This document shows positions 1-64,000 of a stretch of DNA of 64,000 nt, piece after piece. The notes under the pieces are model-generated. The model made no database searches. It worked only from the letters and a program-made list of their open reading frames with translations, and was not told where the DNA came from. How positions within the stretch are numbered: position 1 is the first letter of the stretch; each line of letters starts with the position of its first letter. The translations under genes were made by a program, and so were the position numbers. Location: contig NC_008228.1 in NCBI RefSeq assembly GCF_000014225.1, forward strand, positions 1,240,001 to 1,304,000. The letters run 5' to 3'. The DNA comes from Paraglaciecola sp. T6c. Its GTDB lineage: Bacteria; Pseudomonadota; Gammaproteobacteria; Enterobacterales; Alteromonadaceae.

Positions 1-1370
1 TAGAAGAGATCATTCTGCCGTATTTAGACAGCGGAGAAGCAACACGGGTTCTCGTTCGATTACCGGGCTTTGGCAGTAGTGCAGGCATTGCCATTGTAGG
101 CACCCCAATAGGGGATGAGAAAAAACGCTCAACGTTTGATTTAATGGATGAAATCAGTCAAAAGTTATCCGTTATCCCTGATGTGCGAGCGTTCGCAATC
201 ATGCGCTCAAGTTTGGGCGGGCGAGGCGTCGGGCGTCCAGTACAATTTGTTCTTCAGGGGAATACTTATGAAGAGCTGGTTGAGTGGCGGGATAAGCTTC
301 TGTCAATTGCCCGCCAAAACCCTAACTTGCTGCGGTTGGACTCAGATTACAAAGAAACGTTGCCGCAACTCTTGATTAATATCGATACCGAGCGTGCAGC
401 AGATTTAGGGGTATCGGTGAGCGATATTGGCACCACGTTGGAAACAATGTTAGGCCAGCGCCGTGTGTCGACTTTCCTAGATCGTGGCCAAGAATACGAT
501 GTGATTTTAGAAGGCCGCCGTGAGGACTATCGCAGCCCACAGAGTATTGATAACTTGTACGTGCGCTCATTTAGGACAGGCGAATTGATCCCAATGGATA
601 ACCTATTGAAAGTGGAAGAGCGAGCCACGTCTTCGCGCTTGAATCGCTACAATCGGATGCGCAGTATCACCATCAGTGCAAACTTGGCTGACGGTTACAC
701 GGTGGGCGAAGCACTGGCTTACCTAAATAATATTGTTGATACCGAATTACCGGAAGGTGTGTCGGTAGATTACAAGGGAGAGTCTCAACTCTATCAGGAG
801 TCGGGTAACTCCATTATTTTTATCTTTCTAATGGCTTTGGTCATCGTGTATCTGATCCTTGCGGCTCAGTTTGAAAGTTGGGTGCATCCGTTAGTTATCA
901 TGCTCACTGTGCCATTGGCGTTAGTAGGGGCCTTTATCGGACTATATTTTGCGGGAATGACGCTGAATATATACAGCCAAATTGGCTTAGTGATGTTGAT
1001 TGGACTTGCGGCCAAAAACGGCATTCTGATTGTAGAATTTGCCAATCAACTACGTGATGCTGGTGCTGAGTTTGAATCAGCCCTTAAACGCGCCGCCATG
1101 CTGCGCCTTAGACCTATCGTGATGACCAGTTTCACTACTATCTTTAGCTCATTGCCACTGGTGTTTGCAAGTGGTGCAGGCTCCGAAAGCAGAACCGTTA
1201 TCGGCATGGTGATATTCGCTGGGGTGCTTGTATCAACGCTACTGACCTTGTTTGTGGTTCCCACTGCCTACTATTGGTTGGCACGTAACACTGGCTCGCC
1301 GCTGGCTATCACTCATAAGCTAGAAAAACTCGAAGATGAAATTCCTTACGTTAAGGGTGATGATTTTTAA
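1..1370 (+). CDS. RND multidrug efflux transporter permease, C-terminal part (5' end outside window)
   Basis: This is the C-terminal part of an inner-membrane RND pump of the HAE1/AcrB type, which exports hydrophobic or amphiphilic compounds using the proton gradient. The frame is already open at base 3, so the gene begins before the window; an internal ATG at 144 is not the start. The visible part holds the second periplasmic pore and docking region, then a membrane block with typical AcrB-like segments (LAAQFESWVHPLVIM, GLAAKNGILIVEFANQLRDA, RLRPIVMTSF). It ends in a short hydrophilic tail. A terminator follows at 1410-1446. The adaptor and outer-membrane partner genes are probably upstream. 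The family is clear; the substrate cannot be told. Confidence 0.93.
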   Translation, partial: EEIILPYLDSGEATRVLVRLPGFGSSAGIAIVGTPIGDEKKRSTFDLMDEISQKLSVIPDVRAFAIMRSSLGGRGVGRPVQFVLQGNTYEELVEWRDKLLSIARQNPNLLRLDSDYKETLPQLLINIDTERAADLGVSVSDIGTTLETMLGQRRVSTFLDRGQEYDVILEGRREDYRSPQSIDNLYVRSFRTGELIPMDNLLKVEERATSSRLNRYNRMRSITISANLADGYTVGEALAYLNNIVDTELPEGVSVDYKGESQLYQESGNSIIFIFLMALVIVYLILAAQFESWVHPLVIMLTVPLALVGAFIGLYFAGMTLNIYSQIGLVMLIGLAAKNGILIVEFANQLRDAGAEFESALKRAAMLRLRPIVMTSFTTIFSSLPLVFASGAGSESRTVIGMVIFAGVLVSTLLTLFVVPTAYYWLARNTGSPLAITHKLEKLEDEIPYVKGDDF

Positions 1371-1409
1371 CGAATTGCTAAAATTCAGCTAAAAAACTGA
1401 GCATACCTA

Positions 1410-1446
1410 AAGCGGCTAAGTGTTTTAACTTATGCCGCTTTTTTGT
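1410..1446 (+). terminator. Rho-independent terminator of the RND gene
   Basis: Stem AAGCGGC-TAAG pairs with CTTATGCCGCTT with one bulged base, and a run of T follows. It lies 40 bp after the RND stop codon. Confidence 0.75.
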
Positions 1447-1513
1447 GTCCGGCGCGATCTATGTACCCTGCGATGTGGCTCAATCCTACTTATGATTTGT
1501 AATGGAGTCGTTG

Positions 1514-1570
1514 ATGAACGTTAAAGCTGTATGTCTTGATACTTACCATATTGCAGGCGACAAAAAATAA
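1514..1570 (+). CDS. Possible 18-residue small ORF or gene remnant
   Basis: ATG at 1514 has a well placed GGAG (1504-1507, spacing 6) and a TATGAT hexamer at 1491. It encodes MNVKAVCLDTYHIAGDKK and stops just before the rpoD terminator hairpin. The start vaguely recalls the N terminus of D-2-hydroxyacid dehydrogenases, so it may be the remnant of a deleted gene, a small protein, or chance. No function is claimed. Confidence 0.25.
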   Translation: MNVKAVCLDTYHIAGDKK

Positions 1571-1573
1571 GCG

Positions 1574-1606
1574 AAAAAAAACCGGATATTGAATCCGGTT
1601 TTTTGT
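1574..1606 (-). terminator. Terminator downstream of rpoD
   Basis: Perfect stem AAAACCGGAT/ATCCGGTTTT with a short loop. It has a T run on both strands, so it can end the macromolecular synthesis operon on the minus strand and any transcript coming from the left. Confidence 0.8.
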
Positions 1607-1649
1607 ACTTGCTAATACAAGACACAAGCGCATTGCTTATGCGTGATCA

Positions 1650-3491
1650 TTATTCGTCTAAGAAGCTGCGTAGCTGCTCAGAGCGACTTGGATGACGTAG
1701 TTTACGCAGTGCCTTCGCTTCGATTTGACGAATACGCTCACGAGTAACGTCAAACTGCTTGCCGACTTCTTCAAGCGTGTGGTCCGTGTTCATGTCGATA
1801 CCAAAACGCATTCTCAATACTTTCGCTTCACGGGCGGTTAGGCCTGCTAATACTTCTTGAGTGGCGTTCTTCAAGCTACCGCCAGTGGCAGAGTCAAGAG
1901 GCTGCACAATGGTGCTATCTTCAATGAAATCACCTAAATGTGAATCTTCATCATCGCCAATAGGGGTTTCCATTGAAATGGGCTCTTTAGCAATTTTCAA
2001 CACCTTACGGATTTTGTCTTCAGGCATTAACATGCGCTCTGACAATTCTTCTGGCGTTGGTTCGCGGCCCATCTCTTGTAACATTTGACGAGAAATACGG
2101 TTCAATTTATTGATTGTTTCAATCATGTGCACAGGAATACGAATAGTCCGTGCCTGATCTGCAATCGAACGTGTGATTGCTTGGCGGATCCACCACGTAG
2201 CATAAGTCGAGAACTTGTAACCACGACGGTATTCGAATTTATCAACAGCTTTCATCAAACCGATATTACCTTCTTGAATCAGATCCAAGAATTGTAAACC
2301 ACGGTTGGTGTACTTCTTCGCAATTGAGATAACCAATCGTAAGTTAGCTTCCACCATTTCTTTCTTCGCACGGCGCGCTTTCGCTTCACCAATTGACATA
2401 CGACGGTTAATGTCTTTTATGTCGGCAATGATCAAGCCGGTTTCGTCTTCAACGGCATTCATTTTACCGATGCTACGCTCTAGTTCTTCTTGATGTACTT
2501 TAAGCTCTTCAACATAAGGCGCGTCAGAAGCAAGAATTTCGAATAACCAATCAGTACTGGTTTCGTTTCCAGAGAACGCTTTGATGAAGTCTTTCTTAGG
2601 CATTTTTGCCGCAGCAACACAGTGTTTCATCACGATGCGTTCTTGCACACGGATACGATCCATCATGCTGCGCATGTTTTTAACCATACGGTCAAACTGC
2701 TTGGGCACTAAGCGGAACTCTTTGAAAATCTCGCTTAATTCATCAATTTCTTTGCGTGACTTCGCGTGAGAACGGCCTTCAGATGCAATTACATCGCGCG
2801 TTTTTTCGTATTGAACACGTAATTCAGAGAACTTCTCACGGGCCTCTTCTGGATCTGGGCCTGTATCTTCTTCTTCTTCGTCTTCATCATCGCTATCGTC
2901 GCCATCATCATCTTCGTCTTCCAACTCTTCTTCAGATAACTCAGAACCAATGTGGGTAGCGGTAGGGGCAATATTGTCTGCTTCGTTAGGATCAACGAAA
3001 CCAACAATGATGTCACTTAAGCGAATTTCTTCCGCTTCGAACATGTCCCACTGATCAAGCAAGTAGGTGATTGCCTCAGGGTATTCTGCAACAGAACATT
3101 GAACCTGATTGATACCTTCTTCGATGCGCTTGGCGATAACAATTTCGCCTTCACGAGTTAACAGCTCAACCGTACCCATCTCACGCATGTACATACGCAC
3201 AGGGTCTGTTGTTCTACCAATCTCGCTTTCTACCGTAGCTAGGGCTTGGGCGGCGGCTTCCGCGACTTCTTCATCTGTCGTGGTTTCTTGCATCAATAGT
3301 TCATCGGAATCAGGAGCGTTTTCAAACACTTTGATCCCCATGTCGTTGATCATGCGGATAATGTCTTCGATTTGATCCGAGTCAACTATGTCTTGAGGCA
3401 GGTGATCATTTACTTCGGCAAAGGTCAAGTAGCCTTGTTCTTTACCTTTTGCAATGAGGAGTTTTATCTGCGACTGCTTGCTTTGCACCAT
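1650..3491 (-). CDS. rpoD: RNA polymerase primary sigma factor RpoD (sigma-70)
   Basis: This is the housekeeping sigma factor that directs RNA polymerase to most promoters. It has 613 residues, the same length as the E. coli protein. Region 1.1 starts with [20 protein letters not shown] very acidic stretch (Asp/Glu rich, about residues 190-215) lies in the non-conserved region. Region 2 carries [19 protein letters not shown] and the -10 recognition helix [17 protein letters not shown]. Region 4 ends with [20 protein letters not shown], the -35 helix-turn-helix. It is the last gene of the rpsU-yqeY-dnaG-rpoD operon, 145 bp after dnaG, and is followed by a terminator. Confidence 0.99.
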
Positions 3492-3636
3492 ATACCTTAC
3501 ACTTCTCGATTTGGGTTAAAATTGCACCCTGAGGACCAATTGATCGGCTCAAAATGCTAAATACTTTGCTTGGGCTCGAGGCTGTAGCGAATTAGCCAGT
3601 ATAGCAGACTCGACTACCCTTGGGCTAGATGTTGGG

Positions 3637-5403
3637 TCATTTTTGTTCTTTTACAAGTAGGTTCAGCTCTTGTTTTTCATCTACACTGAGATTTCCTAAG
3701 CGCGCTTTTGACATGAGCTCGTCCATCCTACTTTTAAAATGCCAATCCAGTAACTTGGCAAAACTATCTTTAAATACCAATGCTTGGTTTTCTTCAGCGT
3801 ATTCCCAGCCGAGCAATTTAGCGAGATTCTTACTCTGAGGATGATCCCTAAAATGCTCCAATACTTGGGCGGTATTGGCAGAGGGTTTACCTAAACAGAA
3901 CTGAAACAGTTCGTTTAAAAAGTCCAGGCCTGGCACTTGCATATCGCCCAGTGCTGCGGGATTAGCATGTTGACACTCGATAGCAATCCCTGGCTGGTCA
4001 AGTAATAAGCGGATCATCATCCTTATAGGGGAAATCTTGGCTTTATTTAAAGCGGTAAAGTCCAGTTTTGCGCCTGCTTTATGCTGATTCGCTTTGGCTA
4101 CGTCTTGCTCTAGGCGGTGGCGATTTCTATCACCCATGTGCGTACTGAGCTCAGAGGTTAAAATAGCCCGTTGATTATCCCCTAATATTTGCTCGATTAG
4201 CGGCATGGCTTCTGCTTTTAACGCCGCTTTACCTTCTGCACTACCTATATGGTGACGCTGTAGTAAATTATCAAAGAAAAATTTAGACAGAGGTACAGAG
4301 TCGCTCACCAGTTTTTGCTCGAATGCTTCTTTGCCAATTTGGCGCACCAAAGTATCTGGGTCTTCCCCATCGGGTAAAAACAGGAATTTCATTTCAACGC
4401 CGTCTTTTAGATATGCCAAGGCATTTTCTAATGCACGCCAAGCTGCTTCTCGCCCAGCTCGATCGCCGTCATAGCAACAAACTACCTCGCTGGTAGTGCG
4501 AAATAGCATTTGTATGTGTTCAGGGGTAGTGGCTGTGCCTAAAGATGCGACCGCGTACTTAATATCAAATTGGGCGAGGGCCACCACATCCATATAACCT
4601 TCAACAATCATGACTCGCGGCAAGTTGCGATGTGCTTGTTTCGCTTGATAGAAACCATAAAGTTCGTTGCCTTTATGGAATATGCGCGTCTCAGGAGAGT
4701 TAAGGTATTTAGGCGTACCATCACCTAACACTCGACCACCAAAACCAACTATGCGGCCACGCTTATCGCGAATAGGGAACATGATACGTTCGCGAAAGAA
4801 ATCAAATCTGCGGCGATTATCATTCTCAGTAATCAGCTTTAAATCAAGCAGTTGCTGTTGGGCCTCTGGCGTACGGCCGAAGGTACTGAGCACCGCATCC
4901 CACTCGGTTGGGGCATACCCTATACCAAAGGCCTTAACGACTTCACCACTTAGGCCGCGCTTTTTTAAATAGTCGATAGCCTTGTCTTTATCGCTATGCA
5001 CTTTAAGTTGCTGAGAAAAATAACGGGATATGGTTTCCATAAGCTCATAATCATCTGCCTTTTGCTGTTTTTGTTCAGCAGTAGGAGCGGGGGTTGAGCT
5101 TTTTTCTCTAGGTACATCAACACTGTGATATTGCGCTAGTTCTTCAATGGCTTCTGGGAATTCAAGTCGGTCATATTCCATCAAAAAAGAAATAACATTG
5201 CCATGGGCACCGCAACCGAAGCAGTGATAAAACTGTTTATCTTGACTTACTGTAAATGAGGGGCTTTTTTCATTATGAAAAGGGCAGCATGCTTGATAGT
5301 TTCTACCTGCTTTTTTGAGCTTAACGCGATTGTCTACCACCTCAACAATATCGGTGCGAGCGATTAAATCATCAATAAATTCACGAGGTATACGGCCGTT
5401 CAT
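3637..5403 (-). CDS. dnaG: DNA primase DnaG
   Basis: Primase makes the RNA primers for replication forks and works with DnaB helicase. It has 588 residues, close to the E. coli length of 581. The N-terminal CHC2 zinc finger is visible (C40-P-F-H43, then HCFGCG near residue 60). The central TOPRIM core carries VEGYMDVVALAQF and CYDGDRAGREAAWRA, whose acidic residues bind metal. The C-terminal third is the DnaB-binding region. It sits between yqeY and rpoD in the macromolecular synthesis operon. Two hairpins in the 154-bp gap upstream (5478-5540) may lower its expression relative to rpsU, as the terminator in the E. coli operon does. Confidence 0.98.
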   Translation of the reverse strand: MNGRIPREFIDDLIARTDIVEVVDNRVKLKKAGRNYQACCPFHNEKSPSFTVSQDKQFYHCFGCGAHGNVISFLMEYDRLEFPEAIEELAQYHSVDVPREKSSTPAPTAEQKQQKADDYELMETISRYFSQQLKVHSDKDKAIDYLKKRGLSGEVVKAFGIGYAPTEWDAVLSTFGRTPEAQQQLLDLKLITENDNRRRFDFFRERIMFPIRDKRGRIVGFGGRVLGDGTPKYLNSPETRIFHKGNELYGFYQAKQAHRNLPRVMIVEGYMDVVALAQFDIKYAVASLGTATTPEHIQMLFRTTSEVVCCYDGDRAGREAAWRALENALAYLKDGVEMKFLFLPDGEDPDTLVRQIGKEAFEQKLVSDSVPLSKFFFDNLLQRHHIGSAEGKAALKAEAMPLIEQILGDNQRAILTSELSTHMGDRNRHRLEQDVAKANQHKAGAKLDFTALNKAKISPIRMMIRLLLDQPGIAIECQHANPAALGDMQVPGLDFLNELFQFCLGKPSANTAQVLEHFRDHPQSKNLAKLLGWEYAEENQALVFKDSFAKLLDWHFKSRMDELMSKARLGNLSVDEKQELNLLVKEQK

Positions 5404-5477
5404 GTCAACTTCTCAATTTATTCGGGCAAAGCATGAGGGATGCAAAAAAGCACTATACTTGGTCTGCATAAACAAAC

Positions 5478-5499
5478 AAGCCGCAAATAAATGCGGCTT
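5478..5499 (-). terminator. Hairpin (attenuator) between yqeY and dnaG
   Basis: Stem AAGCCGC-AAATAA-ATGCGGCTT; reading on the minus strand it is followed by the T-rich GTTTGTTT. It lies inside the operon, so it probably acts as a partial terminator setting a low DnaG level. That role is inferred from the E. coli rpsU-dnaG precedent. Confidence 0.5.
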
Positions 5500-5520
5500 G
5501 ATTTCAATAGATATTTGGGT

Positions 5521-5540
5521 GCCTTAATATTGATTAAGGC
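5521..5540. other. Inverted repeat after yqeY stop
   Basis: GCCTTAAT-ATTG-ATTAAGGC is a perfect 8-bp stem with a 4-nt loop, 18 bp downstream of the yqeY stop codon. It has no T run, so it is more likely an RNA-stabilising or processing hairpin than a terminator. Confidence 0.4.
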
Positions 5541-5557
5541 GAACTCAAGAGGTCTAG

Positions 5558-6001
5558 CTAAGCTAGCTTGGCTTTTATTTGACCGCTTAATTTTCCCATG
5601 TCAGCTCGACCTTGAACCTTAGGTTTCAACCAAGCCATTACTTTACCCATATCTTGCATTCCGCTTGCCTGTGTTTCAACCATTGCTTGGTCAATCAAGG
5701 TGCTGACTTCTTCTTCGCTCAAAGGCTGAGGCAAAAAAGTGTGCAAAATATCAATTTCAGTAAGTTCTACATCAACTAAATCTTGACGATTGGCTTGTTC
5801 GAACTGACTCGCAGCGTCTTTTCTCTGTTTTACCATCTTAGTAAGCAGAGCAATGACATCGCTGTCGTTGAGCTCAATACGCTCATCGATTTCACGTTGC
5901 TTAACCGCTGCTAACGCCATACGAATAGTACCTAGACGAACTTTGTCTTTGGCACGCATTGCGTCTTTTTGGGCATTTTTTAAATCATCTAACAAGGACA
6001 T
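5558..6001 (-). CDS. yqeY: GatB/YqeY domain-containing protein
   Basis: This small helical protein of 147 residues resembles the C-terminal tRNA-interacting domain of GatB, the amidotransferase subunit. Free-standing YqeY proteins are widespread, but their exact role is not settled. The typical start MSLLDDLKNAQKDAMRAKDK and the C terminus GRADMGKLSGQIKAKLA are present. It lies between rpsU and dnaG, an arrangement also known in pseudomonads and other gammaproteobacteria but absent in E. coli. Co-transcription from the rpsU promoter is likely, with an 84-bp gap after rpsU. Confidence 0.93.
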   Translation of the reverse strand: MSLLDDLKNAQKDAMRAKDKVRLGTIRMALAAVKQREIDERIELNDSDVIALLTKMVKQRKDAASQFEQANRQDLVDVELTEIDILHTFLPQPLSEEEVSTLIDQAMVETQASGMQDMGKVMAWLKPKVQGRADMGKLSGQIKAKLA

Positions 6002-6085
6002 GAAATTGACTCGAAGAAATACTTAAAATGAACCTAAGATAAAACTGCAAAGGGCGTTTAATACGTTAAACACCCTAGGAGAGAA

Positions 6086-6301
6086 TTAGTACAATCTGAT
6101 GCGACGTGCGTTTTCGCGAGACAACTTCTTCAAAAGACGTTTTTTAGCAGCTGCTTTCTTACGCTTACGTTCCCAAGTAGGCTTTTCAAAAAATTCGCGA
6201 CGACGAACTTCAGAAAGAACACCTGCTTTTTCACATGAACGTTTAAAACGACGCAACGCTACGTCAAATGGTTCGTTTTCTCTAACTTTAACGATTGGCA
6301 T
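6086..6301 (-). CDS. rpsU: 30S ribosomal protein S21
   Basis: Protein S21 helps the 30S subunit select the initiation region of mRNA. It has 71 residues, the usual length, and is very basic: it begins [20 protein letters not shown] and ends with Lys/Arg-rich helices. It is the first gene of the macromolecular synthesis operon and is read from the promoter at 6377-6405. A GAGGTGAG ribosome site lies just upstream of the ATG. Confidence 0.99.
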
Positions 6302-6376
6302 TAAAATCTCACCTCAAAAATAAATACTTTGTCTGCCAGCGCAAAAAATAACCGGCTCGGTTAAAAATGGTGCGGA

Positions 6377-6405
6377 ATTTTAATCATATACGCTAACAAT
6401 GTAAA
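6377..6405 (-). promoter_or_regulatory. Sigma-70 promoter for rpsU operon
   Basis: On the minus strand there is a -35 TTTACA (6400-6405), a 17-bp spacer and a -10 TAAAAT (6377-6382). Each matches the consensus at 5 of 6 bases. It lies about 75 bp upstream of the rpsU ATG. Confidence 0.65.
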
Positions 6406-6519
6406 GACCCGATATAGGAAATATTAGATTAGTCGCGGATTATTCACTCTAATATGGTGAAATCATCATGAGAAAGGTAGAATGCGCGGCCTAACATTAC
6501 ACGGAACACCACATCTACT

Positions 6520-7533
6520 ATGCGCGTTATTGGTATTGAAACATCTTGCGATGAAACAGGCATTGCTGTTTACGATGAACATCAAGGTTTATTATCTCAT
6601 CAACTCTATAGCCAAGTAAAGTTGCATGCCGATTATGGCGGTGTGGTACCTGAGTTGGCTTCTCGTGATCACGTGCGCAAAATTGTACCTTTAATAAAGC
6701 AAGCATTGCTTGATGCCAATTGCACAAAGGATGATATTGACGGTATCGCCTTTACCAAAGGACCTGGCTTAGTAGGCGCCTTGTTAGTTGGCTCATCTGT
6801 CGCTCGCAGCTTAGCGTTTGCTTGGGATGTGCCTGCAGTTGGGGTGCATCACATGGAAGGCCACTTACTGGCCCCTATGTTAGATGAACCCGCACCGGAG
6901 TTTCCGTTTGTGGCGTTGTTAGTCTCCGGCGGTCACTCGATGATGGTTCGCGTTGATGGTATCGGGCAATACGAAATTTTAGGTGAATCGGTGGATGATG
7001 CCGCAGGTGAGGCGTTTGATAAAACGGCTAAGCTTTTAGGGTTAGATTACCCCGGTGGGCCTTTGTTAGCTAAAATGGCTGAGCAAGGTGAAGCAGGGCA
7101 TTACAAGTTTCCTCGCCCTATGACCGACCGTCCAGGACTGGATTTTAGCTTTAGCGGTTTAAAAACGTTCGCAGCCAATACCATTCGTAGTTCAGATCAA
7201 TCAGCGCAGACCAAAGCCAATATCGCTTACGCGTTTCAAGAAGCAGTCGTAGACACCCTCGCTATTAAGTGTAAGCGAGCACTTAAACAAACAGGGCTAA
7301 AACGTTTGGTTATTGCAGGCGGAGTAAGTGCTAATAAACAGTTGCGCATTGAATTTGAAACCATGATGAAAAAGCTACATGGCACCGTGTATTACCCACG
7401 CTTAGAATTTTGCACCGACAACGGCGCTATGATTGCTTATGCAGGGCTCAAAAGATTGAAAGCTGGCGAAACTGAAGGCTTAGCCACCAAGGCTCAACCT
7501 CGCTGGTCTCTTGATGAATTACCAGCCATTTAA
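6520..7533 (+). CDS. tsaD: tRNA N6-threonylcarbamoyladenosine synthase TsaD
   Basis: TsaD transfers the threonylcarbamoyl group to A37 of ANN-decoding tRNAs, together with TsaB and TsaE. It has 337 residues, as in E. coli. The start [19 protein letters not shown] is the family signature, and the metal-binding histidines H111 and H115 lie in [10 protein letters not shown]. The ASKHA-type nucleotide site continues in [10 protein letters not shown] and [13 protein letters not shown]. It is transcribed divergently from rpsU, a gene order common in gammaproteobacteria. The hairpin at 7521-7547 overlaps its stop codon. Confidence 0.98.
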
Positions 7534-7556
7534 CGTTAAGGGCTGGTGCTTTAAAC
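7521..7556 (+). terminator. Weak terminator-like hairpin at tsaD end
   Basis: ACCAGCC pairs with GGCTGGT around the palindrome TTAACGTTAA. It is followed by GCTTT only, so termination would be weak. Confidence 0.35.
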
Positions 7557-7612
7557 AGACTGAGAATTACTGAGTACATTTTTAGTTAGGTGATAACACT
7601 CGCCTTGTGGAA

Positions 7613-8215
7613 TTATTCTTTCGTTCGCCCTTTATCCCATATCTTACTTTCCTGGCCACTCATCAAACGAATGATGTTTTGTCTGTGGCGCACAATTATC
7701 AGTATGCATAACATGGTGACTGGTGCTGTGTAAGCCGGTTTGACAAACCATGTGATAAAAGGCGCCACGCTGACTGAAATAATCGCGGCCAAAGACGAAT
7801 ACCCGGTGATAAAGACTATCACGAGCCAGCAGGCCAATAGTAAACTGACTAACTCCCAGCCCAATGGCAGCATCGCGCCAATTGCAGTGGCGACGCCTTT
7901 TCCTCCATTGAAATTAAAATACAAAGGGTAGATGTGCCCTAAGCAGGCAGCAATGCCGACTAGTCCTAGAGTGATTGGAGGCATGCCTAGCAGATACCCC
8001 ACGTATACTGGAAGGGTTCCTTTTAGCACATCGAAAATAAAGACTAAGGCTGCCGGTAGCCGACCGCCAATGCGTAAAACATTTGTCGCTCCTGGGTTGT
8101 TAGAGCCCGTTTTACGCGGATCGGGCAGCATAAACACGCGACAGATCAAGACTGCGCTGGATATTGAGCCCAACAAATAAGCGCTACAAAAGAGTAAAAT
8201 GCTAAGTGACGTCAT
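7613..8215 (-). CDS. plsY: Glycerol-3-phosphate acyltransferase PlsY
   Basis: PlsY is an inner-membrane enzyme that moves an acyl group from acyl-phosphate to glycerol-3-phosphate, the first step of phospholipid synthesis. Conserved motifs are [12 protein letters not shown] and [16 protein letters not shown], with five to six hydrophobic segments. The reading frame extends upstream to 8293. I chose the internal ATG at 8215 ([20 protein letters not shown]) because it gives the usual length of 200 residues and starts right at the first membrane segment. The longer start would add 26 polar residues and overlap folB. It is divergent from folB. Confidence 0.95.
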
Positions 8216-8291
8216 GTACTTATGTTCTGTAAACGAGGTACAATTCACCAAGATTACCTTAAAATTTAACCAATAACAGCGCGGATCTTTC

Positions 8292-8651
8292 ATGGATAAA
8301 ATTTACATTGAAGGCTTAGAGGTACAATCTCTAATAGGCGTGTACGATTGGGAGCGGGATGCGACGCAGCGATTGCTGGTCGATATAGTGTTATTTAGTG
8401 ATTTACAAAAGCCTGCCTATAGCGATGATGTTGACGATACGCTGAATTACGCTGAGGTAGCACAAGCTGTGACAGACGTGGCTGCAAAGAGTCAATTTGC
8501 GTTAATTGAAGCGCTAGCTCAAGCCATGATCAACCAAGTCTTCAGCCAATTTCCTGTGCAAAAAATGACCTTGAAATTGAGCAAACCTGACATTTTACCT
8601 TCAGCTCAAAATGTCGCGGTCGAGTTTACTCGTGAGCGCAAAGACACATGA
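8292..8651 (+). CDS. folB: Dihydroneopterin aldolase FolB
   Basis: FolB cleaves 7,8-dihydroneopterin to 6-hydroxymethyl-dihydropterin and glycolaldehyde in folate synthesis. It has 119 residues, the normal size. The start [23 protein letters not shown] contains the conserved GV-x-x-WE segment, and [12 protein letters not shown] follows. The stop overlaps the folK start by 4 bp (ATGA). Thus folB, folK and uppP look translationally coupled, and the next enzyme of the pathway is encoded directly downstream. Confidence 0.96.
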
Positions 8652-9166
8652 GTGCACAAGCACCTCAGCATACTATTTTCATCAGTGTTGGCAGTAACAT
8701 TAATCGAGAGCAGCATATCAGTGCTGGTCTTGATGCTATGTATGCAGCGTTTGGTGAACTCACTTTATCATCGGTTTACGAAAGCAAATCCGTTGGATTC
8801 GATGGAAATAACTTTTACAACTTAGTGGTACAGGCCGACACTCACTTACCCATCATTGAAGTGGTAGAGCGCTTAAAGAAAATAGAAACCGAAAACCTGC
8901 GCACCCGCGAAAGCAAAAAATTTGCTCCGCGAACGTTAGATCTTGATTTACTGACATACGATGATGTCATTATTCAAACACCGATGGAACTTCCACGCCC
9001 TGAGATCCTCTACAATGCGTTTGTGTTGCAGCCTTTAGCGGAAATTGCACCTGAAGTAGAGCATCCGCTAGCGAATAAAAGCTACCTTTCCTTATGGCAG
9101 CAATACGATAAATCCCAACAACAGTTATGGCCTATCAAATTTACATGGAGCGCTAATCGCCAATGA
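8648..9166 (+). CDS. folK: 2-amino-4-hydroxy-6-hydroxymethyldihydropteridine diphosphokinase FolK
   Basis: FolK transfers pyrophosphate from ATP to 6-hydroxymethyl-dihydropterin, the step after FolB in folate synthesis. It has 172 residues. The HPPK signature is visible: [12 protein letters not shown] at the start and [15 protein letters not shown], whose aspartates bind magnesium. It overlaps folB and uppP by 4 bp on each side. Confidence 0.97.
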
Positions 9167-9963
9167 CTCTCACCGAAATTATTATCCTTGCTATTATCCA
9201 AGGCATTACCGAGTTTTTACCAATTTCGAGCTCTGCTCATCTTATTTTACCGTCCGTGCTGTTAGGGTGGGAAAACCAAGGCTTAGCGTTTGATGTTGCC
9301 GTTCATGTGGGCAGTTTATTAGCCGTCATGATCTATTTTAGAGGCGATATCGGCCGTATGTTGGTGGCCTGGTTTGGCTCTGGTTTCAGTAAAAACCAAA
9401 CTGATGACAGTAGACTAGCGTGGTGGGTGATTATTGCTACGATACCTGCGCTTATTTTTGGTTTTGCAGGTAAAGCGTTTATTGAAGAGTACGCCCGTTC
9501 TGCATTGGTGATTGCCTGTACCACAATCGGTTTTGGCTTATTGCTTTGGTATGCCGATAAAAAAGCGGCCTTGAATAAACACATTTATGACATGACATGG
9601 AAAAGTGCCCTCATCGTAGGTATGGCACAAGCGCTTGCTTTGATACCCGGTACTTCACGCTCCGGTATTACGATGACCGCTGGCCTAATGCTAGGGCTTG
9701 ATAGAGAAAGCGCAGCGCGTTTTTCGTTCTTACTGTCAATACCGGTGATCCTTGGGGCTGGCCTTCTAGCCACGTTAGACTTAGTCAGCGCCCCTGATGC
9801 GGTAGATTGGAACGCCTTAATAGTGGGAGCGGTTTTATCTTTTGTCAGTGCTTACGCGTGTATTTACCTGTTTTTAGCGTGGATTTCGCGTATTGGTATG
9901 CTGCCGTTTGTTATCTACCGCATGTTGCTTGGCGTTATTCTGCTGTTGTTTGTTTTCGCGTAA
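9163..9963 (+). CDS. uppP: Undecaprenyl-diphosphate phosphatase UppP (BacA)
   Basis: This inner-membrane enzyme recycles undecaprenyl diphosphate to the monophosphate, the lipid carrier for peptidoglycan and polysaccharide. It has 266 residues with about eight hydrophobic segments. Both active-site motifs are present: [16 protein letters not shown] and [14 protein letters not shown]. It is the last gene of the folB-folK-uppP set. The carrier is also needed by the exopolysaccharide genes at 42-63 kb, but no regulatory link is visible. Confidence 0.97.
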
Positions 9964-9987
9964 TCATCACGAAAAAGGAGTATTAGT

Positions 9988-10353
9988 ATGAGTGAAACAA
10001 TTTTTACTAAAATCATTAATAAAGAAATCCCCGCTGAGATCTTATATGAAGATGAAATGTCTTTGGCGTTTAGGGATATCAACCCCCAAGCACCGATGCA
10101 CTTTTTAGTGATACCGAAGAAGGCCATTGCAACCATCAATGACATTGAAAAAGAAGATCGTGAAGTGGTCGGGCATTTGTCTTGGGTTGCTTCTCATATA
10201 TTGAAAGAGCACGGTTTGGCTGAGCAAGGCTTTCGTACAGTGATGAATTGCAATGAATATGGCGGGCAAACTGTCTATCACATTCATTTACATGTGCTGG
10301 CAGGTAAGCCTCTTGGCTGGCCGCCTTATAGCGATAAATTAAAAATCGAGTAA
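9988..10353 (+). CDS. hinT: HIT family protein (HinT-like purine nucleoside phosphoramidase)
   Basis: This is a small histidine-triad hydrolase of 121 residues, expected to cleave adenosine 5'-phosphoramidates. The catalytic triad is visible as HIHLHVLAG near the C terminus, and the start SETIFTKIINKEIPAEILYE is typical of the HinT branch. An AAAGGAG ribosome site precedes the ATG, and a hairpin at 10394-10412 follows. Confidence 0.95.
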   Translation: MSETIFTKIINKEIPAEILYEDEMSLAFRDINPQAPMHFLVIPKKAIATINDIEKEDREVVGHLSWVASHILKEHGLAEQGFRTVMNCNEYGGQTVYHIHLHVLAGKPLGWPPYSDKLKIE

Positions 10354-10393
10354 TAGCATCGATAAAACGAAAGTGACATAAAGATAATTAAAG

Positions 10394-10420
10394 GCGAAGC
10401 GAAATGCTTCGCTTGCTTTA
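10394..10420 (+). terminator. Terminator-like hairpin after hinT
   Basis: GCGAAGC-GAAAT-GCTTCGC, followed by the moderately T-rich TTGCTTTATG. An overlapping alternative stem (AAGCGAA/TTCGCTT) is possible. Confidence 0.5.
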
Positions 10421-10457
10421 TGCACCCAGGGTACGTCCTCTGTTATACCCTAAATCG

Positions 10458-12458
10458 TTATACCTTTGTCAGAATGGCGATGTCATCTGTTAATTTGGCA
10501 CACGGCTTTTTGATGAACTGCAGCACCTTGTGTTCAGGTATGGGTTTAGAAAAGTAAAACCCTTGGGAAAAATGCACGCCTAATTTTTGCAACGCAAGGG
10601 CTTGTTCTTTCGTTTCCACACCCTCAGCAACAACCAAATAATCAAATGCATGGGCAATATTGATAACAGCCTGAACAATTGCTAGCCCACTAGAATCTAA
10701 TCGGTTGACAAATGAACGGTCTATTTTAACGGTATTAACCGCCAAGTCTTGCATGACTGATAAAGAAGAGTACTCGGTGCCAAAGTCGTCAATTGAGACC
10801 TTAATGCCGCGACTTTGCAATATCTTAATGCGCGATATCATGATGTCTTTGTCAAACGAAAAGACAGATTCCGTTATTTCTAAATGCAGCAAATTAGCCG
10901 CAAGGCCACTAGTAAGCAGGGCTTCTTCGACAATGGTGATGAAATCATCAGATTGCAATTGACTGACCGACACATTAACACTTACGGCAATCGGTTTAGG
11001 CCAAGATGCGGCGACAAAGCAGGCTTTATTTAACACCCATGTGCCTATTTTACGGATAAACCCATGTTGCTCAGCAATCGGAATAAACTCAACGGGTGAA
11101 ATATGCTCATCTTCTTTTTGCCAGCGTAGCAATGCTTCAAACGCACATATTTCGCTGTTATCCGAGGCCATTATGGGTTGAAAGGACACGCTAAGCTCTT
11201 TGTTTTCTATGGCGCGCGCCAAACCATCTTTTAAAAATTGCTCCCGGGTTAATTTGCTGCCTAATTCTTTTGAAAATACCCCAGAGGTCGATATAGCGCG
11301 TTTCTTCTGATAATACATTGCCATATCAGCAAGTTGAATGAGCTTTAACTCGTCGCTTGCATGTTGCGGGTAGAGGGATATTCCAATGGTCGCGCCTAAT
11401 GAGAGTTGCGCATTATCGTAGGTATAAGCCTCTGAGATATAATCTATCAATGCTTTTGACTGAGCCACCGCAGATGCTTGCTGAGTGTTGGGTAACGCAA
11501 TTAAAAATTCATCACCGCCCCAACGACACAATAGTTGATGATCTTTGCAATGCTCCTTCAAACGTAACGCAGTTTGAGTCAGTATCTGATCACCGGCATC
11601 GTGGCCTATGGTGTCATTAATTTTTTTAAAACCGTCTAAATCAATAAACAGAAGTGCCATTGGCTGATGCTGTTCTACACACTCCTGAAGGCTTAATTTC
11701 AAGTGATTGAGAAAAGCAGTGCGATTGAATAAACCAGTAAGAGGGTCGAGATTAGAAAGCTCGTAGATTTTACGCGTACGTTTTTCTACTTGCGTTTCCA
11801 TGTGCTGTACTAATGAGGCATTTTCATTTTTTAATCGAATCGCTTGGGTAGTAAAGTCAGCAGCCTTTTTAGCGCTGATACTCATCACCAATCCGAAGGA
11901 TAATCCCAATACTCCCAACACTTGACGGTAATCATCATCGGAAAGGAGCAGGGCGATTGAAAATGGTACCAGCAATATGACTGAATAGGCCATTGCCGTT
12001 TTTTTATGAGCCGCTAAGACACTGGCAGCACCGCCTGCCATGGCGGCCACAATAATGATGGTACTGGCTAATTCGACGGTGTCGGCAGTAGCGTAGACGC
12101 CTAAACAATAAATACACCACATTGCAGCTGTCGCAAATGTGCCGGTGACAAATCTGAGCGTTGCGCGGTGGCCGTCGTATTTTTGCCCTTTTTGTTTGGT
12201 ACGCCACCAAATTGAATCAAGCAATCGAACACAAATGACAGCAAGCATCACCCACCACCAAGTGTGTTTAAATGTCACTAAGTTGGTATTGTCAAAAGCG
12301 AAAACCAGCATGGTCGCAGCGAACAGCGAAACAAGAATGCCGCCTATGCTGTTTTGGTACAGCAGCTCGGCGGCATCTTGTTCTGTGCTTTTTGAAAGAG
12401 ATTGATTGCTAGTGATAAAGTTTCGTCCATCCGACTCGGATAAAGATAAATTTAGCAC
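10458..12458 (-). CDS. Membrane GGDEF-EAL c-di-GMP turnover protein
   Basis: This 666-residue protein makes and/or breaks cyclic di-GMP. The first 200 residues hold about five to six membrane segments, a MASE-like sensor without periplasmic domain. A short helix follows, then a GGDEF domain with intact RWGGDEFLIALP and an EAL domain with intact FEALLRW, IDDFGTEYSSL and VVAEGVE. Both halves keep their catalytic residues, so either activity is possible. It contrasts with the degenerate LapD-type protein at 53262-55268. It stands alone, convergent with hinT. The signal it senses is unknown. Confidence 0.93.
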   Translation of the reverse strand: MLNLSLSESDGRNFITSNQSLSKSTEQDAAELLYQNSIGGILVSLFAATMLVFAFDNTNLVTFKHTWWWVMLAVICVRLLDSIWWRTKQKGQKYDGHRATLRFVTGTFATAAMWCIYCLGVYATADTVELASTIIIVAAMAGGAASVLAAHKKTAMAYSVILLVPFSIALLLSDDDYRQVLGVLGLSFGLVMSISAKKAADFTTQAIRLKNENASLVQHMETQVEKRTRKIYELSNLDPLTGLFNRTAFLNHLKLSLQECVEQHQPMALLFIDLDGFKKINDTIGHDAGDQILTQTALRLKEHCKDHQLLCRWGGDEFLIALPNTQQASAVAQSKALIDYISEAYTYDNAQLSLGATIGISLYPQHASDELKLIQLADMAMYYQKKRAISTSGVFSKELGSKLTREQFLKDGLARAIENKELSVSFQPIMASDNSEICAFEALLRWQKEDEHISPVEFIPIAEQHGFIRKIGTWVLNKACFVAASWPKPIAVSVNVSVSQLQSDDFITIVEEALLTSGLAANLLHLEITESVFSFDKDIMISRIKILQSRGIKVSIDDFGTEYSSLSVMQDLAVNTVKIDRSFVNRLDSSGLAIVQAVINIAHAFDYLVVAEGVETKEQALALQKLGVHFSQGFYFSKPIPEHKVLQFIKKPCAKLTDDIAILTKV

Positions 12459-12498
12459 AGCAAGAGTAGATCTATAGTATAAATATCAAGCTATTAAG

Positions 12499-14187
12499 TT
12501 ATGGCATTTTCAACTTAAGTATATTTTTGCCCTGCTCAAAGGTGATATCCACCGGAATATTTGCATCTGTTAGGCGTTTTAAATCTGTTGCTAACGTTTC
12601 CCTAATCAGCCCTTTGTCAGCCACCAACTGGCTAACCCCTGCGTAATCTCCATCACCTTGTAAGGTCAAAATTAACCGCGATAATGCATCTATGGCTTTA
12701 CTCATCTTGGCCATGTTGACCTGGTATAACCCTTCTTCATTTCGACTAAAAGCGCCATATTCTTGGAAAAAGTTAAAGCGGATCATATTTGCTTTGCCGT
12801 GGGCAGAGCTAGCACCGAAGCGAACTGAGCGAAAGATTCCCGCCATAAAGGTTGTGTAGTAATCTTCAATTTCTCCCTCAGTGATAACGCCCTTGTCCAA
12901 TAATTGACTAACCATGTACAAGCCGAGAATATCCGCCTTACCTTCCTCTAACGCTGAGGCGTGCTCTTTTAATGCTTGGCGCACCGTTCCGTTGCCATTA
13001 ATTGTATTTTTAACCCCTAACCCATGAGCCACTTCATGAAACATGGTATTGGCGAAGAACGCATCAAAGGTAATATGCTTTCTTTGCTCTGGGACCATTA
13101 ACTCATTGGCAATCGGCAACAAGATATTTTCAAACTTTGCACGCATCGCATTTTTTAACTGTAAACGTCGAGTGCCTTTTTCTAGTTGCACTTGCTCATC
13201 ATTCGGTAAGTTAATAGCAATTGTTTTGCTGCCCGCATTTGAGTGTCCTGCGTAATAAATGACATCGTAAGCGTTGAGATCAGCATTGGCGCCAGGCATC
13301 TCTTTTTTATAGGCTTCGCCTACGGGCAGATTAGTCTGTAATTCAGGTAAGTAAGCCGCGTATTTACTAAGGCGTTCGCTCCAACTTAAATCTTTGAGTA
13401 GCACGTAGGCTTCAAACGCTGCTCGATAACCAAATAACTGGTCTTCGTAAGTTTCAATGGGGCCAATCACTAATTCAATTGGATTGCTTTTCATGTCCAT
13501 CCAAGCGAAATCAGATTTCTGATATTCGTTACTAAGTAAAGCGTCTGCGCGCAAGCGTAAGTAATTGGCAAAAGCAGGATCGTCAGCTAATTCAGCAGCC
13601 TCATTTAACAGACTCGCTGCTTGTTGTAATGGTTCGGCAAAATATTCGGCGTAAGGAACGGCTTTTAATGAGCCTTCTTGGTCACGAACAATCATGGAAT
13701 ACAACCCTGTTTTATCTGCAAATTCACTTTTTTCAAACTCAGTTTTGCTCATGTCTTCAGGATAAAACTGGGCACCTACCGGTTTCTCACTGGTCTGGCT
13801 TAAAAACGCCTTGTCACCATTTAATCTATCCCAAGGACCATAATTAATGTCGGCAAAGCGACGGCCGCTCTCATTGGCAATGCGGCTCAAGAACTGCTCT
13901 TTATTATCGCCATAAGCTTGTTGCCAAAATAAATCGTCCATTATCTTACTTGCGTCAATAAGCAGGCCTAGCATTTGCTTTTGATTCGCCGATAGGGAGG
14001 AGAGGTCGGCCGTTAACGGCACTGATTGATATATGTCTAATCGGTCTTTACTATTAGCAAGCACAGTGAGGCCGGATAATGAATCGCTTACTGCTTGAGT
14101 CGGTACGGGAGCCTTATTTGACGAAGGTGCACAAGCGGTTGCAAAAACGGCGAAACATACTGCGCTGACAATGGACTTTTTCCACAT
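12499..14187 (-). CDS. Lipoprotein metallopeptidase related to family M49 (dipeptidyl peptidase III-like)
   Basis: This is an exported zinc peptidase-like protein of 562 residues. The signal sequence ends in FATACAPSS, a plausible lipobox, so it is probably a membrane-anchored lipoprotein. The zinc site is seen as HEVAHGLG, followed about 30 residues on by EEGKADILGLYMV. Dipeptidyl peptidase III itself has HELLGHG and EECRAE. The form seen here matches the M49-like domain found in plant NUDT3-type proteins. That assignment comes from remembered motifs and was not searched. The substrate is unknown. It is separated from the GGDEF-EAL gene by 40 bp and may share its transcript. Confidence 0.75.
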   Translation of the reverse strand: MWKKSIVSAVCFAVFATACAPSSNKAPVPTQAVSDSLSGLTVLANSKDRLDIYQSVPLTADLSSLSANQKQMLGLLIDASKIMDDLFWQQAYGDNKEQFLSRIANESGRRFADINYGPWDRLNGDKAFLSQTSEKPVGAQFYPEDMSKTEFEKSEFADKTGLYSMIVRDQEGSLKAVPYAEYFAEPLQQAASLLNEAAELADDPAFANYLRLRADALLSNEYQKSDFAWMDMKSNPIELVIGPIETYEDQLFGYRAAFEAYVLLKDLSWSERLSKYAAYLPELQTNLPVGEAYKKEMPGANADLNAYDVIYYAGHSNAGSKTIAINLPNDEQVQLEKGTRRLQLKNAMRAKFENILLPIANELMVPEQRKHITFDAFFANTMFHEVAHGLGVKNTINGNGTVRQALKEHASALEEGKADILGLYMVSQLLDKGVITEGEIEDYYTTFMAGIFRSVRFGASSAHGKANMIRFNFFQEYGAFSRNEEGLYQVNMAKMSKAIDALSRLILTLQGDGDYAGVSQLVADKGLIRETLATDLKRLTDANIPVDITFEQGKNILKLKMP

Positions 14188-14452
14188 AACAAAACCTTAA
14201 AATTGCAAAATAAAAGAACCTTTTAACATGCCATCTGCTTCGAGTAAATTAGCTCAATTTTGAGATGCTGCTAAAGACTGATCGTTAAATGAATATTCTA
14301 TGTTAGGATTATTTGAACGTTGCGAATGAGAAAATACTGGCTGAAGATGTTTAGCTTAGTCAATTATATCAAACGCTTGGATGCAGATTGGTGCTAGGTT
14401 GCTATAGTAAGTGAACTGGCTAAATAATGAGTGACACACAATAGGTTGGAAA

Positions 14453-15289
14453 ATGTCTACAGAAAATGCGTTATTAACCATCTTGGTCGAAAAAATAAAC
14501 AACGATACATTAGTGCTACCAACGCTTCCCGCAATTGCTTTGAAAGTTAGAAAGGCTGCGGACGATCCGAATATTAACCTAAATGCCATGGCTGATGTCA
14601 TTGGCCAAGATCCGTCACTCTCCGCGCGGATGATCAAAATATCCAACAGTTCTTACATGGGTAGAAGTGTCAAAGTAACGTCTACCTCACAAGCTGTTAC
14701 ACGTATCGGTTTACGTCAGATAAAGAATATTGCGACTGCGCTAGCCATGGAGCAACTGTTTGTCTCTAAAAACGATATTGTGAAAAACTACTTGGATAAT
14801 GTGTGGCAACAAAACCTGAAAGTGGTTGCGGCCGCGATGTCGGTTATGCAACTGCACGTTAAAGAAACCAAAAATCGCACCCTTAATTTAGACACCATGA
14901 CCCTTGCTGCCTTAGTCCACAATATTGGTGTACTACCGATTTTGACCGAAGCCGAACGTCACCCGGAAGTGTTTGCCAATCCTACCTTTTTAAATGTGGC
15001 GATCGATAAATTAGCTGGACGAATTGGTGCAAGCATCATGCGTGAATGGGGCTTCGAGCAAGAATTTGTTAATGTTGCTGAAAACTGGCGCGATATGTCA
15101 GTCCAGACGGATATGATTTCCTATCTTGATTTCACTCGTTTAGGCGCGGTTATGGCAGGCTTATATGACTCACAGAAAGACGCTCTGCTCAATTTAGCGG
15201 TGCAAAAGGGGATATTGGCAGACTTGACAGTCTTACAATCAGATGAGTATCAAGAGCTTTACGATAGCGCCATTGCTGTATTCGCTTAA
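14453..15289 (+). CDS. HDOD domain-containing protein
   Basis: This 278-residue cytoplasmic protein has an HDOD domain, a relative of HD phosphohydrolases that usually lacks the catalytic metal residues and serves in signalling. Typical segments are LPTLPAIALKVRKAADDP near residue 20, IGQDPSLSARMIKISNSS, and AVTRIGLRQIKNIATALAM. In other proteobacteria HDOD proteins are linked to motility, c-di-GMP or stress control; the role here is unknown. A strong terminator follows at 15320-15346. Confidence 0.9.
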   Translation: MSTENALLTILVEKINNDTLVLPTLPAIALKVRKAADDPNINLNAMADVIGQDPSLSARMIKISNSSYMGRSVKVTSTSQAVTRIGLRQIKNIATALAMEQLFVSKNDIVKNYLDNVWQQNLKVVAAAMSVMQLHVKETKNRTLNLDTMTLAALVHNIGVLPILTEAERHPEVFANPTFLNVAIDKLAGRIGASIMREWGFEQEFVNVAENWRDMSVQTDMISYLDFTRLGAVMAGLYDSQKDALLNLAVQKGILADLTVLQSDEYQELYDSAIAVFA

Positions 15290-15319
15290 GGCGTTAATGC
15301 CCAAGTACGTGTATTAGCG

Positions 15320-15346
15320 AAAAGCCAGCATCATGCTGGCTTTTTA
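15320..15346 (+). terminator. Bidirectional terminator between HDOD gene and rdgC
   Basis: AAAAGCCAGCA-TCA-TGCTGGCTTTTT is a strong GC stem with T runs on both strands. It lies between two converging genes. Confidence 0.85.
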
Positions 15347-15364
15347 GTTTTTAAAACCTGTGGC

Positions 15365-16270
15365 TTATTCCTGATCTTGCTGCAGATTAAATATCTCAAC
15401 TAAGCGCTTTGAAAAGCGCACTATTTCAGCAGACATCAAGGCGAAATCGGCATCCATTTTAGCTAATTTATCTTCTTTAGGAATGTCGTCATTTTGCTCT
15501 GTCATGACATCGGTGAATTTAAGGCGTTTAACTGCCATGTCTTCTTGTAACAATGCGCTAAAGGTTTCATCCCATTCGATAGCAATTTTTTGCACGGTTT
15601 TGCCAGCGCTCAAGTGATTTGCAATTTCTTCACTGCCAAGATCTTGGTTTTTACAGCGCACGATCGCACCGTCTTCTTCCATAGAGCGAAGTTCCGCTTC
15701 TTCCAAAATCACCACATCATTAGGCACAGAGTCGTCCGTTAACCAATGCGTTAATTCTTCCTGCACGCTTTGTTTTGCTAGGGGCACAACCGGCAATGAG
15801 CCAATTGCTTTTCGCAACATGGCCAAGAAAGTCTCAGCTTTGCCATCTGCACTGGCGTCAACTACGACTAAGTTATCTTGAGTAGAGATAAAGCCGTGAC
15901 TAAAGCTATTTTTAGTAAAAGCTTGTGGAAGTAAGCGCTGAATGATCTCTTCTTTCATTTCCTGCTGCGCTTTTTTACCTACATTTGAGCCTGTTTCAGC
16001 TTCCATTAGTGCCACTTTGTCCGCTAACTCGGCGTTCACGACTGCCGCTGGCAGGATCCGCTCCTGCTTCTTCAACGTTAACCAAAACTTGCCGCCCGCA
16101 CTGTGTACTAACATATCGCCTTGGCCAACTGGCGATGTCCAACCCATAGTTGCTAGCTCTTGCGAGCCACAAGGGCGAAAGGGGAATTCAGCGAGTTTGT
16201 CTTGTATGTCTTCTTCTGTTAAGTCGAGAGTTTGCGTCAAATGATAGAGTTTTAGGTTTTTGAACCACAT
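15365..16270 (-). CDS. rdgC: Recombination-associated protein RdgC
   Basis: RdgC forms a ring-shaped dimer on DNA and limits RecA action. It has 301 residues, the usual size. The start MWFKNLKLYHLTQTLDL and the following FRPCGSQELATMGWTSP are diagnostic. It stands alone between the HDOD gene and the sensor kinase, with terminators only at its 3' side. Confidence 0.96.
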   Translation of the reverse strand: MWFKNLKLYHLTQTLDLTEEDIQDKLAEFPFRPCGSQELATMGWTSPVGQGDMLVHSAGGKFWLTLKKQERILPAAVVNAELADKVALMEAETGSNVGKKAQQEMKEEIIQRLLPQAFTKNSFSHGFISTQDNLVVVDASADGKAETFLAMLRKAIGSLPVVPLAKQSVQEELTHWLTDDSVPNDVVILEEAELRSMEEDGAIVRCKNQDLGSEEIANHLSAGKTVQKIAIEWDETFSALLQEDMAVKRLKFTDVMTEQNDDIPKEDKLAKMDADFALMSAEIVRFSKRLVEIFNLQQDQE

Positions 16271-16369
16271 AAAAGTAATGTCCGTTGATAAGGGAATGAA
16301 AACAATTGGGGATAAATAAAAAACGGTCGCTAGCCTAGCAGTCTTTATGCAAAACTGCCAAATCTAGCG

Positions 16370-18109
16370 TTAAGAATGTAGCGGGATAGTCAGTACGTAT
16401 CGTAAACCCTCACCTGGCTCACTGAATACTTCAATATCACCTTTTAACGTTTGGGTAACCAAATTATACATGATGTGTGTTCCTAAACCGCTGCCGCCTT
16501 TCTCGCGCCGAGTAGTGTAGAAAGCTTCAAAGTGCTTAGCTAATGAGTCTTTCGGCAAACCTCTGCCATTGTCGCGATAATCAATGGTTAGCGTTTCAGG
16601 TTGCTTGGTTATTGCAATGTCGATAGTGCCTTTACTCATATCTTCAAAGCCATGAATGACAGAGTTCATCACCATGTTGGTAAAAATTTGCGCCAACATA
16701 CCCGGAGCACAAACAATAACAACGTCGTCAGGGCAACTTATATTGATGATGTGTTGGGTTTTCTTCAAGCTTGGGGCTAATGATTGAATAATTTCATTGA
16801 GATATTCTTTTAAGTCGATTTCTCTTTCAGCTTCGCTTGCCTGATCAACAGCCACTTGTTTAAAGCTCGATATCAAGTTTGATGCGCGATTTAAATTGTT
16901 AGTAAGCAAGGTAATGGTTTGTTGAGCATCAGACAAAAATGTGTTCATTGTGCTGCCAGTCAAGGTTTTTTCTTGGTAGGCTTTCTCCAACGTATTTAAT
17001 CTCTCTTGCAAGAAGCTGGTGGCCGTTACGCCGACGCCCAACGGGGTATTTACATCATGGGCTATACCGGCAACCAATCCTCCTAGTGATGCCATTCGCT
17101 CTGATTCGACTAACTGATCTTTAGCCAGTTGAAGGGTATCCATGGACGACGCTAACTCACTGTTTCTTTTGCGTAGCTCGTCTTCAATAAATTGACGATT
17201 TTCGTTTTCTTGGCGAAGCTCTCGTTGGTTCACTATCAGTTCGTCTTTTTGCTGCTCCAAATCGAGCATGATCTTGCTCAATGTCGCAGTCTTTTTAGCC
17301 ACTTCTTGCTCTAGCGATATATTATGGTCATCCAGCATTCGGTTGGCTTCTCGCAACTCGGCTTGTGTCCCATTTAGGCGCTTTTGAAAGTCCACCATGC
17401 CGTCAACCAAGCTATTATAGGCTTGCTCTAAAACCGTGAACTCATTTTTTTCAGGCACATTTAAATGTAATTTTGAAGACTCTAAGTCATTGATATCAAA
17501 GTCTGAAATTTGCTGGCGTAACTCATTTAAGGGATTCGTCAGCATGGTGCGAAAAGCGCTCATAAACAAAAACACTAGAAACGCGGTTTTGATAATCGCA
17601 TTACCAATAAGAAAGAATATACCCACTTCAATACGGCTAAAAATTATTTGCGCGCTGGAGTACAAGGTGACATCACCGACCAATGATGTACGTCCTGAAA
17701 ACTCAAAAATTAAAGGAAAACTATAGCCAAAGGTGCTGCCCGTATGATCTTTTACCACACCTTTAGTGATAGGGGATTCGGGTTGCTCTGAGGTCAGCCC
17801 TAAGTTAGCAATATACTGACCGTTTTCGTCACGGATTTGTACACCTTCTACTATGGGTAATTCCATTAACCCTGTGGCAATCGATTTAGCCTGCGCCATG
17901 TTTAGTTCCCACATGGCTCTAGTCAAACTGGTACTAAAGGTGTTTTTTAATGTTTGAAGCTCACCTTCTATATGACTCTTAGCATTTACGTACTCGGTAA
18001 CTATTTGTCCCACGGTGACTATAAGGGTCAATATAAAGTACACCGATAGCACACGTGTCAAAAGTTTCTTTGATAATGTGCTTTTTTCGTTAGTCATATG
18101 CCAATCCAT
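16370..18109 (-). CDS. Membrane sensor histidine kinase (orphan)
   Basis: This 579-residue kinase has two membrane segments (about residues 15-35 and 165-190) around a periplasmic sensor of about 130 residues. A HAMP-like region and a long coiled coil (about 240-330) follow. The phospho-acceptor histidine lies in GLVAGIAHDVNTPLG. The ATPase domain has NMVMNSVIHGF, DNGRGLP and GGSGLGTHIMYNLV. No response regulator gene sits next to it; phoB is divergent and already has phoR. The start could also be ATG 18097, which has a better spaced purine-rich site. Confidence 0.9.
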   Translation of the reverse strand: MDWHMTNEKSTLSKKLLTRVLSVYFILTLIVTVGQIVTEYVNAKSHIEGELQTLKNTFSTSLTRAMWELNMAQAKSIATGLMELPIVEGVQIRDENGQYIANLGLTSEQPESPITKGVVKDHTGSTFGYSFPLIFEFSGRTSLVGDVTLYSSAQIIFSRIEVGIFFLIGNAIIKTAFLVFLFMSAFRTMLTNPLNELRQQISDFDINDLESSKLHLNVPEKNEFTVLEQAYNSLVDGMVDFQKRLNGTQAELREANRMLDDHNISLEQEVAKKTATLSKIMLDLEQQKDELIVNQRELRQENENRQFIEDELRKRNSELASSMDTLQLAKDQLVESERMASLGGLVAGIAHDVNTPLGVGVTATSFLQERLNTLEKAYQEKTLTGSTMNTFLSDAQQTITLLTNNLNRASNLISSFKQVAVDQASEAEREIDLKEYLNEIIQSLAPSLKKTQHIINISCPDDVVIVCAPGMLAQIFTNMVMNSVIHGFEDMSKGTIDIAITKQPETLTIDYRDNGRGLPKDSLAKHFEAFYTTRREKGGSGLGTHIMYNLVTQTLKGDIEVFSEPGEGLRYVLTIPLHS

Positions 18110-18289
18110 GAGATAGATGAAAATTAAGAATATGCCCTATGGATTAAATTAACAAGTCACAGTAACGAACTGCAATCTCCTTGTAATGAAATACAAGTAA
18201 CTGAAAATATTTGCTTTATTTCTATAATATGACAAAAACTTAGGGTTACTTAAGTGTTTTAGGCAAGGTTATTACGCTGTTTATGGTAA

Positions 18290-18323
18290 CTTTAATAAAA
18301 ATGTCACAGACCTAACGAATAAT
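18290..18323 (+). promoter_or_regulatory. Candidate Pho box and -10 upstream of phoB
   Basis: CTTTAAT-AAAA-ATGTCAC (18290-18307) fits the PhoB consensus CTGTCAT-AWAW-CTGTCAY at 5/7 and 6/7 in its half-sites. Exactly 10 bp downstream lies AATAAT (18318-18323), a 5/6 match to a -10 element. This suggests that phoB activates its own promoter. Confidence 0.6.
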
Positions 18324-18354
18324 TGCGGACTTTGTCATGAACAGGAAAATGAAA

Positions 18355-19044
18355 ATGGCCAAACGAGTATTACTGGTTGAAGATGAAGCGCCGATCAGGG
18401 AAATGTTAAAATTTGTCTTAGAGCAATCTGGCTATGAAACGATTGAGGCAGAAGATTTTGATGTCGCCTTGGAAAAGGTCGTTGAGCCATACCCGGACCT
18501 TATTTTGTTGGACTGGATGTTGCCAGGTGGCAGCGGTGTACAACTCGCGAAGCGTTTAAAGCAACATGAATTTACCCGTGATATTCCCATTATAATGGTA
18601 ACGGCCCGGGGCGAAGAAGAAGATAAAGTGCGTGGGCTTGATTCAGGTGCTGATGATTACGTGACAAAACCATTCTCTCCCAAGGAATTGGTTGCCCGAA
18701 TAAAAGCGGTTATTCGTCGCGTTACGCCTACATCTAGTGATGAACTTATTGAATTCAATGGTTTAAAACTCGATCCTGTTTCGCACCGTGCGACCGCCAA
18801 TGATGAGCCGCTTGATATGGGCCCGACTGAATTCAAATTACTGCATTTCTTTATGTCGCACTCCGAGCGGGTTTATAGCCGTGAGCAATTACTGGATAAC
18901 GTTTGGGGTACAAATGTATACGTGGAAGACCGTACTGTAGATGTACACATTCGTCGCTTGCGCAAAGCGATATCACGCTTTGGGCATGACAGCATGATTC
19001 AAACCGTTCGCGGCTCAGGCTACCGCTTTTCAGTAAAAGTGTAA
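18355..19044 (+). CDS. phoB: Phosphate regulon response regulator PhoB
   Basis: PhoB is the OmpR-type transcription factor that activates phosphate-starvation genes. The receiver domain has the acidic pocket VEDE, the phospho-acceptor D53 in [13 protein letters not shown] and the lysine in [10 protein letters not shown]. The winged-helix domain ends in [19 protein letters not shown] and [10 protein letters not shown]. The frame opens at ATG 18337. I chose ATG 18355 because [17 protein letters not shown] aligns with the usual PhoB start and an AGGA site (18343-18346) is well placed. A Pho box precedes it and phoR follows after 61 bp. Confidence 0.95.
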
Positions 19045-19105
19045 TCTAGCCCGTCTATACTGAAACTTCCGTATTCGTCGGCTGCACAGGAGAACAGTTG
19101 CTGCC

Positions 19106-20416
19106 ATGTATTACCCTTTCTCATGGCTTAGAAGCCTAGGCCGTTTAGCGGCCTACTTTTTGGTGGTTATCTTACTTGGCTGGTATTTCTCAGAGCCAAG
19201 CTTAGCAGTCGCTATTGGTGCGTTACTGCTCTTGGCGAGCCATTACTGGAATATATATCGACTAAACCATTGGTTGTGGCAGAGTAAAAAAATTACGCCT
19301 CCCAGAGTCAATGGCGTGTGGGAGCATATATACGACGGTATCTACACACTGCAAAGGCGAAACCGCGCTAAACGCAAAGAACTAGGGTTATTAGTTAAAC
19401 GCTTCCGAGAAGGGTCCGAAGCGCTGCCTGATGCCGCCGTCGTGGTGGATGCAAACGCAGCGATTATTTGGTGTAACCGATTAGCTAGAATTGAGTTAGG
19501 GCTACGCTGGCCTGACGATGCAGGTCGTCGAATTTACAATTTGGTGCGCCATCCACAATTTGTCGAGTTTTATCACAACAAAGATTATGAAAAGCCGATA
19601 GAAGTGCCGTCTCCGGTAAACGATCAGCGTATTCTTGAATATCGCATTATGCCTTACGGCGATGAACATTTACTGCTTTTGATTAGGGACGTTACCAAGC
19701 TCACCCAAATAGAGAAAATGCGCAAAGATTTTGTCGCTAATGTGTCTCACGAGCTACGAACACCTTTAACGGTGATCAATGGTTATTTAGAGACTCTGCC
19801 AGGGGCGACTAATATCCCAGAGGCCTTTTTGGCAAAAGCGTTTGAAGAAATGCGCTCTCAGTCCACGCGCATGCAGTGCTTGATCGAGGAGCTATTAGTG
19901 CTATCTAGAATCGAAGCCAGTAGTGAGCGCTCTACGGAAAACATTGTCGATGTGCCGCAAATTCTCAATACGATCAAGATTGAAGCCGATACCCTCAATG
20001 GCGCAAAGCAGCATACGATCACAATGGACGTTGACCAAGGTCTGAAAGTCTACGGTGTCGAAACTGAATTACGCAGTGCGTTTTCCAATTTATTATTTAA
20101 TGCCATTCACTACACCCAAGAAGGCGGCAAAATTCACGTGCAATGGTCGTTAGTGGATGGCCAAGCAACGTATTTGGTCACTGACAACGGTTATGGGATT
20201 GAGGCCAAACACTTAGGTCGCCTAACTGAGCGATTCTATCGAGTCGATAAAGCGCGCTCGCGTAAAACAGGTGGCTCGGGGTTAGGTTTATCTATTGTTA
20301 AACATGTGCTCAATCATCATAACTCTCGCTTACGTATCAAAAGCAAAGTCGGAGAGGGCAGTGAGTTCTCATTTGCGTTTTCTCACGAGTTATCGGTGAA
20401 ACAGTCTACGTCTTAG
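19106..20416 (+). CDS. phoR: Phosphate regulon sensor histidine kinase PhoR
   Basis: PhoR phosphorylates PhoB under phosphate limitation. It has 436 residues, with two membrane segments within the first 50 residues and almost no periplasmic loop. A PAS domain spans about 100-200. The HisKA histidine H215 lies in VANVSHELRTPLTVI, and the ATPase boxes are LLFNAIHYTQEGG, VTDNGYGIE and GGSGLGLSIVKHV. It forms an operon with phoB. The pst transporter and phoU genes that normally signal to PhoR are not in this window. Confidence 0.96.
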   Translation: MYYPFSWLRSLGRLAAYFLVVILLGWYFSEPSLAVAIGALLLLASHYWNIYRLNHWLWQSKKITPPRVNGVWEHIYDGIYTLQRRNRAKRKELGLLVKRFREGSEALPDAAVVVDANAAIIWCNRLARIELGLRWPDDAGRRIYNLVRHPQFVEFYHNKDYEKPIEVPSPVNDQRILEYRIMPYGDEHLLLLIRDVTKLTQIEKMRKDFVANVSHELRTPLTVINGYLETLPGATNIPEAFLAKAFEEMRSQSTRMQCLIEELLVLSRIEASSERSTENIVDVPQILNTIKIEADTLNGAKQHTITMDVDQGLKVYGVETELRSAFSNLLFNAIHYTQEGGKIHVQWSLVDGQATYLVTDNGYGIEAKHLGRLTERFYRVDKARSRKTGGSGLGLSIVKHVLNHHNSRLRIKSKVGEGSEFSFAFSHELSVKQSTS

Positions 20417-20530
20417 ACACTGCGCTTTTTAGGCGAAAAGCGTATATTGCCCATGACTCTCTCTAGATGTTTGAAATTAAACATATTTTATAAATTTCCG
20501 CGTTATTCCTTTCGTCGCAGCACTTCGTTC

Positions 20531-20559
20531 GTGACACTTTTATTAAACTTTTCTGACAG
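20531..20559 (-). promoter_or_regulatory. Candidate triple Pho repeat, minus orientation
   Basis: Read on the minus strand: CTGTCAG-AAAA-GTTTAAT-AAAA-GTGTCAC, three heptamers in exact 11-bp phase. No -10 hexamer follows on that strand, so it may be an upstream binding site supporting the plus-strand box at 20567. Confidence 0.5.
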
Positions 20560-20566
20560 TTTTTAT

Positions 20567-20600
20567 ATGTAACAAAAATGTCACCGAGCTTCGGTAATCT
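20567..20600 (+). promoter_or_regulatory. Candidate Pho box and -10 upstream of the lipoprotein gene
   Basis: ATGTAAC-AAAA-ATGTCAC (20567-20584) matches the PhoB consensus well in its second half-site. TAATCT (20595-20600) follows after exactly 10 bp as a weak -10. It lies about 70 bp upstream of the lipoprotein ATG. Confidence 0.6.
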
Positions 20601-20652
20601 TCGTGCAAATTTTAAAACACATTAAAAAATCACTCGTTTATCGGAGAACACC

Positions 20653-22254
20653 ATGGAACTTAAGAATTTTTTCAACGCGTCTGCAGTAGCGACTGCTCTA
20701 ATACTTGCTGGTTGTGGCGGAGATATAAAAGTGACTCCGACAGTCATCGATAATAGCGTTGATAATAGCGTAACCAACCCGACTACAGGTGGTGGCGATA
20801 GCACAACTAACGTTTGTGCCTCTTACGAGAATGATAGCGGCGAGACTGTTCAAGGTACGTATGACGGCCAAGATTGTTCTTACTCAACCACGTTCGTTAG
20901 CGCAAGTAACCCTCTTACAACAAACGTGACGCTTGATGATTTGAGCAATGATGGTGTGCATTATTTCCTAGGCTCATTGGTGGTTGGTGAAGGTTGTAAT
21001 ACCGACGGCGGAACGTGCACTATCGAAACTGACGGCCCCACCCTGACTGTAGAAGCAGGTGCAACAGTTGCTTTTAACCAGTCTACTTCTTTCTTATTAG
21101 TGAATCGTGGTGCGAATATTGAAGCTGAAGGAACCCTAGCTGACCCAATCACATTTACTTCAGTGAATGCGTTTACACGTCTTGATTCAGTCGGTAATGG
21201 TGCTCAGTACGGTGATTGGGGCGGCATGATGATCGACGGTTTCGGTATTACTGACCAATGTACCGATGCTCAGCGTGGTGCAAATACCTGTAGCGCAGAG
21301 AGCGAAGGCGTAACCAGTTATTACGGTGGTAGCGACAACGCTGACGATAGCGGTACGCTTAAATTCGTTAAAATTCATTATGCAGGCGGTTTACCAGCAG
21401 GCCAAGAAGCCGGAAACGATTTGAACTCGCTCAGCTTGTTTGCTGTTGGTTCAGGGACTGAAATTGACTATATCGATATATACCAAGGCTTCGATGACGG
21501 TATTGAATTATTCGGCGGTGCCGTTGACCTTAAGCACATCGTTATTACCGATACTCAAGATGACAGCTTAGACATTGATGCAGGTTGGCAGGGGCGTGCG
21601 CAGTACGTTCTTATCAAGCAAGGTACAGTGGTTAATGCAAATGGCGTGACCGTGAACATGGGTAACGGCGGTTTCGAGTCTGATGGGGTTAAAGGAACGT
21701 CTTCAGCTGAAGCGCCTGCGTCAGCGCCTGTGATTGCTAATGTAACCGTATTGACCACTGATGGCTTGTCTATTCGTGATGACGATGAGTCAATCGCCAT
21801 GAAGTTAGACGATATGATTTCAGCTACTTGGTACAACACATTATTGGTTAAGCCAGTTGCTACGCAAACCTGGTGTATTAATTACAGTGGTGACGCCGCT
21901 GAAGTTATTGTTAACGGCTCAGCGTCTATCCATAACTCAGTAGCAGCCTGTGCTCAATTAGCTAATGCTGGCAACGAAACCGTTACCTTTGGTAGTGATT
22001 CAACTACGGTTCAAGAATGGTTCGAAGCGAATGACAGTGAAGTCGTTGGTGGCAATGCTGACGTACTTGCTGCAAATGGCTTTGCAACGTTAACGACTGG
22101 CACAGATATTACTATTTCAGCATTTGATGCCTCTACACTAGATGCATTTTTTGAGTCAACTGACTACATAGGTGCGGTATCTGACACTGACACTTCTTCT
22201 GATTGGTACAACTGGGCAAACGATGCGTTTACCAACGCAGCTGCTGACGAGTAA
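20653..22254 (+). CDS. Large secreted lipoprotein next to a TonB-dependent receptor, candidate Pho-regulated
   Basis: This 533-residue lipoprotein has a lipobox (LILAGCGGD, Cys about residue 22), then a Thr/Asn/Ser-rich linker. The body is repetitive and Asp/Gly rich and looks like a beta-helix (for example LTVEAGATVAF, FDDGIELFGGAVDL, DTQDDSLDIDAGW). It contains several cysteines. Similar lipoproteins occur beside TonB-dependent receptors in marine bacteria, but I know of no proven function. The Pho box upstream, phoBR just before and the receptor just after suggest a surface role in capturing a phosphorus source. A hairpin separates it from the receptor gene. Confidence 0.7.
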   Translation: MELKNFFNASAVATALILAGCGGDIKVTPTVIDNSVDNSVTNPTTGGGDSTTNVCASYENDSGETVQGTYDGQDCSYSTTFVSASNPLTTNVTLDDLSNDGVHYFLGSLVVGEGCNTDGGTCTIETDGPTLTVEAGATVAFNQSTSFLLVNRGANIEAEGTLADPITFTSVNAFTRLDSVGNGAQYGDWGGMMIDGFGITDQCTDAQRGANTCSAESEGVTSYYGGSDNADDSGTLKFVKIHYAGGLPAGQEAGNDLNSLSLFAVGSGTEIDYIDIYQGFDDGIELFGGAVDLKHIVITDTQDDSLDIDAGWQGRAQYVLIKQGTVVNANGVTVNMGNGGFESDGVKGTSSAEAPASAPVIANVTVLTTDGLSIRDDDESIAMKLDDMISATWYNTLLVKPVATQTWCINYSGDAAEVIVNGSASIHNSVAACAQLANAGNETVTFGSDSTTVQEWFEANDSEVVGGNADVLAANGFATLTTGTDITISAFDASTLDAFFESTDYIGAVSDTDTSSDWYNWANDAFTNAAADE

Positions 22255-22270
22255 CCAATTTGCATAAGAT

Positions 22271-22298
22271 AAATAGGCGCCTAGGAGCGCCTATTTTT
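22271..22298 (+). terminator. Terminator or attenuator between lipoprotein and receptor genes
   Basis: Perfect 10-bp stem AAATAGGCGC/GCGCCTATTT with a 6-nt loop, closed by a T run. The receptor ATG is only 24 bp further on, so partial termination would give more lipoprotein than receptor mRNA. Confidence 0.7.
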
Positions 22299-22321
22299 CG
22301 ATTTATAGCTAGGAGTTTAAG

Positions 22322-24988
22322 GTGAGCAATCAATACAAACTTAAAAAAGTCGCCTACTCGGTAGGACTCGGGCTTTTGGTGAGTGCAGTAAGCGCAGTCG
22401 CGCAAGAAAGCCAGGTAATGGAAGAAGTTGTAGCAACGGGTTCTCGACTACAGGGAACCGCTGCTGCCGTTATCGAAGAGCGTAAAAATCAAGCCTTCGT
22501 TGCGGATATATTAGGCTCTGAGCAAATTTCACGTACTGGCGACAGTGATGCTGCGTCGGCACTGCGCCGGGTAACAGGCCTCACGCTGGTCGATGGCAAA
22601 TTTATCTATGTGCGTGGTCTTGGTCAGCGATATTCAAGTGCACGTTTAAACGGTGCCAGCATTCCCAGCCCTGATTTAACCCGAAACGTCATACCGCTAG
22701 ATATCTTTCCTGCCAACGTGATTGAAAGTCTATCTGTACAAAAAGCTTATTCGCCCAATATGCCAGCAGCATTCGGTGGCGGTAACGTTGATATTCGAAC
22801 AAAAGCCATCCCGACAGAATTTGTATCGGGCATTCAAGTCGGTATTGAGGCCAACAGTAATAACTCCGATGGGTATACCTATGATCGGAACGAGCAGGGG
22901 ATCCCGCAAACACTCACAGATGCCATCCCTTATTATCGTGGTGACTTTAGCCTAGCGAATATTATCAACAAAGATAATTTGGTCACAGGTGACACATCTG
23001 CAGCGGATCAAGCTCGAGTGTTAAATAGAACGTTGGCGAAATCACTGCCTCGCGACTTAGCACTGATAGATGAGTCGTTAGACCCTAACTATTCTGCTCA
23101 AGCGTTCATTGGCAATAGTTTTGATGAAGATTTTTTCGATGGAAAAATTGGATTCCTAGCGTCGGTTGCATACGACAACAAATGGACATATTCCGACCGC
23201 ACCAGTGCGGTGACAAGTGCAACCCCTATCGATAATTGTTCTAGCCAGTTGGTGACAGCAGAAGACGTACAAAACTCCTGTTTTGATACCGTTGCGTCAT
23301 CAGAAATGACGACTGAAGAAGAGCGTTTGAACGGCTTAGTCAGCGTGGGTTACAAATTAGACACCCATAGCCTGACCTACACCAAGATTTACATCGAAGA
23401 TAATGAAGATGAATCGCAAATCTCTATTTCACAGAATCCGAGTCAAAACATTACTATCGCCGCTGATAATGAAGCAGACCGCACTCATAGTTTTAATTTC
23501 GAAGAGCGCACGTTAGATGTTGACCAATTTCGCGGTCAGCATACGTTCTTAGATTACATGGGCGTTGGCGTTGATTGGCAGTACACCGAATCAAGCGCTG
23601 AAACAAACAACCCATTGAATGTGGCCTATGAATTCACTGACACCTACGACAACGGCGCTTACACTGGCTCGTTCATTGATGGTGCCCAAGGTCGAGCTAA
23701 CTATCAGTTCGTTGACATGGAAGACAACATGAAATCTTGGGGAGGAAACGTCACGCTTCCTCTTACCTTCAAGAATTTCGAAGTGGAGTTGAAAGGCGGT
23801 TGGGACTTCGTAGACAGAGCGCGTTTGTATACCACATCTAGCTTTTTCCTCGATAACACCAATTCATCAATCGTTGTGAATGACAATGAGTCAGATATCT
23901 TGTCGTTAAGCAGCTATTTGACCGACGAATTCATCGACACCAATATGTTGATTAACTTCAATGAGCCTATCGCACCAGAAGCGGATGACTATTTAGCGGC
24001 GCAAAAAATTGATGCCGGTTATGCGGCTTTCGATGTGTTCTATAAAGGTATTTGGCGCATAAGTGGTGGTTTGCGCTATGAATCATTCAAACAAGTGTCT
24101 TTATCGTCTTCGAGCTTAATTTTTACCAAAGAAGATTCTGATAACTACTACAGCGAAGAGGATATTCTTAACGGTACCGTTAACGATGATGATTTTTATC
24201 CAGCCTTGAGTTTGACCTACGTGGGTGGCGAAGATTACCAGCTGCGCTTCGGATACGGAGAAACGGTAGTACGCCCTGATTTAAGAGAGGTTGTTCCAGT
24301 AGGTTACAACGACCCGTTAACGGATATCCGTACTACGGGCAGCACCACGTTGAGCTCAACCACGCTGAAAAACTTCGATTTGCGTTACGAGTTGTACTTT
24401 GATGACGGCGATAACTTAGCTATTTCAGGTTTCTACAAAGACATTGCTAACCCAATTGAAACCGTGTTGAACGTAGGTGATTCAAGTTACACCGCTAGTT
24501 TTACGAACGGTGAGACCGCGGAAGTATACGGTGTCGAAGCTGAATGGTTATATGATTTGAGTTTTGTATCAGATGGCTTTTTTACCTCTGGTAATATTAC
24601 CTTGAGTGATTCAGAAGTGCAGATTGATGCTGCTTCAGCAGGTAACTTAACCAATACAGAAAAACGTATGACAGGTCATTCTCAATATGTTGTGAACATG
24701 CAACTTAGCTATGACTCTGCGAACGGCAACCACAGTGGCTCTTTGGTGTATAACGCCTTTGGTGAGCGTATTCTCGCATCGGGTATTAATGGTCGTGACG
24801 ACTCATTTGAGCAACCCTTTCACTCGTTAGATGCGACGTATTCTTACTACCCAGATTTTAACACTACCGTTAAATTAACGGTTAAAAATCTGTTGGGTGA
24901 AGACCAAGAAGTGACACAAAGTGGCCTTTCAGTTAGAACTCGCTCTATCGGCACAACGGTTAAGTTGAGCTATAAGTACGATTTCTAA
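22322..24988 (+). CDS. TonB-dependent outer-membrane receptor, candidate Pho-regulated
   Basis: This 888-residue outer-membrane transporter is driven by TonB. A signal peptide ends near AVAQES, a short TonB-box-like segment EEVVATGSR follows, and then the plug (ALRRVTGLTLVDGKFIYVRG, FGGGNVDIRTKAIP). The rest is a beta-barrel ending in the aromatic residue F (LSYKYDF), as required for barrel assembly. It follows the lipoprotein gene by 67 bp and is probably its partner, with phoBR upstream. The substrate is not visible in the sequence; the context favours a phosphorus compound. A strong terminator follows. Confidence 0.92.
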   Translation: MSNQYKLKKVAYSVGLGLLVSAVSAVAQESQVMEEVVATGSRLQGTAAAVIEERKNQAFVADILGSEQISRTGDSDAASALRRVTGLTLVDGKFIYVRGLGQRYSSARLNGASIPSPDLTRNVIPLDIFPANVIESLSVQKAYSPNMPAAFGGGNVDIRTKAIPTEFVSGIQVGIEANSNNSDGYTYDRNEQGIPQTLTDAIPYYRGDFSLANIINKDNLVTGDTSAADQARVLNRTLAKSLPRDLALIDESLDPNYSAQAFIGNSFDEDFFDGKIGFLASVAYDNKWTYSDRTSAVTSATPIDNCSSQLVTAEDVQNSCFDTVASSEMTTEEERLNGLVSVGYKLDTHSLTYTKIYIEDNEDESQISISQNPSQNITIAADNEADRTHSFNFEERTLDVDQFRGQHTFLDYMGVGVDWQYTESSAETNNPLNVAYEFTDTYDNGAYTGSFIDGAQGRANYQFVDMEDNMKSWGGNVTLPLTFKNFEVELKGGWDFVDRARLYTTSSFFLDNTNSSIVVNDNESDILSLSSYLTDEFIDTNMLINFNEPIAPEADDYLAAQKIDAGYAAFDVFYKGIWRISGGLRYESFKQVSLSSSSLIFTKEDSDNYYSEEDILNGTVNDDDFYPALSLTYVGGEDYQLRFGYGETVVRPDLREVVPVGYNDPLTDIRTTGSTTLSSTTLKNFDLRYELYFDDGDNLAISGFYKDIANPIETVLNVGDSSYTASFTNGETAEVYGVEAEWLYDLSFVSDGFFTSGNITLSDSEVQIDAASAGNLTNTEKRMTGHSQYVVNMQLSYDSANGNHSGSLVYNAFGERILASGINGRDDSFEQPFHSLDATYSYYPDFNTTVKLTVKNLLGEDQEVTQSGLSVRTRSIGTTVKLSYKYDF

Positions 24989-25003
24989 TCATATTTGGTT
25001 TTC

Positions 25004-25032
25004 AAAATAGCCGCATTAGCGGCTATTTTTTT
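25004..25032 (+). terminator. Bidirectional terminator after the receptor gene
   Basis: AAATAGCCGC-ATTA-GCGGCTATTT followed by a T run. It lies between the receptor (plus) and the lipase-like gene (minus). Confidence 0.85.
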
Positions 25033-25042
25033 GCCTGTGACT

Positions 25043-25750
25043 TCACTGAATTAGCTCGTATTGTTTTACGGCGGTGTCGGTTTGCAAACCAAAATGTCCT
25101 AATGCGTAATTGAACGTAGCGTCTTCATTCACGATACGACTACTATGCACACCGCCGACAGTGCAGCCACCGGTTGAGCATACAATTTGGTCAATATAGC
25201 TCTTAATCGAATATACTTTTGAAGCTAGCGGCACATTATAAATGCTGTCTAAAAATGGGCTGCCTACGGATAATCCCGCTGAGCCACAAGTAGAGCTCCA
25301 CACATTAAACGGGTAATAACCGCAGCTTTTAAGGCCTAAAAATGCCCCGGCAATCCCCACAAAGGTATCTACCCGGTTGGCAATGGCAAGTTTATCAATT
25401 TGCTGAGCGGCTAATGTTGCTCCCATCGAATGACCGATCACATCAATCTTGCCTGTACAGGATGAGGCTAGAGCACTTTGTATTGCTTGGCGCACGGGCG
25501 TTTCTTCACTGCCGCTATGGTTGTTGCAGGCGGCGCAGTTCTTCGAACCCCAATCCGGTTTATAGATTTCGCTACTACTGTAGCCATTAGCTAGCAGATG
25601 ATCATAGGTGTTATCCCAACTGGCAGGTGTGGCCGTATTGCCATGGACTAATACCACTGCGTCTTTACAGGCAAATGCATTGAACGGCAGAGCCAAGCAC
25701 ATTAACAGCGCCAATATTCGTATTCTGTAACATTCTTTTATTATATTCAT
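25043..25750 (-). CDS. Secreted lipase-like alpha/beta hydrolase
   Basis: This 235-residue exported hydrolase has a signal peptide (LLMCLALPFNAFA), then AVVLVHGNTATPASW, the oxyanion-loop HG motif of bacterial lipases. The nucleophile serine lies in DVIGHSMGATLA, and a histidine near the C terminus (ALGHFGLQ) could complete the triad. Several cysteine pairs suggest disulphides, as expected outside the cytoplasm. It resembles class 2 lipases of the Bacillus LipA type. The natural ester is unknown. It is divergent from the iron permease gene. Confidence 0.85.
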   Translation of the reverse strand: MNIIKECYRIRILALLMCLALPFNAFACKDAVVLVHGNTATPASWDNTYDHLLANGYSSSEIYKPDWGSKNCAACNNHSGSEETPVRQAIQSALASSCTGKIDVIGHSMGATLAAQQIDKLAIANRVDTFVGIAGAFLGLKSCGYYPFNVWSSTCGSAGLSVGSPFLDSIYNVPLASKVYSIKSYIDQIVCSTGGCTVGGVHSSRIVNEDATFNYALGHFGLQTDTAVKQYELIQ

Positions 25751-25882
25751 GATGTCCTCTTTAGTTGTTGTTTTCTAAGTGACAGCAATGAATATAGGGC
25801 GCGCGCACTGAAACAGACATAGTACTTTAGCACTGCGGCAATAAGCTGAAAGCGTTGCTTCGATGGCCGGTTAAAAGTAAAA

Positions 25883-25897
25883 TAATAATTATTCTCA
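25883..25897. promoter_or_regulatory. Candidate Fur box upstream of the FTR1 gene
   Basis: On the minus strand the 7-1-7 motif reads TGAGAAT-A-ATTATTA against the consensus TGATAAT-N-ATTATCA, a 6/7 and 6/7 match. It fits the iron-permease function of the gene downstream and suggests repression when iron is plentiful. Confidence 0.6.
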
Positions 25898-26019
25898 TTT
25901 GTTTTGGGTATGCCGTATAGATGTCGCTATACGCATTCACACACTTAAACGTTAAGGTTTTAGTTTTGTACTCTTCTGCTATTTGTTTTAAACGCTTTTT
26001 GGTTTCATTCGTTCATCTT

Positions 26020-27972
26020 ATGCAAAGTCGTCGTCAACTCTTTGCTGAGCTGGCGTTCAGTTTCTGCATCATGCTGAGCCTTACTCAATCGGCGCCGAGT
26101 TTAGCTCAATCAGCTTCTCAACTAGATGCGGTTAAAGAGAGTCGTCAGATTTTACAAATGGCGGAATACATAGGTGTTGATTACTCAGAAGCCGTGGTCG
26201 ATGGTGAAGTATCAAGCGAAGACGAATTTGCTGAAATGCAACAATTCGCCAAGCTAATTTTGCAAAAGGCGGAGGCATTACAAACTGCCGCGCTAAGTGA
26301 CTTTGATTTACAGAAAACGTCGGTCATCGCCAATGCCCAAGCACTGCAGCAGGCTATTTTAGCTAAGTCAGCAATGGGGAAAATTCAAAGCCTGACATTA
26401 CAAATTCGCCAAGAGTTATTAGCCATGTCGCCCGCGCTAAAATTGCCAGCGCAACTGTTGCCTCAAGCAGAAATAGATAAACTCTTTGTTGATAACTGCT
26501 CTGCATGCCATGGCCCAGCCGGTCAAGGCGACGGTCCACTAGCGAAGTCGTTTAGCCCTCAGCCAACAGACTTTACTGAAAAAGAGCGCGCACAAAATCG
26601 TTCTTTGTTGGGGCTTTACGACGCTATCAGCGCAGGGCTGGACGATACCGCAATGCGCGCGTTTACCGAGCTCAACGATCAGCAGCGTTGGTCTTTAGCG
26701 TTTTATGCTGGCAGTTTGGCCTTTAAAGGTGCGGCGGGAAATGATTTAGATGTTAAACCGACGCTGCCCCTGCAACGCTGGATAAACAATAATCCAGTAC
26801 AAATTGCAGCGCAAAATGATGCGATTAGCCAGGTGCAAGTTGAGCAGTGGCGCGCCTCGCCAGAGATATTTTTTGGACAAGCCAATACGCCTATCGCCAC
26901 AGCAAAAAACAACCTGATCGCCGCTGTCGATGCTTACAACGAAGGCAATTTTGCGCAAGCACAAACACTCGCCGTCAGTGCCTATTTAGATGGTTTTGAA
27001 CTGATCGAAAATAACCTCGACGCCAGAGATAGTGGTTTACGAAAATCGGTAGAAAAGCAGTTGTTGAATTTCCGTAATGTGCTGAGCTCACCCAATAATG
27101 AGCAACAGGTAAGCGCTGAATCACAACAAATATTGCAGCAGCTTGAACAAGTCGATAACACACTGAACTCAGCGACGTTATCGAACAACGCCATGTTTTC
27201 GGCTTCGTTGATCATTTTGTTGCGTGAAGGGTTAGAAGCACTGCTTATCGTGTTAGCGCTCATCACCGTACTGATAAAAACCCAGCGCCAAGACGCCATC
27301 CGCTACGTACATTTTGGCTGGGCATCAGCACTTATTGCTGGTGGCGTCACTTGGTGGGCGGCTGAAAACCTGATCACGATCAGTGGCGCATCAAGAGAAC
27401 TCATGGAAGGCGGCGCGGCCTTATTAGCCGCCGGCATTTTGTTTTACGTCGGTTATTGGATGCATAGCAAAACCCAAGCATCAGTGTGGCAGAAATACAT
27501 CAATGACAACGTCGAACGTCATTTAAGCACCGGCACCTTATGGGGCTTAACTGGGTTGGCGTTTATTTCAGTTTATCGAGAGGTCTTCGAAACAATTTTG
27601 TTTTATCAGTCACTGTTAACTCAATCGGTAGGGGATGGCAGCCAAGTAAGCTTTGTGTGGTACGGACTCGTCGCTGCGGTTGCCATACTCGCACTGATCA
27701 CCTGGCTGATGCTTAAGTACACCGTCAAGTTACCTATCGCCCGCTTTTTCTCTATGAGCGCTTACTTTATGTTGATATTGGCCTTTATTTTGGCGGGCAA
27801 GGGGATTTCTGCACTGCAAGAAGCTGCGATCATTGGCATCAATGCATTTCCACTAGATGTTTCGATAAGCTGGTTGGGTATTTCTGCCACATGGCAGGGG
27901 GTACTAGTGCAAGGTGTCATACTTGCGTTGTTCATCGTCATGATGACGCGCAAAGATACAGCGTCAGCATAA
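26020..27972 (+). CDS. Cytochrome c / FTR1 iron permease fusion
   Basis: This fused iron-uptake protein has about 650 residues. An exported N-terminal half carries a class I cytochrome c domain with haem motif C160-S-A-C-H164 and a later Met ligand (TAMRAF). The C-terminal half has about seven membrane segments with two REXXE iron-binding motifs, R402-EGLE and R520-EVFE, typical of FTR1/EfeU permeases. The frame opens at ATG 25921. I prefer ATG 26020 because it gives a clean signal peptide (FCIMLSLTQSAPSLAQS) and leaves room for the promoter; neither start has a good ribosome site. A Fur-like box lies upstream. Confidence 0.88.
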   Translation: MQSRRQLFAELAFSFCIMLSLTQSAPSLAQSASQLDAVKESRQILQMAEYIGVDYSEAVVDGEVSSEDEFAEMQQFAKLILQKAEALQTAALSDFDLQKTSVIANAQALQQAILAKSAMGKIQSLTLQIRQELLAMSPALKLPAQLLPQAEIDKLFVDNCSACHGPAGQGDGPLAKSFSPQPTDFTEKERAQNRSLLGLYDAISAGLDDTAMRAFTELNDQQRWSLAFYAGSLAFKGAAGNDLDVKPTLPLQRWINNNPVQIAAQNDAISQVQVEQWRASPEIFFGQANTPIATAKNNLIAAVDAYNEGNFAQAQTLAVSAYLDGFELIENNLDARDSGLRKSVEKQLLNFRNVLSSPNNEQQVSAESQQILQQLEQVDNTLNSATLSNNAMFSASLIILLREGLEALLIVLALITVLIKTQRQDAIRYVHFGWASALIAGGVTWWAAENLITISGASRELMEGGAALLAAGILFYVGYWMHSKTQASVWQKYINDNVERHLSTGTLWGLTGLAFISVYREVFETILFYQSLLTQSVGDGSQVSFVWYGLVAAVAILALITWLMLKYTVKLPIARFFSMSAYFMLILAFILAGKGISALQEAAIIGINAFPLDVSISWLGISATWQGVLVQGVILALFIVMMTRKDTASA

Positions 27973-27991
27973 GGGCCAATATCGAGCGCAT

Positions 27992-28021
27992 AAAAAAGGC
28001 AGATGATTATCTGCCTTTTTT
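27992..28021 (+). terminator. Bidirectional terminator after FTR1 gene
   Basis: AAAAAAGGCAGAT-GATT-ATCTGCCTTTTTT, a perfect stem with T runs on both strands between converging genes. Confidence 0.88.
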
Positions 28022-28065
28022 GTGAACGGGCCTAAGTATTTAGACCACCGTTTATTGTCGCTTGC

Positions 28066-30399
28066 TTAGTAGAAGCTCACCTTCGCTTCGATACCAAAGA
28101 TGCGCGGCTGATTCACAATACCCGTTAGGTTATTGAAATCCACCGCACCTTTTACGTTCTCTTCATCGGTAATGTTGCGACCGAATAAGGCTACGGTATA
28201 GTTATGCTCGAAGTTTTCATAACCGATGCGTAAACCGCCTTCTACGTTGCCGTCTGTTTGAAACTCAACAGATTCGTACAAGAATAGGTTCGTGTCCCCT
28301 TGGTACGCCCAATCTGTAAACGCAAAGAATTCACCATCATTACCCAAAGGTACCGCATAACGTGCTGTGAACGTGAAGATCGTCTCTGGCGCTTGCGGGA
28401 AAGGGTTTCCATCAATAACAGCGTTAAAGCCATTCGGACGAGGGTCAAGTACGGTACAGTTACCTGTTGAGCCAAATGCTTCATTTGTGCCACAAGGCAG
28501 TAACGTTAATGAATCATCTTTAATTTCTGTTTTGTTGTAGCTATAACCTGCGGTAAGGGTTAAGTAATCGTTCGCTACGTATTGTGCGTCGATTTCAAAA
28601 CCGTAACCCACACCTTTATCAGCGTTTACCAATGCTACGTTATTTGCACCACCACCGATTGCAGAGAACTGCATATCGTCGATTTGGTAATAGAAAGTGG
28701 CAGCGTTTAAGCGCAAGGTGTTTTCCAACAAATCAGACTTAAAACCAAACTCGATTGAGTTAATGGTTTCTGCGTCAGCCACTGAAGGTGCACCTTCAAA
28801 AGCCACATCACGTCCTTGAATCGACTGAGCTCTAAAGCCATTAGCAAAACGAGCAAACACCGAGGTGTCATCGCTTACTTTGTAGTTAGCGCTTAGCTCC
28901 CAGCTGATTTGACCATCATCCACATCAATGTCGTCGTAGTCTTGTACACTGGCATCACCAGTGATTAATGCGAAGCCGTCGACGTTTTGCTCTCCAACAC
29001 GAAGTGATTTTTTGTCGTGGGTATAACGCACACCACCGGTCACATTCAAACGCTCGTTCAATTCGTAAGTTGTTTGCCCAAAAACAGCCCAAGTGGTGTT
29101 TTCATGGAATACTGTGGTCGCGCCAAAGTAGCCATCGATGCTCGTCACGTTGAAAGACGAGTCATAGTAAAACGCACCGGTTTGCCAGCTAAGGGCATCG
29201 TCAGTTTCGCTGGCCAAGCGAATTTCTTGCGTAAATTGCTCTAAGTCGTCTAAGTTATCTTGGGTGACAGCACTAAAGCCTATGGCGCCAGGAAACGTTA
29301 ACACGTCTTCAAAACCAGAGTTGAAATTGGCAGAAGTTAGGCCATCAGGTACCGGCGTGGATAAATCATTGGTATACACACCGCCGTCAATATCACCAAG
29401 GCTTGAGCCTTCTGCTTCTTCATAGGCAGTAATTGACGTGAACGACATTTCATCTAAGCCAAACTCTAACTTTAAAGATGCGCCATAGTTTTCGTATTCT
29501 TGCGGGTTATTGTCTGTGCCATTACCGTCGATGTCGCCATCGTAATAGACAGTGTCGCGATCGAAATTCTGATTTAAATCGTTACTGCCTTTAGTAAATA
29601 CGTTAGCGCGAAAGACCGATGCGGTGCCATCTAACTCACGGCCGTGCACGTTTAACAACGCTGAAAAGTCTTCGCTTGGGGTAAATAACAGCTGACCGCG
29701 CCATGCTTTTTCGTCAAAGCCGCCAATCGCGTCTTTCTCGCCAGTAAAGCCATTGTCTATCCAGTCATCCCGGTCTTGGGATAACACAGAGAAGCGTCCT
29801 GATAAATCTTCAGCAAGTCCGCCGCCAACAGCTGCTTCAAAATTGACTGTTCCTAAATTACCCACACCTAACTTGGCGTAAGCATCGAAATCTTCTGTGG
29901 GTTTAACTGAGTCAAACTTGACTATACCAGCAGTGGTGTTGCGCCCAAACAAGGTACCTTGTGGGCCACGAATAACCTCAACTTGCTCAACATCAAACAA
30001 TGGGAAGCTTTTCAAAATAACGTTCTCTTTGACCACGTCATCCATCACGATGGAAACTGGCTGAGAGGCTGCTAAGTCAAAATCTGTGTTACCTAAACCG
30101 CGGATATAAAAACGCGGCGCTACACGGCCATTGGATGATTCGGCGTATAAGCCAGGAACGCGCACTGCTAGGGCGATAATATCGTCACCACCTGAAAATA
30201 TGCTTTCAAATCGCTCTCCGTTTAAGGTAGCAATTGAGATTGGCACTTCTTGAATACTTTGCGTACGTTTTTGCGCTGTAACCGTGATCTTTTCTAACCC
30301 TTTATCTTTTGCTGCAGGTACTTCCTGTGCATGAAGAGTATGGCTAAATAGAGCACCTTGGATACAGACGGCTAATGCTGCTTTGTGAAAATTGGTCAT
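28066..30399 (-). CDS. TonB-dependent outer-membrane receptor
   Basis: This 777-residue receptor has a signal peptide ending FSHTLHAQE and a TonB-box region LEKITVTAQKR. The plug has VPGLYAESSNG, RFYIRGLGNTDF and VEVIRGPQGTLFGRNTTAG, and the barrel ends in the terminal aromatic pair FY. The plug motifs are of the general ferric-siderophore/vitamin type found in many Alteromonas receptors, which also import sugars and other compounds, so the substrate cannot be read from it. It is divergent from the TonB operon with a 525-bp gap. The nearby motor probably energises it. Confidence 0.92.
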   Translation of the reverse strand: MTNFHKAALAVCIQGALFSHTLHAQEVPAAKDKGLEKITVTAQKRTQSIQEVPISIATLNGERFESIFSGGDDIIALAVRVPGLYAESSNGRVAPRFYIRGLGNTDFDLAASQPVSIVMDDVVKENVILKSFPLFDVEQVEVIRGPQGTLFGRNTTAGIVKFDSVKPTEDFDAYAKLGVGNLGTVNFEAAVGGGLAEDLSGRFSVLSQDRDDWIDNGFTGEKDAIGGFDEKAWRGQLLFTPSEDFSALLNVHGRELDGTASVFRANVFTKGSNDLNQNFDRDTVYYDGDIDGNGTDNNPQEYENYGASLKLEFGLDEMSFTSITAYEEAEGSSLGDIDGGVYTNDLSTPVPDGLTSANFNSGFEDVLTFPGAIGFSAVTQDNLDDLEQFTQEIRLASETDDALSWQTGAFYYDSSFNVTSIDGYFGATTVFHENTTWAVFGQTTYELNERLNVTGGVRYTHDKKSLRVGEQNVDGFALITGDASVQDYDDIDVDDGQISWELSANYKVSDDTSVFARFANGFRAQSIQGRDVAFEGAPSVADAETINSIEFGFKSDLLENTLRLNAATFYYQIDDMQFSAIGGGANNVALVNADKGVGYGFEIDAQYVANDYLTLTAGYSYNKTEIKDDSLTLLPCGTNEAFGSTGNCTVLDPRPNGFNAVIDGNPFPQAPETIFTFTARYAVPLGNDGEFFAFTDWAYQGDTNLFLYESVEFQTDGNVEGGLRIGYENFEHNYTVALFGRNITDEENVKGAVDFNNLTGIVNQPRIFGIEAKVSFY

Positions 30400-30924
30400 T
30401 GTGTCACCGCTAGTAAATGTGTGGTTATAGTCAGTATGTCACTCTGCGATTTTGTCATCGCGTTACTCCCATCGCCCATGTTGCTAATTAGCTTCGTTAA
30501 TTGCTTTAACATCACACGTTCATTTATGAAGCGTTGTCCGGATATAAAACAAGAACAAATAAGTAGGCTGAGCGAAGGGGGCGTATTGTGCCTAAATGTC
30601 CTTTTAAAGTCTCGTTAATTGTAGCAGTTAAGGGATCACTTAAATGTCACATTTGGCTGACAATCAAAACGATAACATACAGCTTCGAGGCTGAGTGAGC
30701 GCAAAAAAGAGCCACGTACGCTGAGTATTCAGCGCTTTGCACGCACACATAAACCGCGCCATAACAGGCTGTCATAATACTGAAATATTACTGTCACCTA
30801 TACGTCATATAGCTGTCATAAAAATGCCACGACTAGCCCCTATCCTTGCGCAAATTCTGAATGAAATAGACTGATCCGAGAGGAGCACACTGTTTCACCA
30901 TTTCCTTCAAATAGGGTTTGAGTA
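30400..30924. other. Divergent intergenic region between receptor and TonB operon
   Basis: This 525-bp gap holds the six-repeat Pho array (30769-30830) and its -10 (30841). Isolated TGTCAY-like heptamers at 30401, 30436 and 30452 are not in 11-bp phase. No gene was recognised in it. Confidence 0.6.
30769..30846 (+). promoter_or_regulatory. Tandem Pho box array (six in-phase heptamers) and -10 of the TonB operon
   Basis: Heptamers start every 11 bp: CTGTCAT (30769), CTGAAAT (30780), CTGTCAC (30791), ACGTCAT (30802), CTGTCAT (30813) and ATGCCAC (30824), with AT-rich 4-bp spacers. This equals three tandem Pho boxes. TATCCT (30841-30846) follows after exactly 10 bp as a -10. PhoB normally replaces the -35 in this geometry. 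Confidence 0.8.
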
Positions 30925-31695
30925 ATGAAGTCTACCACTATGTTATCAGCCAGCTTACTCAGTGTAAGTTTGCTTTTATCTGCATCTGGCAATGCCCAGG
31001 AAGATGCATACCTGAAGCCAGCTGTTGAAAAAGCGACGAAGATCAACAACTCAGCAGCGAGTTCACAGCAGAAAATCAACAAGCTCAATGATCAGATTGA
31101 TAATAAGTTGCAGCAATTCAAAGCCATTAATAAAGAGACTGAAGGCCTAGAGGTATACAACACTCAGTTGCGCAAGCAAATTGAGAACCAAGCACAGGAA
31201 ATGGCCGACTTAAACGCTGCAATTGATGATGTGAGTGTTATTGAGCGTCAAATTACGCCGTTGATGATGCGCATGATTGATGGGCTCGAGCAGTTCATTG
31301 CTCTTGATGTGCCTTTTTTAGCCCAAGAGCGAGCAACACGTATTGCCGGCTTAAAAAGTATGATGGACAAAGCTGATGTGGCGCCCTCTGAGAAATTTCG
31401 CCGCGTGATGGAAGCCTACCAAGTTGAAATGGACTACGGACGCACATTAGAAGCTTACGCCGGTTTACAAAATATTGATGGGCAAGAGCGTAACGTTGAT
31501 TTTCTGCGCGTTGGCCGTACCGCTTTAATATATCAAACGCGTGACGCAAGCATGCAAGGTATGTGGAATGCGCAAACTCGTCAGTGGGATGCCTTACCGT
31601 CTAGTTACCGCACCCAAGTTACTAAAGGCCTGCGTATGGCTAAAAAACAAATGGCACCAGACCTACTGATGTTGCCTGTTGCGATCACAGATTAA
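30925..31695 (+). CDS. DUF3450 periplasmic protein of TonB2-type operon
   Basis: This 256-residue exported protein (signal peptide ending SASGNAQE) is largely coiled coil from about residue 30 to 110, rich in Gln, Asn and Lys (QKINKLNDQIDNKLQQF). The C-terminal half matches DUF3450 (RMIDGLEQFIALDVPFL, SEKFRRVMEAYQVEMDYGR). Genes of this family head TonB2-type clusters in Vibrio and Shewanella, and the protein probably works with the MotA/TolQ-like partner. It is the first gene after the Pho array, with GAGAGGAG well upstream. The next gene starts 7 bp after its stop. Confidence 0.88.
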   Translation: MKSTTMLSASLLSVSLLLSASGNAQEDAYLKPAVEKATKINNSAASSQQKINKLNDQIDNKLQQFKAINKETEGLEVYNTQLRKQIENQAQEMADLNAAIDDVSVIERQITPLMMRMIDGLEQFIALDVPFLAQERATRIAGLKSMMDKADVAPSEKFRRVMEAYQVEMDYGRTLEAYAGLQNIDGQERNVDFLRVGRTALIYQTRDASMQGMWNAQTRQWDALPSSYRTQVTKGLRMAKKQMAPDLLMLPVAITD

Positions 31696-31702
31696 GAGCA
31701 CG

Positions 31703-33112
31703 ATGAAGATGAATCAATTAATTAAAAATATCGCACTTACTTTGCTTGTTACATTAACGGCAACTTCAGCAATGGCGGCCGATCCGTTACCGAAGAAAGA
31801 GTCAGCACTGGATTTAGATGCGCTGCTTAAGCAGTTAGAGCAAGGTCAGTTTCAGCAGACTCAACAGAACAACCAGCGTGAAAAAGAGTTTGTTGCTAAG
31901 CGTGCTGAGCAAGATCAGATGCTACGTGATGCAGGCAAAAACCGTGACAACGCGTTACGCACATCTGAAACCTTAGAAACGCAATTCGAAGAAAACGAAT
32001 TCAAGTTAGGTGATTTAAACGATGCGTTAACTAAGCGTTTAGGCTCACTTAAAGAGTTGTTCGGTGTACTTCAACAAGTCGCTGGTGACACTAAGAGCAA
32101 GTTCTTTAATTCTGTTATCTCCGCTCAAATCCCTAATCGTGCAGAGTTTCTAGATGAAATGGCACAGTCCATGGGCTCAAGCTCAAAGCTTGCCTCTATA
32201 GAAGAAATTGAGCGTGTTTGGTTTGAAATGCAACGTGAAATGACCGAATCAGGAAAAGTCACGCGTTTCAACGCCGACGTGGTTGAAGCCGGCGGCGCTA
32301 AAGTCAGCAAAGAAGTGGTGCGCGTGGGCACGTTTGCCTTGGTTGCTGATGGCAAATATCTTGATTATGAAGGTTCAACTAACTCACTTGGCGAGTTAAT
32401 TCGTCAGCCTGCTGGTCGTTATACCGCAAGTGCAGAAGCGCTTCAGGCGTCAAATGGCGAGCTAGTTGAGTTTGGTCTAGACCCAACTGGCGGGTCAATT
32501 CTTAAATTATTGGTTCAGGCACCAAGCTTAAAAGAGCGTGTTGAACAAGGTGGTTTAGTCGGGTACATCATCCTTATCGTTGGCGCAATTGGTTTATTGT
32601 TAGCCCTTGAGCGTTTAATCACTTTGACTGTGATTAAAACCAAAGTAAACAAGCAGCTCAAATCTGACACGTTTACCTCTAACAACCCACTTGGTCGCGT
32701 GATGCAAGTGCGTGACAAATATCCACAAGCGGATACTGAGTCGCTTGAGCTACACCTGACAGAAGCTATCTTGGGTGAAATACCTAAGTTGTCTCGGAAC
32801 CTTACGATCATCAAAATCATCTCTGTGGTAGCGCCTCTTATGGGTCTACTTGGTACGGTGACGGGTATGATTAACACCTTCCAAGCAATTACCTTGTTCG
32901 GAACGGGTGACCCTAAATTGATGGCGGGTGGTATCTCCACCGCATTGGTGACGACCGTACTTGGTTTGGTTGTGGCTATCCCAATGACCTTGCTCTACGC
33001 GATGCTCAACACACGCTCTAAAGACGTAGTCTTTATTCTGCAAGAACAAGCGTCAGGTGTGATTGCCGAGCGTGCTGAGCGCATGGAAACAAAGTCAGCT
33101 CCAAGCGCCTAA
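31703..33112 (+). CDS. MotA/TolQ/ExbB channel-family protein with long periplasmic N terminus (TtpC-like)
   Basis: This 469-residue protein has a signal peptide (TLTATSAMAADP) and a coiled-coil periplasmic region up to about residue 270. The C-terminal ExbB/TolQ module has three membrane segments, including SVVAPLMGLLGTVTGMI. In Vibrio TonB2 systems the equivalent TtpC is needed in addition to ExbB-ExbD for transport. The open frame begins at a TTG (31679) inside the previous gene. I chose ATG 31703 because the signal peptide begins there and it follows the previous stop. Confidence 0.9.
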   Translation: MKMNQLIKNIALTLLVTLTATSAMAADPLPKKESALDLDALLKQLEQGQFQQTQQNNQREKEFVAKRAEQDQMLRDAGKNRDNALRTSETLETQFEENEFKLGDLNDALTKRLGSLKELFGVLQQVAGDTKSKFFNSVISAQIPNRAEFLDEMAQSMGSSSKLASIEEIERVWFEMQREMTESGKVTRFNADVVEAGGAKVSKEVVRVGTFALVADGKYLDYEGSTNSLGELIRQPAGRYTASAEALQASNGELVEFGLDPTGGSILKLLVQAPSLKERVEQGGLVGYIILIVGAIGLLLALERLITLTVIKTKVNKQLKSDTFTSNNPLGRVMQVRDKYPQADTESLELHLTEAILGEIPKLSRNLTIIKIISVVAPLMGLLGTVTGMINTFQAITLFGTGDPKLMAGGISTALVTTVLGLVVAIPMTLLYAMLNTRSKDVVFILQEQASGVIAERAERMETKSAPSA

Positions 33113-33123
33113 GGTAATTAGTT

Positions 33124-33645
33124 ATGTTGGAATTTTTCGAAGCAATACGTGATTTTACGGAAACAGGTGGTCAAGTTCTCTTGGTCATCGGGTTTTTAAT
33201 ATTCGTCATGTGGTTGCTGATCCTTGAACGAGCGTTGTACGTGTTCATCTGGCATAAAGCCTATAAGAAAGAAACCATTGCCACCTGGAAAGCACGTAAA
33301 GACAGACGCTCATGGAACGCAGAACAAATACGTCAAGCGATGATTTCTCGCGTTAGCCTGCGCTTGGGCGCGGGCATTCCGATTATTCAGGCTCTAGTTG
33401 CCTTGTGCCCTCTATTGGGCTTAATGGGAACGGTAACCGGCATGATAGAAGTGTTTGATGTTATGGCTATTTCTGGTTCAGGTAGTGCGCGCTCGATGGC
33501 CTCTGGTGTATCAAAAGCGACCATTCCTACCATGGCCGGTATGGTCGGTGCGTTATCCGGGGTGTTTGCCTCAACTTGGTTAGCCCGCACCACAAAATCA
33601 GAACGTACGCATTTAGAAGACGCATTGACAATAGAGCGCAAGTAG
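33124..33645 (+). CDS. exbB: ExbB/TolQ proton channel subunit
   Basis: This is an inner-membrane motor subunit of 173 residues with three membrane segments. The conserved channel helix reads LVALCPLLGLMGTVTGMIEVF, followed by GVSKATIPTMAGMVGALSGVF. It is shorter than classical ExbB of E. coli, as is usual in TonB2-type systems. It forms the proton-driven complex with the ExbD encoded 30 bp downstream. Confidence 0.94.
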   Translation: MLEFFEAIRDFTETGGQVLLVIGFLIFVMWLLILERALYVFIWHKAYKKETIATWKARKDRRSWNAEQIRQAMISRVSLRLGAGIPIIQALVALCPLLGLMGTVTGMIEVFDVMAISGSGSARSMASGVSKATIPTMAGMVGALSGVFASTWLARTTKSERTHLEDALTIERK

Positions 33646-33675
33646 CCTGCCTACTGCGCCTTAAAAGAGACAGTT

Positions 33676-34083
33676 ATGAAACAACATTTTCAAAATTTGA
33701 TGGACGAAGAAGAAGCAGCAATCGACATGACACCGATGCTCGATGTGGTATTTATCATGTTGATTTTCTTTATCGTCACCGCGTCTTTTGTTAAAGAATC
33801 GGGTATTGATGTGAATCGTCCTGAAGCGGCGACAGCGGTCAAGAAAGACCGCGCCAATATTCTGATAGCCATCAGTGACAAAGGCGAAATATGGATCAAC
33901 AAACGTAAAATTGATGTGCGTGCAGTTCAAGCGAATATTGAGCGTCTGCATGCGGAAAACCCACAAGGTACTGTGGTGATCCAAGCGGATAAAAAATCGA
34001 CTACCGAAACCTTAATTAAGGTCATGGATGCCTCTCGTGCCGCCGGTATTACCGATGTTTCGATTGCAGCGCAAGAGCCCTAG
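33676..34083 (+). CDS. exbD: ExbD/TolR biopolymer transport protein
   Basis: This 135-residue subunit has one membrane helix carrying the essential aspartate (D23 in MTPMLDVVFIMLIFFIV) and a periplasmic domain ending in STTETLIKVMDASRAAGI. It passes proton-motive energy to TonB. It lies in operon with exbB and tonB; the tonB ATG is 3 bp past its stop. Confidence 0.95.
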   Translation: MKQHFQNLMDEEEAAIDMTPMLDVVFIMLIFFIVTASFVKESGIDVNRPEAATAVKKDRANILIAISDKGEIWINKRKIDVRAVQANIERLHAENPQGTVVIQADKKSTTETLIKVMDASRAAGITDVSIAAQEP

Positions 34084-34086
34084 ATC

Positions 34087-34695
34087 ATGCTTAGATATCT
34101 CATAGCGATAGCATTGTCAGCCATTGTGACGCTGAGCCTGTTTTTCGTGATGCAATCACTGATCAAAAGTGGTGGTAGCGCATTAACTGAGCCTGCAAAG
34201 GGCAGTGTGCTGGATTTCGTGCGGGTGAAAAAAGAAGAATCCGCCCAGAAGAAAGATCGTAAACCCAAGAAGCCGCCTAAGCCAGAAGCGCCACCTCCAG
34301 CGATGGAGCAACCGCAGATGGATTCGCCTACGCCGAATGCCGAGGGCAATGGAATGGACTTTGGAGCCGACGTTAACGAAGGTTTATCGTTAGATGGCGG
34401 CTTAGCACTTGAATCGGGTGACGGGGAATATCTGCCGATTGTGAAAGTGGCACCGGTTTATCCTCGACGTGCGTTATCTCGTGGTATCGAAGGCTACGTT
34501 ATTGTTGAATTTACAGTGTCGAAGCAGGGTTCGGTGAAAAATCCGTTTGTGGTAGATGCCCAGCCAGCAGATCTGTTTAATCAAGCGGCAATTGATGCAG
34601 CACTTAAATTTAAATACAAACCTCGGGTAGTCAACGGTGAACCTGCTGAAGTGGCTGGTGTGCAAAACCGTATTTCTTTCCAGATTGATGGTTAA
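34087..34695 (+). CDS. tonB: TonB energy transducer
   Basis: This 202-residue protein has one N-terminal membrane anchor (residues 1-25) and a short Lys/Pro-rich span (RKPKKPPKPEAPPPA). The C-terminal TonB domain carries YPRRALSRGIEGYVIVEF, QAAIDAALKFKYKPR and AGVQNRISFQI. It contacts receptor TonB boxes in the outer membrane. The short proline span is typical of TonB2-class proteins. It is coupled to exbD (3-bp gap) and followed by the TPR gene. Confidence 0.95.
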   Translation: MLRYLIAIALSAIVTLSLFFVMQSLIKSGGSALTEPAKGSVLDFVRVKKEESAQKKDRKPKKPPKPEAPPPAMEQPQMDSPTPNAEGNGMDFGADVNEGLSLDGGLALESGDGEYLPIVKVAPVYPRRALSRGIEGYVIVEFTVSKQGSVKNPFVVDAQPADLFNQAAIDAALKFKYKPRVVNGEPAEVAGVQNRISFQIDG

Positions 34696-34706
34696 TTGGG
34701 GGCTTG

Positions 34707-36050
34707 ATGAAATTAAACAATAAAAAAAGCAGTAACCTCTCACGCCAGGTTTTAGGTTTGGCATTATGTGCAGTGATTGGTCTGGGCATTAATGTCACGC
34801 CGGTGGCAATGAAAAATGCTCAGGCACAAGAAGACAGTCAACGTGAAACCCGAAGAACGCCAGCCCTTAGAGTGAAAGTGTACGACCAACTTTCCCGAGC
34901 GCAAAAATTGGCAGATGAAGGTAAAACTGACGAAGCCCTTGAAGCCTTGGATAACGTGAAAGGTAAAGCGAGTTCAATGAACAGCTATGAGCTGGCCATG
35001 ATGTATAACTTCTATGGTTTTATTTACTACAACGTTGAGCGCTTTGATGAAGCGATTGCCTCGTTTGAAACCGTGGTAGAGCAACAGCCAATCCCAGAGT
35101 CATTTGAACTAAGCACCTTATTTAGCTTGGCGCAACTGCACATGATGCGCGGCAATTTTGACAAAACAGTGGCCTTTTTAGAGCGCTGGGAAACGTTAAA
35201 TGCCTCGGTTAATCCAAACTCTGAAATACCCGCTAAAAACTACGTGTTAAAAGCGCAGGCTATGTACCAGCAAAAGTCTTACGATAAAGCCGCGAGTTAT
35301 ATCGAAAAAGCGATTGAGATTGTTGAAGCACAAGACGATATTCCAGATGAAAATTGGTATGTATTGCAACGTGCGGTGTATTACGAACTAAAGCAATCTG
35401 AAGACGTGAAAGACGTGCTGCTGAAATTGGTCAGGCATTTTGATAAGCCCAAATATTGGGTGCAACTTGCTGGCATGTACGGAGAACTAGGCGAAGAGCA
35501 AAAGCAATTAGCCATTCTTGAAACCGCGTATCAGCAAGGCTACATCGAAAGCGGCTCTGATATGTTTAACCTCGCGCAGCTTTATTACTACCACCAAATG
35601 CCGTTTAAAGGCGCTCGTTTAATTGAAAAGGGCCTTGAGAGCGGCGTGCTTGATAAGAACCTTAAAAATTTGAAGTTCCTTTCACAATGTTGGGTGCTCG
35701 CTAAAGAAAACGAAGAGGCGGTACCTGTGATGAAGGCTGCCGCTGATTTGTCTGATGATGGCGAACTAGACGCGCAGTTAGGGCAAATTTATCTCAACAT
35801 GGAGAAGTGGCAACAAGCTATTTCAGCGTCAGAGGCGGCGTTAGGAAAAGGCGGTTTACGGAACGAAGGCACGGTGCATTTAGTTAAAGGCATGGCATTT
35901 TTTAACGTAGGGCAATACAACGAAGCATTGAATGAATTGGCCGAAGCCGAGAAATTTAATAGCAGTAAGGGTATGGCGCAGCAATGGTCAAAGTTTGTAG
36001 AAACTGAAAAAGCCAGCGCTGACCGACTCACTGTTTCACTTTCTCAGTAA
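34707..36050 (+). CDS. Periplasmic TPR protein of the TonB operon
   Basis: This 447-residue exported protein has a signal-like N terminus (VLGLALCAVIGLGINV) and then successive TPR-like helix pairs (for example YNFYGFIYYNVERFDEAIASF, AQLHMMRGNFDKTVAFLE and LGQIYLNMEKWQQAISA). It closes the TonB operon as in Vibrio and Shewanella TonB2 clusters, where its exact job is not settled. A TTG at 34704 precedes the ATG; I use ATG 34707 behind GGGGG at 34697-34701. Confidence 0.88.
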   Translation: MKLNNKKSSNLSRQVLGLALCAVIGLGINVTPVAMKNAQAQEDSQRETRRTPALRVKVYDQLSRAQKLADEGKTDEALEALDNVKGKASSMNSYELAMMYNFYGFIYYNVERFDEAIASFETVVEQQPIPESFELSTLFSLAQLHMMRGNFDKTVAFLERWETLNASVNPNSEIPAKNYVLKAQAMYQQKSYDKAASYIEKAIEIVEAQDDIPDENWYVLQRAVYYELKQSEDVKDVLLKLVRHFDKPKYWVQLAGMYGELGEEQKQLAILETAYQQGYIESGSDMFNLAQLYYYHQMPFKGARLIEKGLESGVLDKNLKNLKFLSQCWVLAKENEEAVPVMKAAADLSDDGELDAQLGQIYLNMEKWQQAISASEAALGKGGLRNEGTVHLVKGMAFFNVGQYNEALNELAEAEKFNSSKGMAQQWSKFVETEKASADRLTVSLSQ

Positions 36051-36148
36051 TGTTGTTTTAAGCTTTGAAATAACAAAGCATTAGGTTTTGCTCAGTATAA
36101 TAAAATCTATAATTCTAGCGTGTCTTTCGCGCTAGCAGAGAACCTCTC

Positions 36149-36192
36149 ACCGCTCATACGTTGTCTTAATAGGCAGTGTTGAGCGGTTTTTT
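36149..36192 (+). terminator. Terminator after the TonB operon
   Basis: ACCGCTCA pairs with TGAGCGGT across a 23-nt loop, followed by a T run. A second inverted repeat (CTAGCG/CGCTAG, 36115-36135) lies just upstream without T run. Confidence 0.55.
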
Positions 36193-36244
36193 ACGTTTAA
36201 CCTCCCGTGACAAAACTGCCGTTAAAACTCACCCGCACATCTAA

Positions 36245-36300
36245 TCTGAAAAATAGATTTCAATAATCGATTTTAATTAATTTAAACTTATCATCCTCCA
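36245..36300 (+). promoter_or_regulatory. Possible AT-rich OxyR-type region upstream of ahpC
   Basis: An ATAG at about 36252 is followed by AT-rich sequence at 11-bp intervals, which only partly fits the OxyR pattern ATAG-N7-CTAT repeated. OxyR control of ahpC is established in other bacteria; here the site is weak. Confidence 0.2.
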
Positions 36301-36354
36301 TCATATTATCTTCCTCGAAGTCACCCACAATCAAATGAAACGAGGAATATTTCA

Positions 36355-36924
36355 ATGACACAATCTCTTATCAATACCAAAGTTTTACCGTTTAACGCAA
36401 CAGCATTCAAAAATGGCGAGTTTGTTGAAGTGTCAGAAAAGGACATTGAAGGCAAATGGGCAATCTTCATGTTTTATCCTGCAGACTTCACGTTTGTTTG
36501 CCCCACAGAACTAGGCGATTTAGCTGACCATTATGCGAAATTACAAGAACTAGGTGTTGATGTTTACTCTATATCAACTGACACCCATTTTACGCACAAA
36601 GCATGGCATAGCAGCTCAGACACCATCAACAAAATTGAATTTGCGATGATCGGCGACCCAACGGGCAAAATTACTCGTAATTTCGGTGTCATGATCGAAG
36701 AAGATGGCTTAGCACTTCGCGGCACTTTCGTAGTGAACCCTGAAGGCGAAATCAAAATTGCTGAAATTCACGATCTAGGTATCGGCCGCTCTGCAAGCGA
36801 ACTTCTGCGTAAAGTGCAAGCTGCACAATATGTAGCAAATCACGACGGCGAAGTGTGCCCAGCAGCATGGCAGCCAGGCGAAGAAACATTGACGCCTTCA
36901 CTTGACCTAGTCGGCAAAATCTAA
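36355..36924 (+). CDS. ahpC: Alkyl hydroperoxide reductase subunit AhpC
   Basis: AhpC is a two-cysteine peroxiredoxin of 189 residues that reduces H2O2 and organic peroxides. The peroxidatic cysteine C49 lies in DFTFVCPTELGD and the resolving cysteine C168 in GEVCPAAWQPG. An ACGAGG-AATATTTCA ribosome region precedes the ATG. The reductase AhpF is encoded 119 bp downstream. Confidence 0.98.
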   Translation: MTQSLINTKVLPFNATAFKNGEFVEVSEKDIEGKWAIFMFYPADFTFVCPTELGDLADHYAKLQELGVDVYSISTDTHFTHKAWHSSSDTINKIEFAMIGDPTGKITRNFGVMIEEDGLALRGTFVVNPEGEIKIAEIHDLGIGRSASELLRKVQAAQYVANHDGEVCPAAWQPGEETLTPSLDLVGKI

Positions 36925-36946
36925 CACTAGGCGTGCGTTAAGTAAG

Positions 36947-37000
36947 GGCTGGCTAGAGTGTTCAAGCCAGCCAATTACCATCAATTAGCAAACAATTGAT
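36947..37000 (+). other. Two consecutive hairpins between ahpC and ahpF
   Basis: First stem GGCTGGCT/AGCCAGCC (36948-36972), second CCATCAATT/AATTGATGG (36978-37003), without a strong T run. They may protect ahpC mRNA or partly terminate, giving the excess of AhpC over AhpF that is usual. Confidence 0.5.
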
Positions 37001-37043
37001 GGCAAAAAAGACACCGCCCATCATCAGTCTATTGGAGTAACCT

Positions 37044-38651
37044 ATGTTAGACGCAAAATTAAAAGGCCAATTGGCGACTTATTTAGAAAATTTAACTTCA
37101 CCCGTGGAGTTACGCATTGCTGTTGATGAGCAACATCAAGCTAAGAAATCCGCAGAACTCACAGATTTGGCGAATGAAATAGCTGCGTTATCGCCGTTGG
37201 TCAGCGTTGTGGCGCAAAGTAAAAGCGACATTCGAAAACCGTCGATGGAAGTGGTTTCCATAACAAATAGCACCTCAATTACTTTTGCTGGTGTACCTAT
37301 GGGCCATGAATTCACTTCATTAATACTCGCGTTATTAAACAGTGGCGGCCACCCGGTGAAAATCAGCGAGCAGCAAGTAGCTGAAATAAAGTCACTTTCT
37401 GGTTCATACCAATTTGAGACATACGTTTCGTTGAGCTGTCAGACATGCCCAGGGGTAGTGCAAGCCTTAAACGTGTTGTCTGTTATCAATCCAAATATTA
37501 CTAATACCATGATTGATGGTTCACTGTTTCAAGAAGAAGTGACACAGCGCAATATCATGTCAGTACCAAGCGTGTATTTAAATGGCGAGCTGTTTACCCA
37601 AGGGGCAGTGACCATAGAGAAAATTTTAAGCAAAATTGACCCTCAGGCAGATGCCAAGCAAGCCCAGTCACTCAATGACAAAGCACCTTATGACATGCTC
37701 ATTGTAGGCGGCGGTCCAGCGGGTGCAGCCGCTGCGATTTACGCAGCAAGAAAAGGCATTCGTACTGGTATTGTGGCCGAAAAGTTTGGTGGGCAAGTGA
37801 CTGACACCATGGCTATCGAAAACTTTATTTCGGTTAAAGCGACTGACGGCCCTAAACTTGTGTCAGGCCTTGAGCAACACGTGAAAGATTATGATGTGGA
37901 CATCATGACGAATAATAAAGCCGTGAAGTTAACAAAAGACGGCTTGCTCAATATCGAGCTTGAGAATGGCGCATTGTTATCCAGTAAAACAGTGATGTTA
38001 GCCACCGGAGCAAGATGGCGTGAAATGAACGTGCCAGGCGAGCAACAATACCGCGGGGCAGGCGTTGCTTATTGCCCACACTGTGATGGGCCGCTATTTA
38101 AAGGCAAACGCGTCGCGGTGATTGGTGGCGGTAATTCAGGTATCGAAGCGGCTCTTGATTTAGCCAATATCGTTGAACATGTCACCGTACTCGAATTTGA
38201 TAGCAAGTTGCGTGCTGATGAAGTACTTCAGCGCAAAGCAAAAGCGGCTAACAATATCGACATTATCTTAAATGCTATGACGACAGAAGTGCAAGGCGAT
38301 GGCAAACGTGTTACCGGTCTAGCCTATCAAGACCGAGCCAGCCAAGAAAGTCATCAAGTCGAATTGGCTGGCATTTTTGTGCAAATTGGTTTGGTGCCGA
38401 ACACCGAATGGTTAAAAGGTGATATTGCCTTAACTGCTCGAGGTGAAATAGAAGTAGGCCAACGTGGTGAAACCTCGATTGAAGGTGTATTTGCCGCAGG
38501 TGATGTAACGACTTCGCCTTACAAGCAAATTATCATCGCCATGGGTGATGGAGCAAATGCTGCACTCGGTGCGTTTGATTACTTACTTAGAGCGCCGGCT
38601 GACGAAAATACCCCGTCAGTTGAAAGTAACATCGGTGAAAAGGCAGCTTGA
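37044..38651 (+). CDS. ahpF: Alkyl hydroperoxide reductase subunit F
   Basis: AhpF is a flavoprotein disulphide reductase that regenerates AhpC with NADH. It has 535 residues (E. coli 521). The N-terminal double thioredoxin fold holds C132-QT-C135 ([11 protein letters not shown]). The FAD domain begins [18 protein letters not shown], and the second redox pair is C344-PH-C347 (AYCPHCDGP). The pyridine nucleotide motif is [18 protein letters not shown]. It shares a transcript with ahpC. Confidence 0.98.
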
Positions 38652-38690
38652 ACGGTGAACGTAAGATGTAAGTTTACAACTCAAAGCGCT

Positions 38691-38718
38691 AACACCTAAT
38701 ACCTAACACCTAGCACCT
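38691..38718. repeat. Four tandem 7-bp repeats
   Basis: AACACCT, AATACCT, AACACCT and AGCACCT lie head to tail, pattern A-R-Y-ACCT. The array is non-coding, between ahpF and its terminator. Confidence 0.75.
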
Positions 38719-38752
38719 TACCTCGCACCAAGTTCATTGTGTGACACCCTTT

Positions 38753-38786
38753 GCCGAGCATATCTGAGATATGTCTCGGCTTTTTT
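38753..38786 (+). terminator. Terminator of ahpCF
   Basis: GCCGAG-CATATC-TGA-GATATG-T-CTCGGC followed by six T. A long stem with one bulge. Confidence 0.85.
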
Positions 38787-39153
38787 ACGTTAGCAAATTC
38801 CCTCTGCGTACTTCTCTACGTCTATCGTTAGTTCGCTCCTTGAGCACTTTTTCGGCACGTTTCGGTGCTCTGTTCGGTATTTTCCTCAGCTTTACCTCGC
38901 TCGATTTTTACGCAGTCTTACTTACGTCTTATGAAATATTTCTAAATGTAAAGTTTATGTTAATAGCAACAGTTTCTTTGTGTAGTCTTTATGACCATAA
39001 GGCGAGGCGAATGTTTGCTTGAGTAAGTAGACCAGCATTTTCAGCACCGCTTTACGCGCAATACTCATACGTACACAACGCCGTTAGGCATCACCAGCAC
39101 ACTGATACCTAATACGGTGACACAAAACACATATAGAGCATAAGAGGAAGCCG

Positions 39154-39744
39154 ATGAAGAAACTACTGATACTGACCTTATTATTTAGTTGTTTAAACGC
39201 CCATGCACTCATCATTAATTCTGATGTAACCAAACTAGGCGAACAGCAATATCAAGCTGACTATCAATTTTTTAATGATAGCCAAAATGCCATCGATGGG
39301 CTCACTGTATATTTTCAATATGGTGTGTTCGACAACATAGGGTTGCTTTTTAGCCCTGCTGATTGGGACGTATTTGTTGCGCCGGCACAAAGCATATTTG
39401 GCCTAGAAGAAGACGGATTCGTCGATGCCTTAGCATTAGCTAGCCCGTTACAGGCAGGGGAAACATTAACCGGGCTATCGGTTGTGTTCGATTGGACCAA
39501 TAACGCAGAGTTAATCAGCACCACACAGCGCTTCGAAACGTATGACGCCAACTCTTTCGATATAACAAGCGAAGGTGAGTATCAACTAAGCACAACGCGA
39601 GCCGTTAGTGCGCCAATGAGTGCATTATTCTTCATCGCGTTAGTTTGTGTAATGGGCCGTTTTATAAGACGCCAAGGTAAATCACATTTTGCAGGGAACC
39701 TAGGTGGAAATCATCATCGCGTGGGCGAAGGAGTGACAGCATGA
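39154..39744 (+). CDS. Secreted protein with PEP-CTERM-like C terminus
   Basis: This 196-residue protein has a clear signal peptide (LLILTLLFSCLNAHA) and a body without a family I recognise. The C terminus has a VSAP motif, a hydrophobic helix (MSALFFIALVCVMGRF) and a basic patch (IRRQGK), the tripartite form of PEP-CTERM sorting signals cut by exosortases. Oddly, about 19 further residues follow the basic patch. The stop overlaps the GH8 gene start by 4 bp (ATGA), so the two are probably co-translated. The function is unknown. Confidence 0.65.
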   Translation: MKKLLILTLLFSCLNAHALIINSDVTKLGEQQYQADYQFFNDSQNAIDGLTVYFQYGVFDNIGLLFSPADWDVFVAPAQSIFGLEEDGFVDALALASPLQAGETLTGLSVVFDWTNNAELISTTQRFETYDANSFDITSEGEYQLSTTRAVSAPMSALFFIALVCVMGRFIRRQGKSHFAGNLGGNHHRVGEGVTA

Positions 39745-42479
39745 GCACTTTATCAGTCAGCAATACAGTGAGCAGTGCCCCCAGCGGGAAAACGGTTTCT
39801 TTGAGCAAGAGCGTCGCATTAGCACTAGGAACTCTGCTCTTAACATCTTTCAGTATGCCGTCATATGCTGAAGTGAGCATTGATCACTTAACGCTAACAA
39901 ACAAAACGCGGATAGGGCGAAGTGATTACCGGTACGAGTTTTCGGTGTTCGTTAAAAATGACGCCGAGCGCGTTCAAGATGTACAAATAGACGTGACTTC
40001 GAGTAACCCTCATTCACGAATAGAATCTTCTGGTGTCAGTCTTATAGAAATACCCGCGAACAGCGTGCTTGAGCTAACAGAGCCGTTCGTACTAGTCCAA
40101 AACCGCCGAGCACGATTCAATGAGCAGGACTTAAGTTGGGTTATCGACTACCAGCAAAGCGGCAATGCCATTAGCGATGACTTTTCGCCGAACGCTGCTT
40201 ATCACACGGGTGAATATAAAAATTTCTTTGTTGAGCGTGGCTTAGCAACCCAAGAACAAGTCACCGCAAAAATTGATGCCACCTATCAGCAATTGTTCGA
40301 ATTGGTGCCCGACCAAGCTCTACCGCAGCCCAGTAAAGGAGAACGAATTTACCATGCAGGTTTTGATGACAGTATTGATAACTGGCAGTGGCATGCGGAT
40401 AACGGTTCGCAGGTTGGGGCGACACTTTCTCAACACGGGGGAGCTTTAATTATCACGCCAAATTGGCAAAGCGGCGGTGACGCGCTCGCGGTTCTTTCAA
40501 GCTCGTTTGAGCCCATTGATGCAACGCAGGGCGTTGATGTTGAATACAAAATGGCTGTTGATCAAGCCTACGCTGATGACGGTGCTATGGCGGCGCAGCT
40601 CTTTATTCAAGACTCATCTGGCGGAATAGGCTTTTTTGCGTATCGTACATTAACCCAACCTGATGAAAGCACCATTTTAGTCAAAGATTTAGGGCCTGAT
40701 ACGAATTTCGGTTACTTATCTGAAGGGTTCGACTTTAGCCAAATCAGCACCTTAGGGTTTCAGTTTTTAGCAAATGGAAAAAGTGCCGATATTGGTGGGG
40801 ATATCACCGTTTCAGAAGTAAGCGTTTACCAACCAGTTGGTGGCTCAGAAACAGATAACAGCCCTAGTTTCTTAGATTCATTCGACCATGGTATTGCACA
40901 GTGGAATGCGGGCGCGAACAATGGGAGTGCTATTGAGCCAGCGCTGACAGTGGGCAATGTGATAGGCGGCGATGGCCAAAGTAATAATGTGTTATTAATT
41001 AGCCCGAATTGGCTCAGTGATAGTGACGTATTTACCGTTAAATACCAACAGTTCGCCGCGGTTGACATCACGGACGGGCGCGATATCAGTTTCGACGTAA
41101 AGATACCCGCTAATTACGTAGTAGACGGCAACTTAGTCGTGCAACTCGTGCTAGAAGATGCCAATTATCAACCGGCCTTTTTGGGCTACATCAAGGTAGA
41201 TGGATTCCCTAAAGATGAATTTATCACCCTCAGTTTTAGCGATGTTAGCGCTGCCACTGAATTTGGCTATATCAGTGACAGTTTTGATTTTAGCCAACTG
41301 CGGGGCATAGGTGTGCAGTTTTTGGCAAATGGTAAACTGCCCGAACTGACCGGTGATATCCAAATAGACAATGTCCTCGTCGCGGGGCAAGCGCCTAGTG
41401 AGCCGGCACCTGAACTATCTGATACCACAGTGCTGTATGGTGTGGGTGATGACATGGCGTTCATCAAGGCGATTGATTCAAACGATATTCGCTCTGAGGG
41501 CATGTCTTACGGCATGATGATCTCTGTGATGATGGACGACCAAGAAACCTTCAACAAGCTGTGGCGATTTACTAAAGCTAAAATGCAAAATACGTCCGGC
41601 AATAGCAAAGACTTTTTCGCGTGGCGACTCAGTGCCAATGCTCCTTATAATGCGATTGATACCAACCCTGCACCAGACGGCGAAGAGTATTTTGCAATGG
41701 CACTATTTTTTGCGAATAACCGCTGGGGGAGTGCTGATGGTATCTTTGATTATCAACGAGAGGCAAATGACATACTCCACGATATGATCTTCACCAAATC
41801 TGATAACAGCAGCACGCGGCTTATGATGCATCCCGTTTATCAACAAGTTGAATTTGTGACGACGACCAATGTGGCGAGTTTCTCCGACCCTTCATATCAC
41901 CTACCGGCTTTTTACGAAATGTGGGCGTTGTGGGCGGATGAAAACAACGATTATTGGCACGAGACCGCTGCCATCAGTCGTCAGTATTTGGCGAAATCAG
42001 CTCATCCAGTTACGGGCCTATTCAGTGACTATGCTAATCACGAAGGTGAGCCCCAGACGACTAGCTTTAACCCTGATAGTCACAAAAGTGCCTACGATTC
42101 ATTTCGAGTGATGGGCAATATGGCCATGGATTATCACTGGGTAAGTCAATCACCTGTTCTGCAGTCTCTGGTCGAGCAGCAAGTTACCTTTTTTGCAGGC
42201 GAAGTTGAGCAGTACGGTGATTTCATTGCTGTGTATGAGGTCGACGGAACACGTGAGCCTGGTATCGATTACCGTAGTCATGGTCGCACTGCAATGAATG
42301 GGGTAGGAGCCACAATAAGCGAAAACCCGTTTTCTACCGAAATGCTGAATTACTTATGGCAACAAGACGCGCCCACAGGAATGTATCGCTATTACGATGG
42401 GCTACTGCATATGTTTGGGTTATTGCACGCAGGAGGCGAGTTTAAAATCTATAAGCCAAATGAAAACGAGCCTGAATAA
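39741..42479 (+). CDS. Secreted glycoside hydrolase family 8 enzyme with two repeated carbohydrate-binding-like modules
   Basis: This 912-residue exported enzyme has a signal peptide ending SMPSYAEV and a first domain of about 120 residues. Two homologous jelly-roll-like modules follow (about 200-370 and 375-560), which share GFDFSQ/SFDFSQ and FQFLANGK/VQFLANGK. A C-terminal GH8 domain closes it. The catalytic acid is E586 in RSEGMSYGMM and D646 lies in APDGEEYFAMALFFA. The closest GH8 type I recall is the Rex oligoxylanase group, but beta-1,4-glucan cleavage is also possible. It neighbours the exopolysaccharide genes, so it may trim that polymer. Confidence 0.85.
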   Translation: MSTLSVSNTVSSAPSGKTVSLSKSVALALGTLLLTSFSMPSYAEVSIDHLTLTNKTRIGRSDYRYEFSVFVKNDAERVQDVQIDVTSSNPHSRIESSGVSLIEIPANSVLELTEPFVLVQNRRARFNEQDLSWVIDYQQSGNAISDDFSPNAAYHTGEYKNFFVERGLATQEQVTAKIDATYQQLFELVPDQALPQPSKGERIYHAGFDDSIDNWQWHADNGSQVGATLSQHGGALIITPNWQSGGDALAVLSSSFEPIDATQGVDVEYKMAVDQAYADDGAMAAQLFIQDSSGGIGFFAYRTLTQPDESTILVKDLGPDTNFGYLSEGFDFSQISTLGFQFLANGKSADIGGDITVSEVSVYQPVGGSETDNSPSFLDSFDHGIAQWNAGANNGSAIEPALTVGNVIGGDGQSNNVLLISPNWLSDSDVFTVKYQQFAAVDITDGRDISFDVKIPANYVVDGNLVVQLVLEDANYQPAFLGYIKVDGFPKDEFITLSFSDVSAATEFGYISDSFDFSQLRGIGVQFLANGKLPELTGDIQIDNVLVAGQAPSEPAPELSDTTVLYGVGDDMAFIKAIDSNDIRSEGMSYGMMISVMMDDQETFNKLWRFTKAKMQNTSGNSKDFFAWRLSANAPYNAIDTNPAPDGEEYFAMALFFANNRWGSADGIFDYQREANDILHDMIFTKSDNSSTRLMMHPVYQQVEFVTTTNVASFSDPSYHLPAFYEMWALWADENNDYWHETAAISRQYLAKSAHPVTGLFSDYANHEGEPQTTSFNPDSHKSAYDSFRVMGNMAMDYHWVSQSPVLQSLVEQQVTFFAGEVEQYGDFIAVYEVDGTREPGIDYRSHGRTAMNGVGATISENPFSTEMLNYLWQQDAPTGMYRYYDGLLHMFGLLHAGGEFKIYKPNENEPE

Positions 42480-42576
42480 CATGCGCCTGAATAAGATGAG
42501 TCAATTAAAGTGTGGTGCACTCGGCTGTTAAATGGGAAAGTGAATAAACTAGCTAACGTTAATGCATAGTAGATAC

Positions 42577-42608
42577 AAAAACGCCGAGCAATTGCTCGGC
42601 GCTTTTTA
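42577..42608. terminator. Bidirectional terminator between GH8 gene and the sugar-phosphate transferase gene
   Basis: A perfect 20-bp palindrome CGCCGAGCAATTGCTCGGCG (42582-42601) is flanked by A and T runs on both sides. Confidence 0.9.
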
Positions 42609-42625
42609 TTTAACTAAATGACCTA

Positions 42626-44035
42626 TTAATAAGCATTTTTATTAATAAACCCACGGGTAACGGTGGCGAGTATAATTCGAATATCCATCCACACTGACCA
42701 GCGGTGTATATAATCCAAATCATATTCTACGCGCTTAATCATCTTGTTGATGGTTTCAGTCTCACCGCGAAAGCCGTTGATTTGCGCCCAGCCAGTGATG
42801 CCAGGGCGTACTTTATGACGCAGCATATAGCCTTCAATCAACTTACGATATTCTTCATTGTGCGCAACCGCATGAGGGCGCGGCCCAACAACTGACATGC
42901 GACCTTGTAACACGTTGATAAACTGTGGCAATTCATCCAACGAAGTTTTACGTAAAAAGGCACCAAGGGGCGTAATGCGTGCATCATTTTTGGTCGCTTG
43001 CTGCACTTTATCGCCGTTGTCTTGCACCGTCATGGAGCGAAACTTATACACTTTGATTTTCTTGCCATCTAAACCGTATCGGTTTTGCTTGAAAATCACA
43101 GGGCCTTTAGAGGTTAATTTCACTGCCATGGCAATAAATAGCATGGGGATGGCGATCATCGTCAAAATTAATGACGACACAACAATATCTTCTAAACGCT
43201 TAGTGATATCGCCTGCACCTTGAAAGGGCGTATCAAATACGCTCAAAGTTTGAATCGAACCAACACTCTGCCAGCGTGCATTCAACAGGTTATACATAAA
43301 GAAGTTAGGGATGATATAGACAGTAGCGGTAGAGTCACTGCACATGTTTAAAATCTGCATGATACGCTTCTCGGCGCTCATGGGCATGGCGATATAGATG
43401 TAATCTACCTCGCCTTCTTTGGCTAGTTTAATGGCATCTTGAATGCTGCCCATCACTTGGTGCTGAATTTCATGGGGGATACGAGCCGGAGCTCGGTCAT
43501 CGTACATGCCTTTGAAAATGATCCCTAGTTGATCATTCTCCATTATTTGGTTGGCAAGATTATATCCCGATTGCGTCGCACCAATCACAATCGCTCTGCG
43601 CGTATTGTGGCCTTTTTTACGGTGCCTAAATAATATTTCGCGAAACGCCACGCGCCAGCTCACCAGTGTCGGGGCACACAAGACTAACCAACTTACAATA
43701 ACGAAGTTTGATGCAGCAATAGCATCGGGGAAAATAAAGGCGAAGGTGGTCGTAACAAGAGAGGAAACGCCCCAAGCGACCATGGCCCATTTTATCATTA
43801 GTGTATTGGAAGCCGTTCGCCAAGAGCGATAGAGATCTACAGCCTCTGCACACAACATATAAGAAATGATGCTGACAAAGAGTAACAATAAGCCAGCAGT
43901 GTTGATGGCTAGCCCTTGATACAACAACACAAGAAAATACACCAAAGTAATAATAACCATATCGACTAAACGATACAGAGTAGAAAAACTACTCTGGTTA
44001 CTTTGAATTATGCCCCCGGGGCTTTTGTTATGCAT
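42626..44035 (-). CDS. Undecaprenyl-phosphate glucose phosphotransferase (WcaJ/VpsL-like)
   Basis: This membrane enzyme starts exopolysaccharide synthesis by loading a sugar phosphate on undecaprenyl phosphate. N-terminal membrane segments and a nucleotide-binding-like CoA_binding_3 domain are followed by the catalytic bacterial sugar transferase domain: IKVYKFRSM, LRKTSLDELPQFINVLQG, VVGPRPHAVAHNEEYR and VRPGITGWAQINGFRGET. The frame opens at 44152. I chose ATG 44035 (MHNKSPGGIIQSN) because GGTAGAG lies just upstream and the added 39 residues look non-coding. It is divergent from the export operon at 44916. Confidence 0.95.
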   Translation of the reverse strand: MHNKSPGGIIQSNQSSFSTLYRLVDMVIITLVYFLVLLYQGLAINTAGLLLLFVSIISYMLCAEAVDLYRSWRTASNTLMIKWAMVAWGVSSLVTTTFAFIFPDAIAASNFVIVSWLVLCAPTLVSWRVAFREILFRHRKKGHNTRRAIVIGATQSGYNLANQIMENDQLGIIFKGMYDDRAPARIPHEIQHQVMGSIQDAIKLAKEGEVDYIYIAMPMSAEKRIMQILNMCSDSTATVYIIPNFFMYNLLNARWQSVGSIQTLSVFDTPFQGAGDITKRLEDIVVSSLILTMIAIPMLFIAMAVKLTSKGPVIFKQNRYGLDGKKIKVYKFRSMTVQDNGDKVQQATKNDARITPLGAFLRKTSLDELPQFINVLQGRMSVVGPRPHAVAHNEEYRKLIEGYMLRHKVRPGITGWAQINGFRGETETINKMIKRVEYDLDYIHRWSVWMDIRIILATVTRGFINKNAY

Positions 44036-44319
44036 GATGTCTCTACCATTAAAGTTATTTACTACATTTAAATTTACAGCGGTTTTAAAAGAAATTGCCC
44101 CAGTATGAGCATGGTCTTTATATTGCGACAGTTTAATGTCGCTAATTTCCAACAGCTAAAAACCCATAAACCTAAATAATTCCATTTAACTTCAATATCT
44201 TGAGTTGATAAAGAAGTTAGTCTGCTCTGGACTACAGATATTGTACCACGCTAATCTGTTGTATAATTACGACATATTTTTGTTTTTTTTATGACATTGC
44301 GAGTAATTTATACAGTGAC

Positions 44320-44356
44320 GGGTGGTTTTCTGTTTATTATTTTCAGAAGATCACCC
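44320..44356. repeat. Imperfect 13-bp inverted repeat
   Basis: GGGTGGTTTTCTG and CAGAAGATCACCC pair at 11 of 13 positions around an 11-nt AT-only loop. It could be an operator for a dimeric regulator or an RNA hairpin. Confidence 0.5.
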
Positions 44357-44740
44357 AAATAGTAATGTTCTGCCGTCTAATTGGTAATTGCATAAGCAAG
44401 TATGAGACCATAATTCAATGATACGTATAGAGGAAACCCACATAGCACATGCATTTGAGGGTTTCTCACGTTAAAGTGTATGATAAATAAGCAATTTTCG
44501 TGTCGGTTTAAGTTCTCCACAGCTCAGTGCGCAGCGCGAATTGTTATTAACAAAGGCCTCATGGGCACTATTGTGAAAGTAGTAATTTTCACTTTTTCAA
44601 TTATCAAGTGAAAAACTTCATAGGCTTCCGTAATAATTGCACTCTTTATTTGGTGCCATATCGGTGGTGCTATACTGGTTTAACATTTCCCACATATCAT
44701 CGATGTGAAAGGGGGAAGTGTGGCTCTAATGCTTACTTGA

Positions 44741-44756
44741 TGGCATAAAATTCGCT
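44741..44756 (+). promoter_or_regulatory. Candidate sigma-54 promoter of the exopolysaccharide export operon
   Basis: TGGCATAAAATTCGCT has GG and GC exactly 10 bp apart and a perfect TGGCA, against the consensus TGGCAC-N5-TTGCW. It is about 160 bp upstream of the first gene. No activator gene is in the window. Confidence 0.4.
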
Positions 44757-44915
44757 TAACATCTCACTTCGCTGATTTTACGAGCCGTAGTTGATGGTTT
44801 TTTACTGTTAATTTGTGTCAAAATATATTGATAACAAGACGCTAATTTCATGAGAAAATTGATACACTTAGTTTAAGCAAGACCATATTTTTAACTTTAA
44901 GACAGAGATGATTGA

Positions 44916-46100
44916 ATGAGTAAGACTAAATTAGCAAGCGCCATAGGAATGGCATGTGTGTGTTCGTCGTCATTTGCCCAAGAGGAGGTCGGGATTGACC
45001 TTGGTGCATTCGAATTAGTACCAACACTGACAACAACGGTTGGTTTTAACGACAACGTCACTCGCTCTAATGAGGAAGGAATAGACAGTTGGTTTAGCAC
45101 CGTCACCCCAAGGTTCACGCTAGTAAACGACTTCGGCCTAAATAGTTTGCGTTTAGGTTATCAGCTTTCTCGAGGTGATTACTTCTCCAGTTCCGCGGAT
45201 GATTACACTGACCATTTATTATTTGCATCATTGGATTATGAGTTAAATAGCCGTAATAGGATCAAAGCCGGAGTCAATTTCGAAGATGGCCACGATGACC
45301 GGGGTGAAGCCTTCTCGTTAGGAAATGGCAACGAATTAAATTCACCAGATGAGTTCAGAGAAAGTGAGGCGGATTTCACCTATTCTTATGGTGCTCTGAG
45401 TGCTAAGGCAAGATTGGATTTGAATGTTAACTACCGAGATCTTGATTACAAACTGGGTACAACAGAGTATTTAATCCGCGACCGAACCAAAAGTACGGTA
45501 GCGGGGACATTCTATTATAACATTGGTGCCGCTACGGATTTACTGTTTGAAACGTCAATAACCGACGTTGAATACGATTTTGCAACGTCAGACGCAAATT
45601 CTTTAGACAGTATTGAAACGAGTTATTTAATTGGTGCACAGTGGCAATCTACGGCATCCACTTCAGGCTTCGCTAAGATCGGTTACCAAGATAAAGATTT
45701 TGATGCTTCAGGCCGTGAGAACTTCTCTGGTACAACCTGGGAAGCTGGCGTTATATGGGAGCCCTTAGAGCGCGCTACCTTTATTTTGGATACTGACAAT
45801 TCGGCACGTGAAACCAATGGCGACGGTAACTTTATTCGCAGTAAAGATGTGTCTCTTCAATGGCGACATGAGTGGCTACAAAGACTTCGAACGCAAGCTG
45901 GTGTGTCTGTTGGCACCGATGATTACGAAGGCAGTGGCCGAACTGATGACGTTACAGACTGGAATTTTGCTGTCATATACGAATTTCAACGTTGGTTGAC
46001 CTTCAATTTGGGATATACCTATAGTGAGCGAGACAGTAATCGAGATATAATCGATTACGATCAAAATATTTTTCGCTTAACGGCAAGAGCAACCTTGTAG
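44916..46100 (+). CDS. Outer-membrane beta-barrel protein of the exopolysaccharide operon (VpsM-like)
   Basis: This 394-residue protein has a signal peptide ending CSSSFAQE and amphipathic beta-strands throughout, ending in a strand with a C-terminal hydrophobic residue (LTARATL). Segments such as TTTVGFNDNVTRSNEEG and FRLTARATL fit the putative beta-barrel family encoded beside Wza-like genes in vps-II-type clusters. It probably forms the outer-membrane part of polysaccharide secretion together with the short Wza-like protein downstream. An 23-bp gap to the next gene indicates an operon. Confidence 0.8.
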   Translation: MSKTKLASAIGMACVCSSSFAQEEVGIDLGAFELVPTLTTTVGFNDNVTRSNEEGIDSWFSTVTPRFTLVNDFGLNSLRLGYQLSRGDYFSSSADDYTDHLLFASLDYELNSRNRIKAGVNFEDGHDDRGEAFSLGNGNELNSPDEFRESEADFTYSYGALSAKARLDLNVNYRDLDYKLGTTEYLIRDRTKSTVAGTFYYNIGAATDLLFETSITDVEYDFATSDANSLDSIETSYLIGAQWQSTASTSGFAKIGYQDKDFDASGRENFSGTTWEAGVIWEPLERATFILDTDNSARETNGDGNFIRSKDVSLQWRHEWLQRLRTQAGVSVGTDDYEGSGRTDDVTDWNFAVIYEFQRWLTFNLGYTYSERDSNRDIIDYDQNIFRLTARATL

Positions 46101-46123
46101 TCTTTGTTTTATTTGGAGTGAAA

Positions 46124-46660
46124 ATGAAAGCAAAATCCGTTTTTTGGCTATGGCTTATGCTTTTTAGCACTGCTGCCTGGTCTTTAGATGCCAGTTTAAG
46201 TCAATATAAGCTCGGCTCTGGTGATGTGATTAAAATCACCGTTTTCGGTCAACAGGATTTATCGTTGACCACTAAGTTGCCTAATCACGGAGTGATTAAC
46301 TACCCATTTTTAGGTGATTTAAGAGTGATTGGATTGACGGGGACTGAGCTAGAGGCAAAGTTATATTCGGGACTGAAGGGTGATTATTTGGTTGAGCCTT
46401 CTGTGTCGGTAACCGTTATTGAATATCGCCCTTTCTTTATCGACGGTGAAGTTAAGCGACCAGGTGGTTATCCGTATCAACCCGGACTGTCAGTCAATAA
46501 AGCCGCTGCGTTAGCAGGTGGTTACACTGAAAGGGCGTCTAAAACCAAAATATTCATCCGCCGAGACAATGAATCAGGAGAATCGGAGCAATTAAATGCA
46601 GATTCGAATGATGTGGTTTTACCCGGTGATATAGTTACCGTTCAGCAAAGCTTCTTTTAA
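46124..46660 (+). CDS. Short Wza-family polysaccharide export protein (VpsN-like)
   Basis: This 178-residue exported protein has a signal peptide ending FSTAAWS, a polysaccharide-export domain (YKLGSGDVIKITVFGQQDLS, YPFLGDLRVIGLTG) and one SLBB-like repeat (FIDGEVKRPGGYPYQPG). It is about half the length of E. coli Wza and lacks both the lipobox and the C-terminal helix that spans the outer membrane. The VpsM-like barrel may supply that pore. The frame opens with GTG 46118; I chose ATG 46124 because GGAG (46115-46118) is at ideal distance. Confidence 0.9.
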   Translation: MKAKSVFWLWLMLFSTAAWSLDASLSQYKLGSGDVIKITVFGQQDLSLTTKLPNHGVINYPFLGDLRVIGLTGTELEAKLYSGLKGDYLVEPSVSVTVIEYRPFFIDGEVKRPGGYPYQPGLSVNKAAALAGGYTERASKTKIFIRRDNESGESEQLNADSNDVVLPGDIVTVQQSFF

Positions 46661-46677
46661 AGGTATTCAGTTATATT

Positions 46678-48945
46678 ATGTCAGCGCAATTAAATGGACA
46701 ATTAGAGGCGAAACTACTGGACTCAGAAACGATCGACTTGGGCCAATATTGGCAGACAGTCCGACGTTATCTTTGGCGTATTATTAGCTTAGCTATTTTT
46801 ATTACGGTATTGGTGGCTCTCATTGTGATGTCAATCACGCCGCAATACACAGCAACTGCCAAGTTATTGATTGAATCTAAACAGGCCAAGGTACTTTCTA
46901 TAGAGGAAGTATATGGGCTCGATTCTTCTAGGAAAGAGTACTTTCAAACTCAATATGAAATCCTCAAGTCTCGTCAGATTGCAGAGAAAGTTGTTGAAAA
47001 GCTCAAGCTTTATGAAAACCCGACTTTTGCACCTGGCTACGAAGCGAGCCAAGCTAACTTTGTAAGTAAGCAGTTATCCGCTTTAAAATCTGGAATCATC
47101 TCAGCTTTGCCTTTTTTACCACAAAAGGAAAAGACCGAACTTACTGAAGCTCAGCAGCTTAACTCCCGAAAAGGATATGCTACTTGGCAGGTGATGAAGT
47201 CCCTTAAAATCACACCGATCAGCAACACGCAGATTGTCGAAATTAGTTTCGAGCATGAAGACCGCAAATTTGCAGCTATAGCTGCAAATGCTGTTGGCGA
47301 TGTTTATATTGAAAACTATCTCGAGTCAAAGCTCGATATGACGACTAAGGCGACTACTTGGTTAAACGAAAGTTTACAAGGTTTGCGCGCTAAACTAAGT
47401 ACTGCCGAGAAACGACTATCTGAGTTTTACGAGACTGAAAAGTTAGTCAATATTGATGGTGTTGTTGGCCTAGCTGCCGAAGAATTACAGAAGTTGAGCC
47501 AGCAGTTGCTGGAGGCTCAGACCGCTTATAACCGCGCTGAAACACTCTACAATCAGGTTAATTCTGGGGCTACAATTTCAGAGCTAGGTGACTTGCCTGA
47601 GGTGATTAATCACCCTGCAGTACAAAACGTAAAACGCGAACAAATTGGCGCTCAAAGCCGAGTGTCTGAGTTGAGCAAAGTATACGGCCCTAAGCATCCA
47701 AAAATGATTGCAGCTCAAGCTGAGTTACGCTCGATACAAGACAGCCTTAATGATCAAATTCGGTCGCTAGTGTCAGGCGTTAATACAGAATTCAACACAG
47801 CCAAGTTAAAATTAGCTGCACTTAAAGAAGAAGTAAGCGTCAACAAAGAAAATTTTCGTAAGTTGACCAATCTTGAAAGTCGCCATAAGGCATTGCAGCG
47901 TGAAGTGGATATTAATCAGCAACTTTACAGTTCGTTTTTCACTCGCTTAAATGAAACCTCTGAGTTGGGTGGCTTTGAGTCGGCCAATGCACGTATGTTA
48001 GATTTAGCTGTTCCACCTGGTGCGCCATCTAAGCCAAAGAAAGGTTTAATAATCGCTGCAGCCTTTATTGTGAGTTTAGGCTTCGGAGTGTTTTTAGCTT
48101 TAGCCATGGACGCACTAAACAGCGGTATTCGCTCTGTAGAAGATGTTGAACGCAAACTAGGGCAACGCATGCTCGGACTTATCCCATGGGAAGCGCACAG
48201 CAAGAAGAAAAATTTATCTGTCAGGCACTTTTTTGACGGCAAGCATCATAGTTTTAGCGAGGCTGTTCGTACTCTCAGAACTAGCTTACAGTTACTGAAC
48301 ATAGATAAACCCTCAAAAACTATATTAGTAACCTCTAGTGTTCCCAGAGAAGGTAAAAGTACGGTATCTATTAACTTAGCGTTCGCTATGGGGCAGCTAA
48401 GCAAAGTATTGTTGATTGATACTGATCTACGACGCCCTACGCTTGCTAATCAATTCAGCTTACCTGGGTTTCAACCGGGCTTGGCCAATTTAATTGCAGG
48501 CACGCATACCTTTGAAGAGTGTATCGTCACTGACGAAATGTCAGGTATAGACTTGATATGTGCTGGTACTGTTCCTCCTAACCCTCAGGAGTTGTTGGCT
48601 TCTGATAGCTTTAAAGCCCTAATGCAAGACTTGAAAGGCAGGTATGAACACATAATTGTAGATAGTGCACCAACTCAGGCGGTTAGTGATGCAATTGTGG
48701 TATCAAAAGTATGTGACTCTGTGGTCTATGTGGTCAAGGCGGATAGTACGAGCGACAAACTTATAAGCAATGGCTTAAGCCGTTTCTTGCAAGTTGGTCA
48801 CCGCGTTGACGGCGTCGTGTTAAACCAAGTCGATTTGCGTAAGGCGAAAAAGCACGGTGAATACACGGGTTTTTATGACCAATACGGTTATAACAGTTAT
48901 AACTACGAATCTAAAAGCAAGGCTGGCAGTAACAAACAATCTTGA
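46678..48945 (+). CDS. Chain-length determinant and tyrosine autokinase (Wzc/VpsO-like)
   Basis: This 755-residue inner-membrane co-polymerase controls polysaccharide length and export. A Wzz domain lies between two membrane segments (about residues 35-60 and 455-475) with a long periplasmic coiled coil between. The cytoplasmic BY-kinase domain has Walker A SVPREGKSTVSINLA, Walker A' VLLIDTDLRRP and Walker B IIVDSAP. The C-terminal tail holds a tyrosine cluster (GFYDQYGYNSYNYES), the autophosphorylation sites. The stop overlaps the start of the phosphatase gene. Confidence 0.95.
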   Translation: MSAQLNGQLEAKLLDSETIDLGQYWQTVRRYLWRIISLAIFITVLVALIVMSITPQYTATAKLLIESKQAKVLSIEEVYGLDSSRKEYFQTQYEILKSRQIAEKVVEKLKLYENPTFAPGYEASQANFVSKQLSALKSGIISALPFLPQKEKTELTEAQQLNSRKGYATWQVMKSLKITPISNTQIVEISFEHEDRKFAAIAANAVGDVYIENYLESKLDMTTKATTWLNESLQGLRAKLSTAEKRLSEFYETEKLVNIDGVVGLAAEELQKLSQQLLEAQTAYNRAETLYNQVNSGATISELGDLPEVINHPAVQNVKREQIGAQSRVSELSKVYGPKHPKMIAAQAELRSIQDSLNDQIRSLVSGVNTEFNTAKLKLAALKEEVSVNKENFRKLTNLESRHKALQREVDINQQLYSSFFTRLNETSELGGFESANARMLDLAVPPGAPSKPKKGLIIAAAFIVSLGFGVFLALAMDALNSGIRSVEDVERKLGQRMLGLIPWEAHSKKKNLSVRHFFDGKHHSFSEAVRTLRTSLQLLNIDKPSKTILVTSSVPREGKSTVSINLAFAMGQLSKVLLIDTDLRRPTLANQFSLPGFQPGLANLIAGTHTFEECIVTDEMSGIDLICAGTVPPNPQELLASDSFKALMQDLKGRYEHIIVDSAPTQAVSDAIVVSKVCDSVVYVVKADSTSDKLISNGLSRFLQVGHRVDGVVLNQVDLRKAKKHGEYTGFYDQYGYNSYNYESKSKAGSNKQS

Positions 48946-49670
48946 TTGATCTACACAGTCATATATTACCAGGAATAGATGATGGGGCCCCTGATTTGGC
49001 GGCCTCATTAGCCATGGCAGAGCAATCGGTTGCGGTTGGGGTAACACATATGGTGTGTACCCCACATATTCATCAGAGCTATTTCGACAACGACATGGCT
49101 ACTATTTCTAAAACCTACCAAGCGTTAGTCGCGCATTTACAACAAGCAGGTTGCCCTCTTAAACTTTCATTTGGTGCTGAAATCCGCATTACTCCAGATA
49201 TCATGATCTGGCATAAACAGGGCCAAATCCCGTTTATAGGTAAGTGGGAAGACAAAGATGCAATGTTACTAGAGTTACCCCACAGCCACATTCCCCCTGG
49301 TACTGACAATTTACTGCGTTGGCTAATTAAACATCAAATTCAACCAATCATTGCTCACCCTGAGCGTAATAGAGATATTATTGCTAGCCCAGATAAAGTT
49401 ATCGCGTTGAAGCGGACAGGATGTTTATTTCAAGCCACAGCGGGTGCTTTCACTGGTCGTTTCTCTAAGCCAGTAAAGGATACTGTTGAACTATTATTAG
49501 CACGCGATTTTATCTCTTATGTTGCTTCAGATACTCATAGTATCAACCGGCGACCAAACGATATGGCGGATGCTTTTATTGCAGTGACTGCACTTAAAGG
49601 TAATGAATACGCAGAGCGTCTGTTTAGAACAACTCCTTGGCTACTCTCTCAAGGTAATGCATGGCAATAG
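48942..49670 (+). CDS. PHP-type tyrosine-protein phosphatase (CpsB/YwqE-like)
   Basis: This 242-residue metal-dependent phosphatase is expected to dephosphorylate the BY-kinase. The PHP metal motifs are MIDLHSHILPGIDDGA, CTPHIH and IAHPERNRDI, with a late SDTHS. It starts with TTG at 48942, overlapping the kinase stop by 4 bp (TTGA). No better start exists, since the first metal motif begins at residue 3. CpsB-type phosphatases are best known from Gram-positive bacteria but also occur in such Gram-negative clusters. Confidence 0.9.
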   Translation: MIDLHSHILPGIDDGAPDLAASLAMAEQSVAVGVTHMVCTPHIHQSYFDNDMATISKTYQALVAHLQQAGCPLKLSFGAEIRITPDIMIWHKQGQIPFIGKWEDKDAMLLELPHSHIPPGTDNLLRWLIKHQIQPIIAHPERNRDIIASPDKVIALKRTGCLFQATAGAFTGRFSKPVKDTVELLLARDFISYVASDTHSINRRPNDMADAFIAVTALKGNEYAERLFRTTPWLLSQGNAWQ

Positions 49671-50404
49671 CGTTTTTTGATAACATCTCACAAATACGCG
49701 TCTTTATTAAGCAATATATGGCAGTAGTGAGTTTCGCAGTTATTGCACTGGTTTGCTTGTTTTTCGCAATGCGCTTCATCAGCGCCAGTTTCGACTTTTA
49801 CAAAGTGCAAAACATAGTGACGTCTTGGCAAGAACAAGGCAATACGCTGACTATCGAAGAGTATCAGTCCGCCAAAACGGCCATAGAGTCTGCGGTTGAT
49901 AGCCAACCAAGCCATCCGCTATACCAAGATTTGTTAGCGCAAATAGATGAGTGGGGGGCGATTGCTGGTTATGTGCCGACCGAACCCGCTCTTGATGCCG
50001 CGAAACAGCACTACCTACGCGCTACTCAGTTGCGCCCATTGTGGTCAGTGACTTGGGCGTCTCTAGCAATGGTCAAGTGGCGATTACAAGAGTTCGACGA
50101 TGAAATGCTATTGTATCTACAACGAGCGAGTGAATTAGGGCCGCAAAAGCCGGAGGTGCATCTTTTATATGTACGATTAGGTATGGCGTTATACGCTAGT
50201 AATCATCCGATGTTGTTGACTATTAGAGAAGAGTTCTACCATCGAATCGCTCTTGGTTTACGAGCCTCTCAAAGCAGAAAGAAAGTACTCGGGTTGATAA
50301 AACAATACAAAGCAGGAAAGCGGGTTTGTCGATGGTTACGAAATGAGCCTTTGTCAGTGCAGCGCATGGTACCGAATTGCCCCCCTCGTAAGGCTAAGCG
50401 CTAG
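49661..50404 (+). CDS. VpsP-like membrane protein of exopolysaccharide operon
   Basis: This 247-residue protein has one N-terminal membrane helix (about residues 22-42) and a periplasmic helical domain with TPR-like character (AAKQHYLRATQLRPLWSVTW). The type and position match VpsP of Vibrio vps-II clusters; its precise role is unknown. It overlaps the phosphatase gene by 10 bp and ends in a strongly basic tail. It is the last gene of the plus-strand operon. Confidence 0.7.
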   Translation: MAIAFFDNISQIRVFIKQYMAVVSFAVIALVCLFFAMRFISASFDFYKVQNIVTSWQEQGNTLTIEEYQSAKTAIESAVDSQPSHPLYQDLLAQIDEWGAIAGYVPTEPALDAAKQHYLRATQLRPLWSVTWASLAMVKWRLQEFDDEMLLYLQRASELGPQKPEVHLLYVRLGMALYASNHPMLLTIREEFYHRIALGLRASQSRKKVLGLIKQYKAGKRVCRWLRNEPLSVQRMVPNCPPRKAKR

Positions 50405-50460
50405 TAGATGCTAGCAATCCGCATATAAATGCTGAAAATTTGTGGAGCTGGCTATTCAGC

Positions 50461-50865
50461 TTAGCTTTTAAACCAATCCCATACGCCGAATGAATAGTCT
50501 GGTAACAAATCAATTCCCAGGGCTGATTTGAATAGATATATGAGTAATACGCCAATAAGTGCAGAAAACGTCATGAAGCCAGCGAGGAGAAACGCATTAA
50601 TAAACCGGTTGGCCCGCAACTGTGAGCGCGTCATGCTGCGATGGTTCTTTCCGGCCAACAAAACATAATAGTAACGATATTTAAACCAAGGAATAGTGCC
50701 ACGTAAATCTATCGGGTGGTGACCCCACTGACGGCTACTCACTGCATTTCTGAGGTGAGATAGCTGCTCTTCACTAAATGATGCTTGAACGGATTTTGGC
50801 ATGCGTTCTAGCAAGTTTACAATCGCTGGGTCTTGCTCTATTGGCCCACTAAACTTCTTGCTCAT
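50461..50865 (-). CDS. Small membrane protein coupled to the O-antigen ligase-like gene
   Basis: This 134-residue protein has a cytoplasmic-like N-terminal part (ERMPKSVQASFSEEQLSHLR, GTIPWFKYRYYYVLLAG) and one or one-plus hydrophobic helix (about 88-115). I do not recognise a functional family. Its start overlaps the stop of the polymerase/ligase gene by 4 bp, so translation is probably coupled and it may assist that protein. Confidence 0.8.
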   Translation of the reverse strand: MSKKFSGPIEQDPAIVNLLERMPKSVQASFSEEQLSHLRNAVSSRQWGHHPIDLRGTIPWFKYRYYYVLLAGKNHRSMTRSQLRANRFINAFLLAGFMTFSALIGVLLIYLFKSALGIDLLPDYSFGVWDWFKS

Positions 50866-52265
50866 ACCGCTACCTTCTTATTTGAATGTCGCTTTTTACC
50901 CCTTGTTATTTTTAGCTGATTGATGGCTAAAGACAAAGCTAAAAAAACGACAAAATAACATGCATTCGCAGGTGCTTGCAGCGGGAAATCAACCGTCATG
51001 TGTAATGACATTCCTAGGATAGCCATACAGCACGCGAATGCGGTTCCCTTTAAAATAGAGGGGCGACGTTTGCGCATCGCTCGCACGCTCTTGGCAAAAC
51101 ACCATAAAACAAGCAAAGCTAAAAATAGTGTCGCGGGGACTCCGTATTCAATCGCCATTTGCAGATAATCGTTATGCGCATGGTCGTAAAACGAGTGAAT
51201 ATTAGATATCTTGTAGCTAGGAAAGGTACTATAAAAACTACCACCACCACTACCGAATAAGGGGAAGTCTAAGAGCATAGGCATAGCGTCCGTAACAACA
51301 TCACCTCTGCCTTCTTGAGATAGGTTGGTGCTCTCTAAACGCTCTTGCACTTTATCGAGTCCAAACCATGCGCTGACTATAAAAACATCAATCACGAACA
51401 TACTAACAATTAAAATGGACAAGCCTCGGCTGCGGTTTTTAATTATCACCAGAGCCAAAACTCCTATCAGGGTCATAGCCGCAAAAAATGCTGCGTTCCC
51501 CATTCGTGAGCGAGACATAACCAGCGCAATTACCATGATGGCCAAACTAATGCGAATCAGTGCCTTACTGCCCAGTAACGTCGACAATATTGAGCGCATA
51601 ATATCTCTAGGACTGCCACTTTGGTTACCTTGCAGGCTGGCTACCATTAAGCCTATACCAGCTGATAAAGTCAGCACTAAGAAATTAGCGAAGTGATTTT
51701 TGTAAACAAAGCTACCCGTCGCCACATCACTGACAGGTAAGCCGAAAATCATGCTGTACTCGTTGCCAGCTAGAATCTCTAGTGTGCCGTATAAGGCTTG
51801 AATCGCGCCACTGGCTAACATGGTAAGCAAAATCAATCGTAAGCGCTTTTCAGTATCCACTAACACTAATACAACAATGAGCAAGCAGAAATAGCTAAGG
51901 CTTTTAAGCAAATTGATATAGCTTTGACCAATATCCAACGATAGATGAAACTGCTCAACACCATAATGTAGTTGAGCTTCATAACTCATCGGGCTCAGGG
52001 CATTTATAACAGAGGCGGGTAAGGGGATAATCTGAATGATGGCGAATCCCAAGAAAACCAACCAGAGACCTATTGGCAGTCTGTAAGCACGTAAGCCCAT
52101 CCAAGGTCTTGTTCTTCGCAAATACGCGCACGCCAGAGACAATGAGAAAATAACGACTTCCATCAAGCCCCAAGCCCAAGGGCGGTTTGAGCCTAATGGG
52201 ATAGGTAACCACACAAGCAAACCTAATAAGATATAAAACGAGTAGCTATGAAGTTTGGTATTCAA
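50862..52265 (-). CDS. O-antigen ligase/polymerase family protein (Wzy-like)
   Basis: This 467-residue integral membrane protein has about twelve hydrophobic segments and a large periplasmic loop. The Wzy_C signature is seen as GSFVYKNHFANFLVLTLSAG and HSFYDHAHNDYLQMAIEYG. Such proteins polymerise repeat units or ligate polysaccharide in the periplasm. Next to a Wzc-like co-polymerase and a flippase, a polymerase role is more likely. The gene runs against the VpsM-P-like operon and is followed by the coupled 134-residue gene. Confidence 0.88.
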   Translation of the reverse strand: MNTKLHSYSFYILLGLLVWLPIPLGSNRPWAWGLMEVVIFSLSLACAYLRRTRPWMGLRAYRLPIGLWLVFLGFAIIQIIPLPASVINALSPMSYEAQLHYGVEQFHLSLDIGQSYINLLKSLSYFCLLIVVLVLVDTEKRLRLILLTMLASGAIQALYGTLEILAGNEYSMIFGLPVSDVATGSFVYKNHFANFLVLTLSAGIGLMVASLQGNQSGSPRDIMRSILSTLLGSKALIRISLAIMVIALVMSRSRMGNAAFFAAMTLIGVLALVIIKNRSRGLSILIVSMFVIDVFIVSAWFGLDKVQERLESTNLSQEGRGDVVTDAMPMLLDFPLFGSGGGSFYSTFPSYKISNIHSFYDHAHNDYLQMAIEYGVPATLFLALLVLWCFAKSVRAMRKRRPSILKGTAFACCMAILGMSLHMTVDFPLQAPANACYFVVFLALSLAINQLKITRGKKRHSNKKVAV

Positions 52266-52332
52266 AGGATCCCTTTAGCTATTTTGAATGCGTGGTAAAC
52301 GGAATGAAAGTGACAACTGAATGATTATAAAC

Positions 52333-52364
52333 AAAAAAGCCAGCGAAAATCGCTGGCTTTTAAA
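52333..52364 (-). terminator. Terminator after the 52378-53022 gene
   Basis: AAAAAGCCAGCGAAAATCGCTGGCTTTTT, a 10-bp stem with T runs on both strands; for the minus-strand gene it starts 14 bp past the stop. Confidence 0.85.
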
Positions 52365-52377
52365 AATACTAAATCAT

Positions 52378-53022
52378 TTAATTTGTTGAGGCAGTGGTAT
52401 CCCCGCCACCCGTACCACCTGCGCCGACACCTGTTCCAGCTGGCGCCGCTGTTACAGCAACGTTAGCACCTGCTGCGGTAGCTGCTGAGACGGTTGTTGG
52501 GTCAGCACCTGCCGAAATTGCGGCTAATAGTGCATCGTTAGGTTCAATTTCACCGGTCGTGATAGCTGAGTCAATAACGTCTTGAGCAAAGCTGGGGTAA
52601 AGTGTGACCGCCAATCGTATAATCTCACCAGCGTCACCAGGAAATGCTTCGATTGAACCTTTGGTTGAGTCGGTTAACGTGTTCAAATCAACCATGTTGC
52701 GCATGAAGTTTGCACTAATTTTTGTGTTTAACCCAACGACTAATCTCGCTGTGCCACTTATCAAAGCATCGTCTTCTCGGGTCACATTTGCAATGGTTTG
52801 ACTTACTGCTTCGTCCAACGTCGCTCCGCTTTGAACCAGAGTGACTATCGCGCTATGAATCGTGCGCCCAGGTTGATCTTCATCTCCGAAGAGAATGTTT
52901 TCCTGCTCAGTTAGAGCCGCGTCATTTGCACTCACCTGTTGAGTGGATTCTGTCTGTTGAGCATGGGCGTGTGATACAACCATCACGCTAGACAAAAATA
53001 AATAGGTTAAAAAATGTCGCAT
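52378..53022 (-). CDS. Secreted protein of unknown function downstream of lapGD
   Basis: This 214-residue exported protein has a signal peptide ending MVVSHAHAQQ. The middle is helical with repeated themes (LDEAVSQTIANVT, LIRLAVTLYPSFAQDVID), and the tail is Ala/Gly/Thr rich and low in complexity. I recognise no family. The frame opens at 53103; I chose ATG 53022 because CGGAG lies upstream and the signal peptide begins there. It sits between the lapG-lapD pair and the exopolysaccharide genes and has its own terminator. Confidence 0.75.
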   Translation of the reverse strand: MRHFLTYLFLSSVMVVSHAHAQQTESTQQVSANDAALTEQENILFGDEDQPGRTIHSAIVTLVQSGATLDEAVSQTIANVTREDDALISGTARLVVGLNTKISANFMRNMVDLNTLTDSTKGSIEAFPGDAGEIIRLAVTLYPSFAQDVIDSAITTGEIEPNDALLAAISAGADPTTVSAATAAGANVAVTAAPAGTGVGAGGTGGGDTTASTN

Positions 53023-53261
53023 AAAAACTCCGAAAAATAGAGGAGTGAGCTTAAAACTCACAACAAACGCTGCAATCATAAGTTTAGACGGTCGAAAAAG
53101 CAATACTAGACTAAGGTCGACCAGGTAAAAAAACGAGTCTTATCAGTATTTTGCTGATAGAAATTAAATACTCATTGAGTGAGGGTTAACTGATAACTTA
53201 TGCCTTGTTTATATTGACTTAAGCACAATTGAAACCCTTTAACAGTACTACACTCATTTGC

Positions 53262-55268
53262 TTATTTAGTATCGACCGGCATACCGATGTAATAGCCCTG
53301 CAAATGGTCAACGAATAAATCAGTCAAACATTTCGCTTCAGCTTCACTTTCCACCATTTCAGCGATGACTTGGATGTTCAGGCCGTGTGCGATGTTGACC
53401 AAAGATTGAACAAATAATTGGTTGTCAGGCTCATTGTGAATATTGCGCACGTAACGCCCATCTAGCTTTAAATAATCAGGGCGGATTTTGCGAAGGTGTG
53501 TGATTGCAGCTAATTGTGCGCCAAAGCGCTCTACTGTGATCCTAACGCCGCGCGACTTCAACTGCTGAATAAAGCGCATTAAGTCCTGTGTGCCATTAAC
53601 CAAAGCCCGTTCTGGTATTTCGAGCACTAATTTTGCGCAGGCTGCACTATCTTGGGGGAGAGCGCTGATAAGCCACTGGTGAAAACTAGTTTGGCTTAGT
53701 GATAAACGAGATACATTAAGGCCAATCGCATGCTGCTGACTAGGCAACTGCGCCAATGCGCTCGCGATTAACAACTCATCTAGTTTTTGCGCGTAATTGA
53801 GCCTGACCGACGCGGGTACCAGTTGGCCCATGGGTAAGTAACCGTGAGCTTTATTGTCGCTATCAGTCTTATTATGTTCTGAGCTATCAGCCTTATTCGC
53901 AGATGCAGCAGTACCTGAACTGAAACGAGCAAACCACTCGGCGTAGAGCGTCTCGCCTTGCTTAGTCTGAATTGGCTGAGCGACAAAGTCTGCGTGATTC
54001 TGCTGCAAAATAGTGTTTAATTGCGCGCGCCATTCACAGTTGCTGTGATGTACGTCTTCCTGTTGTGCTAACTGCCATCTATCTGTGCTAACACTCGCAC
54101 CAGAAAGGGCATTATCTGCTCGTTCTAATACATCCGTGCGAGTGTCGCCAAAACTAAATGATCCCACACCGACATGAGCCGTGCCTAATCTATACTCGCT
54201 TTTTTCAATGGCATTGAGTTGGCTAATAACACTTTGCGCAAAGCTAACAGTGGGTTGCTGAGCAATATCTTCTAATAGCATCACAAAATCAGCCCCTGAA
54301 ACCCTAAACAAGGTTCCATTGAGGTCTTGTTGAGCAAGCGCATTTTGCAATTCTTGACTAACAAGAGTGACATATTCATCACCCGCCTGGTAACCCAAAC
54401 TACTATTTACTTCGTTTAAGCTGGTCAAACGGATAAGCAGTAAATAACCCTGTGAATGTTGCTCGCTATCAGCGAGTAATTGTTCAAAAGCCAGTTCAAA
54501 CGCCCGGCGGTTAGCAACACCTGTAAGCGTGTCCTGATAGGCAAAATCGCGGTAACGTTCAGCTTGGCTCGACAGCTGAGTAAACAGCTTAGCTAGCTGA
54601 GCAGACATTCTATTTACCGCTAGCACGATACGTTTCAATTCAGGGGTACGGGGGATCGTCGCAATTTGTTCAAATTGCTGTTTACTGATGGCGTCAGCCT
54701 GTTTCACCAAAGCCAATAAAGGCGTAGTGATCATTTTGACCAAAACATATAACAGGACTAGAGCACCGATAAATACGGCTAATATCATCCAAAAAGACTG
54801 CACCGCATTTTGCCACAATTGTTGATACCCAAACCCAGGGTGACTTTGCACTGCTAAAGTGCCTGCCATCGTCCAGCCGTCATTCACATCGGAAACGCTT
54901 TCTGGTGGGGTAAGGGGCAATAATTCCCGAAACCACTTAGGGACACCTTCAACCGTACTTGGGTTGTGTTTTTCGAGCAATATATTTTGGTTGGCATCAC
55001 GCAGCACCATGCTTTGGTAAAAACCACGGTCAAAAATAGCATTCATCATGGTATCTACCACAGGCAAGTCTTCCTGCACTGCCACGTAGGGGGCAATGGA
55101 TAAACCAAGCGATGTCGCCGTGTCTTGTGCGTGTGACGCTAGTTGCTGATCAACAAAATCTCGCGTGTTGTTAGTATTGATCCAAAGTGTGCCTATAAAC
55201 ACGAGTATCAACACAGCGAGCAAGCTTAAGCTCAATTGTCTAGACAGTGGCATAACGGGTTTCCTCAA
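53262..55268 (-). CDS. lapD: LapD-like c-di-GMP receptor with degenerate GGDEF and EAL
   Basis: This 668-residue inner-membrane switch protein has membrane helices (about residues 15-30 and 155-180) around a LapD/MoxY-type periplasmic domain with WFRELLPL. A HAMP linker, a GGDEF-like domain and an EAL-like domain follow. The GGDEF motif is replaced (SGADF). In the EAL domain EAL reads EWF and the metal-binding DDFG reads ERFG, so catalysis is unlikely while c-di-GMP binding remains possible. A polar Ser/Asn/Asp-rich insert (about 425-450) interrupts the EAL domain. In Pseudomonas LapD holds LapG when c-di-GMP is high. It lies 6 bp after lapG. Confidence 0.9.
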   Translation of the reverse strand: MRKPVMPLSRQLSLSLLAVLILVFIGTLWINTNNTRDFVDQQLASHAQDTATSLGLSIAPYVAVQEDLPVVDTMMNAIFDRGFYQSMVLRDANQNILLEKHNPSTVEGVPKWFRELLPLTPPESVSDVNDGWTMAGTLAVQSHPGFGYQQLWQNAVQSFWMILAVFIGALVLLYVLVKMITTPLLALVKQADAISKQQFEQIATIPRTPELKRIVLAVNRMSAQLAKLFTQLSSQAERYRDFAYQDTLTGVANRRAFELAFEQLLADSEQHSQGYLLLIRLTSLNEVNSSLGYQAGDEYVTLVSQELQNALAQQDLNGTLFRVSGADFVMLLEDIAQQPTVSFAQSVISQLNAIEKSEYRLGTAHVGVGSFSFGDTRTDVLERADNALSGASVSTDRWQLAQQEDVHHSNCEWRAQLNTILQQNHADFVAQPIQTKQGETLYAEWFARFSSGTAASANKADSSEHNKTDSDNKAHGYLPMGQLVPASVRLNYAQKLDELLIASALAQLPSQQHAIGLNVSRLSLSQTSFHQWLISALPQDSAACAKLVLEIPERALVNGTQDLMRFIQQLKSRGVRITVERFGAQLAAITHLRKIRPDYLKLDGRYVRNIHNEPDNQLFVQSLVNIAHGLNIQVIAEMVESEAEAKCLTDLFVDHLQGYYIGMPVDTK

Positions 55269-55274
55269 GCATCA

Positions 55275-55922
55275 TTAATCGCCTAATTGCATTCGTTGGT
55301 TTAAATCGTTCCATAAATTATTATTACCCCCTTGCTGTACTTTCTGGCCTCGGCCTTGTTCTTTAGCCAACCAAAGGCCGTCACCGTTAAAGCTGTAAAC
55401 GGGTAATAAGTCGCGGCGGCGTGAAGCGGGTAAAATACGTCTATTAATATTATCGAGTACCAAAGGCACTGAATTTGATTGTTCGTAATAGGCCAGCACC
55501 ATATGGGCTTGGCGCAGGCGGGTTGCAGTAACATACATCAAGCGTAATTTTTCGGCGGGAACGCCCAATTCTTTTAAGCTGAAATATTTAGCTATTACAA
55601 AGTCTTCGCAATCTCCGCCATCGGAGGCTAAAAACTCGACTGGCGTGGCCCAATAATCGTCTTTCCCCCAATGCTTGATGTCGTCGACAAATTCAAGCTC
55701 ATTGAAGAAATTGTTCACCCTGTAGAGTTTTTCATCAACGGGAATATCGAGGTTATTGCTGAGGAGTTCCTGCCATGCTCTAACACGCTCTAGTGCTTCA
55801 TTGTCATACTCGCTGCGTACTTTATTAAATAACGCGTCGTTAAATATAATGTTGCTATCCGCTACCGCGCGTAACATGAATAAAATCAACACTATCGTAA
55901 TGAAATAACAAAAAAAACGCAT
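55275..55922 (-). CDS. lapG: LapG-like periplasmic cysteine protease
   Basis: This 215-residue transglutaminase-like cysteine peptidase has a signal-type N terminus (ITIVLILFMLRAVADS). The catalytic triad is visible: Cys in DGGDCEDFVIAKY, His in RQAHMVLAYY and Asp in PLVLDNINRRI. LapG cuts giant LapA-type adhesins off the surface when c-di-GMP is low. It is the first gene of the lapG-lapD pair. No large adhesin gene is in the window. Confidence 0.93.
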   Translation of the reverse strand: MRFFCYFITIVLILFMLRAVADSNIIFNDALFNKVRSEYDNEALERVRAWQELLSNNLDIPVDEKLYRVNNFFNELEFVDDIKHWGKDDYWATPVEFLASDGGDCEDFVIAKYFSLKELGVPAEKLRLMYVTATRLRQAHMVLAYYEQSNSVPLVLDNINRRILPASRRRDLLPVYSFNGDGLWLAKEQGRGQKVQQGGNNNLWNDLNQRMQLGD

Positions 55923-56392
55923 AAAAGAAGAGTGGTCCTTTATCTGCTATTCACTCAATACATGATTGTGGTGAGCCAAACTTATTGAGTATTGCTGAAG
56001 TGTTCCAACAGTCGTGTCATCGTTTCATTATAATTGGCCGATAATACCTTAATATATTTGGCTTTCAGTATGTTACGAAGATAATGAGCATTAATAGTAC
56101 GTCAACCTATTTCTATTAAGCAAAGTATTCTTAAATATTATTCACTTAGTGCTGAGTATTAAATAACATATTGACCTTATTTAAATGTCTTAAAATGTAG
56201 GTATAAAGCGGGCTCACTTGAGGTATAAGCGATCCTGAAACATGTACTTTTGCTATTTTTTGGGTAAAAATAGGTGGCGTAAACATATTCACACAACACC
56301 TTTTTAAGATCAGCACGGTTATTAACGTTTCGCAGTAATGCTATTCAGCATTTCTTAAATATCTCAATGAGCAACTAAAAGGATAACTGATT
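55923..56392. other. Intergenic region between lapG and the beta-helix lipoprotein gene
   Basis: This 470-bp AT-rich divergent gap must hold both promoters, but no strong -35/-10 pair was clear. An inverted repeat ACTCAATA/TATTGAGT lies at 55953-55990, near the lapG side. No gene was recognised. Confidence 0.5.
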
Positions 56393-58954
56393 ATGGTCAA
56401 GCTGAACAAAATCATGGGCTTTGGTGCACATCTGTTAATGGCGACAATTCTTCTTGGCCTGGCAAGCTGCGCGCAATTTGATGCGCCTAAGCATTATGCG
56501 GTAAATGGTCAACTTGGTGACTATTTAGTCAATCAAATAAATCAGCAAAAAATCACGAGTCGTAGTGAGATTGTCAGTATGCTGAAAGATCCTAGCATCA
56601 GCTCAAAAAAATCTAATCGCTTTCTAATACAAAATGAGCAAGATACGGCAATACTCCTCAAAGAAATCACTACCTCACAAGATGTAACACAGGCCGTTAT
56701 CAGATTGATTGAAAGTGATTCAAAAATGGCTAGTAAATGGGTAACGCTCGCTTTACGTCTATATCCAATTGATGCGTATCGAATGCTAGAACAGTTATAT
56801 GCTGACTCAACAATCCAAAGTACGCTTTTAGAATCAGCTGCGCTTAAAGCTGGACTAGATCCAGCCAGATTGTTTCCCGCCACTACATCAAGTGATTTAG
56901 ACCATAGGATTGTGCCACTCATTCATTCCGCGAGTATCACCATTTATAACCAAAGCGAAGATACTGATACACGACTGTGGTTTAAGCCATCTGGAGCAAC
57001 CCAGTGGACACCGGCTTTAGCGTTAGAATGGGAGCCGATACAAGGGGCTCTATCGGGGTCAATCGTGCGTTTGGAACCTCAAACCGTATACGAGGTAAAG
57101 CTGGAATATGTAGAAAATGGTCAAATTATCGATCAGCAACAATACAGCTTTCAAACTCGTCCTAACTCCCCACCTATTGACCCAGATAAGATTTACTATC
57201 TCTCTGATATATATACAGGCGGACAACTCGATTTAACAACCTTGGGTATTCAAGGCAGCGAAGAAGGGTGGGCGCTGATTATTGGTGATGGTACTGAGAT
57301 CGTCGCTGCTGAAGGTGACAATGCCGCCATTGATATAGGTGGGCAGAGTTACATTAAATTCGAAAACATAACCGTGAAAGGGGGCAGATTGTATGGCATC
57401 GGTGCCAAACAAGCACATCACTTATGGATAGACGGCTGCGACATATCTGAGTTTGGACGAGCTGCAGGTGATATGCGCGATGGTGTGGCTTATGAGAATG
57501 TTGAAAGTACCAAGGCGATAAATTACGACTCCGGTATCTTCCTCCAAGAAACAGGGGTAGTAACCATTGAAAACTGCGAAATACACAGTCCTAAGGGCAA
57601 GGCAAATCATTGGCAGTACGGGCATCCCTATGGCCCTAGCGCACTATTGTTGGCTGCTCGTCACTCGGTAGAGGAGTACCGAGGACAATACATTATTCGC
57701 AATAATCGGTTTTATGGTACTGATGCTAAAAGATTTAACGACGTCATTGAAAGCCGCGCAAATGCGCGTTCGTGGGGGGGCTTTCTTAGAGATTCGGCGA
57801 TACATAATAACTATCTTGCTTATGCAAATGACGACCTCATCGAACTTGATGGTGGGCAAAGCAACGTGTTGTTTTACGACAATGAACTAGAGCAAGGCTA
57901 CTGCGGAATAAGCGCGATCCCCAATATGTTGGGTCCAAGTTATATCTTCAATAATTATATTCACAATTTAGGTGATGAAAGACAAAAAGCGTGGGCGGCC
58001 ATAAAGCTCGGTGGTTTAATGTCAGCCCCAGCAGGGGTGGTTAATATTTTCGAAAATTTGATTGTAACCAGCAGCAATGGCATTACTGCGTCTAGGTTCG
58101 AAAGTGATTATACTTTCTGGGTTAATGCAAGAAACAATGTGTTAATCCATGATAAATATTGGACCAAAATGGGGCAGGGCATATACGATGTTGAACAATA
58201 TGCTAGTTCAGAATTCATCAATAACCTTATCTACAATAGCAGTTACCAAGCTCCTGCAGTGCAAGCTAATATGGGATCTGACTTTTACCATCCTTGGTCT
58301 TATCAACTATCACAAATAGAAAATATCAATAGTACTGGTGCAAGTTTTGACTTAGAAGTCGACGAGCGCTTTATCATTTCCAACTTCTCAAGCACGTCGC
58401 CTGCGAGCCAAAGCATATTAGCTCAAACTAACTCGGGTGTTGGCGAGTCGAATGCTGCGATCAATTTTAACGATACAGCCATAAAATCATTCGATACCCA
58501 GGACGAAGCTGGGGATTATATTATAAACGATACAGGCGCTACGCTTACCCTGCTTGGAAATACATGGAAGAGTGTGCAGGGGGAATACGAAATCACACCT
58601 CAAACAACCTTGACGTTCGAGCTGAAAAATAACGGAGCAGGTGAAATCGTGGGTATTGCGTTTGAGAACGACAATCAACTGACAAGCTCAAGGCTATACA
58701 AATTCAGCGGTACCCAGCAATGGTCAAATAATGCTTACAAATATACCAATGTCGGCGATTTTCAAACCATCACTTTGCCCATAGGTCAAATGTCTACCGG
58801 AGAGATTGATAGACTCGTTTTCGTTTTAGACGATGATAATCCCACGGGGACCCTGGCCGAAGTCTCATTCAAAAACGTCAAGTTTATAGAGCCCACCGCT
58901 ACTCAACAAAATATTGTTAATTCAATAACTCAAGTCGGGATATCGAATAAATAA
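56393..58954 (+). CDS. Large beta-helix lipoprotein, possibly acting on polysaccharide
   Basis: This 853-residue exported protein has a lipobox (LLGLASCAQF, Cys about residue 27). A helical N-terminal part (to about 180) and a fibronectin-like segment (about 180-265) lead into a right-handed parallel beta-helix (about 300-640) with repeats such as SYIKFENITVKGG, HHLWIDGCDISEFG and VVTIENCEIHSPKG. The C-terminal 150 residues are jelly-roll-like. Beta-helix proteins in exopolysaccharide loci are often lyases, epimerases or binding proteins; I could not identify catalytic residues. AAAAGGATAA precedes the ATG. Confidence 0.75.
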   Translation: MVKLNKIMGFGAHLLMATILLGLASCAQFDAPKHYAVNGQLGDYLVNQINQQKITSRSEIVSMLKDPSISSKKSNRFLIQNEQDTAILLKEITTSQDVTQAVIRLIESDSKMASKWVTLALRLYPIDAYRMLEQLYADSTIQSTLLESAALKAGLDPARLFPATTSSDLDHRIVPLIHSASITIYNQSEDTDTRLWFKPSGATQWTPALALEWEPIQGALSGSIVRLEPQTVYEVKLEYVENGQIIDQQQYSFQTRPNSPPIDPDKIYYLSDIYTGGQLDLTTLGIQGSEEGWALIIGDGTEIVAAEGDNAAIDIGGQSYIKFENITVKGGRLYGIGAKQAHHLWIDGCDISEFGRAAGDMRDGVAYENVESTKAINYDSGIFLQETGVVTIENCEIHSPKGKANHWQYGHPYGPSALLLAARHSVEEYRGQYIIRNNRFYGTDAKRFNDVIESRANARSWGGFLRDSAIHNNYLAYANDDLIELDGGQSNVLFYDNELEQGYCGISAIPNMLGPSYIFNNYIHNLGDERQKAWAAIKLGGLMSAPAGVVNIFENLIVTSSNGITASRFESDYTFWVNARNNVLIHDKYWTKMGQGIYDVEQYASSEFINNLIYNSSYQAPAVQANMGSDFYHPWSYQLSQIENINSTGASFDLEVDERFIISNFSSTSPASQSILAQTNSGVGESNAAINFNDTAIKSFDTQDEAGDYIINDTGATLTLLGNTWKSVQGEYEITPQTTLTFELKNNGAGEIVGIAFENDNQLTSSRLYKFSGTQQWSNNAYKYTNVGDFQTITLPIGQMSTGEIDRLVFVLDDDNPTGTLAEVSFKNVKFIEPTATQQNIVNSITQVGISNK

Positions 58955-59124
58955 AATGTGACGTTGTGAAAAGTGAATAAATTTAGCGTAAGTCTTCAAA
59001 TTGTAGTGCGATAGGATTAAGAATATAGTTGAAACTAACTTGTTTCTATCGCCAAATTTTGACATTTCTTTCAATCAGAAATACGTTAAAAACTATATTT
59101 GGTTAATGTCGACAAGGATGAATT

Positions 59125-59760
59125 ATGAAAGTTAAAACGTTAGTTAAGCATATATGCATTTTCGCTACTTTATTACTATGTCATTCAACAAATGCCTCGA
59201 TCATTAAGAAAAACGATTTTTCTCTCGATACCTCCACCAATATAATTACCGGTAACGGACTGAATTGGACGCGTTGGGACACCCTCGCGGGTGTGTCAAT
59301 CAACCAAGCTTTAGGCTTGTATGCCGCGGACGGTTGGCGACTCGCCTCCAGTGATGAAATAATAGGCATGTACAGCCACTTTCTCTCTGGGGTTAACTGG
59401 TCGATGGCCCAAGGTGAAAACAGCGGAGTGAATGATTTTATCTCGGTAGATGACTATAAGGATTTAATTACTATTTTCGGTGTTAGTTTCAACGAGTTCG
59501 GGGGGATGTCAAACATAATATTTGGCAATGATGTGGATAACGACGGAGCCTTTCGTTCAGCAGGGGCGTATTACACTGATTGGGACCCTGCCGCGGGGAT
59601 CTATCCGGACTCAAGACGTTTAACGGTAGACTTTTCATCCGGCTATTACAGTGTGCAACTAGTCAGAGCGATAAACGTAAGCGAACCCAAACAGATCTGT
59701 TTTTTCATGCTCTCACTTTTACTGCTATTGGCTACGAAATATCGAAAAGCTATTCGCTAA
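59125..59760 (+). CDS. Secreted protein with PEP-CTERM-like C terminus
   Basis: This 211-residue protein has a signal peptide ending CHSTNASI and an Asp/Asn/Gly-rich body (LNWTRWDTLAGVSINQALG, FGNDVDNDGAFRSAGAYY). The C terminus has the VSEP motif, a hydrophobic helix (ICFFMLSLLLLLA) and a basic end (KYRKAIR), the exact layout of PEP-CTERM sorting signals. The body resembles secreted PEP-CTERM proteins that begin with a W-T-W type segment. Its role is unknown. It lies between the beta-helix lipoprotein and the flippase genes. Confidence 0.75.
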   Translation: MKVKTLVKHICIFATLLLCHSTNASIIKKNDFSLDTSTNIITGNGLNWTRWDTLAGVSINQALGLYAADGWRLASSDEIIGMYSHFLSGVNWSMAQGENSGVNDFISVDDYKDLITIFGVSFNEFGGMSNIIFGNDVDNDGAFRSAGAYYTDWDPAAGIYPDSRRLTVDFSSGYYSVQLVRAINVSEPKQICFFMLSLLLLLATKYRKAIR

Positions 59761-59803
59761 GCGCTTATAAAGGCTCTGAGGATGTATGGGGTAAGACGGA
59801 CTA

Positions 59804-59835
59804 TTATTAAAGGCAATTATTATTGCCTTTAATAA
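59804..59835. terminator. Bidirectional terminator, perfect 14-bp inverted repeat
   Basis: TTATTAAAGGCAAT and ATTGCCTTTAATAA form a perfect stem around the loop TATT. It lies between the PEP-CTERM-like gene and the converging flippase gene. Confidence 0.75.
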
Positions 59836-59943
59836 CTTAATTCATACGTTGAGCCGAAAAATTTTTAATCATTATTTCTAAATGATGACTCAATAGCTCT
59901 GACTTTTACTGTTTCACGTTAGATTCACCAATGCTAATGAGAC

Positions 59944-61398
59944 TCACCTCTTGCCTTTAAAAAACATGCCTTTCATTTGCTTCACTTCTTCAATTGTATG
60001 TTTATAAAAAAATAAGAAACTAAATAATGGATAACTTATACATCCCGCTATTATCAGTAACACTAGCAATAAGACTTGATTCGAAATGACTGGGGTTAAA
60101 AACTGTTTAATCAGCATAATGCTTACAAACATGGCAAACGCGCTAAAGTAAGGCGGGAAAACAGAAAAAATCAATTTCTTGATATTAATTGAAACGTGCT
60201 GGCCTACAATTTTGAAACGTATAGGAAGTACTAAAAAGTTCGCAATCACAATGCTAATCAACATGGTTGTAATTCCAAACCAAATGGTACACCCCGCTAC
60301 TAATAAACTATTGGTTACACTAATAATAGTTAATTTAAATGCGTCATTAGTTCTGCCTTGAGACACGAGCAAAGTAGGCAAAAACCATCCGATAATGGCA
60401 GGATACATAACGAAGGCGGATATACTCATAAAAACAGCACTTTGACTAAATTTATCTCCGAAGATAATAGTGACAAAAGGGTCTGCTATTGCCGCTAGGC
60501 CCATAAACATTGGCATAACGATGGTTGCAGTAAGAGCAACCAGCTTAATGTACAAATCGCCGACGTTTGCTCCTTCTTTCACGCGAGAGAAGCTGGGAAC
60601 GACCATAGAGTTGATTGAGCCCATTGTGATTTGGTTTATCATGGTTTCGCCTCTTTTTGCTGCATTAAGCAAAGCGAAATTGGCTGGCCCCAACACTAGA
60701 CCTGTAAATAATGAGCCCGTTTTTTGGTTCACAGTCGATAAAACTGCTGATCCCAAAAGCGGTAAGCAAAACTCTCTTAGCTCTTTCTTATACTCATTAT
60801 TAAAATAAAACTTGGGGGTAAAGTCAGCGATATATGACATGAAGAACAACTCTAACGAGGCGAGTACTAGGCGGCCAATAACCAATGACCATAATCCGTA
60901 TCCAAGCTCTGCAAGGGTAATAATAACGATGGCAGAAAGAATTGAAGCGATAAACTTCACTACGCCCATCTGCTTATTTTTGAAATCTCTTACCAGCTTA
61001 CCGTTAAAAACAACTTGTAAACTCAGTAAAATAGTTATCGGCGCCAAGCTCATAAAGACATAGGCTGCTAAGTGTGAGTAGGTGTAATACGCAATTGGAG
61101 CGCCAATAAATACTAAGCCAGCTGCAACGACCATAGCAAGGCCAACCACATAGATCATAGTGCTTGAAGCGTACTGCTCATCCCAATTTTTGCGCTGTAC
61201 GATGTTTTGGTTGACCCCGGCATTTACCGCGATGTTCGCAAATTCAACAAAAAGCATACAAAACGCCACTAAACCAAAGTCTTCCAAACTGAGGATACGA
61301 GCAAGATAAACAAACACTGCAAAATCAATAACATTTATCCCGGTACGCGTAATCGAAATCCATAATCCACCTTTCGCGGCCTGCTTTTTTAACGACAT
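59944..61398 (-). CDS. Polysaccharide flippase (Wzx-like)
   Basis: This 484-residue inner-membrane protein has about twelve to fourteen hydrophobic segments. The start MSLKKQAAKGGLWISITRTG and the stretch VYLARILSLEDFGLVAFCML are typical of the lipopolysaccharide-biosynthesis/WzxC branch of the MOP superfamily. It should move undecaprenyl-linked repeat units to the periplasm, feeding the Wzy-like polymerase encoded at 50862. It is transcribed toward the PEP-CTERM-like gene and stands alone. Confidence 0.93.
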   Translation of the reverse strand: MSLKKQAAKGGLWISITRTGINVIDFAVFVYLARILSLEDFGLVAFCMLFVEFANIAVNAGVNQNIVQRKNWDEQYASSTMIYVVGLAMVVAAGLVFIGAPIAYYTYSHLAAYVFMSLAPITILLSLQVVFNGKLVRDFKNKQMGVVKFIASILSAIVIITLAELGYGLWSLVIGRLVLASLELFFMSYIADFTPKFYFNNEYKKELREFCLPLLGSAVLSTVNQKTGSLFTGLVLGPANFALLNAAKRGETMINQITMGSINSMVVPSFSRVKEGANVGDLYIKLVALTATIVMPMFMGLAAIADPFVTIIFGDKFSQSAVFMSISAFVMYPAIIGWFLPTLLVSQGRTNDAFKLTIISVTNSLLVAGCTIWFGITTMLISIVIANFLVLPIRFKIVGQHVSINIKKLIFSVFPPYFSAFAMFVSIMLIKQFLTPVISNQVLLLVLLIIAGCISYPLFSFLFFYKHTIEEVKQMKGMFFKGKR

Positions 61399-61913
61399 TC
61401 AATAACTCTCATAATAATCTTATAATTCTAGGTTCGGTGTTTTTACGCCCGTAAATGACTCAAGGTCTTCATTTCTCATTTCTGCAACTCGTTGGCGTTT
61501 TAAATCGCTAGTAAACTATGTGGGGTTGATGTAAATCGCGATTATGCCACAGCACTAATCGAGCCACTTTGTTGAGCTGAAGTATTTTGCGGGTACTTAA
61601 GAGTTTACCTTTTTACTAGCATGTTGACTCGGCCTATTGTAATCAAATTTTGTATCAAATTCATGACATTACACAGCATGTAATGAGTGTAAGTTAAGTT
61701 TGGCTATCTTTTGTAATATCGATGGCTGATTCGGAGCAATATTTCATGACGTTTTTACGAGATATTAGCGGGTAACATTTGATTTTGAACATCAAATCAA
61801 ATGGTTTTGCTTTTTTTTTAGACAATCCAGAGCCATGACACAAACCTTATTGCATGGGCGAGTTATAACTCATATTATCTTGCTCCATAATGGAGTTATA
61901 AAATCGGAATAAT
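61399..61913. other. Divergent intergenic region, flippase and acyltransferase genes
   Basis: This 515-bp gap has no recognisable gene. It contains the inverted repeat at 61776-61803 followed by a T run near 61811-61819; no certain promoter was seen. Confidence 0.5.
61776..61819 (+). repeat. Perfect 8-bp inverted repeat followed by a T run
   Basis: CATTTGAT (61776-61783) and ATCAAATG (61796-61803) flank 12 nt, and a nine-T run lies downstream. It could be an operator or an AT-rich leader terminator for the acyltransferase gene. Confidence 0.45.
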
Positions 61914-63821
61914 ATGAAACATCGTCAAGATATTGATGGTTTGCGCGCGATAGCAGTTCTTGCTGTGGTACTTTTCCATTTTGGTGTAACGGGTATGTCG
62001 GGTGGTTATGCTGGCGTCGATATATTTTTTGTCATCTCTGGTTTTCTCATTACCTCTATTCTAATGAAAGATGCAGAAACTCAATCTATTAGCTTTCTAG
62101 GTTTTTATGAAAAACGTATTAGAAGGCTATTTCCAGCCCTTTTTGCAACCGTACTGGCTTCTTTCATCGCTGCATATTTTATCTTTATGCCCGATGAATT
62201 TAGGGAGTTTGGCAGAAGCGCCATTGCCGCCATCGTTTATCTATCTAATGTATTTTTTTGGCTCAGTAGTGATTATTTTCAGGGCTCTTCGGAATTAAGC
62301 CCATTATTGCATACATGGTCGCTTGCGGTAGAAGAGCAATTTTATTTGATATTTCCCGTCATTGTGTGGGCAAGCTATAAATTGGGTAAACGGGCTTTTT
62401 ATTGGTCTGTAGCCTCTTTATTCACATGCTCATTCGTTGCTTCAATATGGTATATAAGCATCTCTGCTAGTACGGTGTTTTATTTGTCTCCCTTTCGATT
62501 TTGGGAGTTACTAGCGGGTTCCATAGTTGCCATTGCATTCAAAGAAAACCTTGTCCCCAACGCAAAGATAGCAAGTTGGTTAGGAGTCTTAGGCCTGATT
62601 TTGCTTGTTGCGCCTATTTTTGTTCTCAATAAAGAAAGCTTATTCCCAGGCTGGGCGGCAGTACCTTCTTGTTTAGGCACGGCTTTACTGATTTGGGCGA
62701 ATGATCAGAATAAATGGATAGGCAAGCTGCTCAAACTAAGATTTATGCAATTTACGGGAAAAATTTCCTATTCAATGTACCTTTGGCACTGGCCCATCGT
62801 AGTGTTTTACGGTTACTGGATTATTAGGGATCTTGTTTGGTGGGATACGCTTTTATTGGTAATCGTGACCTACGCCATCAGTCATTTATCCTGCAAGTAC
62901 CTAGAAGCACCGTTCAGGCTCCATCGGGGTGACATTTTGCGCCCGCTAAAAGTCTACTCAACGTCCATTGCATTTAGCTTCGTTATATTTGTTCTTGGTG
63001 TATTGGTTTGGAAAGCAGACGGTTATAAAGCCAGATTCCCTCACTTTGTTGAACAACTCAACTTGAAGGACGCTCATAAAGAGAGCGGATTTGCAGGCTG
63101 CTTTATTAAAGAAGATCAGTTTTATAATGACAATTGGAGCTACGATTCGTGCGTTATGACAATGCCCGGTGCAACAGAAACCATTTTACTGTGGGGAGAC
63201 TCACATGCGTTTCATCTCATCGGCGGACTCAAAACGATTCAGCAAGAGCTAAATGTGAATATTGCGCTTTACGCCAGCGCCGGTTGCTCCCCATTGTTTG
63301 ACACCGATATTCCGCGCAACCCCCAATGCCGAGCGAACAATGAATTTGTCAAAGAGCTTATTGATACCCATAACATCAATGGTTTGGTTTTGGCTGGAAA
63401 TTGGGCTTGGGCATTCAAAGTCGAAGACCCTGATATCGATTTATCGAGTGTGCGCTCAACATTTACTGCACTGACTGAAGCGGATAAAAAAGTGTTTGTT
63501 GTTAATCAAGTCCCCATTTACCCCGTAAAGAACCCTGCGTTCTTAGGCATGCGCCTGTCCACTTCATCCAAAGCACCACAAGATTATCTTTTGGCCCCTG
63601 AGTACGGTGTAAAGGCTTCCGAACAAATAAAATCGTTATTACCAGATGAAAATGTATTTAGCCCACAAGATTTATTGTGTGAAAAGGGCAAGTGCCTTAT
63701 ATATCGTAATAAAGAAATAATGGTCAGGGATAGAGCACATCTTTCTAGTGCGGCCAGTATATATATTGTGCAGTCAATGGCACCTAAATTAAAAAATGCG
63801 CTAGGCCTAGGTTTGAAATAA
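61914..63821 (+). CDS. Acyltransferase family 3 with C-terminal SGNH domain (OafA-like)
   Basis: This 635-residue membrane enzyme probably O-acetylates a surface polysaccharide. The N-terminal acyltransferase-3 domain (about 1-350) has ten or so membrane segments, with the signature RQDIDGLRAIAVLAVVLFHFG and the SWSLAVEEQFYLIFPV-type segment (LLHTWSLAVEEQFYLIFP). The C-terminal SGNH domain has the nucleophile block ILLWGDSHAFHLIGGL and the late RDRAHLS with Asp-x-x-His. Nearby flippase and polymerase genes suggest it modifies the same polymer. Confidence 0.93.
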   Translation: MKHRQDIDGLRAIAVLAVVLFHFGVTGMSGGYAGVDIFFVISGFLITSILMKDAETQSISFLGFYEKRIRRLFPALFATVLASFIAAYFIFMPDEFREFGRSAIAAIVYLSNVFFWLSSDYFQGSSELSPLLHTWSLAVEEQFYLIFPVIVWASYKLGKRAFYWSVASLFTCSFVASIWYISISASTVFYLSPFRFWELLAGSIVAIAFKENLVPNAKIASWLGVLGLILLVAPIFVLNKESLFPGWAAVPSCLGTALLIWANDQNKWIGKLLKLRFMQFTGKISYSMYLWHWPIVVFYGYWIIRDLVWWDTLLLVIVTYAISHLSCKYLEAPFRLHRGDILRPLKVYSTSIAFSFVIFVLGVLVWKADGYKARFPHFVEQLNLKDAHKESGFAGCFIKEDQFYNDNWSYDSCVMTMPGATETILLWGDSHAFHLIGGLKTIQQELNVNIALYASAGCSPLFDTDIPRNPQCRANNEFVKELIDTHNINGLVLAGNWAWAFKVEDPDIDLSSVRSTFTALTEADKKVFVVNQVPIYPVKNPAFLGMRLSTSSKAPQDYLLAPEYGVKASEQIKSLLPDENVFSPQDLLCEKGKCLIYRNKEIMVRDRAHLSSAASIYIVQSMAPKLKNALGLGLK

Positions 63822-63859
63822 GAAACTATTCGAGCTAATGAGTGCAAGATTGCGCGTAT

Positions 63860-63886
63860 CCTAGCAGGCGCGTTACACCTGCTAGG
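63860..63886 (+). other. Inverted repeat downstream of the acyltransferase gene
   Basis: CCTAGCAGG and CCTGCTAGG form a perfect 9-bp stem with a 9-nt loop, without a T run after it. It is a possible weak terminator or mRNA-stabilising hairpin. Confidence 0.45.
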
Positions 63887-64000
63887 ACCTTTACATATTA
63901 ATTTGCTTTTTAGATTACTGAAACGATGTAAATAGCGAAAACCACTTATTTTGAATTGAGGTAGTGTCAGTGGTCGCTGATAGGACAACACTTTCATGGG

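Follow-up and report, generated by a model that had tools for sequence, protein, structure and literature searches.

A TonB2-type motor operon behind a predicted PhoB-box array, with a candidate lipoprotein–receptor client, in Paraglaciecola sp. T6c and its relatives

The DNA analysed here (the window) comprises 64,000 nucleotides of Paraglaciecola sp. T6c (NC_008228.1, positions 1,240,001 to 1,304,000), in which a six-gene TonB operon, designated operon A, lies behind a phased array of PhoB-type heptamers. The promoter and the operon have the following features, in window coordinates.

30769..30830, plus strand: Pho-box array of six PhoB-type heptamers in 11-bp phase (sequence reading, weight matrix, conservation)
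30841..30846, plus strand: -10 hexamer TATCCT, 10 bp past the last heptamer (read from sequence; the array presumably occupies the place of the -35)
30925..31695, plus strand: ttpB (DUF3450), first gene of operon A (PF11932, 305.9 bits; named after PMC6957404)
31706..33112, plus strand: ttpC, a long protein of the MotA/TolQ/ExbB family (PF01618)
33124..33645, plus strand: exbB (PF01618)
33676..34083, plus strand: exbD (TolR/ExbD models, all under their cut-offs)
34087..34695, plus strand: tonB (TIGR01352, 56 bits against a cut-off of 27.1; PF03544)
34704..36050, plus strand: ttpD, a TPR-like protein and the last gene of the operon (weak matches and position)
36062..36079, plus strand: terminator-like hairpin directly 3' of ttpD (consensus match only)

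The six genes are tightly packed, with intergenic gaps of 10, 11, 30, 3 and 8 bp, and their order, TtpB-TtpC-ExbB-ExbD-TonB-TtpD, is that of a TonB2-type system, ExbD and the TPR protein being placed in it by weak matches or position. The TonB2 and TonB3 systems of Vibrio vulnificus are described with the same gene set (PMC6957404), likewise six genes, with the DUF3450 gene (ttpB) first and a further gene after tonB last. TtpB of operon A is 98% identical to its counterpart in Paraglaciecola mesophila and 90-96% identical to those in three other Paraglaciecola records. The scan that returned the hairpin behind ttpD found 8 terminator-like hairpins in the 64-kb stretch against 6.2 expected by chance.

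Starting at 30769, 30780, 30791, 30802, 30813 and 30824, the heptamers of the array keep an exact 11-bp phase. On re-reading the sequence, we recovered every heptamer and the TATCCT hexamer where the original prediction had placed them; the array is perfect in phase and not in sequence, half of its units being degenerate. Units 1, 3 and 5 match the PhoB consensus, CTGTCAY, in full, whereas units 2 (CTGAAAT), 4 (ACGTCAT) and 6 (ATGCCAC) depart from it. The array thus has the make-up of a Pho box, for which two or more heptamers resembling CTGTCAT, repeated every 11 bp and separated by 4-bp AT-rich spacers, are the minimum, and the -10 hexamer at +10 from the last heptamer stands at the spacing expected of a Pho promoter. 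In E. coli, the pho box usually substitutes for the -35 (PMC4971064). The genome encodes both PhoB and PhoR, and the same heptamers and spacing recur before known Pho genes, namely pstS, DUF47-pit, ppk and an OprO/P-type porin. At the level of sequence, direct control of operon A by PhoB, as originally proposed, is the best reading of these features, and we consider it very probable.

Scoring of the region with a PhoB weight matrix, a check suggested along with the prediction, relied on 22 heptamers with their spacers from eight promoters (pstS from three genomes, DUF47-pit from four and ppk from one). No TonB-operon sequence entered the training; the seed promoters were picked via CTGTCAY patterns, so that the matrix is independent of TonB operons and not of the PhoB consensus. 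The seeds are the clearer promoters, the array being seen in seven of eight pstS promoters and in not all of the 25 DUF47 promoters. By this matrix, the array of operon A is the top score in the window, whether two, three, four or six units are considered. Its six units reach 47.8, compared to -13.8 for the best of 40 random 64-kb Markov-1 sequences, and three units reach 30.0 compared to 11.7 in the same random set; the pair score alone (23.6) stays below the best random pair (25.1) and is thus unremarkable. In pattern searches of the 5.19-Mb single-contig genome, a three-heptamer pattern with at most two mismatches is matched only by the operon A array and the pstS promoter, and with at most three mismatches by 9 sites against 4 for the reversed control, while two-heptamer patterns hardly rise above their reversed controls (90 versus 66; 28 versus 22). 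Random sequence yields matches as good as the two-heptamer ones at 36205 (before ahpC) and at 45959, which were set aside. Elsewhere in the stretches read, matrix sites stand before DUF47-pit, ppk, the OprO/P phosphate porin, a metallophosphoesterase and an acyltransferase, as would be expected of a Pho regulon; the matrix also scores sites before a gene that we take to be acetate kinase-like and before a small protein, and these may be chance or real.

The array distinguishes operon A from the other TonB loci of the genome. Six TonB_C matches were found, and in the stretches scanned only the operon A locus has the array; a matrix scan of four other tonB regions, 12 kb each, gave no comparable array (best triple, 4.7). 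A paralog, B, at 3606000-3616000 of the same chromosome, is by its gene order and ORFs a six-gene TonB operon too, and its promoter shows no Pho box and no clear Fur box. With motor A defined by matches of at least 276 bits, the operon is present in 39 of 48 genomes of the family, comprising 20 of 22 from the same genus and 19 of 26 others (19 further genera). When each promoter was compared to 300 of its own dinucleotide shuffles (p ≤ 0.01), a three-unit array was significant in all 39 motor A promoters, across 20 genera, and a two-unit array in 38 of them, so that the original prediction, which was to fall if the phased repeats were not conserved before orthologous operons, is borne out on this point. 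Among 31 non-orthologous operons tested out of 73 non-A matches (29 from the family, mostly paralog B, and two from the order), none was significant by pairs and two by triples, and none of the 27 related operons tested from other orders of the class (out of 35 matches outside the family) reached p ≤ 0.01. A tree of 89 TtpB sequences, including those of 19 of these 27 outside-family operons, places type A on one side of a single branch (support 98/89), with two of the 31 non-orthologous TtpB (G016b and G039f) closer to A than to B.

Relative to the last called heptamer, TANNNT is at +10 in 26 of the 39 orthologous promoters, at +21 in seven and at neither distance in six; the T6c promoter counts among the +21 class because its sixth heptamer is too weak to be called. 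In a gapless alignment on the last heptamer, six of the seven columns hold 1.1-1.8 bits (whole range 0.6-1.8), compared to means of 0.15 bits in the upstream and 0.32 bits in the downstream flank, and the number of heptamers differs between relatives. Outside the family, nine Pseudoalteromonas promoters each have four phased units (p ≤ 0.004 each), that of Pseudoalteromonas Bsw20308 failing on three units alone (p 0.12), and the Vibrio and Salinivibrio control promoters have no four-unit array. Among 13 loci in named genomes, compared here without p values, Aliikangiella and a partial Alteromonas match are without a convincing array.

About 10 kb upstream of the array end the genes for PhoB and PhoR, and directly downstream of these lies a lipoprotein–receptor pair with a Pho box of its own, the likely partner of the motor, which the original prediction had not included.

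18290..18307, plus strand: Pho box of phoB, CTTTAAT-AAAA-ATGTCAC, with AATAAT at +10
18337..19044, plus strand: phoB (TIGR02154, 365 bits against a cut-off of 296)
19106..20416, plus strand: phoR (TIGR02966, 445 bits, and NF008235, 531 bits, both above cut-off)
20567..20584, plus strand: Pho box of the lipoprotein–receptor pair, ATGTAAC-AAAA-ATGTCAC, with TAATCT at +10 (matrix score of only 7.1, weak)
20653..22254, plus strand: ElpS-like lipoprotein of 533 aa (lipobox LAGC, read by eye)
22322..24988, plus strand: TonB-dependent receptor and likely motor client (PF00593, PF07715)

The Pho box before the lipoprotein gene, with TA...T at +10, is the top-scoring pair in 15 of 22 relatives, three of which (G022, G026 and G027) have uncertain lipoprotein start codons. 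In the receptor, Pfam shows only Plug and barrel, which gives it the look of a transporter. The lipoprotein has no Pfam or NCBIfam match; a sequence search of solved structures returned nothing for it (E up to 1) or for the receptor (E up to 0.01), and its single-sequence AlphaFold model, with a mean pLDDT of 36.6, is too poor for fold assignment, our impression being one of a parallel beta-helix. Reading frames of the lipoprotein family are of two kinds, about 540-590 aa, or about 920-960 aa with two matching stretches; on the Alteromonas macleodii plasmid pBGP9, the gene is 4.1 kb long and a Tn3-like transposase lies about 8 kb before it. In the window, a class 2 lipase, an FTR1-cytochrome c protein and a siderophore-like receptor (25043-30399) separate the receptor of the pair from the motor. 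Among the regions read, only those of the three closest relatives (G006, G007 and G012) share this block next to the motor, and it looks like an insertion, since the pair adjoins the motor in many other relatives.

Motor A and the lipoprotein are both present in 39 of the 48 family genomes, the lipoprotein alone in two (one a fragment), neither in seven and the motor alone in none; the co-occurrence p of 4.9e-7 overstates independence because the genomes are related, and two genomes of the order have the lipoprotein without motor A. In 32 of the 39 genomes, the lipoprotein gene lies within 25 kb of motor A on the same strand (31 upstream, one downstream), and in 19 within 4.5 kb; in the seven unlinked cases, the two are far apart on one contig (three) or on separate contigs (four, some of them drafts). 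Phosphate genes precede the pair in part of the 32 upstream regions read, phoB/phoR orthologs (at least 55%) in ten and pit-ppk-ppx in six, a count in which one region (G019) was read on the wrong side and another (G017) is only 2.1 kb long.

The arrangement is also found on plasmids. On pBGP9 (NZ_OX359244), the genes for PhoB and PhoR, a phosphate-binding protein, an oxygenase, a lipoprotein of the same family, a receptor and the motor stand in a row; as far as the plasmid was read, the motor part comprises DUF3450, two ExbB-family genes, ExbD and TonB, and its promoter scores 21.2, with TATCCT at +10. In Alteromonas and Pseudoalteromonas, each of the 13 plasmid records with the lipoprotein has DUF3450 as well (58-79% identity), and the motor A promoters of ten of the 13 were scored. 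The other eight of the 21 lipoprotein-bearing plasmid records belong to other genera and are absent from the 22 records with TtpB, and records from Salinivibrio, Vibrio, Photobacterium and Aeromonas hold DUF3450 only, at 33-44% identity. Two Pseudoalteromonas records read at length show the reversed order, motor and then lipoprotein–receptor pair, with a weak or absent Pho box before the lipoprotein (p 0.03 in one, 0.19 in the other).

Based on these features, motor A is understood as a starvation-specific relative of the TonB2-type machine, next to a chromosomal paralog free of Pho boxes. To be switched on, it would require that PhoR phosphorylate PhoB upon phosphate starvation; phosphorylated PhoB would occupy the 11-bp repeats side by side, replacing the -35, and recruit sigma-70 polymerase to TATCCT, and ttpB-ttpC-exbB-exbD-tonB-ttpD would be transcribed as a single unit. 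Array units in excess of a minimal pair may serve to adjust the response to the level of PhoB. The main client would be the receptor at 22322-24988 with the ElpS-like lipoprotein, and dedication of the motor to this pair appears likely to us. Pair and motor probably import a phosphorus-containing substrate whose scarcity or size puts it beyond porins, and the surface lipoprotein would pass it to the receptor, like SusD to SusC, or be itself moved by the receptor. The same Pho switch before motor, surface lipoprotein and receptor suggests a phosphorus-scavenging machine.

Alternatively, a PhoB-controlled motor could act as a general booster in phosphate starvation, powering any TonB-dependent receptor, iron receptors included, with no dedicated client. 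One TonB motor can serve several receptors, the genome has six TonB_C matches, and it is a siderophore-like receptor (28066-30399, minus strand) that diverges from operon A, with an FTR1-type protein adjoining. Yet this receptor has no site among the top matrix matches of the window, and it is the lipoprotein–receptor pair, rather than the lipase, FTR1 protein and divergent receptor, that is the frequent neighbour of the motor, that co-occurs with motor A and that stays with it in the two Pseudoalteromonas records despite the reversed order. We therefore regard a booster without dedicated client as rather unlikely.

Two further explanations concern the switch itself. OmpR-family regulators often bind direct repeats of 10-11 bp, and the array could be the target of another member of the family, the operon then answering a different signal; this is set aside as very improbable because the sites are common to canonical Pho genes, the heptamers matching those before pstS, pit, ppk and OprO/P in the same genome, and phoB, which lies close by with phoR, has such a box of its own. 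Scarcely credible is an iron-controlled motor with incidental repeats: in V. vulnificus, tonB2 is iron-responsive and carries a putative Fur box (PMC6957404), but the repeats of operon A are conserved and positioned, and a scan with a simple 19-position Fur consensus gave best matches of 10-13 of 19 in the 39 operon A promoters, no better than shuffled sequence gives (mean 11.1, maximum 14).

Direct PhoB control of motor A, the preferred reading, would set the operon apart from its Vibrio relatives in regulation and not in make-up. Control by Fur and iron is a trait of Vibrio TonB2 and not of the machine itself, and the operon A promoter differs in having a Pho box and no Fur box that stands out; TonB3 is under Lrp and CRP, judging from a reference title cited in PMC6957404. 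The original prediction held a dedicated Pho-controlled TonB motor to be unusual; a Pho-controlled motor has a precedent in P. aeruginosa, PUMA3: as described in PMC4971064, the phdA promoter transcribes pdtB, exbB2D2 and tonB4 (phdA-pdtB-exbB2D2-tonB4) and requires PhoB together with sigma-VreI, so that a phosphate-controlled TonB motor is of a known kind. In both cases, a TonB-ExbBD motor stands behind a pho box; in PUMA3, PhoB binds the box and the motor is transcribed in phosphate starvation, and in operon A both are predicted. The promoter architecture is different, the PUMA3 pho box lying upstream of a -35 (PMC4971064) and the operon A array ending 10 bp before the -10, and no PUMA3-like ECF sigma/anti-sigma genes were found among the proteins scanned or, in a non-systematic reading by eye, among the ORFs listed.

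The pair likewise has analogues. In Caulobacter, TonB-dependent receptors are known to come under PhoB control (PMC11208175), and ElpS (cc0170), a lipoprotein produced in phosphate starvation and having an LAGC lipobox, is encoded beside the TonB-dependent receptor Cc0171 (PMC2996285). The T6c pair resembles it, by description of ElpS, in an LAGC lipoprotein gene adjoining a TonB-dependent receptor gene, here with a Pho box; in Caulobacter, cc0171 is reported to be expressed equally in rich and poor media, and the main text of the source does not mention ExbB (PMC2996285). In Flavobacterium johnsoniae, of the Bacteroidota, the FI and FII lipoproteins, described as modestly homologous to the Caulobacter lipoprotein, are strongly induced by low phosphate and lie beside TonB-dependent transporters (PUS loci), one in a phoBR cluster, and ExbB is again unmentioned in the main text (PMC8115612). 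An alphaproteobacterial relative of the T6c lipoprotein, from Indioceanicola (33.6% identity over 74% of the query), is encoded ahead of a receptor gene and genes for type II secretion, the layout of the Caulobacter elpS (cc0170)-cc0171-gsp arrangement (PMC2996285), with no Pho box upstream (p 0.39). Among the matches listed in the open-access literature, none reports direct Pho control of a TonB2-type operon or a motor-receptor-lipoprotein module, or sets such a motor against a paralog that lacks the control. A TonB2-type motor under direct Pho control beside an uncontrolled paralog, as predicted here, is thus apparently new.

Lastly, TonB motors have been studied mostly via iron, and the present locus offers two paralogous motors of which only one has a phosphate switch and a defined receptor, so that the reason why bacteria keep several TonB systems becomes testable. 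In Caulobacter and Flavobacterium, ElpS-type lipoproteins are prominent among the proteins made at low phosphate, and the locus provides a way into what they do; it also suggests how marine bacteria might scavenge phosphorus. As a tentative extension, on which our confidence falls just short of balanced, phoBR, the ElpS-type surface lipoprotein, the receptor and a private TonB2-type motor could form one self-contained, transferable phosphorus-scavenging machine, in a lineage that, having two outer-membrane energy systems, gave one of them wholly to the phosphate-starvation response. On this reading, motor A might, beyond import, also act in the outward direction and draw the lipoprotein across the outer membrane or onto it.

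Two minor observations relate to other Pho-like sites. At 1491000-1497000 of the same chromosome, the metallophosphoesterase and a two-domain acyltransferase/GNAT protein are each encoded behind a Pho-like array, a combination that resembles membrane-lipid remodelling in phosphate starvation. Within the window, a second phased array (20531-20559, minus strand; three units, score 19.7, first unit CTGTCAG) is located in the interval that separates phoR from the lipoprotein gene; it is directed towards phoR and lies a short way upstream of the Pho box on the plus strand.
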